A DNA stretch of 35,372 nt from a virus: positions 1 to 35,372 of IMG/VR virus record IMGVR_UViG_3300034012_001657, one strand, 5' to 3'. The position numbers and the translations under genes were made by a program. The notes beneath the pieces were generated by a model, which saw only the letters and a program-made list of their open reading frames with translations, was not told where the DNA came from and ran no database searches. This document shows positions 1-35,372 of this stretch, in pieces (positions within the stretch are counted from its first letter, which is position 1; every line of letters begins with the position of its first letter).

Positions 1-34
1 AAAAGTTTTTTTACAAAAATTCTCGCGTTTTGCC

Positions 35-63
35 TACATTTTTCGGAAACACGTTGCTATAAT
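35..63 (+). promoter_or_regulatory. Promoter of the left plus-strand operon
   Basis: A perfect TATAAT lies at 58-63 and is preceded by TGC, which makes an extended -10. A weak -35-like TACATT lies 17 bp upstream at 35-40. A box TTTTCGGAAA (40-49) lies between the two elements and resembles the box in the 32.57-kb promoter. Transcription should start near 70, and a small GCCG/CGGC hairpin follows at 73-85. The T-rich start of the window (6-12) looks like the U-tract of a terminator just outside it, the same terminator-then-promoter order seen at 32.5 kb. This is read directly from the bases and has no experimental support. Confidence 0.65.
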
Positions 64-98
64 AAAACGTGAGCCGCAACACGGCGACGAGGAAACAA

Positions 99-359
99 AT
101 GAAACAATACAAAATCATCATCCCAGGCAGCAACGGGAATACGATCAACTTCCACGAGACGGATAGCTTTCCGACGGCATTAGCTGGAGCTTGCGCTATG
201 GGTGGCTATGTCCAGCGAACATCTGACGGCAAGTTTTACCAAGACGAATCGGCTGCAACGGGTCAAGTTTGGTCTGACACTATTGAAGACGTGATCGAAT
301 ACGAAGGCGCGGTAGACGCCATGATCCAAGCCTACATTGATATGGGAGACTTAAAGTAA
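99..359 (+). CDS. Small phage protein, unknown function (86 aa)
   Basis: First gene of the left operon. I chose the ATG at 99 because it has a GAGGA ribosome-binding site at 89-93. The upstream in-frame GTG at 69 would sit at or before the predicted transcription start. The protein is small, acidic and soluble-looking, with N-terminal MKQYKIIIPG and no membrane segment or recognisable motif. Its TAA stop shares a base with the ATG of the next gene, so the two are probably translationally coupled. Function is unknown; the position suggests an early accessory gene. Confidence 0.7.
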   Translation: MKQYKIIIPGSNGNTINFHETDSFPTALAGACAMGGYVQRTSDGKFYQDESAATGQVWSDTIEDVIEYEGAVDAMIQAYIDMGDLK

Positions 360-640
360 TGCAAGACATTCAACAAGTGACGCCTGAGATTGACGTGGAT
401 GAATTGACCGGATTCCCAGAAGGATACAAAATGATCTTCCAAATCAAGAGCTACCAAGTGAGAGCCGAAGTGCTAGATGAGTACGGCGAAGAAACGCAAT
501 ACAGTATCATTATTCGCGGCATCTACAACGAGCAGACGTTCGGGCATAAGCCAAACGCCGACGACGCGCAAACATTTCTGTACAAGACGATCATAGACGG
601 TATTTTTATCACCGGAGACTTTGAGGTGGTGGCGAAATGA
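359..640 (+). CDS. Small phage protein, paralogue of the 33137 gene (93 aa)
   Basis: Unknown function. It overlaps the previous stop by one base (TAATG) and the next start by four (ATGA). The C-terminal two thirds resemble the protein at 33137-33448: MIFQI then a beta-rich stretch, then FLYKTIIDGIF here against FLYESLLKGIF there. The two operons at opposite ends of the window therefore carry diverged copies of one family. No catalytic motif is visible. It is likely a small single-domain alpha/beta protein used early in infection, which is inference from position only. Confidence 0.7.
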   Translation: MQDIQQVTPEIDVDELTGFPEGYKMIFQIKSYQVRAEVLDEYGEETQYSIIIRGIYNEQTFGHKPNADDAQTFLYKTIIDGIFITGDFEVVAK

Positions 641-870
641 TTGGCACATACACCGCAACAGAGCTAGAGGCAACCATCTGGGGCAAGTTAGACGAGTGTT
701 CAATCCGAGAGCCAAGCGATGCAGTGATTGGGTTTGTGATTCAGCAAATCGTCGCTCCAAGCCTTTTTGACCACGTTGAATGGGACATTAACACTCAAAA
801 CATTGTCCTTGAAGCACTTGCAAAGGCGCACCAGAAAGAATTAGAGCAAGCAGAGAGGTTAAGAGCATGA
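637..870 (+). CDS. Small phage protein, unknown function (77 aa)
   Basis: A 77-residue acidic protein starting in an ATGA overlap with the preceding gene and ending in an ATGA overlap with the next. The C-terminal part (about 55-77) is a charged helix rich in Ala, Glu and Gln. No family is recognised and there is no signal peptide or membrane segment. The unbroken coupling on both sides supports it as a real operon member. Confidence 0.65.
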   Translation: MIGTYTATELEATIWGKLDECSIREPSDAVIGFVIQQIVAPSLFDHVEWDINTQNIVLEALAKAHQKELEQAERLRA

Positions 871-1058
871 AGGAGACATTATCGCAAGCAAGCGCAAAAG
901 CCCAAAGAGAATCCGGGCTAGAGGACGCCATCACCGCCGCCAAGAAGTACAACGGACCACGAATGAGCGACCGCCCGGACATTTACGGCGGCAACGCCTA
1001 CGGTGAGCTACGACGACAAACGATCTGGCAACGGATCAGAGGAATTTTTAGACGATGA
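867..1058 (+). CDS. Small protein with SDRPDIYG motif (63 aa)
   Basis: Unknown function. The central block AAKKYNGPRMSDRPDIYG followed by NAYG is almost repeated in the protein at 34722-34970 (AARKYNGARCSDRPDIYG then NAYG), and the DNA is similar too. Here the protein ends after a basic tail (IWQRIRGIFRR). The 34722 copy instead continues into a membrane segment. It overlaps its neighbours by ATGA on both sides. I do not recognise the motif. Its conservation between paralogous cassettes suggests it is the functional core. Confidence 0.65.
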   Translation: MKETLSQASAKAQRESGLEDAITAAKKYNGPRMSDRPDIYGGNAYGELRRQTIWQRIRGIFRR

Positions 1059-1345
1059 AAAATGAATTTCAATTTGCAACTTGCGACCGGAATCTAGCCC
1101 TTAGATTCTTGCGTCAAAGCTACCCAACGCGGATTGTGGAGGATACCGAAGAATCCGCAAAGAAAGTACTTGACTTAGTTGAGAAGGACATCATGCGAGT
1201 GCAAGACCCGGATTGTCATAAGCCTTCACAGATGATCGCTGGGACTAACTGGGATGAATCTTTGCGCGAAAGTTGCCATGCAATATGCCAAGAATTCCAC
1301 CTTGCGACGCTCCAGACCCAAAAGCCAGCAGAGGTATCCGAATGA
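1055..1345 (+). CDS. Small phage protein, unknown function (96 aa)
   Basis: A soluble-looking 96-residue protein beginning MKNEFQFATCDRN, with ATGA overlaps at both ends. It has three cysteines and two histidines, but they are not spaced as an obvious zinc site. It lies between the SDRPDIYG gene and the membrane microprotein gene. In the right-hand paralogous cassette those two parts are fused and this gene is missing, so it behaves as a cassette-specific insertion or loss. No function is assigned. Confidence 0.6.
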   Translation: MKNEFQFATCDRNLALRFLRQSYPTRIVEDTEESAKKVLDLVEKDIMRVQDPDCHKPSQMIAGTNWDESLRESCHAICQEFHLATLQTQKPAEVSE

Positions 1346-1458
1346 CCTACCTAACACGCCCCGGCAAATTCGCGCTGGCACTCCTTTACATTGGACTAGT
1401 CGCCGCGTTCCTGACCATTTACGCCGACCACCCTTGGTTGGCAGGATTAACACGATGA
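1342..1458 (+). CDS. Single-pass membrane microprotein (38 aa)
   Basis: A 38-residue protein with one hydrophobic segment (about residues 9-26, FALALLYIGLVAAFLTIY) and the tail YADHPWLAGLTR. The same tail ends the 82-residue protein at 34722-34970. ATGA overlaps join it to both neighbours. The last codons also carry the AGGA ribosome-binding site for the next gene (AGGATTAACACGATG), which may explain part of the conservation. The role is unknown; it could be a small inner-membrane accessory protein. Confidence 0.6.
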   Translation: MTYLTRPGKFALALLYIGLVAAFLTIYADHPWLAGLTR

Positions 1459-1667
1459 AAGATCAATGGAAGCCAAAGGACGGCGATACCTACTTTTATT
1501 GGTATCAGCCTAAAGTGTGGCTATTCGTAAAGTTATTCAAGCCTGGAGTCGCAAGCAGGGTTTGGAAGGCCGATATTCACGACGTTTACAACTACTGGGA
1601 GAATAACGTCCACCCGACGAGAGAAGCCGCCGAATCCTGGGGCGCGGCGCAAGGAGAGAAGGAATGA
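1455..1667 (+). CDS. Small aromatic-rich protein (70 aa)
   Basis: Starts at ATG 1455, in an ATGA overlap with the microprotein and preceded by AGGA. The frame stays open upstream, but the 1455 start matches the gene order of the paralogous cassette, where a different gene begins at the same junction (34967). The 70-residue protein is rich in Trp and Tyr (for example DTYFYWYQPKVWLF) and Lys. It ends in an ATGA overlap with the next gene. No family recognised. Confidence 0.6.
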   Translation: MKDQWKPKDGDTYFYWYQPKVWLFVKLFKPGVASRVWKADIHDVYNYWENNVHPTREAAESWGAAQGEKE

Positions 1668-1891
1668 AGATCACCGTTGACGTTCGGGATAAGGTATCGG
1701 CAGATTACGCACTCTCTCGTATTGGGATGTGGTACGGAAAGAACCGAATCACTCCAAAAGAAAACCCTATGTCTGGCGTTGCGATTTACGCTGATGGGAT
1801 GGTCATATTCAAGCGACCTAACCGAAAGAGTGATTGCTTTGTAGCCTACTACGACGCATCGAAGGACAAGTCAAAGGAGGAATCAGCCTAA
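1664..1891 (+). CDS. Small conserved phage protein, duplicated at window end (75 aa)
   Basis: A 75-residue protein starting MKITVDVRDKVSADYALSR, with a mixed beta/alpha look and no membrane segment. The first 188 bases are repeated at 35185-35372 with three differences: ATG to GTG at the start codon, one silent change, and ACT to AAT (Thr to Asn). The genes before the two copies are unrelated, so a whole cassette boundary is conserved around this gene. Function unknown. The near-identity implies recent duplication, recombination or strong constraint. Confidence 0.7.
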   Translation: MKITVDVRDKVSADYALSRIGMWYGKNRITPKENPMSGVAIYADGMVIFKRPNRKSDCFVAYYDASKDKSKEESA

Positions 1892-1894
1892 CTC

Positions 1895-2236
1895 ATGCAA
1901 TTCAGCACCGCAGATTTACGAGGTTTCCACGCGCTTCCGCTAAAGAAGCGACGTGAATTCCTCGCGCTTTGCGCTATGCTGGAAAGTCACGATGAGCCAG
2001 AACAACGAACCGAATATCCGGCAGAAGGGCAAGGGATGGGAAGCCAGGATGCAAATCCAGGGGATAGCTTATCAAGCCTACGCAAGCACCAAGCAAGAGG
2101 CGGTCGCCCGGCTAAAGGAAAAGGTGTCACAGTCGCTCAGGCCACCGGGCTTGACGGACAACACCTTCAGGTCATTGATGGAGGGATTGTATCTCCCGAC
2201 GATCTCAAACACCAGCAAGAACTACCAGAGGGATGA
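1895..2236 (+). CDS. Possible small ORF overlapping the integrase start
   Basis: This ORF begins MQFSTADLRGFHALPLKKRR after a strong but distant GGAGG (1876-1880). Only the first 32 codons lie ahead of the integrase start, and the rest overlaps integrase in another frame. The N-terminal part looks like a natural charged helix. The C-terminal part is low in hydrophobic residues and could be a shadow of integrase. It may be a short leader peptide that couples integrase translation, or not a gene. No homologue recognised. Confidence 0.35.
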   Translation: MQFSTADLRGFHALPLKKRREFLALCAMLESHDEPEQRTEYPAEGQGMGSQDANPGDSLSSLRKHQARGGRPAKGKGVTVAQATGLDGQHLQVIDGGIVSPDDLKHQQELPEG

Positions 2237-3038
2237 AATGAGAGTCGCAAAGCTACACATGCCCTGGTTCAATACCGACGTTTCCGAGATAAGTAGGCAA
2301 TGGATTCAGAACCATATCAACCGATTGCCAAAGACCAGCCCGAAGGTCATCAGCGACGTTAAGCGCATCACTCGCTCCGTACTTAAATTGGCAGTCATAG
2401 ACGGCATCTTGCAGGTGAACCCGGCCGAGTACATCAAATTGCCCAAACGCTCGTACAAGCCAGGGAAATACCTCACCGCCGAGGAACTTCGAATCTTAAT
2501 TGCCTACGCCGTAGAAAAGCAATCCCCGGCACTACCAGCAATCGTACTCACCGGGCTTCTCGGCATCGGTTGGGAAGAAATACGGGACATCGAGCCGAAG
2601 CACTTCAACAAGAACCTGCTGACCATCGTGCGCGAAAAGACACGATACCGACGCCGCATCATCCCGGTTCCAAACAAAGTTCTGCAGCTCATCAAAGGGC
2701 AGACGTTCCCCTTGCTGAAATCCGATGTATCCACGATCTATCACCAGATTGAGAGACTAACCGACGATCTAGGCATGGAGAAACTAGGCAGGAACATTCT
2801 CAGGCATACGTGCGCTACTGGCCTCCAGGAGCTAAACACGAGCCTGGAAATACGGGCGATGATCTTAGGCCATACGCCGCCAGGCGGAGCCACACGCGAC
2901 TATTCCGATAGCCAGATGATCGAAGTAAAGTCCCAGCAACTCAGCCTATGGGTAGACACGGTTCTATCTGAGGGTTGGGAATACAGTTGGGAATGCCGGA
3001 TCAAAAATCAAGGAGAAATCATTGAACTTTTCCGCTAA
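1992..3038 (+). CDS. int: Tyrosine-recombinase integrase
   Basis: Site-specific recombinase that would join attP to a tRNA-Leu attB. I place the start at ATG 1992 (GGAAAG ribosome-binding site at 1981-1986), giving 348 aa. Residues about 5-45 look like an AP2-like arm-binding domain (KGKGWEARMQIQGIAYQAYA). Residues about 50-150 fit a SAM-like core-binding domain, and the C-terminal part is catalytic. Visible active-site elements are a beta-hairpin Lys near 216, LRHT Arg 271, LGH His 294 and the RDYS Tyr 304. Arg I is not where expected: the GxRxxE box reads GIGWEEI with Gly 193. The HxxR histidine is Asn 268. The gene lies directly beside attP, and its 3' end contains the left arm sites. Confidence 0.9.
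   Translation: MSQNNEPNIRQKGKGWEARMQIQGIAYQAYASTKQEAVARLKEKVSQSLRPPGLTDNTFRSLMEGLYLPTISNTSKNYQRDEMRVAKLHMPWFNTDVSEISRQWIQNHINRLPKTSPKVISDVKRITRSVLKLAVIDGILQVNPAEYIKLPKRSYKPGKYLTAEELRILIAYAVEKQSPALPAIVLTGLLGIGWEEIRDIEPKHFNKNLLTIVREKTRYRRRIIPVPNKVLQLIKGQTFPLLKSDVSTIYHQIERLTDDLGMEKLGRNILRHTCATGLQELNTSLEIRAMILGHTPPGGATRDYSDSQMIEVKSQQLSLWVDTVLSEGWEYSWECRIKNQGEIIELFR
2973..2994 (+). repeat. Left attP arm: two GTTGGGAAT repeats
   Basis: Two direct repeats, GGTTGGGAAT (2973-2982) and AGTTGGGAAT (2985-2994), 12 bp apart, inside the 3' end of the integrase gene. The same pair appears in inverted orientation at 3186-3207 on the other side of the attP core. Paired repeats at about one helical turn flanking a core are typical of arm-type integrase binding sites. 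Confidence 0.7.
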
Positions 3039-3046
3039 TTTGAACC

Positions 3047-3105
3047 TGGTGCCCAGGGCGGGACTCGAACCCGCACGTCCTTGCGAACAACGGATTTTAA
3101 GTCCG
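3047..3105 (-). other. attP: attP core identical in form to the 3' part of tRNA-Leu(UAA)
   Basis: Read on the minus strand, this is the anticodon arm (loop CTTAAAA, anticodon UAA at 3099-3097), a long leucine-type variable arm, the T arm GCGGGTTCGAGTCCCGC, the 3' acceptor strand and an encoded CCA (3049-3047). The 5' half is missing: the sequence beyond 3105 has no strand that pairs with CCTGGGC. A 3' tRNA fragment next to an integrase is the usual form of an attP core, and integration would restore the host tRNA. The likely crossover is near the anticodon loop, close to the midpoint between the two arm pairs. Confidence 0.85.
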
Positions 3106-3185
3106 AAAGGATTTAGCCTCAACACGCCACAAATTCAGGTAGAAATCTGCACCAAAACGGTGTATTCTACAGGTTCAGCGGCGAT

Positions 3186-3207
3186 ATTCCCAACCGTATT
3201 CCCAACC
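3186..3207 (-). repeat. Right attP arm: two inverted GTTGGGAAT repeats
   Basis: ATTCCCAACC occurs at 3186-3195 and 3198-3207, the reverse complement of the left-arm pair, with the same 12-bp period and the same AC spacer after the first unit. It lies in the noncoding stretch between attP and the HNH gene. Together with 2973-2994 it frames the tRNA-like core almost symmetrically. The rest of 3108-3275 is C-rich and shows no gene. Confidence 0.7.
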
Positions 3208-3275
3208 CCCAACCCACCCCCACAGGTGGACATTTGACATGGGCTTTTGCCCCACGACCGACGAGATTAAGAACA

Positions 3276-3794
3276 ATGGAAGCACGAAAAATGCCTACCT
3301 GTGACGCTATCCGGCGGCACTGGGCTGGAAAGCTGGTTGAGATTGGTAAGTTTGATTCAGTACAAGAAGTCATGGAGGCAAACTATTGCTTCGCTTGCGG
3401 CAATATCGTTGAGAGTCTTAGCCCAGTAGCAGATGGTGAACATGACTTAGGGCAGATACTTGAACGCGCCCACATAAAGGCAAGATGTGAAGGAGGGACC
3501 GATGACCTGGATAACCTGCATTTACTGTGCGAAGTTTGCCACAAAGACTCGGAGATTTATAGCGATAGCGAGTATTGGGAATGGCTCAAGGCACGAAACT
3601 TATGGGACGTTGCGCTATCGCTCGTATGGAGAAGCAATCTCGAAATACGCCCATCGGATACATACCTTGATGTAATTTGCCTAGCTTCAAGAATCAAAAG
3701 AAAGACAATGAGTACCAAGATGGCTGAGAAGCTAGCCCCGCGTAAAAGGCGTCCGCCTGAGGCGATTAACCCCGCGATTCACCTCAAATGCTGA
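3276..3794 (+). CDS. HNH endonuclease-like protein
   Basis: About 172 aa. An HNH/zinc-type nuclease core is visible in the middle: CFACG, then LERAHIKARCEGG, then DNLHLLCEVCHKD, giving two CxxC zinc knuckles, the catalytic His in the AHI segment and the Asn of the DNLH segment. Flanking regions are helical, and the C-terminus is basic (APRKRRPP). Start is uncertain: ATG 3276, ATG 3291 (GGAAG upstream) or TTG 3234 (AGGTGG upstream). It lies just beyond attP, where phages often carry accessory genes. Possible roles are a homing-type endonuclease, a packaging-associated HNH or a defence gene; the sequence does not decide. The terminase is far away, which weakens a packaging role. Confidence 0.75.
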   Translation: MEARKMPTCDAIRRHWAGKLVEIGKFDSVQEVMEANYCFACGNIVESLSPVADGEHDLGQILERAHIKARCEGGTDDLDNLHLLCEVCHKDSEIYSDSEYWEWLKARNLWDVALSLVWRSNLEIRPSDTYLDVICLASRIKRKTMSTKMAEKLAPRKRRPPEAINPAIHLKC

Positions 3795-3828
3795 GGCGAT
3801 TGAGCCGCGACACTAAGAGAGAAAAACG

Positions 3829-4212
3829 ATGATGAAGAACGAAGCAAAGTTTGAAGACTTGATCGGGAAGACCCTTAAATCAATCGGAGTCCCCGAAGAC
3901 CGCGAAAGCATGACGTTTGCAAGTGTTGACGGTGAACTTTGGGCGATGAGCCATGACCAGGATTGCCAAGAGTACGTCCGCATCGAGGACATCGTTGGGA
4001 ACCTAGACGACCTGATTGGATCTCCGATCTTGCAGGCCGAAGAAGTCATTGAAGACGGGGAAACTCGCAAGGAATCAAACGGCGATGATTGTTTCTCGAC
4101 TTGGACGTTCTACAAGCTGGCAACGGCAAAAGGATACGTCACAATCCGATGGCTTGGAGAATCAAATGGGTACTACTCCGAACGTGTAGACTTCCACAAG
4201 CTAGGCGATTGA
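3829..4212 (+). CDS. DUF7448-like phage protein (127 aa)
   Basis: An acidic 127-residue protein. The ordered blocks IGKTL, DQDCQEYVRIEDIVG, LDDLIGSPILQAEE, WTFYKLATAKGYVTIRW and SNGYYSERVDF match my memory of a phage and bacterial family named DUF7448. Its function is not known to me. The start is ATG 3829 or 3832 after AGAGAG. It is transcribed toward the leftward virion array and ends inside the inverted repeat at 4209. It may form a two-gene unit with the HNH gene 34 bp upstream. Confidence 0.7.
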   Translation: MMKNEAKFEDLIGKTLKSIGVPEDRESMTFASVDGELWAMSHDQDCQEYVRIEDIVGNLDDLIGSPILQAEEVIEDGETRKESNGDDCFSTWTFYKLATAKGYVTIRWLGESNGYYSERVDFHKLGD

Positions 4213-4260
4213 GTAAAACCGTTACTCAAAGATTACTCAAAGTTACTCAAAGTTACTTAA
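4209..4260 (+). repeat. Inverted repeat plus 10-bp direct repeats (TTACTCAA)
   Basis: TTGAGTAA (4209-4216) and TTACTCAA (4222-4229) form a perfect 8-bp inverted repeat with a 5-base spacer. The right arm is then repeated as TTACTCAAAG at 4233 and 4243 and as TTACTTAAAC at 4253, a period of 10-11 bp. The array fills most of the gap between two convergent genes. It lacks a T-run after the stem on the plus strand, so it is not a standard terminator. It could be a protein-binding array or a weak bidirectional terminator. Confidence 0.65.
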
Positions 4261-4294
4261 ACCTTCTCAACCCGCCGCAATTCCTCGTTTGTAT

Positions 4295-5083
4295 TCATGC
4301 GTTCAGCCGATCCCGCTGTATCCCAAGGACATGAGTCTGCGCGTCCCACACCTTAGAACGAAAGACCTTTCGGCCCTCTTTCAGCAGCGTAGAATCTTTG
4401 GAGTAAATCTCACCGCAAACCACCGCCATTCCCCATCCCTGGAAGTTCGAGCGCTGAATGTAGCGAGCCTTAGAAACGTCTATCCCCGTGCCTACGTTGG
4501 CATACCAAAGATCGGCCGGCTGATTCCCGGCCAAAGAGTCACGGGTAACGTGTACAGGTCTATGCGAGTGAGCGGAGATAGTCAAGCCGTGAGGAACGCA
4601 GTGCATCCGCGCTTCGTCCCGAGCAGAATAAACGTTCGCTTTCGTGCCATGTGTAAAAGAAATTGGGCCGAGGTTCCACCGAACGCTCGACCCATACTTT
4701 CTAACGACGTGCCAATCCCGCACCTCATCTCTAAGACCCCCGCCCGGTGGACTCCAGTCTTGCCAGTCCACGATATCACGCTGAGACTTCTTCAACCGCC
4801 CCGGTTCGCTGATGTTGGCTTCGTGGTTCCCGTAAAGCCAGACGCGCTTCTTGATAAACGAGAAAGCGTTCAGAATACGCGCATGGTCACGCGCCGCCCG
4901 GTACTCATCTATGATCGTCCAAGGATTCTCATTGTCCCAGCGGCTCCAGCCTTCACCGTCGTACCAATCCCCCAGGTTCACTAGCACGTCAGGCTGAAAG
5001 GATTCAATCTGATCGTGCAGGAACCTTAACGCCGCCGGATCAGCGACCGGGTGATGCAAGCAACCAAAGGCGAGGAAGCGCAT
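4295..5083 (-). CDS. Calcineurin-like metallophosphatase
   Basis: A 262-residue protein with most metallophosphoesterase motifs in order: GCLHH near residue 8 (in place of the usual DxH), VNLGDWYDG near 36, YGNHEAN near 91 and SAHSHRP near 175. These residues would coordinate two metal ions for phosphoester hydrolysis. It is the last gene of the leftward array, five bases after the deacetylase-like tail gene, so it is expressed late with virion genes. The substrate cannot be read from sequence; nucleic-acid processing or removal of phosphate from a surface polymer are both possible. Confidence 0.8.
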   Translation of the reverse strand: MRFLAFGCLHHPVADPAALRFLHDQIESFQPDVLVNLGDWYDGEGWSRWDNENPWTIIDEYRAARDHARILNAFSFIKKRVWLYGNHEANISEPGRLKKSQRDIVDWQDWSPPGGGLRDEVRDWHVVRKYGSSVRWNLGPISFTHGTKANVYSARDEARMHCVPHGLTISAHSHRPVHVTRDSLAGNQPADLWYANVGTGIDVSKARYIQRSNFQGWGMAVVCGEIYSKDSTLLKEGRKVFRSKVWDAQTHVLGIQRDRLNA

Positions 5084-5087
5084 GGCA

Positions 5088-6521
5088 TTATTTTAGGTGC
5101 CGAATCCCAGTACCAGAACCAGTCGTAAGAGCAGGAATCGCCGTGGTGACAGGCTCCACCGAAGTGAACCCAGCCTGACGAAGTGAAACAACCCGATCAA
5201 GGAAGGTTTCCAGTTCAGTGGTCGCAAGCATCGTGCTGTCCGTTGGTACGTTTAGGAATTGGTGGAGCATAACCATCGGGCTTGCGCCATTCATGCAAGC
5301 CTGAGTGTACTGGTCTACCATAGTAGCGATGTTGTATCCCGTACCTGTTGTGAACGCGCCTGTTGGACCCATAGTATTGAAGTCAATCCGCGGGATAAAG
5401 AACGGAGAAATAAGCTGCCCGCCGATAGCTCGGTTAGTTGTTCCAAACGATGCCACGCACCCAGCCTGAGTGATAGCCGCTCGGTAGTTGGTGCAGTTCA
5501 TTTGTTGCATCCCGCCAAATGGAGATACAAAGTATTTTGGAGCGTTGTTTCTGATCCAGCCGTTTGATTTGATGAACTGTTCGCAAGCATCAATTTCCGC
5601 GAAGCATTGAGCCTGTGTAAATCCTGCCATCGTAGCCGGCGCAAGGTGCGAGTGAGTGTGGTTTACAATGTCCCAACCGGCGTTGTAAAGCTCGCTGATC
5701 TGGGCAACCGTCATAAACCCAGGAGTGCCAACAGAAGAGCTGATAATCGGAAGCGTTCCAACAAGACCACGCGCCCGCATCAGCGGAAAAGCGTCAGTGT
5801 AAACCGTGTCACGAGCATCATCAAAGATCAAGCAAGTCTTAGAGTCTGCTTGATAGTTGTCCACAATCTCCTTGACGAAGAACCTAGAGAACAAGCCTGC
5901 TCCTGCACTAGCCACTGTGATCCTTAATTGTGCCCCAGATCGCACTGCATCATAGAGAGAGCTTGTAAATGCAGCCCCAACTGCCGGAACTCCATCTACC
6001 CCAGTACCAGAAGGAATCCCAACTGTGCCAGTCCCCGAAAGCTGCGGACGTATTGCAGTCGCACCCGCATTGCGAGCAACGTTTGCCGCGTATGCCCGCG
6101 AAAGTGGAATAACGTTCCACCCACGAGTAAGCACTACTTGGTACAAATGCGAAGTGTCATTATAAGTGATCGAGTCGTTTGAAATTGCAATAGTGCATAG
6201 AAGCTGGTTGAACGCGGTACTAGATGAAGCAATCGTTGTGAACCCGGAGTCAGTGTAAAAATCATCCAAGTAAATTGCAAGTGCAAATCGCCCAGTGTAA
6301 AGCCTTGTTTCAAGCGTTGCTGTCACTCCGTTTGCAGTATCGGCAACAGCGTTTCTTACTGAAACCAAGGATTCGCCGCTACCGTCCGGAACAGTTTGCA
6401 GTGATGGAGTGGCAGTGTTACCACTCGTAGCCGCCGCGCCCGTAGCAATCGAAAACATACGAGTAGTGCCGCCAGAATAGTTGACCTGAGTCGGTGCTGA
6501 TTTGATTAGTGAACTTGGCAT
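5088..6521 (-). CDS. Tail protein with polysaccharide-deacetylase (NodB-like) domain
   Basis: A 477-residue protein. The first 220 residues are Gly/Ser/Thr-rich and beta-looking, like receptor-binding or fibre-anchoring modules. From about residue 228 a NodB-type carbohydrate esterase fold begins: CLIFDDARD (metal Asp pair), NHTHSHLAP near 283 (metal His pair) and FVSPFGG near 330. Known family members remove acetyl groups from peptidoglycan or surface glycans. Its place after the large tail protein suggests a virion enzyme acting on the host capsule or cell wall. The final basic residue of the usual TFDDG motif context differs (FDDA), so activity is likely but not certain. Confidence 0.75.
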   Translation of the reverse strand: MPSSLIKSAPTQVNYSGGTTRMFSIATGAAATSGNTATPSLQTVPDGSGESLVSVRNAVADTANGVTATLETRLYTGRFALAIYLDDFYTDSGFTTIASSSTAFNQLLCTIAISNDSITYNDTSHLYQVVLTRGWNVIPLSRAYAANVARNAGATAIRPQLSGTGTVGIPSGTGVDGVPAVGAAFTSSLYDAVRSGAQLRITVASAGAGLFSRFFVKEIVDNYQADSKTCLIFDDARDTVYTDAFPLMRARGLVGTLPIISSSVGTPGFMTVAQISELYNAGWDIVNHTHSHLAPATMAGFTQAQCFAEIDACEQFIKSNGWIRNNAPKYFVSPFGGMQQMNCTNYRAAITQAGCVASFGTTNRAIGGQLISPFFIPRIDFNTMGPTGAFTTGTGYNIATMVDQYTQACMNGASPMVMLHQFLNVPTDSTMLATTELETFLDRVVSLRQAGFTSVEPVTTAIPALTTGSGTGIRHLK

Positions 6522-6522
6522 T

Positions 6523-6825
6523 TTAGTTTCTCACCAGCCCCGCATCAACGGTGCCTGTAAATGTTGTAAAAGTAGCAAAAAGTCCGTTTTTTAGCAGAAT
6601 TCCATTTGCCGGTAAAGGCACAACCGTTGTCCCCAGTTCTGCTCGGATTGTTTGAAGAGGTGTTGAGCCAGATGCCGCCGTGTTATCGTAAAGAATTACG
6701 GTTCCCGCCGCCGTTGCGTTAATCCGCAGATAGGTTAAACGGCACGGCGCAGTTGCCAAAGCCGCGTTTGTAGCCGTTGCAGTGACCACATAAGGCCCGG
6801 AAGTTAGTATCTGAGGAACGCTCAT
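6523..6825 (-). CDS. Small beta-rich tail-associated protein (100 aa)
   Basis: A 100-residue Thr/Ala-rich protein with alternating hydrophobic residues, typical of a small beta sandwich. It starts at ATG 6825, preceded by the junction element TAGGTGTTTAG whose first TAG is the stop of the 1167-residue tail protein. It lies between the large tail protein and the deacetylase protein, so an adaptor, fibre cap or chaperone role is plausible. No family recognised. Confidence 0.65.
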   Translation of the reverse strand: MSVPQILTSGPYVVTATATNAALATAPCRLTYLRINATAAGTVILYDNTAASGSTPLQTIRAELGTTVVPLPANGILLKNGLFATFTTFTGTVDAGLVRN

Positions 6826-6839
6826 GGCATTCTAAACAC

Positions 6840-9800
6840 CTAAGCAAAAACGCGCCCATCTTGGCTCGACTTGCTCGTCACCGAACCGCTCACCATGTAG
6901 TACAAAGTGAACCGAAGCCCGCCAGGAACCCCACCAGGCACGTTGTACTGGCAATCCACCCCGATCTGCGCGTCATCCACACCAGAAGCAACCGCCGTGA
7001 AGGTATCAATCACGTTCCCCATCGCATCGTAAATCTTGCCAAGGATCGCCCCGCCATCTACCCGGTAGGTATATTCCAGGTTGTCAGGAGCGCAAACCGC
7101 CGCCACTTGTGAACCGTTTCCAATCGTTGTCATAGTAAATGAAACACCCTCGTTTTTCGTCCTGTGCCGCTCGCAAGACCCCGCATCGGACACGTACAAA
7201 TTAAGCTCGTTCGCCCCGCCGTTCACCCACTCGAGGAAAACCGTTTCAGCTGCAATCCCGGTATCAGTAAAAGCGATACTCGAAAGGTTCGCGTGATCCG
7301 CAATCCCGAGCCATGCCGTGCCGCCCTGAACATAAGCGACCGCATGGCGCAAGTTCAGCCCGACCGCGTAGGCGACCCCATCGCTTTCCAGAATTTCAAG
7401 AATCCCAAACCATCCCCGCCAGGGCGTAGCATCCGCGTACTTGGTCGCGCCAATGTTAATGTCCCAGGTAGCCGTCTCGGTATTGTCCACCGCAACCTGG
7501 TGAGTCGTGATCGCCCAGCCAAGCGGAGCCGTCGTTGGTGATGTAATCAAACCAGGCCCGGTAGCCGTCTCCTGATCCATGCGGTTCGATGGGTGGATCA
7601 AGTGCCGTGCTTCCTGGCTCCAATCAATCGCCTGGTGCTTGTAAGTGCCCGTCTGCGCCCAGCTGGCCGAAGCAACCACAAAAGACTTGTTCGGAAAGCA
7701 CATCAGTGGTGGCGACTCAGCCATGGTGTTTACGAGGCTCCACTGATAGCTCGACACCGTGGAATGGTCACCCTCAGCAGGATTGATCCAAGCGCACGAA
7801 AACTTATCCACCACCCCCACGGACTGCCCTTCATAAGTATCAAAGAGCGTGGTGAGTTCGGTAGTCAAACCGTCATTGTGCGCCCTCGCCTCAAAGATCA
7901 AACGTATGGAACAAAGCGCGTCTATGATCGTCGTCTTAGCGTTTCCAAGCACCACCGGAGGATTCATCAGCCCAAGGCTAATGTCGTAGAAAGTCCAGTT
8001 CCCAAGCCTAAGAACAGATCCGTTCGGCCAAAGCAAAGTCTGAATATGCCCCGACTCCCAGTACATCTTAGGCGTTGTGGCATTTCGCTTAAAGATCGGG
8101 TTCGGAACCGTAGCCGTCAGCGCGGCATTCGTCTTTACAATGTCGTATCTCAGCCTATAATACGACCGAGCAGGTAGGAGCGAAAACGCCGGGCAGTGCA
8201 AAGGATCACCCATAACCGTGGTAGAAATACCATCACCCGTTGCATCCACACCCAGATCAGGAGTGACGCCAGGATCAGGAGAGTTCTCGATACCCCACGA
8301 TCCGGCATACTTCACGTTCGCGCCCTTTGGTATGACGTGCGTACCACTAGCCGTGCAAAGCTCCACTTCCGAGCCGTCTATGCCGATCAGTTTCACGGAG
8401 AAAGAGGCAACGTTCGTAAACCCAGTTGCAGGTATTTCGATCCTGTCACAGATCAAAGGGTACATATAAGGGTAGGCAGTAAACGAGAGCGCATCCAGTG
8501 TCGCCTTCGTCGTTGTCGTGCCAACCGTGACCGTAGTCGCTCCAACGGTTCCAGTACCGCCCCAGGTATTCGTCCCAGAATCATAGACACCAAAGTTCCA
8601 GACCGCAGTTGCACCCGTCTGACATGACGCGGGAATAGTAGGAGAATAGAGCCGTTGCCTGGAAGTGCCGAGCCAGCGATGCGTTGTGGCAGTGTCCATG
8701 AAGACCGTATGCCCCGAATCATCGAAGCAAGAGCCGAGAATGTCCGTGCGCGTAAACGTCTTTTCAGCCGTCGGCAGCGAGGAATTCCCCAGCCATTGTT
8801 GACGCCCAGGCCCCCAATAGTCCGCGAAAACCAAACTCGAAAAGTCGTCCTTAAAATGGAAGTAATGCCAAAGCGGATTCCCCCAGCTCCCAACGTATCG
8901 CAAGATCATACTCGCGTGGCTTTGGTAGTTAGCCATAATATCCACAAAGTTAATGGAAGTCCAGCCAATCGCCTCCTCCTTGTTTGACCCTGTTGGAGCA
9001 GTCGGGAATACCTCAATAGGAGTGATGATACGAATAGGAGCCGACGGGCAAACCGCAACCACCAATGGATTCGATGGCGCATAAGTCGAGCAGACGGTAT
9101 TGCCATAAAAAGAAATACTCTTAAGCTCAGTCTTAGACTTGCTGATCGTCACCGGAGCCACCGTATCCAGTGCCAAAAAGTCCTCCATCGGATGCGTTCC
9201 AAGCCCAACCCCGCCTAGGAAGGCCGCCGAACCAGGGTAAATCTGCGGAGTGGAACTGGCAGACGTGGTGACCGCATCAATCGTGCAAGTCCTAGACGCC
9301 GAGCCTCTCACCACGGGGAAATCGTTCCTGTAGATCAAAGACTTGTAATCGCTATTCCCTAGCTTGAAAATATCTTTCTCAAGGTTCGGAAGAAGCATGA
9401 TAGAACCACCAGCAGGCTCGTTGGTGAGCGTCGTTCGGTAATAATCGCGGTACGGATCAGTAGCCGAGGAATCGCACAAATCCAGGCATGGCTCCACCAT
9501 CAGCAGATCAGACGTAGCAATCACGTTGCCAAACCCGTCCTCGCATTCCACCCGCGTGTACCCAAGCCCCATCGTTCTACCGATGTACTCGAGTACCTGG
9601 CTCCCCTTTGCCGTCACATTCACAGTGCCGGAGTAGGTATCAGCCGCCGACACAATCCCGGTAGCCGTCAGCCCAAACGGACACCCAGTACCCGCAACAG
9701 TCCGAACGTCCACATAAACAGGCAAAGCGTTCCACGTAGTGCCGCCATCATCCTCAAACCTCCAGCCCCCCTCAATGACAGCCGGAACGTTATAATTCCA

Positions 9801-10343
9801 GTTCCCACTTGCCACGTCCGATGGATCGCACGGATCGTATGCCCAACTCGTATCCACCCCACCCGTCGCCGAGCCTTGAATCTGGAACGGGACGCCAATA
9901 TAGTTGAGGTAACAAGGCCCAACCCCGTTGCTCGTCTCATCCCCACTTCCAAGCGTGGTAGAGAGCGAGCCGTTGACGTAGATTTCAATAGAATCCCACA
10001 TCACCCGGTAAAGCGCACCAGTCAGTTTGGAATAGATTTTGAGGTTGATAAACCGTGCAACGATGGACGTCGCCTGATAGCCCGAACCACTAACCGTGTA
10101 GCCACCAGAAGGCTCATTCGGCCCACGGTAAGTAACTTCCCAAGTGCCAGAAGTTCCGTTCCAATCGGACTCCACATAAAGCTCGATCCCCGTCGGAGAA
10201 AGCACCGTGCTTTCAGCCCAGCGAGTGTACCCAGACCCCGCGTACCCATAGGATAAAGTCCCACCTGCACCCGTAGCCGTAGCCGAGCCAGCCAGGCGAT
10301 ATTCCAGCTTGTCCCACGCGATGATTAGCCCGTTATTAGGCAT
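6840..10343 (-). CDS. Large tail fibre / tail-tip protein (1167 aa)
   Basis: At 1167 residues this is the longest protein of the window. It is rich in Gly, Ser, Thr and aromatic residues, with many short beta-like segments and no coiled coil or membrane segment. It starts MPNNGLIIAWDKLEY and overlaps the preceding small gene by eight bases. Position after the hub-like protein and before the deacetylase protein fits a central fibre or receptor-binding structural protein. Several lectin-like stretches can be imagined (for example the repeated WAESTVLSP and TWEVTYRG blocks), but I recognise no named domain. Confidence 0.7.
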   Translation of the reverse strand: MPNNGLIIAWDKLEYRLAGSATATGAGGTLSYGYAGSGYTRWAESTVLSPTGIELYVESDWNGTSGTWEVTYRGPNEPSGGYTVSGSGYQATSIVARFINLKIYSKLTGALYRVMWDSIEIYVNGSLSTTLGSGDETSNGVGPCYLNYIGVPFQIQGSATGGVDTSWAYDPCDPSDVASGNWNYNVPAVIEGGWRFEDDGGTTWNALPVYVDVRTVAGTGCPFGLTATGIVSAADTYSGTVNVTAKGSQVLEYIGRTMGLGYTRVECEDGFGNVIATSDLLMVEPCLDLCDSSATDPYRDYYRTTLTNEPAGGSIMLLPNLEKDIFKLGNSDYKSLIYRNDFPVVRGSASRTCTIDAVTTSASSTPQIYPGSAAFLGGVGLGTHPMEDFLALDTVAPVTISKSKTELKSISFYGNTVCSTYAPSNPLVVAVCPSAPIRIITPIEVFPTAPTGSNKEEAIGWTSINFVDIMANYQSHASMILRYVGSWGNPLWHYFHFKDDFSSLVFADYWGPGRQQWLGNSSLPTAEKTFTRTDILGSCFDDSGHTVFMDTATTHRWLGTSRQRLYSPTIPASCQTGATAVWNFGVYDSGTNTWGGTGTVGATTVTVGTTTTKATLDALSFTAYPYMYPLICDRIEIPATGFTNVASFSVKLIGIDGSEVELCTASGTHVIPKGANVKYAGSWGIENSPDPGVTPDLGVDATGDGISTTVMGDPLHCPAFSLLPARSYYRLRYDIVKTNAALTATVPNPIFKRNATTPKMYWESGHIQTLLWPNGSVLRLGNWTFYDISLGLMNPPVVLGNAKTTIIDALCSIRLIFEARAHNDGLTTELTTLFDTYEGQSVGVVDKFSCAWINPAEGDHSTVSSYQWSLVNTMAESPPLMCFPNKSFVVASASWAQTGTYKHQAIDWSQEARHLIHPSNRMDQETATGPGLITSPTTAPLGWAITTHQVAVDNTETATWDINIGATKYADATPWRGWFGILEILESDGVAYAVGLNLRHAVAYVQGGTAWLGIADHANLSSIAFTDTGIAAETVFLEWVNGGANELNLYVSDAGSCERHRTKNEGVSFTMTTIGNGSQVAAVCAPDNLEYTYRVDGGAILGKIYDAMGNVIDTFTAVASGVDDAQIGVDCQYNVPGGVPGGLRFTLYYMVSGSVTSKSSQDGRVFA

Positions 10344-10524
10344 CCTTGCACCCGCACGGCTTGCGTTCAGGCTCTACCGCAGAATCAGCACCGTTCTTCC
10401 AGTCGTTCGCAAACCCAACAAGTGCCATGACGAAGTCCTCAGCGCGGCACGAACAGCCCGAAACCGTCACAGGTATCTCTACCTGCTCACCATCCCCGCC
10501 AATGTTAATGCTAACAGTGATCAT
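10336..10524 (-). CDS. Small cysteine-containing tail-region protein (62 aa)
   Basis: Starts MITVSINIGGDGEQVEIPV in an ATGA overlap with the hub-like gene and ends eight bases inside the large tail gene. It has CSC near residue 24 and CGC near the C-terminus, which could bind a metal or form disulphides. Small genes with clustered cysteines occur between tail-tip genes of some siphoviruses, but I cannot name this one. Confidence 0.6.
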   Translation of the reverse strand: MITVSINIGGDGEQVEIPVTVSGCSCRAEDFVMALVGFANDWKNGADSAVEPERKPCGCKDA

Positions 10525-12917
10525 TGCTCCACCCCAAACGTCCCAGGCTTGCCGCTGATAAGCTGACCGCCAATCGCCACAGCGTACGGAATATTGGATT
10601 GCAACCTGTCCATCGCAATCCGCACCGCTACGTCAAAGTTTGCCGTCCGAAGCGACCCGCGCCAGGGCGTCGTCCCGCTGATGATCTCGCCCATGTACTG
10701 CGTCGGTGTCGAGAAATAAGGCCAAGCATCATAGCAGTCCAGATCGCTCTCAATACCAGTGATCCGCACCTCAGCGTCAACCCCGTCGTAAATGTTTTTC
10801 AGCGTCACCGACATCGGTGGGTAAAGGTACTGTCCGGAAGCCGTCAGCTTAATCCAAACCGGGGAACCAAACTTCACAAGGCGCCGCTTAGGAGTAAGCC
10901 GATCAAAGAGCAAATTGACCGCACGGTTCACGCTCGTCTGCGAAGTGATCCCAGGATTCACAATCGCCGCGACCGAGCGATACCCGACCCAGTTAGAAGG
11001 CCGCAAACTCGGAAGAGTCGTAGGATCGGCCGCCGCATAATCCACCTTGAAAGCCGCAATCGGCTGATTGTTCTTTGGGTTACGCCCAATCACGCGAACC
11101 TCGTTGGCCTCCGGTGGCAACTGCTCCTCTTGGAAGTCTTGCCACAATCGATGCGCGTAATACTTAGCCGCGTCACCAGCAGAAAGCCCTTCGGTGACGA
11201 GCTGCGCCTTTGCTTCTGCAACCGTTCCCCACAAAGTGAGGACAGGAGTGGAACCCATGCCCGTCGGTGAAAGCACCTTGAACTCCATGCCCCCCGTAGA
11301 CTTTGGAACCCAATTATAGAACCAGTTCCCGGCATAGCCCTCGAACACCTTAGCGATCCACTCATTCACCGTATCGCCAGGACGAATAAGCAGCGACCAT
11401 TCACCGAGCGAGGCAGTCTTGCCAGAGTCGAGCGTGATACTTGGATTCTCAATGTTCATCAGCGCATCCGGTACGCCCGCCTGGCGTAGCAAGAAGCTGA
11501 TGGAATTAACGAAAGTAAACCCGTCCAGCGCATAAGGAGCGCGAAACTGTGCTTTATCGCCCAAATGCCAGCGGCTCAAACATTCAAAATTAAGCTCGTA
11601 CCCAGCCTCACTTGGCGCGCCCGCAACGGATGGCGGCATTGTCACCCCATCAAAGAGCGTTTGCCCGCCCATCTTAGCCCGGATCGGTCTGCACATGTGA
11701 CCAAGCGGATCCACCATCCCAGCCGTGGCCACAGGATCAAGCCCAACCGTGCTGACCATCATCTTCGTAGCGTCCGGGGTTTCGCCCACCGAGATGCTGC
11801 GCTGAGTCAGAGCGTTGGTAATGTCCGCAATCTCCGCATCATCGGTCAGCCCCCGCTCCTCACGGTAGCCAAAGACCCCACCATAAATAAATGGCGTATA
11901 GTTCCCGTCCCCGGTCAAATCAAAGCGCGGAGTGGCTGAAATCTTCGTTCCGTTTGGCGCAAACACCGTACCAAAAGCCGTCGTCTCACGAAGCGAAGCC
12001 GTAACCCCAGTCGTCCCGGCATAAGCCTCATCCCAGAAAATGTCAGGAGAAAGCAAGGTATCGCCCGAATCCGGAGGCTCAGAGAACCACGCATCAACCC
12101 CGGCAAGAACACCCGATGTTGGATAGGTGATCGGCGCAATCTGGATACTGACCGAACGCCCAGCCGCCGTACTCGGAAACTTTGCCCAGAACTTCGTACT
12201 TGGAGGCGTAATCTCCGGAGATGTAACCGTGTTCAGTTCCTCAAAATCAAAGGTAAAACCCGTTCCCTGGTCAGGAACAACGATCAGCTCCGACTTGCGA
12301 CCAGGGATCAGCAGGAGCGATACCCACCGTTGCCCGGTCTGATTCCCCGACGTGAACCCGCTGATGCTCGCCTGACCCCGGTAAACACCGTCCCGGTAAA
12401 TCAGAACATTCCCAGTCGAGCTAATAGAAAGCCCAACCCCACCTGCAAGCGTGGCCGTGGAATTCCAGCCGACCTGAATCACTTCAAAATCCTCAGTACC
12501 CGTGCTAGGGACAAGGTAGGAAACATAGAACCCGCGATTCTTTCCGAACGTCGCGGTGGTAATCATCGTCTCGTTCGCCGGGAGGTTCGAGCCGTTTAGA
12601 TACCAGTCCCCAGCAACCTTAGTCTCCGCTTCGCTCCACTTCGTGCTATCCCCGAAAGCAAAGTCAGTCTTTCGCCGACGAACATAGTTCCCGGTCGTCG
12701 TCGTTGCCCATGTTGGTGATCCCTGGTATGGAGCCAGGAAACCCGTGTACTTTGCAACCTCAATGAAAAAGTTGGAGCCTTTGCTCAGCGACCATCCCAG
12801 CGTTTTATCCCGCCCCACCCCATCGCTGGAGCCTTGGCACAATACAGCGTTCAGAGGCTTCACAATGCGCCCCTGTTCGTGGTCTACTTCAATAACGAAA
12901 GGATCATCAAAAGCCAT
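10521..12917 (-). CDS. Probable tail-tip hub / baseplate protein (798 aa)
   Basis: A 798-residue protein directly after the tape measure gene (TAATG overlap), the normal place for distal-tail or tail-associated hub genes. The N-terminal part (about 1-260) is beta-rich. The C-terminal half contains segments such as LLIRPGDTVNEWIAKVF and EVRITGIESDLD, which resemble baseplate hub proteins of the gp27/Tal type. No peptidase motif is obvious. Assigned by position and composition; the exact family is not certain. Confidence 0.65.
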   Translation of the reverse strand: MAFDDPFVIEVDHEQGRIVKPLNAVLCQGSSDGVGRDKTLGWSLSKGSNFFIEVAKYTGFLAPYQGSPTWATTTTGNYVRRRKTDFAFGDSTKWSEAETKVAGDWYLNGSNLPANETMITTATFGKNRGFYVSYLVPSTGTEDFEVIQVGWNSTATLAGGVGLSISSTGNVLIYRDGVYRGQASISGFTSGNQTGQRWVSLLLIPGRKSELIVVPDQGTGFTFDFEELNTVTSPEITPPSTKFWAKFPSTAAGRSVSIQIAPITYPTSGVLAGVDAWFSEPPDSGDTLLSPDIFWDEAYAGTTGVTASLRETTAFGTVFAPNGTKISATPRFDLTGDGNYTPFIYGGVFGYREERGLTDDAEIADITNALTQRSISVGETPDATKMMVSTVGLDPVATAGMVDPLGHMCRPIRAKMGGQTLFDGVTMPPSVAGAPSEAGYELNFECLSRWHLGDKAQFRAPYALDGFTFVNSISFLLRQAGVPDALMNIENPSITLDSGKTASLGEWSLLIRPGDTVNEWIAKVFEGYAGNWFYNWVPKSTGGMEFKVLSPTGMGSTPVLTLWGTVAEAKAQLVTEGLSAGDAAKYYAHRLWQDFQEEQLPPEANEVRVIGRNPKNNQPIAAFKVDYAAADPTTLPSLRPSNWVGYRSVAAIVNPGITSQTSVNRAVNLLFDRLTPKRRLVKFGSPVWIKLTASGQYLYPPMSVTLKNIYDGVDAEVRITGIESDLDCYDAWPYFSTPTQYMGEIISGTTPWRGSLRTANFDVAVRIAMDRLQSNIPYAVAIGGQLISGKPGTFGVEQ

Positions 12918-14293
12918 TAAGTGCCTAGCCTTCGCGTTTGCCTCATCACCGGAAACGCCATATCAAGCCCAACCACGCCGATCTGGTGAGCAAGTTTCTC
13001 ACGGTTAGACTTCCCGCGAATCTCCGTGGCAGTGACCCCAACCCGTGCAAGCTCACCACCACCAAAAGCCGCCTTCTGAATCTCTAAAGCCTGAGCCGTG
13101 TTCTTTTCAATCTTGCGTAGGAACTGAGTTGCAGGGTCTTGTGCAGAGTTTTGATCCTCAGTCTTTTGCTTTTCAGTCTCTGCCTTGGCTTTATCCTGTG
13201 CTTCCCTGATAGCCTGGAAATTGTCCGCGTTTTCTTGCTGAGCCTTTGCAAGAGACCTATCTCCTTCCAGTGCCTTAAGTTTTTCAAGAGCAACAATGCC
13301 GACGGGCCCGAGTGTGAGCAAAAGAGCCTTGAGCCAGAACATAATATCGGGCATCGCATCAGCAATCGCCATCGAAAGAACCTCCAGCGTATTGGCGAAC
13401 TTCATCAGCCCCTCACCCTCACCACCAGCAACGGCCTCAAAGATGCGCCCGATGTTTTCCCCGAGCGATTCAAAGTATTTATTGGAGTTCAGTTGGTCTA
13501 GGGTTTTAAGCACCGAGTTCAGCGGGTTCCCAACCCCGGAAGCAAGCCCAGCACCAAGCCCGACCATCGCGAACTTGAGCGAGTCGGTGATGTTATCAAG
13601 TAGGTTCTGCGCTCCACCTGCGGCTTTTGGCATCTTCTCCATCGCCTCAACAAGTGCTTCCAAAGCCATGCCAGACGTGACGCCCATCTTCTTAAGGTCG
13701 TTACCATCAGCCGAGCCGAACCGCTCACGAATAATCCGCGAGGCAGGAAGCCCAGCTTCGTTGAGTTGCATCAGCTCCTCACCTTGAAGGAACGGCTTAT
13801 TCAAAATCTGACCAAACGCGAGCATCATGCGCTGGAAACTCTCGACATTCCCGCCCGCAAAGGCGTTCGCGTTACCAGCGGCAGCAACCGCACGTTGGGA
13901 AAACTCAGCATCCGCACCACCGCGCCGAAGCCCCGCGTATCCACGCACCGCCTCTTCGTAGCCAATCCCCGGCTGGCGAGCAATCCGCTTCAAATCTTCC
14001 AGTGCCTGTTTTGCCTTCTTGGCGTTCCCCTCAACCGCAACCAGCCCATTCTCCAAGGACTCAAAAGCCGCGTACTGCTTGAACGCCGCAAAAGCTCCAG
14101 CCGCCGCAATCCCAATGCCAGCCAAAGCGACCCCAGCCGCAACACCAGCAAGCCGCATCGCATCCATCACACCGTTCAGCTTGTTAAAATCGCGCCCCAG
14201 CGTATCGTTGAATGACGTCACCATGCCCGCCTCACGCTTGTACTGCGAGGCGTCTAGCTTGAATTGTGTTTCTAGTACGTCGGTTACGCTCAA
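12917..14293 (-). CDS. Tape measure protein
   Basis: A 458-residue protein that would span the tail tube and set its length. The N-terminus (FKLDASQYKREAGMVTSFND) and the GYEEAVRGYAGLRRGGAD and GEELMQLNEAGLPASR blocks match the tape-measure N-terminal domain of TP901-like phages. Hydrophobic segments lie near 49-72 and 316-336, and a Lys/Gln/Glu helix near 340-400. The start is TTG 14293, chosen because AGGAG lies seven bases upstream. It overlaps the stop of the frameshifted chaperone (TTGA). At roughly 1.5 angstrom per residue, a known rule of thumb, the tail would be short, near 70 nm. Confidence 0.88.
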   Translation of the reverse strand: MSVTDVLETQFKLDASQYKREAGMVTSFNDTLGRDFNKLNGVMDAMRLAGVAAGVALAGIGIAAAGAFAAFKQYAAFESLENGLVAVEGNAKKAKQALEDLKRIARQPGIGYEEAVRGYAGLRRGGADAEFSQRAVAAAGNANAFAGGNVESFQRMMLAFGQILNKPFLQGEELMQLNEAGLPASRIIRERFGSADGNDLKKMGVTSGMALEALVEAMEKMPKAAGGAQNLLDNITDSLKFAMVGLGAGLASGVGNPLNSVLKTLDQLNSNKYFESLGENIGRIFEAVAGGEGEGLMKFANTLEVLSMAIADAMPDIMFWLKALLLTLGPVGIVALEKLKALEGDRSLAKAQQENADNFQAIREAQDKAKAETEKQKTEDQNSAQDPATQFLRKIEKNTAQALEIQKAAFGGGELARVGVTATEIRGKSNREKLAHQIGVVGLDMAFPVMRQTRRLGT

Positions 14294-14897
14294 ATCTTCA
14301 CTCCTAAGTTGATCCCAGCCATGGCAACCTTTTCGTCAAACTCTATCTCTGCAAGTGCCGCAAGGCTGAAAACATAATCGTCTAAATCGTCAAAGTGCTT
14401 CAGCACCACATCAGCCGGAGAACCCGCATCCCTTAATCCGCAGAGAAGGAATCGTCTACTGTCACTGAGTTTTTTTTTGCCTCATCAATAAAGTACTGAG
14501 TCATCACCGACTGTACGGTCTTCTGACCCTGTTCCCACTGGAATTTCAGTAAGACGAACGCTTCGCCGAGACGCAAAAGACGCATGGCATCTTGAAGCGA
14601 AAACTCTTCTTCTGGTTCGGATCTGAGAAACGTCGCATGGATCAAATGAACCGCCGCTAGTTGTTCGGAAAGCGACTCATCGTCGCCAGTAATTCCAAGC
14701 TCTCGAGCCTTCCCCAAAACAAGCGCGGCCTTCGAGTAACCGTTTGCCTTCTTAGCCGCCGCCTGGCGTTCGTTGACGTCCTTGAACCCACGGAACCAAA
14801 GCGTCATCTTCCCATTTGGCAACGACGCCACCGGAAGCTCGACCGAGAACTCCTCTTCTGCCTTGTAATCCTTCTCCAAGGTATCAAGCAGCCCCAT
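14290..14897 (-). CDS. Tail assembly chaperone, -1 frameshift product (gpGT-like)
   Basis: The frame-zero chaperone has a run of nine A in its message (codons GCA AAA AAA AAC, plus-strand 14470-14478). A -1 slip there opens a second frame that runs about 60 codons, reading KLSDSRRFLLCGLRDAG after the slip and ending NLGVKI at a TGA (14292-14290). That TGA overlaps the TTG start of the tape measure gene. Long-tailed phages commonly make a G and a G-T chaperone pair at exactly this place. The open second frame plus slippery run make this strong. The slip efficiency is unknown, and downstream structure was not computed. Confidence 0.8.
14433..14897 (-). CDS. Tail assembly chaperone, unshifted form (gpG-like, 154 aa)
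   Basis: A 154-residue acidic, helical protein starting MGLLDTLEKDYKAEEEF, with a TAATG overlap to the preceding gene. It stands between the major tail protein and the tape measure, the standard place of the tail chaperone that coats the tape measure before tube assembly. The C-terminal 12 residues follow the slippery A run and differ from those of the -1 product. No sequence motif is diagnostic; the call rests on position, size and the slip site. Confidence 0.8.
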   Translation of the reverse strand: MGLLDTLEKDYKAEEEFSVELPVASLPNGKMTLWFRGFKDVNERQAAAKKANGYSKAALVLGKARELGITGDDESLSEQLAAVHLIHATFLRSEPEEEFSLQDAMRLLRLGEAFVLLKFQWEQGQKTVQSVMTQYFIDEAKKNSVTVDDSFSAD

Positions 14898-15031
14898 TAT
14901 TCGCCCTCTTCTTCTTCGTCTTGTGGTGCAGGTGCAGGCTCAGTTATCAAGTCTTCCTTTACAACTGGCGCAGGCATGGAATGGGCAGGAAATCCGCCCT
15001 CTTTTGTCTTTTTTCCTTCTTCGCTTTTCAT
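14897..15031 (-). CDS. Small acidic Pro/Glu-rich protein (44 aa)
   Basis: A short gene between major tail protein and chaperone. It starts at ATG 15031, two bases after the major tail stop, and ends in a TAATG overlap with the chaperone. The protein begins MKSEEGKKTKEGG and ends PAPAPQDEEEEGE, so a basic half is followed by a very acidic tail. Disorder is likely. It may be a translation-coupling peptide, a C-terminal extension factor of the tail protein, or a small chaperone. No family recognised. Confidence 0.6.
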   Translation of the reverse strand: MKSEEGKKTKEGGFPAHSMPAPVVKEDLITEPAPAPQDEEEEGE

Positions 15032-15032
15032 G

Positions 15033-15863
15033 TTATGTACTCGCAGTAAATGTTGGTGCGCCGGCGAGAGCAAGAACCCCGCTGATCGTCTGAATGTCTG
15101 AATCGTTCACAGTGACCGTCAAACTTTGGACTCTTGCATCAGCAATCGTGATGATCCCAGCCCCGGTGTCATGGACTAAATCAAAAAGAGAATCAGAAGC
15201 AGTGCCAGTAAGTGCTTTACTAATCAAGGCAGTTGCACCAGTCGTAACCGTTCCGGTTATCACAGGAAGGCCACTCCAACGATAGGTGTGAGGAACCATC
15301 ATAATCGAACCCCGTTGGAACCCAATCCCAACCGACGCCAGGACAGCATCACCGCTGATAGCCTGACCCGATCCCAGGTTCACACTCATTGCCTTCACGC
15401 GGTCAGTAGCAGTTGCGCTCAGCATATCAACGACCTGGTCATACTGAAGCTCAGCAACAGGAACCTGAGCGTCAACAGTTAGCTCCAAAGCCGACCCGCC
15501 GACGTAGTTTGCAAAGGTAAAAGCATCGCGACCACCCGAGCCGTCAGCCGTGGAATTGGTCAAAGACAAAGTGAAGCTCTTCCAGTGGTCGAGGAAATCA
15601 TAGCCGCCAGCCGTTAAAGCCGTCACACTCAAATTGCTTCGCGGGATGTAGTCAGCGGCAGTAGCTCCAGAAGTTGTGTTCTGAATCGTAAAATTCAAAG
15701 TGCCGCTTCGCTTAGTTTGCACCTGCACTTCGTACCGAGAAGCACCGCGAGCGTCAACGAGTGTATTCGTTAGCTGTAAATCATCAGACCTAATTTGCGC
15801 GATCAAGTCAAGAGACTCAATCGTAAAGGACTTGGTGCTTAAATCGGTGCGTCGTGCGCTCAT
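15033..15863 (-). CDS. Probable major tail protein (tube)
   Basis: A 276-residue, Ser/Thr/Ala-rich, beta-looking protein starting MSARRTDLSTKSFTIESLD. Its place after tail terminator and gp10-like genes and before the chaperones is that of the tail tube protein. The C-terminal part (about 200-276, ITIADARVQSLTVTVNDSD) looks like an extra beta domain. The start is ATG 15863, preceded by the TAGGTGTTTAG junction element, which supplies the ribosome-binding site; strong translation would suit an abundant protein. Confidence 0.75.
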   Translation of the reverse strand: MSARRTDLSTKSFTIESLDLIAQIRSDDLQLTNTLVDARGASRYEVQVQTKRSGTLNFTIQNTTSGATAADYIPRSNLSVTALTAGGYDFLDHWKSFTLSLTNSTADGSGGRDAFTFANYVGGSALELTVDAQVPVAELQYDQVVDMLSATATDRVKAMSVNLGSGQAISGDAVLASVGIGFQRGSIMMVPHTYRWSGLPVITGTVTTGATALISKALTGTASDSLFDLVHDTGAGIITIADARVQSLTVTVNDSDIQTISGVLALAGAPTFTAST

Positions 15864-15877
15864 ACAAAGCTAAACAC

Positions 15878-16387
15878 CTAGAACCCTTGACGCTTCAATG
15901 CCTCACGAATCCCACGGTTCCTAGCCCGCCAGTACCGCTCAATTCGTCCCAAAGAACCGCCCATCTTGCGACCACCAAACACACCGCGCCGAATCATGCG
16001 GCTTGTACCCGTAGGCGAAAGCTGGTACTTGGCATAAGGAGCCGTAGACCCCAGATACCAATTCCCAGGAGTCCTTTCCGTCAGGTAGATCGAACGCCGA
16101 AGCCGTCCAGTCTGGGTATTGATCGGGTTTGGAGCAAGCCTAGCGCGTCCGCGTCTATCCCCCCTCTGCCCGCGCCCTGCGCTTCCAGCCGATCCACCCC
16201 GTCCGTATGGGTGGCCCATCTTGCGGAGCGCATCCGTCTTAACTGAACCGCTCATCTCCTTGTGCAAGTCGCGCCGTGCCTGCTGAACGCTCTTTAAAAC
16301 AAGCTCCCGGTGAGTCCCGTTCATCTTGGCAAAAGCCTTGATATGAGCCTGGAAAAGCGAAGCAGAAGAAAGGTGCTTCCTAGCCAC
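15878..16387 (-). CDS. Neck/tail-completion protein, HK97 gp10-like (169 aa)
   Basis: A 169-residue, very basic protein. The pattern INTQTGRLRRSIYL, YAKYQLSPTGTSRM and RRGVFGG matches the HK97 gp10-type family (TGxLRxSI then YAxxxExGT and a basic end), which acts at head-tail joining or tail completion. A Gly/Arg-rich insert near 58-85 is unusual. It overlaps the upstream gene by eight bases. Its TAG stop is also the first three bases of the junction element that leads into the major tail gene. Confidence 0.75.
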   Translation of the reverse strand: MARKHLSSASLFQAHIKAFAKMNGTHRELVLKSVQQARRDLHKEMSGSVKTDALRKMGHPYGRGGSAGSAGRGQRGDRRGRARLAPNPINTQTGRLRRSIYLTERTPGNWYLGSTAPYAKYQLSPTGTSRMIRRGVFGGRKMGGSLGRIERYWRARNRGIREALKRQGF

Positions 16388-16832
16388 GCGCCCTCTGCAC
16401 CACGAAACTTACGACCATCTCAACAACCGTTCGCCGTTGACCCGAACCGTCCATCTCCCCGGTAATCTCGTCAAGCCCGACCTCTTCCACGAGCGGCATC
16501 ATCCCCATAGTGCCAAACGTCGCGTTGGTTTCAATCGCAAAGCAAAGCGCATCAACCTGATCAAATACAAGATCAATCGGTCGCTGGGTACTCGCAGTGA
16601 TCGCAAACTCCCCGCGAACGGTGACGGTGAAAATTCCTGCTGGTTTTCTACCCGTCCCATACTCGCTGTTCCTATCCGTGGTGATCCGCTGTGGAGCAAT
16701 GATCGCGTGTGGAATGTTGATCTCGAGTCCAGGCGAACCCATGTACACGTTCGCTTCGCTCAGCCCCCACTCAGCAACAACCGCATCGTGCAGCTCATCC
16801 AAAATCGGCCTGTAATGATCAGAAAATGCCAT
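16380..16832 (-). CDS. Probable tail terminator protein (150 aa)
   Basis: A 150-residue alpha/beta protein: N-terminal helix (HYRPILDELHDAVVAEW), then beta strands, a mid helix (PIDLVFDQVDALCFAIET) and a final strand VEMVVSFVVQ. This order fits tail terminator proteins that cap the tube and join it to the head. It sits between the head-closure and gp10-like genes, where such a gene is expected. Named by fold impression and position, so an alternative connector role is possible. Confidence 0.65.
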   Translation of the reverse strand: MAFSDHYRPILDELHDAVVAEWGLSEANVYMGSPGLEINIPHAIIAPQRITTDRNSEYGTGRKPAGIFTVTVRGEFAITASTQRPIDLVFDQVDALCFAIETNATFGTMGMMPLVEEVGLDEITGEMDGSGQRRTVVEMVVSFVVQRARG

Positions 16833-16833
16833 C

Positions 16834-17163
16834 TTATAAAATCTCCGAGAGAATCACGTTGCAATTTGAAGCGATTGGGACAACGTTGAAAGTGAAAGGT
16901 GGGCGCATAATCCGAAATGAGCGCGAACTAAACTCCACCACCCCGCCCATAACGTAGAGCGAAGCAGACGCCGGAGTGGTCAGGAGCAGGAACGGACGAT
17001 CAATATCCACCCCCGTAAGTTCGTAAGCCGCAGTCGTTGTCATGGGCGTTATCTGCACCGTGTCCGCAGTCCCAGCCGAGAACGTTTGACCGCCATGCCC
17101 TTCCCCACCCACGATAGAGTTGGAGACTGGCAACTTGACCGTCACCGCCAAACTCAGAATCAT
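16834..17163 (-). CDS. Probable head closure / stopper protein (109 aa)
   Basis: A 109-residue beta-rich protein that starts in an ATGA overlap with the adaptor gene. The gene order adaptor, this gene, tail terminator matches the head-completion order of HK97-like phages, where this slot encodes the stopper or head-tail joining protein. The sequence has no catalytic motif. A small decoration protein is an alternative. Confidence 0.55.
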   Translation of the reverse strand: MILSLAVTVKLPVSNSIVGGEGHGGQTFSAGTADTVQITPMTTTAAYELTGVDIDRPFLLLTTPASASLYVMGGVVEFSSRSFRIMRPPFTFNVVPIASNCNVILSEIL

Positions 17164-17801
17164 AGAATCACCATGCGCTTGTACTTGGCAACCACAGCGT
17201 TGAATCGCTCCTCAGCGGCTCTTGCTTTGCCACCCAGCCCTTCAACAAGCTCCGAGCCTGACGCGCCGTAGGTTAGCTCAACCGGACCTTGTTTGACCTT
17301 CTCGTAATTGCCACCAGCCGCGTTTGCCTGATAGTTGTAGATCGTAACCGCCGCCTTCAGCAGGATCGCCTCAAACACGTCCTCAGGAATCGTCGTGCTG
17401 TATCCCTTGCGACCAGTCACGCTGAAATCCTTGATCCCAAACGAGCGAGGACCACGGAAGCGCACCATGTCATAAGGTCCAGCTTCAGGGAGCAAGAAGT
17501 AATCCTGGTCTACCACCAATTCAGTACCCGCATCGCTCGGAGTAACGTTTGCTTTTAATGAAGTCAGCGTGAAATACGTCGTTGGCAAATAAAGCGCATC
17601 ACCGCTCTCATGGGCTGAACTAAAGATCGTGGTGCTTGCGTTCGCGTCTGCCTTGAAAGGCTTGATCCCGGTGAGCCTCTCGAAATCTTCAACCGCCGAA
17701 TCGAGCATGGATTGGTAGCCGCTGGAAATCACCGTCGGCAAAGTAGGTGAGCCGAGGTATCCAGTGAGTTCGGAGGTCGTAGGGTAGTTTGCTCGCGGCA
17801 T
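17160..17801 (-). CDS. Head-tail connector (adaptor, gp6-like, 213 aa)
   Basis: A 213-residue protein. The N-terminal stretch (TSELTGYLGSPTLP and AVEDFERLTGIKPF) and the helical C-terminal region (DVFEAILLKAAVTIYNYQAN) resemble gp6-like adaptors that bind the portal after DNA packaging. The ATG at 17801 follows GGGGGGTGTTTAG. That ribosome-binding site is in the 3' arm of a 9-bp hairpin (17813-17836), so translation of this low-copy protein may be limited just after the capsid and head-protein genes. Confidence 0.7.
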   Translation of the reverse strand: MPRANYPTTSELTGYLGSPTLPTVISSGYQSMLDSAVEDFERLTGIKPFKADANASTTIFSSAHESGDALYLPTTYFTLTSLKANVTPSDAGTELVVDQDYFLLPEAGPYDMVRFRGPRSFGIKDFSVTGRKGYSTTIPEDVFEAILLKAAVTIYNYQANAAGGNYEKVKQGPVELTYGASGSELVEGLGGKARAAEERFNAVVAKYKRMVIL

Positions 17802-17812
17802 ATAAAACTAAA

Positions 17813-17836
17813 CACCCCCCTATCGCTAGGGAGGTG
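17813..17836 (-). promoter_or_regulatory. Hairpin that encloses the ribosome-binding site of the adaptor gene
   Basis: In minus-strand RNA, CACCTCCCT (17836-17828) pairs with AGGGGGGTG (17821-17813) around the loop AGCGAT: nine pairs with one G-U. On the plus strand the same position is a C-A mismatch, so the structure fits the leftward transcript. The 3' arm is the adaptor Shine-Dalgarno. The following UUUAGUUUUA might also let it act as a weak terminator. Folding energy was not calculated. Confidence 0.65.
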
Positions 17837-17860
17837 CTTTTGATCCTGCTATTGCCGCAA

Positions 17861-18310
17861 TTAAGCGACGTAGACAGAAGCCGCAACAGTTGCTGTTGGG
17901 TGAGTTGGAGCGCTAAGCCGACCATCTCCAGCAAATGCAGTCACAGCGTCAAGTACGACGTTGGCAACGGTTCGAGCCGAGACAAGCCGCACGTATCGGT
18001 ACGGCGACGCCGGACGCGCAACACCAATGAGCGCGATCTTGTTGGAGTTAGCCGAGCCAATAACGGTTGTGGTTGCACCCGTTAAAGCCGTCCAGCCAGT
18101 AGAGCCGTTTGCCGATCCTTCCACAGTGAAGATCACCTGACCGGAGCCAGTGATCGCGCCAATGTGAGCAGAAAAGACCACGGACGCGAAGTCCAGAAGG
18201 TCAACAGCCGCAGAGTTTACACTGGTAGTACCAGCCGCAAGAGTGAACGTGGTAGCCGCTGTACCATCAGGAGCAACACGTTCGATTCGATAGTTAGATG
18301 TTAGGTTCAT
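17861..18310 (-). CDS. Head-associated beta-sandwich protein (149 aa)
   Basis: A 149-residue Ala/Thr/Ser-rich protein with alternating beta strands (VVFSAHIGAITGSGQVIFTV, then YRYVRLVSARTV), starting after a good AAGGA site. It directly follows the major capsid gene, a common position for decoration proteins or head fibres; the fold impression fits a jelly-roll or Ig-like domain. I do not recognise a named family. It is followed by the hairpin at 17813-17836. Confidence 0.65.
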   Translation of the reverse strand: MNLTSNYRIERVAPDGTAATTFTLAAGTTSVNSAAVDLLDFASVVFSAHIGAITGSGQVIFTVEGSANGSTGWTALTGATTTVIGSANSNKIALIGVARPASPYRYVRLVSARTVANVVLDAVTAFAGDGRLSAPTHPTATVAASVYVA

Positions 18311-18319
18311 TGTTTTTCC

Positions 18320-19627
18320 TTAGATGCATCGGAGCGTTCTGAACGCCGCTGGTTGTGCCGGTGCGCCGCCGATTCGGTAGCGCAAAGTAAATAAGGTTCG
18401 GTTGGAAGTGTAGTTCACTTCTTGCTGAACCTTAATGGTCATCACACCGCGTCGAGCAAGCACGTATTGGGACAGATCACCGAAGATCACAGGCAACGCG
18501 CCATCAGCCAAGTTCGGCATGTGCGCGGAGTAAGCAATCGGGTAACCGTTCAAAGTGTCAGGCTGAGCATCAGTGATACCGTTGTTGACACCGCCACGCC
18601 GGAAGATCGGCTGACCGTCTGAACCTTGCAGAGTGATCGCAGCCTTTCCAGCCGATTGTCGGTTCATAACAAAAGTACCGTTGGATGCGTATTGCTCAGG
18701 AAGCTCCATTGTGACTCCCACCAGGTCTTGCCAGGAGAAGGAGTCGTTGACAGTTGTGGCAACGTTGGTGATACCGTTAGCGAAGCCAGTTGCAGAAGCA
18801 GTGACCAAGCCAAGCGGCCCGAGGTTTCCACCGAGACCGTTTGCAATCAAGCCATCAATGTTCACAGCCGCCATTTCCATCAAGTTCGTGGTGATCCAAG
18901 AACCGAAGTTCACTGTATCTTCCAAGAAGTCGTTGGTAACAGGCAAAGTCGCCATATACGTGTGAATGTTGATCACAGTCTCACCGAATACTGGCTCAGG
19001 GTTCACGTTTGCCGCAGTAGCTGAGGCAGGTTGCTCACCCGTGAGGATCGGACGCATACCGGAGGTATACAGATCGTCGGCGGTGTACCGAATCGTCGGG
19101 TACTTGATCTGGTTGCTTGCGGCTTGGAAGTTGGTCACCAAGTTCTGCAACCGATACGGAGCTACCTTTCGCTGGATCGGGTCAGTCATAAACTGAGGAG
19201 GAACGAAGAATCCACCTTCAGTGTCAACCATTTCGTTGACGACCTTAAGAGTCTGGGTATCGCTTGGCTTACCCTTGGTCATGAAGAAGTCAACAAATGC
19301 CTTGACGTGTTCGTCGGTGCCATAGATTCGAGCTTGCTTCTCGGTCATCTCTGGACGGTCGTCAAAGGTCAAACCCTTGCTCGAAAGAACAGCAGATTCA
19401 GCCTTTGCAGTGGTATCAAGAGCATTGACGCCCTTACCAGCCGCCAGGTCAGCCTGTGCCTTTTCAGCCGCAACAGCAGCTTCCATTTGGGACTTGAGTG
19501 AGGTAAGTTCCTCGGTCATAGCCTTCAGTGCGGTCACTTCTTCCGAGGAAGCCGTGCCAGCCTGAGCCTTCACAATGATTGGCTCCATTTTGGAGCGCAG
19601 TTCAGTTTCTTTTTGAGTGAAATTCAT
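18320..19627 (-). CDS. Major capsid protein, HK97 fold
   Basis: 435 residues from ATG 19627 (the frame stays open upstream to a TTG, but that would run inside the protease gene). Residues 1-85 are a charged helix with Glu/Lys/Ala (QKETELRSKMEPIIVKAQ), the delta domain that scaffolds assembly and is removed by the protease. The capsid proper starts near 90-100 with KAFVDFFMTKG. The segments GGFFVPPQFM, RYTADDLYT, LPVTNDFLED, FVMNRQS and LNGYPIAYS are typical of HK97-type phage capsids. Its neighbours are the protease and decoration-like genes. Confidence 0.92.
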   Translation of the reverse strand: MNFTQKETELRSKMEPIIVKAQAGTASSEEVTALKAMTEELTSLKSQMEAAVAAEKAQADLAAGKGVNALDTTAKAESAVLSSKGLTFDDRPEMTEKQARIYGTDEHVKAFVDFFMTKGKPSDTQTLKVVNEMVDTEGGFFVPPQFMTDPIQRKVAPYRLQNLVTNFQAASNQIKYPTIRYTADDLYTSGMRPILTGEQPASATAANVNPEPVFGETVINIHTYMATLPVTNDFLEDTVNFGSWITTNLMEMAAVNIDGLIANGLGGNLGPLGLVTASATGFANGITNVATTVNDSFSWQDLVGVTMELPEQYASNGTFVMNRQSAGKAAITLQGSDGQPIFRRGGVNNGITDAQPDTLNGYPIAYSAHMPNLADGALPVIFGDLSQYVLARRGVMTIKVQQEVNYTSNRTLFTLRYRIGGAPAQPAAFRTLRCI

Positions 19628-19631
19628 AGCG

Positions 19632-20387
19632 TTACGAAAGTGCAAGGACAGCCTCAGCGACAGCCGCAAGTGCTAATTGAGCATCAGCGTCCGGCGTTTC
19701 GGGTTCTTGCTTTTGGTCGTTGTCCGCAATAAAGCCGTCAATTTCTTCACGCATCTGCTTGAGCAGCTCAAGATTCTCGCTAGAGAACGCGCCACCTTCA
19801 GATTTGCGAAGTTCAGCGACTTCTTTGGACCTGGTTACGAGCTTCGAAACGGCATCACGAACCGAACCGATATGATCAGCAAATCGCGCTCCAGACGCTT
19901 TCACTGAAACTGTGGACGTGGCAGGGTTGGAACCACGCAAAACCGGGGACACTTCGACCAAATCAGTCGCAGTCACCCAGTAATCTTCACCCTCAATCTC
20001 GCGCCCTTTTTCGTAATAACCGACAGACCACTCATCAAGGACGCCGTCGCGGATCAGCGCGAAAGTCTCTCGAGACTTCTGAACGTCCATTGAAAACTGG
20101 CACTTGACGTACAGTCCGCCAAATTCGCGGATAGATTCAGGCAGGGAAGGATCACCAGCAGGAATCTCCCTAGCTTCAATGACCTTGCCGAGCAGTTCGG
20201 ACCAGTTGTGGAAATAGGCAACCTTGGGCATCTTCCGGGAAATACTTTCGCCGTAGCAACCGTAGCGCATCCGCTCTCCGTGGCTATCCTTCAGGTTGTA
20301 GACCGAGACGAACGCTTCAACCATCCCCTCATCGGAGGCAGATTTAAGCACGGTCAAACAGTTCTTTCGCACGAGGCTTTCGCTCAT
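19632..20387 (-). CDS. HK97-type prohead protease with long C-terminal tail
   Basis: 251 residues from ATG 20387, preceded by AGGTG in a TAGGTGTTTAG element; a GTG start inside the element is less likely. The serine protease domain (1-150) has VAYFHNW with His 60, and DEWSVGYY with Ser 121, matching the catalytic His and Ser of the family. It cuts the capsid delta domain during maturation. Residues 165-251 are a charged, helical, Glu/Gln/Asp-rich tail (ELLKQMREEIDG), like an internal scaffold. The capsid gene starts four bases after its stop. Confidence 0.9.
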   Translation of the reverse strand: MSESLVRKNCLTVLKSASDEGMVEAFVSVYNLKDSHGERMRYGCYGESISRKMPKVAYFHNWSELLGKVIEAREIPAGDPSLPESIREFGGLYVKCQFSMDVQKSRETFALIRDGVLDEWSVGYYEKGREIEGEDYWVTATDLVEVSPVLRGSNPATSTVSVKASGARFADHIGSVRDAVSKLVTRSKEVAELRKSEGGAFSSENLELLKQMREEIDGFIADNDQKQEPETPDADAQLALAAVAEAVLALS

Positions 20388-20415
20388 GCCTAGACTAAAC
20401 ACCTAGGATAAAAAC

Positions 20416-21135
20416 CTAGTCGTCAAATGGATCGAAACCGAGTTTGCCGTCTGAGCGTACAATGCGGCACTGGCAGTTGTGCCTACAATCCGTGGAGCAA
20501 TCGCCTGGAAAAGAAGGAAGCTCACCAGGTAGCCAAGGATTCAGGGATTCGTACTCTATGCAGTCCTGGCACGATTCAGCCGCAGACCGATCCCAAGTGA
20601 ATTCAACCTCTAGCCCCTGCTCTTCAGTCCCAAGCACAAATGCCTCGTTGGCAGTCCCGCGCACACGCGTACCATAAGCCCGCGCCCGTTCCTTGAGCAA
20701 GCCATCAGCCCATTCTTCCCCGTCAAAATAGCGACCGGACACGAAATCATCGCGCCAATTCGCAATGAAAAAGGAATCAAAATCAGCAGCGACCCGCCCC
20801 GCTTGCTGATCGGCTGAGTTGAAAGCGTCAGTCATCCCCGAACGCTTCCGGCCAATAAACCAAGCCTTAGAGTGAGCGTCTTCGATCAAAAGGTAAGCAT
20901 CATCCGCGAACTGCTGAGGATCAATGGCACCAGACTTCACTTGCTCAACAAGACCCATAAGATCGCCCTTTAATGCCCGGTAAATCTGGGTCAAGGTCTC
21001 CTCAACATCAAAGCCGCTCGGCAATGCCTTGCCAATGTTGTCCCGGTACGCTTTTGAACGCGGTCTATGCCCGAGCGTGGTGATCAAAACCGCCTGATCG
21101 GGAGGCAATCCACCGTCTAACCGAATCTCACACAT
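20416..21135 (-). CDS. Head morphogenesis (MuF-like minor head) protein
   Basis: 239 residues from ATG 21135, which overlaps the portal stop by eight bases; an upstream start would lie well inside portal. The C-terminal zone has CQDCIEYES and then DCRHNCQCRIV, the cysteine/histidine pattern of Mu gpF-type minor head proteins. The N-terminal helical region would pack against the portal. Such proteins can be injected or help head assembly. The gene order portal, this gene, protease, capsid is standard. Confidence 0.8.
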   Translation of the reverse strand: MCEIRLDGGLPPDQAVLITTLGHRPRSKAYRDNIGKALPSGFDVEETLTQIYRALKGDLMGLVEQVKSGAIDPQQFADDAYLLIEDAHSKAWFIGRKRSGMTDAFNSADQQAGRVAADFDSFFIANWRDDFVSGRYFDGEEWADGLLKERARAYGTRVRGTANEAFVLGTEEQGLEVEFTWDRSAAESCQDCIEYESLNPWLPGELPSFPGDCSTDCRHNCQCRIVRSDGKLGFDPFDD

Positions 21136-22375
21136 CAGATCGCCCTTGCTTCTTTGCCAGACTCTCCGCAAGCCGAGCCTTTGCAAGAGTCAGACTGGCC
21201 GCAGAACTCAAATCCTGGTAAAACCCGTCCACACTGGCCGGCTCAAAGTCGAGCGCAGTTCTCGCTTCGTTCAGCATGACAATGCCACCCTGGTACAAAA
21301 GCGTGTACCTGGCTTCCAATTCTGCACGGTCAAGTTGTAACGCCTCAACACCACGCCTATCATAGCCCAAATAGAGCGCAGAATCGTCAGTAAAAATACG
21401 TAAAAACTGGTCAGTAAATTGACTTGCGATAATGTCAGTCACCGGAATGAGGAACTGGTTCCAAGCAAGCCGGATCATCTGGGTCAAATTGTTATATGTG
21501 CTTGTTTCCTGACCCGATGCAAGCTGCAACACAGCCGGAGGAACGCCAAACGCCGCACAAATCCGTTGCTCTGGGATGTTGCGAACCTTTTCGAGGATCA
21601 TGTCCTTTGGATTGGATCTGATCTCCTGAATCTTGAGCTTCGTGCTTGATACCAGCGTCTTGCCCCGGTTGCTTCCAGTCGTTGCGCTTTTCCAAGCCGC
21701 TGTGATTGCCTTGACCGCATCCTCGTCAAAGTTCGCGGACTCGTCGTCGCTGGAAATGATCGAACCAACGACGCCAAAGTTTGAAAGCACAGCGCGGAGA
21801 TACTCGCTTGCCTCCTGGTCGGTCAGCACCTCACGGAGACAGGCCTTCAGTGGTGAGTATCCGCGTCTGGAATCTTCAGGGTCGATACCATAACGCAGAA
21901 TGATCAAATCCTGCTCGTCAAAATACGTCGTCTCGCCGCTTGGTGCTACGTACTGAACTTTCCCGCCCTGGAACGTGCAGTAATAATGGTACAGGTACTG
22001 CAATCCGACGATGCGACCCCTGGTATCGCGCACAGGGTAGAAAAATGCCGTGCCTTCGGTGATGAGGGACATCCACATCCCGAACATTGCGTTGCGGCTG
22101 GAGATACCTTGCACCGGAGCGGTGATTGCCTCAAGCACCAACGGAAGTTTTACAATCTCGTCCTGGTCGGTCGCATCATCCTTCTTGAACACCGCAAGTG
22201 GAGCCGCCGAAGACTGAACCCATGCCCAGTTAATCAGCGACATCACCACGGAATTAAGGTGCAATGGCTCCTTCTGCGGGTCGAGCGAGCGCAAAACAGG
22301 AACCTGAAGCATACCGACGCTAGAGCGTGGCGCAGTAGACAGGAAGAACTGCTTAACCCGCTGGGATAGATTCAT
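21128..22375 (-). CDS. Portal protein, HK97 family
   Basis: 415 residues from ATG 22375 (the frame opens with GTG at 22390 within the junction element; AGGTG then lies at the right distance from the ATG). Typical portal features are VVMSLINWAW, YLYHYYCTFQ, LIILRYGIDPEDSRRGYSPL, IPEQRICAAFGVPPAVL and a long helical region to the end. It forms the 12-part ring through which DNA is packed and ejected. It directly follows the large terminase. Confidence 0.92.
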   Translation of the reverse strand: MNLSQRVKQFFLSTAPRSSVGMLQVPVLRSLDPQKEPLHLNSVVMSLINWAWVQSSAAPLAVFKKDDATDQDEIVKLPLVLEAITAPVQGISSRNAMFGMWMSLITEGTAFFYPVRDTRGRIVGLQYLYHYYCTFQGGKVQYVAPSGETTYFDEQDLIILRYGIDPEDSRRGYSPLKACLREVLTDQEASEYLRAVLSNFGVVGSIISSDDESANFDEDAVKAITAAWKSATTGSNRGKTLVSSTKLKIQEIRSNPKDMILEKVRNIPEQRICAAFGVPPAVLQLASGQETSTYNNLTQMIRLAWNQFLIPVTDIIASQFTDQFLRIFTDDSALYLGYDRRGVEALQLDRAELEARYTLLYQGGIVMLNEARTALDFEPASVDGFYQDLSSAASLTLAKARLAESLAKKQGRSDV

Positions 22376-22390
22376 ATCTAGGCTAAACAC

Positions 22391-23740
22391 CTACACCGCA
22401 ATAGATACGCGCCGTTTCGCCACCAAGTAGTTGAACCCACCAGCGAGCGTATCAACCTGGTCATCATGGCGCCCACGCGGAAACGTCCGCAACTCTTCAA
22501 CGAATTCGGTATTCCAATGAGCGCGAGCAATGACGATATTCTCACCCGCGATCTGAGACGCGACAGGCTCAGCGCGAACCTCTTTGCTTCCCGTTTCCCG
22601 TTCGTCATAGACCGGAAAGCCAGCGAGCATCCGCTTCATCGCGCTGATTTGAGCATCACCAGCAGAGCCGGGATCGTTTGGAAATACCTGCCTCACCACC
22701 CGTCCATCCCTGCTCACGGTTTGCAGGATCACCTGGTCGCGCTCAAAGACGTTCCAGCGACCACGCACTACATCGGTCACATAGAACCGACCATCGCGGC
22801 ACGGCCCTTCGATCAAGAGGCCGACGGTATAGTCCCCCTCCGGTGAGCTTGCCAAGTCCCACCGCCGAACCTTTGGCAGATTGATTGGCACTTCGTCATG
22901 GTTGCAGTACACCAGACTTCCAACCTTGAACAGCGTTCCTTCTCGTGGGCTTGGATTGCCTTGATACATCGCCTCAAACGAATATGGGTTCTGGAGCTTG
23001 CGTTCTTCGAGTTGCTCCAACGTCACACGGTCGGGACACAATGCCTCGCCAGGAGCGCGACCGAGAATGTCATCCTCAAGTGCGATAGCAGGAAGGTTTA
23101 GGAGCGTCCATCTGTGACTACCTGGAGCGTTCCGAATACGCCCGTGCAGTCCGTCCTGGTGCCACTCCGTGCCAATAAGTACCTGGTGCTTCATGTTCCG
23201 AGCGATCCAAACGTCCGTGAACCACTCCCACAGCGAGTCCCTGGCATTCAAACTCTCAGCTTGGTCGCGGTCTTTGATCGGGTCATCAAGTATCCCAATG
23301 TCTACCGGGAACGAGGTAAACGCACCACCAACACCAGTAGCGCGAACCTTGGAACCATCATCCAGTTCCCATTCCTGAACGCTCTTGAGGTCACCAGTAA
23401 ACTCAGCCCCAACGCCTTCCATAATCCGCCGGATAGAGCGTGAGATACGCAGGCTAGGAGTCTCAGAGTAGGACGCAATCCCCACGCGGGTTTCTTTGCG
23501 CTGGTTCAGCAGGAACGCTCCAAACCCGATAGATGCGACCTGGGTCTTGCCATGCTGCGGAGGGCAGGAAATCATCAGGTTCTCAATATCGCCATCAGCT
23601 AACGCCTGGAGATGCTCGATGATGAGCTTGGTATGCGGCCAGTCCCAACGCAGGTTAGGCATCGCGTAAGGAAGGAAGCGGCTTAGATCGCGCCGCCTAA
23701 TTTCCGCTTGAATTTCCGCTAGGGAGGGAACCCTTCGCAA
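22391..23740 (-). CDS. terL: Terminase large subunit
   Basis: 449 residues. Walker A CPPQHGKT (59-66) and Walker B DIGILDDP (about 147-154) form the packaging ATPase. The nuclease domain shows RRWDLASSPEGD (Asp 295), FPNDPG (Asp 356) and GRHDDQVD (426-430), the acidic metal-binding cluster. The start is TTG 23740, six bases after GGAGG, which lies inside the small-terminase gene; the two overlap by 44 bases. It packages DNA into the prohead together with the small subunit and portal. Confidence 0.93.
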   Translation of the reverse strand: MRRVPSLAEIQAEIRRRDLSRFLPYAMPNLRWDWPHTKLIIEHLQALADGDIENLMISCPPQHGKTQVASIGFGAFLLNQRKETRVGIASYSETPSLRISRSIRRIMEGVGAEFTGDLKSVQEWELDDGSKVRATGVGGAFTSFPVDIGILDDPIKDRDQAESLNARDSLWEWFTDVWIARNMKHQVLIGTEWHQDGLHGRIRNAPGSHRWTLLNLPAIALEDDILGRAPGEALCPDRVTLEQLEERKLQNPYSFEAMYQGNPSPREGTLFKVGSLVYCNHDEVPINLPKVRRWDLASSPEGDYTVGLLIEGPCRDGRFYVTDVVRGRWNVFERDQVILQTVSRDGRVVRQVFPNDPGSAGDAQISAMKRMLAGFPVYDERETGSKEVRAEPVASQIAGENIVIARAHWNTEFVEELRTFPRGRHDDQVDTLAGGFNYLVAKRRVSIAV

Positions 23741-24092
23741 GTAATGCCTCCAACTGGGTTAGTTCGTCAGCCGTGTACTTCGTGACATCTATAGCAGGTT
23801 CACCGCTTGATACCTCAAGCTTTGCCTTCTCAACCCACCCAAGCCGCACCTTGCACCAGAAGATTGTCGCGCTTGGACAATCGCCAGATGTTGCCATCTT
23901 GTAAAGGGTGCCTTTGACGGCTTGATTTAAGCAAGGTTCTGCCGCGTCAAGTTCCTCACGGTAATACTTGTAAAGTGTTGGGATACTGATTCCAACTTGT
24001 TCGCAAATCTCCGCGTGTGTTTGCCCACTGGACGCCCATTCAAAAACAAGCGCACGAGTCTCGTCAGTAGGCTCATGAGGAATCTTGGACAT
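23697..24092 (-). CDS. terS: Terminase small subunit-like DNA-binding protein
   Basis: A 131-residue protein with a helix-turn-helix near residues 23-43 (GQTHAEICEQVGISIPTLYKYY), followed by KMATSGDCPSATIFWCKVRLGW, a segment typical of small terminases that pair with this large subunit type. It would recognise the packaging site. No clear Shine-Dalgarno precedes the ATG at 24092. The 108-bp gap upstream is one of the longest in the leftward array and may hold a late promoter. Confidence 0.8.
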   Translation of the reverse strand: MSKIPHEPTDETRALVFEWASSGQTHAEICEQVGISIPTLYKYYREELDAAEPCLNQAVKGTLYKMATSGDCPSATIFWCKVRLGWVEKAKLEVSSGEPAIDVTKYTADELTQLEALLAKGSLPSGNSSGN

Positions 24093-24157
24093 CTTTTATA
24101 GACTAAAAATTAAAATAGGAGGGTGTTCAAGACCGGTGAAATTACATAAAACCGTGT

Positions 24158-24174
24158 CCGGAGTTCTCCTCCGG
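24158..24174 (-). terminator. Possible terminator hairpin before the terminase genes
   Basis: CCGGAG and CTCCGG form a 6-bp stem with a 5-base loop. In the leftward transcript it is followed by ACACGG and a short TTTTA. It lies 27 bases after the stop of the 24201 gene. The T-run is short and not adjacent, so this may be a weak terminator or a processing site between lysis and packaging genes. The remainder of 24093-24200 is AT-rich; I see no convincing promoter. Confidence 0.4.
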
Positions 24175-24200
24175 CTCTATTCCCAGGTATTCGTGAAAGT

Positions 24201-24449
24201 CTAGTCAGCGTCGATTTCGCCCTTGCTTGCAAGGAAGACGACGAGGTCGGAACCAGCATCAGCCCACACGCGGAAAAGGCGATCTGCCTCAATGCGGTCT
24301 TCTTCGCTTAGTCCAACAGCCTTGTAAGTCGCGTCTCGTTGCGCCTTCGGAACCGTCAAAGCTCGCTCTGCGAAAGCGTGTGCTTGAGCCGGGACTGTGG
24401 AAAGTGCAAGCCGAGCCGTTGCGATGATTGAGTTAAGATTGAAGTTCAT
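24201..24449 (-). CDS. Small phage protein near the lysis genes (82 aa)
   Basis: An 82-residue protein from ATG 24449, preceded by the junction element at 24457-24467 whose TAG ends the holin gene. A GTG inside the element is also in frame, but AGGTG would then be part of the coding sequence. The protein is helical and Ala-rich (ARLALSTVPAQAHAFAERAL) with an acidic end and no clear membrane segment. Possible roles include a lysis accessory or a packaging accessory. Not recognised. Confidence 0.6.
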   Translation of the reverse strand: MNFNLNSIIATARLALSTVPAQAHAFAERALTVPKAQRDATYKAVGLSEEDRIEADRLFRVWADAGSDLVVFLASKGEIDAD

Positions 24450-24464
24450 CACCGCTCTAAACAC

Positions 24465-24890
24465 CTAGCTTTCTTCGTTCCGGTCTTTGAACCGTCCGTC
24501 TAGAATCTTGATCAGCCAAGGAGCGTCAACGATTCCAGCTTTGCGAAGATTCTCCAGCACGGAATAAAGTTCAACCCCGATCAGGAAGGAAGCGAGTGCC
24601 GTCGCAGTTTGAGCCGATATGCCGTGCATCCCGATGTGAACGAACGACCAAAACACAATGGCCGGAAGAGCAAGGTACACCGTGACCTTGAAAGCGGACC
24701 TGATGAGTTTGCGGCTCGTAATCTTTTCACCAGCCCACCAAGAAGCAAATACTCCGGTGATGCAATCCACCGCAACCATCATCCCAGCAAACAAAACGGC
24801 TGCGCGAAGCGCATCGATCGGATATGCCACAGCAACGAGAACCCCAATGGACGATGCAAGCCCGCCCCACCATGCTTTTACTTCGCTCAC
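24465..24890 (-). CDS. Holin, phage lysis/toxin-secretion holin family
   Basis: 141 residues with several hydrophobic segments (about 13-24, 29-47, 68-86 and 94-110). The motif AVDCITGVFASWWAGEKITSRKL with the Asp and Gly-Val, followed by KVTVYLALPAIVFW, is typical of the toxin-secretion/phage-lysis holin family. It forms holes in the inner membrane at lysis so that the amidase can reach the wall. It overlaps the amidase stop by four bases. The soluble C-terminal tail is charged (DGRFKDRNEES). Confidence 0.85.
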   Translation of the reverse strand: MSEVKAWWGGLASSIGVLVAVAYPIDALRAAVLFAGMMVAVDCITGVFASWWAGEKITSRKLIRSAFKVTVYLALPAIVFWSFVHIGMHGISAQTATALASFLIGVELYSVLENLRKAGIVDAPWLIKILDGRFKDRNEES

Positions 24891-25450
24891 TTCTTCGCCT
24901 TCTTAAACGCTGGGAGTAAGTTCGTCCAGAAGCGAATTCGTGCATCGCGTGAGATAAGATAAGCCTGATCTTGCGGGTTAGTGATGAACCCAAGCTCAAC
25001 AAGTGTTGCAGGTGGTTTGAAATTCAGCACCGCAAGCCGTCCAACGTGGGTTTGGCTTTCGTGCTTGACTCCCCGGTTTGGCGCGTCAGGAACAACTCTG
25101 GCAAGTGCAGCAAGGACGGTTGTGGCGAGCAGTTTGTCCGCATCGTCCCGGTAGAAAGATTCAATACCTCGAGCTTTGGTACTAGCCGCCGCGTTGCAAT
25201 GGAGGCTGATAAAGTGGGTACATCCTTCTTTGGTGGCTTGATCGTCGCGCCTACCAACCGGAGTAGAGTCCCGGTCATCATCGCGGGTGAGGAATGTCTC
25301 GATACCGTTAAGAGCGAAAACCCATTTCCCGGTCAATGCCCATTGAAGCGCGATGTCTGCCTCAGATAGAAAGTTCGATACCGCGCCAGGATCATAGACC
25401 CCAGACCTTACGTTGGACATCCCGTGACCTGGGTCGATTGCGACTTTCAT
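24887..25450 (-). CDS. N-acetylmuramoyl-L-alanine amidase endolysin (Amidase_3)
   Basis: 187 residues. The zinc ligands and catalytic residues are visible: DPGHG (His 9), Glu 30, SLHCNAA (His 84) and VELGFITN (Glu 152). It cleaves the bond between N-acetylmuramic acid and L-alanine in peptidoglycan. There is no signal peptide and no separate wall-binding domain, so it depends on the adjacent holin for export. It starts after GGTGTTTAG, a junction-element variant shared with the upstream stop. Confidence 0.92.
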   Translation of the reverse strand: MKVAIDPGHGMSNVRSGVYDPGAVSNFLSEADIALQWALTGKWVFALNGIETFLTRDDDRDSTPVGRRDDQATKEGCTHFISLHCNAAASTKARGIESFYRDDADKLLATTVLAALARVVPDAPNRGVKHESQTHVGRLAVLNFKPPATLVELGFITNPQDQAYLISRDARIRFWTNLLPAFKKAKK

Positions 25451-25456
25451 GGCAAT

Positions 25457-26218
25457 CTAAACACCAAGAGCAAGTGCCAGTTCTTGTTTCACCGATTGAC
25501 GTTCAGCCTCAGTCAGCCGCAGACTTTCAGATGCCTCCTCAAACGTTTGACCGCCCAAGACCAGATCCGCGACCTTGTGGGCTAATGATCCGCAAACCAG
25601 GGGAACATCCATCTCCTCAGACGTCAAGTCCTCGATGAGCGAAAGTTCAGGAGAAGCGCGTCCGGCCTTTTGCTCATACCGAAACTCGTTAGATAGTCTT
25701 GAGTAATACGCGGAGTTCAGGCAAGCAAAGAAGTTCGTGCCTTCAATGTAAGTTATCGCATCCATCGCCTTTTGGAATGCGAGCAGAGCGTGATAGTCTG
25801 CCTTGTCCCGGTCAAACCCTTTGGACATCAGATAAGCGCGGCCATTGACCAGGAGGCTCGAATCTAGCTCCAACATCATGCCGTAGCCTTTCGGTGACTG
25901 CCTGGAAATAGCAAGAGCAACAGCCGCCGGCGAGATGTCGCACTCAAGAACCGTCGTCAGTATCTGCCCGGTAGATTCAAAAGCCCACCGCTGATTATTG
26001 CGGTTCCAAATAAAGTCATGGTGAAACAGCGTGGAACTAACCTTGACAATGCTCACCAGCATTCTGGAGCCGTGGAACTCGTTGCCAATGCAGATGAAGG
26101 AATGGCGCCCATCGGAAAAGACGCGCCTTGCCCTCACCTGCTTCTTTAGCATCCGGTCTTCTACGGAGCTTGAAACCAAACTCGCCAAAACTTCACTGGT
26201 TAATTGATTGATGTTCAT
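25457..26218 (-). CDS. Putative sigma-factor-like transcription regulator
   Basis: 253 residues. Residues about 140-185 (LLAFQKAMDAITYI, then NFFACLNSAYYSRLSNEFRYE) have the spacing of sigma-70 region 2: an Af.kA helix, an F.tyl segment and a basic rlsne.R helix. Residues about 215-250 (ADLVLGGQTFEEASESLRL) look like a region-4 helix-turn-helix. The first 130 residues resemble nothing I know. It is placed before lysis and virion genes in the direction of transcription, so a late-gene activator is plausible. Functional proof is lacking and the match is by eye. Confidence 0.55.
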   Translation of the reverse strand: MNINQLTSEVLASLVSSSVEDRMLKKQVRARRVFSDGRHSFICIGNEFHGSRMLVSIVKVSSTLFHHDFIWNRNNQRWAFESTGQILTTVLECDISPAAVALAISRQSPKGYGMMLELDSSLLVNGRAYLMSKGFDRDKADYHALLAFQKAMDAITYIEGTNFFACLNSAYYSRLSNEFRYEQKAGRASPELSLIEDLTSEEMDVPLVCGSLAHKVADLVLGGQTFEEASESLRLTEAERQSVKQELALALGV

Positions 26219-26711
26219 TCGATTTCACCTCAAAGATTTCTTCAGCGGCCTTGATAAGATCGACGCCTTCCAGCGGTTTCTCAAAAAGCCCAAGGTCGTG
26301 CAGCGATTGCATAAACTCGTCCCGATGGTCGCGCATCCACTTAATGCCGGCATCGTGTGAGTTTTGGCAAGCCTGGTCAAAAGCGAGCAGTGGTTTCTTT
26401 AGTTCTAAAATCCGCTTATCAAATTTGCCTAGATGATTGATGAGCTGAACCATTTCCTCAATCTTCCAGGCGAGCGGAGCGTCTGAGTCACGCGGAGCAA
26501 AGTTCCATAGGCCTGGACTAGACGTAAGGTATGGCTTATCTTCTGGCCACAGCCGCACTTCCGACCATAGCGAGTCGAGTATCTCGGCCTTGTGAGTCTT
26601 GACATCCTCACCAAATCCCGGCGCGTGACCCGTGACCGTTCCGTTTGGCCCGATCTTCAAATACCCGCCGGATGCGTGAATTGCCTGGAAAAGATCAAAG
26701 CAATTTATCAC
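26193..26711 (-). CDS. TubC-N-like small protein next to primase (172 aa)
   Basis: 172 residues. The first 50 (FDLFQAIHASGGYLKIGPNG and then KTHKAEILDSL) resemble the TubC N-terminal docking fold, a short helix-hairpin-helix element found on many plasmid and phage primase-associated proteins. The rest is helical and charged, with several Trp. It overlaps the primase-helicase stop by four bases. It may be a loader or partner of the primase-helicase; this is inference from context. Confidence 0.55.
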   Translation of the reverse strand: MINCFDLFQAIHASGGYLKIGPNGTVTGHAPGFGEDVKTHKAEILDSLWSEVRLWPEDKPYLTSSPGLWNFAPRDSDAPLAWKIEEMVQLINHLGKFDKRILELKKPLLAFDQACQNSHDAGIKWMRDHRDEFMQSLHDLGLFEKPLEGVDLIKAAEEIFEVKSNEHQSINQ

Positions 26712-29647
26712 CAGACCTCCTCCACTATTTCGCTAGTGGCACCGTTAGTGGCACCACCGTTTTGAACCTGACTGGTGCCACTAACGCCACTAAGTGCAGT
26801 ATTTCCAGCCTCAGGCGTATGGAAATAATCTGAAGAATTTGGAGAATTTTGGTTTTCCTCTTGTATGTATGCGCCTGCGCGCGCGTTACTGGAAAAACTA
26901 TGATTAGTGTCCTTAGTGGCACCAACCCCTGTAAATTTGAACCTACGGGATCCTCCAGCCCTTGTAGACTTCTCTAGTTTAGTGGCACCATATATCTTCC
27001 CGACCTTCGAGGTAAGCATCATGGCAAGGCTTCGTTTGTTGGCCTCATCAGTCTTAACTAAGCCAAGTTCCGATAGGAAATCAGTCTCTTTAAGGTCATC
27101 GTAAATCACCGACGTAGACTGCGGAAAATCAAGATATCTTTCAAAACAGTGAGCAAACACCGCTTCCCAAATATCCCGTTCATCGTTAGCGCTTGATTGC
27201 AACTGCTCACGGTTGGATAGGAAGCCAGGAACGCCGTTCGCCGCCATGCAGCCACCGACAATCTTAGCCCACGATTCAAACGATCCCATCTTCTCCCGGC
27301 CTAGCGGACGCCCAGCACGAATCCAGACCTCAGCAATCTCCGTGAGCGCGGAAAGAATCCGCAAACGGTTCTCCGTGGCAAACTCCACAATGTCCGGAAT
27401 CTTAAAGCCGTCCCGTTCTTCGGGATGCTCCATTTCCGAGTCTAGGCGAATATACACGGTTCGCCGCGCGATGTCTTGGGACATCTTGCAGTTGTTGCTG
27501 GTCGCAATCCAGACCGCCGCGTTTGGCACGTCTACGTTGCTCGTCTGCCCAAGAATCCGGTCAGTCCAAGACGTAGTAGTAAGCACCGCCGCTAGTGACT
27601 CCGAATCGAGCTTATGCGCAATGTTGTCGATAAACACCACCGGGGAACCCTTAACGAGCGCACTGGTGATCTTCTTCGACCAAGAGTCCTCATCCTTCGG
27701 CACCGTCATAGCCCCACATTGGCCGAGCGTGGAAAGCAGAGCAACCTTCGCCAGGAGCGACTTACCCGTGCCTTGAGTTGGAGCTTCGATAAGGTGAAGC
27801 GGAGTAGGCCCATCAATGACCGGACGCAAGATCGGTAGCATCATAATTGCCAGCGTGTTTGCCCTAGAAGCATCGGAATCAAACGGAAAATCACAGAGCA
27901 GCTCATCAAAGATAAACTTGACCGGATCACCGCCATCCCACACCGGAACATCGCTTGGCAGGTTCACATAAACCTTCTGATCCCAGTCATAGCCAGCCGA
28001 ACGGCGCACCCCAGAACTCGTCACCACCGGACAGGAGGCAATAGATTTCAGCGGAGGCAAGCCAGGCCAGGGGAACAAAGACTCGAGATAATCCACGGCC
28101 TCTTTTGGCGGGAATACCTGCTTAATCTTTAGCCCTTCTTTGGTCGGAGTTGATTCGATAAAGTCCGATTTCCTAGAAAGTTCCGCACGAAGACGGTTCC
28201 CCATGACTGGCACAATCGAGATCATTCCGTTCTCATCAAAGCCAGGAGCAACGATCATCCCAGTTCTTGAGAAATAGGTTTCGGGATCGTTTTGCTCGAG
28301 CAAAAGCGCGAACAGGTCATCCCCCAAATCATCAAGCTGCCGATTCTTGCACTCAATAGAAGGCCGAGAAGTCCGCGTGAGCGTGACTCCGTGCCTGTCT
28401 CTATGCTCACCAGATCGAATTTTGGCGCGATCAATCTTGACTTGAATCCGCATAAGCTGAGGCTCAAGTCTTGCAATCGTTTGCCACAGGTACTTGCCAT
28501 TGTTGCCATCATCCACCTTTAGGAGCGAGACAAAATCAGCGGAAAGCCCTTGCCATTCTCCAAAGTGCTTAGCAAAAAGTTTGATCCGGTTGAGCACCAA
28601 AGCGTCAGAATTTCGTGAGCCAGCGAGAGCCAGCGAGATTCCGGGGTTGAATTCCGATGCCTTAGGTTCAACACCATGGATATAAGCAATGTTATTTTGC
28701 AAAATTCTCGCTGGCTCACCTGCCCTCGCTAGGTTCGAATTCGCTGGCTCATTTTGCATTTTTCGCCGGCTCTCGCTGGCACCATTTCCAAAACCACGTT
28801 TCACCAGCGATTTAGCCGCCGAGGCATAATCCCCACCAAATTCCAGCACCGCATACGCGCCAAACTTGGTGTATGCCTTGTTTGCTTCAAGTGCCGTGGA
28901 ACTGCTGAAGCAGATCAAGCGGTCGCCAATATCACGCGGCCCAGTGGTGGCAGATATGCCTTCTTTCTTGCCCGGACGTCTCCAGTAGTCAAGCGACCCA
29001 CTACGCCGAACGTGTGTCCACCCCGGCAGTGCTTCGCTCCAATCAGCGCGCCCTTCAAAGTCCTCACCAGGCATAAGCCCACCATCGCCAGGAGCGACGG
29101 AGCGCGGATCTGGTCGTTCGGGTTTAGCTTCGGGCATAAAGAACGGCCTAGCGTCTAGGAATTCACCTGAGCCAACATAGGTAAACGGCACAGTGCCGAC
29201 CGGGTGAGCTGGTAGGTAGTACATACGGCTTGCATCCTTACAGGCCGCATCGGACACCCCGCCACCAAAACGCTCATCTAACCCCTTCCAATATCCCGGC
29301 CAGTCGCATCCAGGCACAGGTTCAGCCAGCGGAAAGACCGCCCGCCACTTCGGATGCTCAGGCGTGGAAGAAAAGCTGGAGTGAATAACGTACTGGTATC
29401 CGCTAAATAGCTCGAGGAAATCAGCGGGATCATGCCCACCGTCGAAATCGAGTACCAGCGCATAGACCCAGTCAACGTTCTCCTTCTTCCTGGCACCACC
29501 ACCAAAGGTAACTGGCGACCAAAGCGGCCCTTCCTTTGTGCCGCGCTCAGCAAACTCGGTGAGGATTCCGGATAACTCAGCCCACGGCAAAACCGTTTCG
29601 TCCGGTGTCTTTGATCGGATTGATCCAAACAGGGAGAACTTAATCAT
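26708..29647 (-). CDS. Primase-helicase replication protein (AEP-like N-terminus, AAA+ C-terminus)
   Basis: 979 residues. The N-terminal part has LVLDFDGG (66-71) and HPKWRAVFPLAEPV, the acidic pair and Arg-containing block of phage primase-polymerase (AEP) proteins. The C-terminal half is a superfamily-3-like ATPase: Walker A EAPTQGTGKS near 626, Walker B SPVVFIDNI near 669, sensor-like VWIATSNN and an Arg-rich RRTVYIRLDS. It would prime and unwind phage DNA. The linker (about 289-343) is written in DNA with repeated GAGCCAGCGA units, a possible replication origin. The C-terminal 80 residues are Asn/Ser/Thr-rich. Confidence 0.85.
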   Translation of the reverse strand: MIKFSLFGSIRSKTPDETVLPWAELSGILTEFAERGTKEGPLWSPVTFGGGARKKENVDWVYALVLDFDGGHDPADFLELFSGYQYVIHSSFSSTPEHPKWRAVFPLAEPVPGCDWPGYWKGLDERFGGGVSDAACKDASRMYYLPAHPVGTVPFTYVGSGEFLDARPFFMPEAKPERPDPRSVAPGDGGLMPGEDFEGRADWSEALPGWTHVRRSGSLDYWRRPGKKEGISATTGPRDIGDRLICFSSSTALEANKAYTKFGAYAVLEFGGDYASAAKSLVKRGFGNGASESRRKMQNEPANSNLARAGEPARILQNNIAYIHGVEPKASEFNPGISLALAGSRNSDALVLNRIKLFAKHFGEWQGLSADFVSLLKVDDGNNGKYLWQTIARLEPQLMRIQVKIDRAKIRSGEHRDRHGVTLTRTSRPSIECKNRQLDDLGDDLFALLLEQNDPETYFSRTGMIVAPGFDENGMISIVPVMGNRLRAELSRKSDFIESTPTKEGLKIKQVFPPKEAVDYLESLFPWPGLPPLKSIASCPVVTSSGVRRSAGYDWDQKVYVNLPSDVPVWDGGDPVKFIFDELLCDFPFDSDASRANTLAIMMLPILRPVIDGPTPLHLIEAPTQGTGKSLLAKVALLSTLGQCGAMTVPKDEDSWSKKITSALVKGSPVVFIDNIAHKLDSESLAAVLTTTSWTDRILGQTSNVDVPNAAVWIATSNNCKMSQDIARRTVYIRLDSEMEHPEERDGFKIPDIVEFATENRLRILSALTEIAEVWIRAGRPLGREKMGSFESWAKIVGGCMAANGVPGFLSNREQLQSSANDERDIWEAVFAHCFERYLDFPQSTSVIYDDLKETDFLSELGLVKTDEANKRSLAMMLTSKVGKIYGATKLEKSTRAGGSRRFKFTGVGATKDTNHSFSSNARAGAYIQEENQNSPNSSDYFHTPEAGNTALSGVSGTSQVQNGGATNGATSEIVEEVW
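28617..28780. repeat. Iteron cluster, candidate replication origin inside the primase gene
   Basis: GAGCCAGCGA occurs in tandem on the plus strand at 28617-28626 and 28627-28636. It recurs on the minus strand at 28717-28708 and 28750-28741, with variants GAACCTAGCGA (28736-28726) and a GCCAGCGA/GAGCCGGCG pair (28780-28764). Minus-strand copies are joined to AT-rich TGCAAAAT segments, including the palindrome ATTTTGCAAAAT at 28694-28705. Iterons inside a replication gene with an AT-rich part between are like the lambda origin within gene O. Confidence 0.6.
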
Positions 29648-29846
29648 TCAGCAACCCCTTTTCGATCTTGTCGAGAATCTTCAGGTGCCGCATCGCCGTG
29701 TCCCGCATCATGGCGACCGGGTTATTGGCGCGCCCTTCCAGCAGTTCGCGCAGTTCTTCCCGGCTGAAGCACATCAGTGCTTGACTGACCGCAGTCACGT
29801 CGTTGTCTTGTTGAGTTGGTTTTTTGTGCAATCTACGATAAGCCAT
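29640..29846 (-). CDS. Small phage protein, unknown function (68 aa)
   Basis: A 68-residue helical protein (SREELRELLEGRAN, AMRHLKILDKIEKG) with eight bases overlapping the primase-helicase start. It is expressed with replication genes. The N-terminus is basic (YRRLHKKP), possibly for nucleic-acid contact. Not recognised. Confidence 0.6.
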   Translation of the reverse strand: MAYRRLHKKPTQQDNDVTAVSQALMCFSREELRELLEGRANNPVAMMRDTAMRHLKILDKIEKGLLND

Positions 29847-30108
29847 CGCGGAGCCTCCTTTGTTTGGCGTAGGCGAGGCACCATTCCACTTTCCGGGACT
29901 TAGGTGCGTAGCCGAAGTACTCGCCGATCTGCCTGTTTGTCATGCCGCTTTCTCGCATCGCGAGCATTTGCTCGCATAGTCCGAGCGGCTTTGCCTTTTC
30001 CTCTGGAATCACGTCAGCAATGCGCCGCGATCCACCGATGCGGCCAGTTGGGTGATAACCGAGCTGGTGCGTATAAATCCAGCGTTCAACCATCGGAGTT
30101 TCCATCAC
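29833..30108 (-). CDS. Small helix-turn-helix protein (91 aa)
   Basis: 91 residues. The C-terminal half (LCEQMLAMRESGMTNRQIGE then YFGYAPKSRKVEWCLAYAKQ) fits a helix-turn-helix like those of replication initiators or resolvases. The N-terminal part has GRIGGSRRIADVIP. It overlaps its neighbours at both ends. It could be a DNA-binding regulator of the leftward operon; the target is unknown. Confidence 0.55.
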   Translation of the reverse strand: MMETPMVERWIYTHQLGYHPTGRIGGSRRIADVIPEEKAKPLGLCEQMLAMRESGMTNRQIGEYFGYAPKSRKVEWCLAYAKQRRLRDGLS

Positions 30109-30449
30109 TGAGGCACCTCCGGCTTCTTATGCCCAAGCCAATCGCGGAAAGACAGAGCAACGCGCAGCGAGTCAAACGGGCCAGTATAAGAAATGCCCTC
30201 ACAGCCCTTGCCATGTAGTCCAACCTTTATCGGTTCGCTTTTGCCAAATCGCACTTCCACCAAAGTTGGCGCAACTTCTTTCGTTCGGCATGGCGTCAGG
30301 GTCTTTTTGTTCTCGTTGTAGCAGAGGTACCAGTGCGATCCACCGGGGAAAAAAAGCCCTTGCCGAACCTTTCCTTCTTCCATAAGCCCTTGCCCGAACT
30401 TAGAATCCCAGAACTTAGGATTCAGCGGTTTTGGTTTATGCTTCGCCAC
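30105..30449 (-). CDS. Phage protein, unknown function (114 aa)
   Basis: 114 residues, basic N-terminus (AKHKPKPLNPKFW), then beta-rich stretches (HWYLCYNENKKTLTPCRT, VEVRFGKSEPIKV) and a final helix (LRVALSFRDWLG). Overlaps of four and fourteen bases tie it to the operon. No motif for a known enzyme or DNA-binding fold. Confidence 0.6.
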   Translation of the reverse strand: MAKHKPKPLNPKFWDSKFGQGLMEEGKVRQGLFFPGGSHWYLCYNENKKTLTPCRTKEVAPTLVEVRFGKSEPIKVGLHGKGCEGISYTGPFDSLRVALSFRDWLGHKKPEVPQ

Positions 30450-30666
30450 AGATTCGCTCCTTCACTTTTCGTGCGTTGTATGCTTCGAGCGATTCAATGA
30501 CTTCCGGACTAAGAAGCGAACGGTAAACCTCATCGTCTAGGATCGAAGTCCCGCACACTCTATGCTGGAAGATGTTTCGCCGCTGCTTGTACCGCTTAGG
30601 AGTAGCACCAAGAGCAAGCTGAGGGATGCCTTCTTTGCCTTCCACGTCAATGGAACTCATAGCCAT
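30436..30666 (-). CDS. Phage protein, unknown function (76 aa)
   Basis: 76 residues, starting at ATG 30666 or at ATG 30660 (MSSIDVEG). It overlaps the PD-(D/E)xK-like gene stop by ten bases and the downstream gene by fourteen. The middle is basic (TPKRYKQRRNIFQHRV) and the end helical. It may be a nucleic-acid-binding accessory; not recognised. Confidence 0.55.
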   Translation of the reverse strand: MAMSSIDVEGKEGIPQLALGATPKRYKQRRNIFQHRVCGTSILDDEVYRSLLSPEVIESLEAYNARKVKERICGEA

Positions 30667-31064
30667 AACCCCGTCATGTCTTCAGCCGTAGGAGTGTAAG
30701 AAATGGCGCCACCAGCGGAAACGCTCTTCTTATAAGTGAGCAGGCAGACACAGCCCCCAGCCCTCACCCAGTGACCAAGCCCCACGTTTGCCAGCATCTT
30801 CTTCCTGCGAGCAGACTTGTTCGAGTCCGTGGTGAGCTGGACTAGGCACAGGTGGTCGGCGTAGATCGCCATGAAGTCACAGGCCAGAAAGTCCTTCTTC
30901 CTCACCGAGAATGCTTGCTCGTGTTCTAGGGTTTCCACCCACAGTGCGCCGTCCTCCAGGAGCCATCTTTTCGCCCGCTGGTTGTGGTTGACCGGCTTAG
31001 CGCGGACACGCTCCACTTTCTTCTTCTCACCACCAGCGACGTAGGCGAGTTTCTTAATGGTCAC
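30657..31064 (-). CDS. PD-(D/E)xK-fold-like phage protein (135 aa)
   Basis: 135 residues with WLLEDGALWVETLEHEQ, then RKKDFLACDFMAIY, then HLCLVQLTTDSNKSARRKKM. This order (Glu, Asp, then a strand with QxT followed by a basic helix) resembles a family seen in actinobacterial and other phages that has a PD-(D/E)xK nuclease-like core with Gln-x-Thr instead of Glu-x-Lys. The change could mean altered or lost cleavage. The N-terminus is strongly basic (KKKVERVRAK). A nuclease or DNA-binding role in early infection is likely; enzyme activity is not. Confidence 0.6.
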   Translation of the reverse strand: MTIKKLAYVAGGEKKKVERVRAKPVNHNQRAKRWLLEDGALWVETLEHEQAFSVRKKDFLACDFMAIYADHLCLVQLTTDSNKSARRKKMLANVGLGHWVRAGGCVCLLTYKKSVSAGGAISYTPTAEDMTGLWL

Positions 31065-31249
31065 TTATGCACCTCAGATCGCACCAACTCAAATCCTCGC
31101 GCCAGGTTGTAGACCTTGCTTTTGCTCGGAGAGCCTTCCATCTTCACGATATCCTTGGCTGGAAGCCCCTCAAGTAGCTTCTGAATGACAAAATCGTCCT
31201 GGGATTCATCCCTGGGACGGCCTAATTTTTTACTAGCTGTATTATTCAC
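31061..31249 (-). CDS. Small DNA-binding protein, first leftward gene (62 aa)
   Basis: 62 residues from GTG 31249. KKLGRPRDES at the start looks like an AT-hook-like GRPR element. Residues 25-55 (QKLLEGLPAKDIVKMEGSPS then KSKVYNLARGFE) look like a helix-turn-helix. It is divergent from the repressor and first in the leftward array, the place of Cro-like or early regulators. A Cro-type role is an inference. Confidence 0.6.
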   Translation of the reverse strand: MNNTASKKLGRPRDESQDDFVIQKLLEGLPAKDIVKMEGSPSKSKVYNLARGFELVRSEVHK

Positions 31250-31330
31250 CGTCAGTCAATTTACCCGATTTTCCACAAACTAGTAATTATAAGTAAGGTT
31301 TTTACAATTTATTTTTAGTACGATGCTAAT
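31250..31330. promoter_or_regulatory. Divergent lysogeny control region
   Basis: This 81-bp gap separates the leftward early array from the repressor. On the minus strand a perfect TATAAT lies at 31291-31286, with no good -35. Its expected start falls on TTTGTGGAAA (minus strand 31279-31270), the same 10 bases found in the 32.57-kb promoter. On the plus strand TTTACA (31301-31306) and GCTAAT (31325-31330) are 18 bp apart, but the repressor ATG begins at 31331. An alternative -10, TACGAT (31319-31324), would give a leaderless repressor message. The whole region is AT-rich. Confidence 0.6.
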
Positions 31331-32023
31331 ATGGACAAAAAAGAGATCGCTCTGGCAATCAAAAGGGCAATGGCTCAGGCAGTCCCTAAAAAGCTGACAG
31401 CCAATCATCTAGCCGACCTGGTTGGAGAGGATCGTGAGCGCATCAAAAATATCCTGGCTGGAAAAATACTTTTCACCCCTGCCATGATCGAGCAGTACCG
31501 GGTTGCGCTCAAGATGCCAACGGACTGGCCTAAAGAAATCTCAAATCCATCAAACCCCGTTACTTACCCACCAATAGAGATGCCCTTCGCTGGATCAATT
31601 CCCGCCGGGCAATGGAGCGACCCTGGCGAGTCTGAAGAATTCCGAGAAGTCGAGGCAAGACTATTCAAGACCAATAGGTTCTGCGCGGAGATAGTAGGGG
31701 AGTCTTGCTATCCCGCACTGCAGCCGGGCGATTTTACAATTTGGGAAGCCAACCGCAACCCGAAGCTCAACAAGATCATCATCGCTGAAAGGTATCCAGA
31801 CCATGCCGCAACTGTAAAGGTGCTAATATGGGACGCAGACCTAAAGCGTCCAGCTCTTTTTGCAATCAATCCCCTATTCCAAGAACCGTTAAGCGAACAC
31901 TGGGACGCCATCGCCTTTCTGGTACACGTCTCATATACAGACGATGATGGAGGCGAGATAACGTTCTACCGCGAGGACGGAATTAGGCCTGAGCAACTCA
32001 TAAAATATAGAGGAGAGAAATGA
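31331..32023 (+). CDS. CI-like repressor with S24 self-cleaving domain
   Basis: 230 residues. Residues 14-62 form a helix-turn-helix (LTANHLADLVGEDRERIKNI). Residues about 78-225 are a LexA/CI S24 peptidase: cleavage pair Ala 92-Gly 93 in IPAGQW, nucleophile Ser 125 in VGESCYPALQPGD (Cys replaces the usual Met after Ser), and general base Lys 163 in ATVKVL. The spacings of 33 and 38 residues match the family. It keeps the prophage silent and should be inactivated in the SOS response. No Shine-Dalgarno precedes the ATG, so the message may be leaderless, as in lambda cI. The next gene overlaps by four bases. Confidence 0.88.
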   Translation: MDKKEIALAIKRAMAQAVPKKLTANHLADLVGEDRERIKNILAGKILFTPAMIEQYRVALKMPTDWPKEISNPSNPVTYPPIEMPFAGSIPAGQWSDPGESEEFREVEARLFKTNRFCAEIVGESCYPALQPGDFTIWEANRNPKLNKIIIAERYPDHAATVKVLIWDADLKRPALFAINPLFQEPLSEHWDAIAFLVHVSYTDDDGGEITFYREDGIRPEQLIKYRGEK

Positions 32024-32487
32024 CCGACCAAGATTTCACCCAAGACGACATGATGCAACCGATCTACTGTATTGGATGCCGGAAGCACATCTCCAGAGCT
32101 TATAGCGACCTCACAAAAGGTCGGTGCATGGCTTGTGCCACTGCCTCCCAAACCGTAGCCGCACCGCCGATCCAGCAACCAAGCAAACCCTTTTCCTTTA
32201 AGGCACTTTTCTTCGGCTCTTTGGTGGACACATCCAGGCTAGTCGGGTCGTGCCAAAGGTGCGGATGTTGCAACTGTTTATACAAGAACAAATACAAGCC
32301 CGGCCCCTACGAAGTCTTAGGCGCGATTGCCGCCGGATGCTTTATCGTTGGCTTCTTCCTTTGCGGCTCGACATGGGTAATTACCGCCATCTGCCTCGTC
32401 GCCATGCTCTTCTTGCACCGGGAAGTCTTGTACACCGTCAAACGTTGCCCCGAGTGCGAAGCGGTTGAGAAGTTAGTCCCGATCTAA
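32020..32487 (+). CDS. Zinc-ribbon membrane protein co-expressed with repressor (155 aa)
   Basis: 155 residues. The N-terminal zinc ribbon (YCIGCRKH then RCMACAT) is followed by a Pro-rich linker, a cysteine cluster CQRCGCCNC near 83-92, two hydrophobic segments (about 102-116 and 118-132) and a final CPECEA. Two CxxC pairs and more cysteines can bind two zinc ions. It starts in an ATGA overlap with the repressor after GAGGAGA, and a terminator follows, so it is made in the lysogen. A superinfection-exclusion or host-conversion role is plausible but not shown. Confidence 0.65.
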   Translation: MTDQDFTQDDMMQPIYCIGCRKHISRAYSDLTKGRCMACATASQTVAAPPIQQPSKPFSFKALFFGSLVDTSRLVGSCQRCGCCNCLYKNKYKPGPYEVLGAIAAGCFIVGFFLCGSTWVITAICLVAMLFLHREVLYTVKRCPECEAVEKLVPI

Positions 32488-32513
32488 AGTCTTTTTCTTG
32501 GCTGAAAATAAAT

Positions 32514-32542
32514 CCTCGCTGAACCCAGCGGGGACTTTTTTT
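32514..32542 (+). terminator. Rho-independent terminator after the repressor unit
   Basis: CCTCGCTG (32514-32521) and CAGCGGGG (32526-32533) form an 8-bp stem with one T-G pair and a 4-base loop, followed by AC and seven T (32536-32542). It lies 27 bases after the stop of the zinc-ribbon gene. It would separate the lysogeny unit from the following promoter. Confidence 0.85.
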
Positions 32543-32562
32543 ACATTTTTTTTATTCTGATC

Positions 32563-32613
32563 TACATATTTGTGGAAATAGTGGTAATATATTTATGTAA
32601 CCGCGAAAGCGGT
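32563..32613 (+). promoter_or_regulatory. Promoter and leader hairpin of the 32.6-kb operon
   Basis: TACATA (32563-32568) and TAATAT (32585-32590) are 16 bp apart, and TGG precedes the -10 (extended type). TTTGTGGAAA (32569-32578) sits between them and repeats the box of the repressor control region, suggesting an operator. Near the predicted start (about 32597), ACCGC-GAAA-GCGGT (32600-32613) forms a stem with a stable GNRA loop, which may protect the message 5' end. A Shine-Dalgarno AAGGA follows before the first gene. Confidence 0.6.
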
Positions 32614-32630
32614 CGGAATAAGGATCACAC

Positions 32631-33137
32631 ATGGACACACCGTTCAACGCACACACAGCCGCAGAGTTAATTCTCAGCACCACACTCACCGCGCTCTTAA
32701 AGGGTCGCAACGCTAACATCAAGGCAGGGAATATCCTGCTCGCCAAAGCTCACGCGGACGAGAACACAATCGTCATCACCGAGCTAGACGGCTTTACCGA
32801 CCAACTCCGCGCAGAATTTCCCGCCCTTCTGCGCCGATATCCAGTAGACGGTTTCCGCACCGACGTGGGCGTCTGGGTCATCACCCCAGTTCCGCACCTC
32901 ACCCCAAACGAGTCGGTAGCGTTTCACCTCGAGCTATTCGAGGCATGGAGCTATGCCAACGGCTCTGAGATGCCGAGCAACTTCGCAATGGATCAGATGC
33001 GGCAGTTCGGAATGCTGGCTCACCACTGCCCAGAAGTTCTCCGCAAGTTTAACGCTCTCACCGAGGCCGATAAGTTTAACCAGCTAAACGGTCTAAAGCT
33101 CGCACTGCAAACACTATGCAACGGGAGTGCGGCCTAA
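32631..33137 (+). CDS. Phage protein, unknown function (168 aa)
   Basis: 168 residues, first gene of the second plus-strand operon, after AAGGATCACAC. It is mixed alpha/beta (AAELILSTTLTALLKGRNAN; WVITPVPHLTPNES) without membrane segments or a clear catalytic motif. It ends in a TAATG overlap. Later genes in the operon include an SSB-like protein, so a replication or early takeover role is possible. Not recognised. Confidence 0.65.
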   Translation: MDTPFNAHTAAELILSTTLTALLKGRNANIKAGNILLAKAHADENTIVITELDGFTDQLRAEFPALLRRYPVDGFRTDVGVWVITPVPHLTPNESVAFHLELFEAWSYANGSEMPSNFAMDQMRQFGMLAHHCPEVLRKFNALTEADKFNQLNGLKLALQTLCNGSAA

Positions 33138-33448
33138 TGCCTGACACAGAATTCGTCACGCCAGACGCCACGGTTCCAGATTCCGCGCTTGGCTTCGTAG
33201 GTGTAGACATTGTTTTCCAGATCGGAGATTTTAAGGTTTTCGTCAACTGGGAATTGGTGACGGCCTACGATCCGTTCGATTGGCAGGAGGAACCGCAATG
33301 GAAGTTCTCCCTAACGCACGGCAATTTCCACACTGAGTCCGATTGGAGCGACCAGGAGCCAACCGCAAAGCAAGCGCAGGAATTCCTATACGAGTCACTC
33401 CTAAAGGGAATCTTTGAAGAGAAAACACTCCAGGTGATCTGTCCATGA
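33137..33448 (+). CDS. Small phage protein, paralogue of the 359 gene (103 aa)
   Basis: 103 residues from ATG 33137 (TAATG overlap); an earlier in-frame ATG at 33116 lies in the previous gene. The segment IVFQIGDFKVFVNW, then a long beta stretch, then EFLYESLLKGIF matches the protein at 359-640. It is acidic with many Trp and Asp. Both copies lie in early plus-strand operons behind similar promoters. Function unknown. Confidence 0.65.
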   Translation: MPDTEFVTPDATVPDSALGFVGVDIVFQIGDFKVFVNWELVTAYDPFDWQEEPQWKFSLTHGNFHTESDWSDQEPTAKQAQEFLYESLLKGIFEEKTLQVICP

Positions 33449-33972
33449 CCACCGGACAAATGTACTCCGTACTGGACGCGGCGCAAACCGAAGCCGCGTT
33501 CGGTAAGGCGATTGATGATCTGCTTAGTCAGCAACACGACCTTAAGACAATGCCGAAGGACTTGCTCCAGAAAATCCGATCGCAGGTAGCCGACGAGTAC
33601 CGCCGGGCTTGCGACCAGGAGCGCAATAAGCAAATCTTCCGCTGGGTGAACAACCTCGCGAAAATCAGCGCACCTGAGTACCAGAAGTACAACCGCCTGC
33701 CGGACACGCCGCCCGAGAAGGACGACGAGCTTTATTCCAAGATGCTCGGCAACTGGGTGAGCGCACAGGTCTATCGTGCTTACCAGTACGAAGTCCGGAA
33801 GTACGACTGCCCAAAAGCGGCCGCCATTCTCGCCTTCATTGACACCAATTTCACCCGCAAAGTCTGCCCAGTAGACGGGCCGTACTTTAAGCGCGTGAAC
33901 CTCCTACCTGTAGAGCCAACCCTAGAAGACTTCTTCGGTGAGCTTGACTCCAAAGGTCTACGGACTATCTAA
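33445..33972 (+). CDS. Phage protein, unknown function (175 aa)
   Basis: 175 residues, starting in an ATGA overlap. Mainly helical and charged (AIDDLLSQQHDLKTMPKDLL, RSQVADEYRRACDQERNK), with a C-terminal part holding two cysteines (YDCPKA, KVCPVDG). It stands before the SSB-like gene. It may be a DNA-replication or recombination accessory, but there is no motif to say so. Confidence 0.6.
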   Translation: MTTGQMYSVLDAAQTEAAFGKAIDDLLSQQHDLKTMPKDLLQKIRSQVADEYRRACDQERNKQIFRWVNNLAKISAPEYQKYNRLPDTPPEKDDELYSKMLGNWVSAQVYRAYQYEVRKYDCPKAAAILAFIDTNFTRKVCPVDGPYFKRVNLLPVEPTLEDFFGELDSKGLRTI

Positions 33973-33983
33973 AACATAAACAC

Positions 33984-34607
33984 ATGGCATCAGGCACAGA
34001 ATCCCCAAAGGGACTAACATTCAACAACTACAGCATCAAAAACGGTGCATTCAACCAGTACGGAAAAGGAGTTCCAGACGGCACCAGTTTCACCTACATC
34101 AGTGGAGAACTTGACCGGATTCAACTCTTTGATGATCCAGGCAACTCGGCATACAATGTCAAGCCATACCTCGGCATCAGAGTTTCGCTCCGTGATGGAG
34201 AGACCATTGAGACATTCAAGATCAAACTCGCATCTCCTATCGGGGTCAGCTTCGCAAAGCGGCTGCACCATGTAGAGAAAGGGGATTTGGTAAAGCTCTC
34301 ACTGACTACCGGATCTAAGAACGCAAACGCGAGCTTTATCTCTCTTCGCGCCCTGGACGCGGACAGCGGAGAATGGGTATTGCCAGAACCTGCTGAATGG
34401 TCTAAGGGATCAACCGAAGGGATGAGCGAGGAAGACAAGATTGACTTCGACATCAAGAGGTTCAAGAACGCCAAGGAAGTCATTGTCAACCATTCCGCCT
34501 TTTATGTCCCCGAGGAAAAGACCGACGACGAACCGGAAGAACCAAAGGCAAAAGCCAAACCAGCGAAGAAGGCAGACCCAGACCACGATCCATTCGCCGA
34601 CGAATAA
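33984..34607 (+). CDS. SSB-like protein with acidic C-terminal tip
   Basis: 207 residues. The first 150 have alternating beta segments (GELDRIQLFDD, PYLGIRVSLRDGETIETFKI, LVKLSLTTGS), compatible with an OB fold. The end is Lys/Ala/Glu-rich and finishes DHDPFADE, like the acidic tip of single-strand DNA-binding proteins that recruits partners. The weak ribosome-binding site would fit moderate expression. Assignment as SSB is by tail and layout; other DNA-binding roles are possible. A strong terminator follows after 60 bases. Confidence 0.5.
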   Translation: MASGTESPKGLTFNNYSIKNGAFNQYGKGVPDGTSFTYISGELDRIQLFDDPGNSAYNVKPYLGIRVSLRDGETIETFKIKLASPIGVSFAKRLHHVEKGDLVKLSLTTGSKNANASFISLRALDADSGEWVLPEPAEWSKGSTEGMSEEDKIDFDIKRFKNAKEVIVNHSAFYVPEEKTDDEPEEPKAKAKPAKKADPDHDPFADE

Positions 34608-34667
34608 GACTTACCCAACCGACGGGGTTCTTATCAACGAGTAAGTTCTCCCTCTTCTCCTCCCATA

Positions 34668-34703
34668 GCCCGGTGTTTTACGCATTGGCACCGGGCATTT
34701 TTT
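34668..34703 (+). terminator. Rho-independent terminator after the SSB-like gene
   Basis: GCCCGGTG (34668-34675) and CACCGGGC (34689-34696) form a perfect 8-bp stem with a 13-base loop, followed by A and six T (34698-34703). It closes the 32.6-kb operon. The next gene starts 19 bases later with no clear promoter, so its expression may depend on read-through. Confidence 0.85.
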
Positions 34704-34721
34704 CCAAGAGAAACCAAAACA

Positions 34722-34970
34722 ATGAAACTTTCAGAAGCACACAAGCCAAAGGACGCCATCATCGCCGCTAGGAAGTACAACGGCGCAAGATGCTCTGACC
34801 GCCCGGACATTTACGGCAACGCCTACGGACAGCTAAAGCGCACCCGCCGAACTAAGCTCGGCACTTACACCCTTTTCGCAGGCATCGTCTTCCTGGCACT
34901 CGCCACGCTGACGGTTCTCGCCACGACATTGTACGCCGATCATCCTTGGTTGGCAGGATTAACACGATGA
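34722..34970 (+). CDS. Fused SDRPDIYG/membrane small protein (82 aa)
   Basis: 82 residues. The first half repeats the core of the 867 protein (AARKYNGARCSDRPDIYG, NAYG). The second half has a membrane segment (about 49-66, YTLFAGIVFLALATLTVL) and ends in YADHPWLAGLTR, the tail of the separate 1342 microprotein. It therefore combines two genes that are apart in the left operon. The orientation suggests the conserved half stays in the cytoplasm. Function unknown. Confidence 0.7.
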   Translation: MKLSEAHKPKDAIIAARKYNGARCSDRPDIYGNAYGQLKRTRRTKLGTYTLFAGIVFLALATLTVLATTLYADHPWLAGLTR

Positions 34971-35188
34971 AAGAATTAGAGTGGGAGCATTACCCAAAAT
35001 GCGAATGGAGCATTGCGTTCATAGGATATTGGGAGGCGTTCAAGATATTTGACGATGCACCTTCAACCCTACGAATTCAGAACGACGGGCAAAGAGTCGA
35101 GCTAGACTTCCGCACCCCCGAACGAGCCAAACGCGCCGCGCAGTCAATCGCTGACTTGTTGGCAGAAGCCGGGAGGGAGGTGGCGTGA
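34967..35188 (+). CDS. Small phage protein, unknown function (73 aa)
   Basis: 73 residues from ATG 34967, in an ATGA overlap and preceded by AGGA. It occupies the slot of the 1455 gene in the left cassette but has a different sequence (MKELEWEHYPKCEWSIAF). The C-terminal helix PERAKRAAQSIADLLAEAG is regular. A GTGA overlap joins it to the next gene. Not recognised. Confidence 0.6.
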   Translation: MKELEWEHYPKCEWSIAFIGYWEAFKIFDDAPSTLRIQNDGQRVELDFRTPERAKRAAQSIADLLAEAGREVA

Positions 35189-35372
35189 AGATCACTGTTG
35201 ACGTTCGGGATAAGGTATCGGCAGATTACGCACTCTCTCGTATTGGGATGTGGTACGGAAAGAACCGAATCAATCCAAAAGAAAACCCTATGTCTGGCGT
35301 TGCGATTTACGCTGATGGGATGGTCATATTCAAGCGACCTAACCGAAAGAGTGATTGCTTTGTAGCCTACTA
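35185..35372 (+). CDS. Partial second copy of the 1664 gene (cut by window end)
   Basis: 188 bases of a gene starting GTG, identical to 1664-1851 except for the start codon, one silent change and one Thr-to-Asn change. The rest is outside the window. It is the strongest DNA-level link between the two cassettes. The change of neighbour gene argues against simple end overlap of a circular assembly. Confidence 0.7.
   Translation, partial: MKITVDVRDKVSADYALSRIGMWYGKNRINPKENPMSGVAIYADGMVIFKRPNRKSDCFVAY

Follow-up and report, generated by a model that had tools for sequence, protein, structure and literature searches.

The window, by which we mean the whole 35,372-nt stretch analyzed (IMG/VR record IMGVR_UViG_3300034012_001657), derives from a temperate tailed phage, as shown by its integrase and its head, portal and terminase genes. 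The tyrosine integrase is encoded at 1953..3038 on the plus strand (phrog_1, 1e-32; the Pfam family PF00589 scored below its cut-off), the major head protein, portal and terminase lie on the minus strand and a primase/helicase-like gene occupies 26708-29647. No tRNA genes were found in the window. An imperfect inverted repeat of 26 nt, with one arm at the end of the integrase gene and the other shortly after it (2969-2994 / 3186-3211), may represent attachment-site arms or terminators. The terminase showed 35.7% identity to the top-listed named phage and 28-32% to relatives in genome contigs of four gut MAGs; named phages gave no DNA match to positions 31000-33200, and no literature on this phage group was recognised, judging by titles and abstract openings.

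The immunity module near the right end of the window was compared among six contigs: the window itself (immunity type I), L003, L004 and L005 (type II), which were retrieved by a scan with the repressor, and L006 and L007 (type III), which were retrieved by a scan with the 155-aa protein and share about 92-99% identity with the window in blastn blocks longer than 1 kb. Only three immunity types are represented across these six contigs, and L003 and L004 are near copies. Extra cuts of the sister contigs L003-L007 (L008-L010, L013-L015, L027, L028 and L033-L036) were left out, and neither L001 and L002, which are the window itself, nor L016-L026, which are longer pieces of G001 and G004-G007, were counted. 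The leftward gene P0004 and the primase P0005 used as queries returned the L006 and L007 contigs alone, pattern searches for the leader hairpin and the terminator gave no contigs beyond those already found, and the exact OR sequence of the window had no match in the viral contigs. The features of the window on which the analysis is based are as follows.

1..1664 (no strand): contig tail left out of the implied circle; another version of the 32569-35372 operon
40..49 (+): third box, TTTTCGGAAA, in the tail, upstream of a PR-like promoter of the type found in the relatives G006 and G007
31061..31249 (-): first leftward gene (62 aa), facing away from the repressor gene across OL, at the place of cro
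31258..31263 (-): candidate PL -10, TAAATT; L003 has TATAAT and L006 has TATAGT at the corresponding position
31270..31279 (-): OL box, TTTGTGGAAA, putative operator at the leftward early promoter PL; core of TACnnnTTTGTGGAAAnnnnGGTAA, which is common to OR
31319..31324 (+): candidate -10 of the repressor gene, TACGAT, 6 nt ahead of the ATG; TATGAT in L003
31331..32023 (+): predicted prophage repressor, 230 aa, N-terminal HTH and C-terminal Peptidase_S24
32020..32487 (+): 155-aa protein encoded between the repressor and OR; contains several Cys pairs and a hydrophobic stretch
32513..32534 (+): hairpin with a T run before PR, resembling an intrinsic terminator and predicted to end the repressor transcript; kept in relatives
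32543..32619 (+): PR/OR patch of 77 bp that differs from L006 between near-identical flanks; boundaries as in the printed alignment
32569..32578 (+): OR box, TTTGTGGAAA, putative operator at the rightward early promoter PR
32585..32590 (+): predicted PR -10, TAATAT, with TGG ahead (extended -10 like), read by consensus; the box lies upstream
32600..32613 (+): ACCGC-GAAA-GCGGT hairpin, close to the 5' end of the PR transcript as predicted; L003, L006 and the tail have equivalents
35186..35372 (no strand): end overlap repeating 1665-1851 (185/187); the circle so implied measures 33,521 bp

The module is thus ordered box, repressor, 155-aa gene, terminator-like hairpin, box. The protein encoded at 31331..32023 has the HTH plus S24 architecture of a CI/LexA-type repressor, with the S24 match just over its cut-off (24.3 bits, cut-off 23.3) and the HTH_3 match under it (15.2 bits, cut-off 23). 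It also matched the phrog_4 transcriptional repressor family (5.9e-8), and the N-terminal part of a three-sequence profile gave a weak match to the N-domain of the 434 repressor (E=0.032). Among named phages there was one protein match, with 24.8% identity over 60%. By motif and spacing, Ala87-Gly88 is a candidate autocleavage site and Ser125/Lys163 a candidate catalytic dyad; the structure model (mean pLDDT 40.2) was too poor for use. The position of TACGAT 6 nt before the start codon suggests that the repressor message is leaderless. The 155-aa protein gave no family match up to E=0.1 and its place makes it a candidate for superinfection exclusion or lysogenic conversion.

The coordinates, strands and sequences that the first-pass annotation gave for the three boxes were all correct. 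The common pattern TTTNNGGAAA matches only these three boxes in the 35,372-nt record, a count that is not above chance (3 against 1.58 expected; 21 of 100 shuffles reach 3). Each of PL and PR has one exact site, so that triple operators of the lambda kind are absent; the four other near-sites carry 3 mismatches in 10 each. A stoperator reading was rejected, there being two sites per contig. The type I box shows no clear palindrome: its best dyad (13/24) was reached by 331 of 2000 shuffles, and in the same test the preferred axis of the type II region differs from the centre of its 23-bp site. The lack of a significant dyad in the type I site is a weak point of the operator interpretation.

A strict sigma-70 scan of 31000-32700 returned 0 promoters against 1.8 expected, and the promoters were assigned by consensus and by register with the relatives. 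At PR the box lies upstream of the -10. At PL the register with L003 and L006 points to TAAATT (31263-31258, minus strand) as a possible -10, which would place the box upstream of the hexamer as at PR; with the alternative hexamer TATAAT at 31291-31286 (minus strand), the box would coincide with the start site, as in the first-pass annotation. Counterparts of the leader hairpin occur at 11264-11297 in L003, 5577-5614 in L006 and 73-85 in the tail. Of 200 shuffles, 14 folded as well for the PR hairpin of the window, 0 for L003, 41 for L006 and 26 for the tail, and only the L003 hairpin is clearly more stable than shuffles. These hairpins possibly have a role in mRNA stability or antitermination.

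The OL and OR regions of the window are only modestly similar to each other. Their best local score, with both strands and the whole OR region, was reached by 44 of 300 shuffles; in the promoter part and on the expected strand, 22 or 33 of 1000 shuffles reached it under one or the other of two mismatch scores. With the milder of these, two cross-type pairs do equally well (I-III, 18 of 1000; III-II, 16 of 1000), which is attributed to shared -10 surroundings. Within the other types the similarity is strong (28 nt in type II and a score of 21 in type III, 0 of 300 shuffles each), and for the six cross-type OL/OR pairs between 30 and 256 of 300 shuffles did as well. The modest results mean that similarity alone would not prove the window pair.

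The evidence for an operator function comes from the sister contigs, where repressor and sites change together. In the type II repressor the C-terminal part (residue 93 on) is identical to that of the window at 136 of 138 positions, whereas in the N-terminal part only 37 of 99 columns are identical (aligned for L003 and L005; L004 reads as L003). In L003-L005 an identical 23-bp site, TACCAAATTTACGGAAAATAGTA, is found at both the OL and the OR positions, and its 17-bp core has no other copy in these three contigs at up to 3 mismatches. TTTNNGGAAA is the core of this type II site as well, in the opposite orientation at the promoter positions. L006 and L007 encode a different repressor of 114 aa (HTH_31/HTH_3, without an S24 match; 4660-5004 in L006), whose similarity to the type I repressor (28% over 85 columns, single-comparison E=0.014) is that expected of two HTH proteins. 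In these contigs TTTGCACAATTTTGTGCAAA, an 18/20 palindrome, occupies the OL and OR positions and was not found elsewhere in either contig at up to 3 mismatches.

The left site, the repressor and the right site were therefore matched in 6 of 6 contigs, the site differing with the type of repressor. The entry of the window itself in this count rests on a 10-mer in register: the OL box centre lies 56.0 nt from the repressor ATG in the window and 56.5 nt in L003, and the OR site lies 86.0 nt from the stop codon of the 155-aa gene in the window and 86.5 nt in type II, the same two distances being 42 and 81 nt for the type III sites. A 10-mer common to both regions within 2 bp of the L003 register arose in 1 of 20,000 joint shuffles, against 292 of 20,000 shuffled region pairs when any place was allowed. 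The window and its relatives thus differ in repressor and predicted operators together, between common flanks, as do genomes carrying heteroimmune cassettes. Since both positions change with the repressor in these relatives, the boxes at 31270 and 32569 are very probably sites at which the phage's own repressor shuts both early promoters, and to that extent the earlier proposal of a repressor operator stands; it does not extend to the box at 40. Failure of the boxes to be conserved, which had been offered as a ground for refutation, would mislead, because their sequence varies between relatives and is replaced in step with the repressor.

The same comparison bears on the idea that the box is a promoter element recognised by a phage or host sigma factor. 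In favour of this, a -10-like hexamer closely follows the box at PR and may do so at PL. The corresponding promoter positions, however, hold TTTGCACAAAATTGTGCAAA in type III and the core in reversed orientation in type II. This reading was rejected, since the site is replaced between types while the terminator and the leader hairpin are kept, and we consider it very improbable.

The boxes could also be bound chiefly by the 62-aa product of the first leftward gene, as a Cro-like protein, with the repressor acting elsewhere. This gene lies at the place of cro and is replaced in relatives along with the repressor and both sites, so that its product could bind or share them and is a possible second regulator. 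Evidence that it binds DNA is nevertheless weak: it had no Pfam match, its weak match was to the terminase small subunit family phrog_1482 (E=0.0098), it is 31% identical to its L003 counterpart (single-comparison E=0.008), and the HTH matches of its counterparts are below cut-off. Moreover, in type III the repressor clearly belongs to HTH_3 and lies beside a long palindrome, and long palindromes are sites of the kind bound by HTH_3-type dimers. The 62-aa protein therefore has only a slim chance of being the main binder. Sharing of the sites by both proteins, as occurs with lambda CI and Cro, would leave repressor control of the two promoters intact.

On the operator interpretation, the repressor would bind one site per early promoter through its N-terminal HTH, probably as a dimer. 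Bound just upstream of the -10, it would occlude RNA polymerase at PL and PR, giving a silent prophage, and DNA damage would lead to RecA-stimulated self-cleavage through the S24 domain and release both promoters.

The third box requires a different explanation. The first-pass annotation had assigned the three boxes to three promoter regions of one genome, all blocked by one repressor, and had advised a search for the box in a missing part of the genome. The end overlap, however, leaves 1-1664, and position 40 with it, outside the 33,521-bp circle, and if it closes that circle no part is missing. G001 has an end overlap of the same kind (184/186) and a single version of the operon; with their overlapping ends (187 and 186 nt, two mismatches each), both the window and G001 may be near-complete circles. 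In G005 the equivalents of 34970 and 1888 are linked by about 200 nt without a match to either end of the window, so that the tail is bypassed.

The tail is instead 100% identical to G006 over 1-1437. The other matches of G006 are 99.2% over 922-1937, at a second place, and 77.1% over 4289-5071, the remainder being pieces of about 400 nt or shorter at 81-100%. In G006 and G007 the PR-like promoter with the box found at 40 stands back to back with the leftward one with no repressor between them, and neither contig had a match to the repressor, HTH_3 or integrase family. Because the integrase family is below cut-off even in the window, direct joins are a stronger sign that the integrase is absent: G006 joins the equivalents of window positions 1957 and 3086 at 54132 and 54130, skipping the integrase gene, and G007 likewise joins those of 1919 and 3213 at 38891 and 38885. 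G006 and G007 thus look like non-temperate relatives, and their records may be incomplete.

In G006 (80.7 kb) itself the early region is present in two versions, at 16043-17076 and 54133-55413; the part from 15,901 to 22,500 (reverse strand), which includes the version at 16043-17076, has a different arrangement. The first 341 nt of the record recur at 79660-80000 (98.2%). Either the contig unrolls two strains in succession or the genome is an unusual double one.

That all three boxes nonetheless serve one repressor, in one genome with two versions of the PR operon, gains something from the PR-like promoter and similar leader hairpin at the third box (box centre to hairpin 29 nt, against 27 nt at OR) and from the presence of TTTNNGGAAA in the type II core. 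Against it stand the overlap, the single operon version of G001, the path of G005 and the identity of the tail to G006, in which no repressor or integrase was detected; in addition, the box at 40 lacks the flanks TACnnn...GGTAA of type I. We regard it as unlikely. The third box probably does not belong to this genome as a further operator; the best explanation is that it marks the PR region of another phage type, a relative that is apparently non-temperate, carried here on a tail derived from a strain mixture.

Compared with L006, the replaced segment has its left end at about 31,050-31,064 and its right end at about 32,011, beyond which lies the separate patch at 32543..32619; L007 has the same OR as L006, with a more diverged right flank. 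The 155-aa gene between them follows no immunity type: L005 (II) and L007 (III) are 95.7% identical in it, against 76.0% for L005 and L003, both type II, and over its columns 200-320 the window (I) and L006 (III) are 99.2% identical and L005 (II) and L007 (III) 97.5%. Alleles of this gene appear from these identities to reassort across immunity types, so that repressor and OR remain paired even though the gene separating them recombines, as would be expected if a working repressor-operator pair is under selection. Sister phages would thus swap the repressor, or at least its DNA-binding domain, together with the OL and OR that fit it, and their related backbones would carry three or more immunity specificities.

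Taken as a whole, the interpretation that the two boxes are OL and OR of a heteroimmune cassette, whose repressor and sites are exchanged as a matched set, and that the third box is the PR of another relative carried on the tail, has in our estimate a probability of roughly 0.8.

The order of genes is the mirror image of that in lambda when repressor, rexAB, cro, replication genes and integrase are compared. OL and OR flank the repressor module between divergent early promoters, whose activity is predicted, and the repressor and the following gene are read towards the integrase-side operator. The 155-aa gene is at the place of rexAB and the 62-aa gene at that of cro, with the primase/helicase-like gene on the cro side and the integrase on the other. 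The differences are that lambda has three sites per promoter and the window one, and that the gene at the place of cro is not recognisably Cro. The HTH plus S24 repressor is also shared with lambdoid phages. CI proteins of VT2-Sakai and lambda have conserved C-domains and diverged N-domains (PMC10742460); the window and type II repressors likewise keep the C-part and diverge in the N-part.

The repressors of lambda and P22 are cut at Ala-Gly by a Lys/Ser dyad, and the Gifsy prophages of Salmonella are close relatives with different immunity regions and operators that are heteroimmune, their repressors being removed uncleaved by antirepressors on induction (PMC3121763). Types I and II here differ from Gifsy in carrying S24, and type III is without it. 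The same backbone has exchanged a presumably SOS-cleavable S24 repressor for the type III protein, the induction of which should differ. Cluster A mycobacteriophages (L5, Bxb1, D29) are likewise heteroimmune relatives with distinct binding-site consensus sequences, and D29 is an obligately lytic relative that has lost the 5' end of its repressor gene (PMC6550527). D29 is comparable to G006 and G007, but Cluster A genomes carry 20-30 asymmetric sites each, against two per contig here.

A broader population model would combine several specificities on one backbone, OL with repressor and the OR patch exchanged as separate, matched pieces while the gene between them reassorts and even the S24 repressor can be swapped for one lacking the domain, with a TTTNNGGAAA PR site in the non-temperate relatives G006 and G007 that would leave them open to silencing by a resident prophage of type I or II; as a whole this is doubtful. 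The contig tail is a warning that such a tail can add a false third site. For this uncultured phage group, the comparison defines a predicted immunity switch with three repressor-operator pairs, and the matched change of repressor and site across a recombining gene indicates that operators may be read from metagenomic relatives before experiment.
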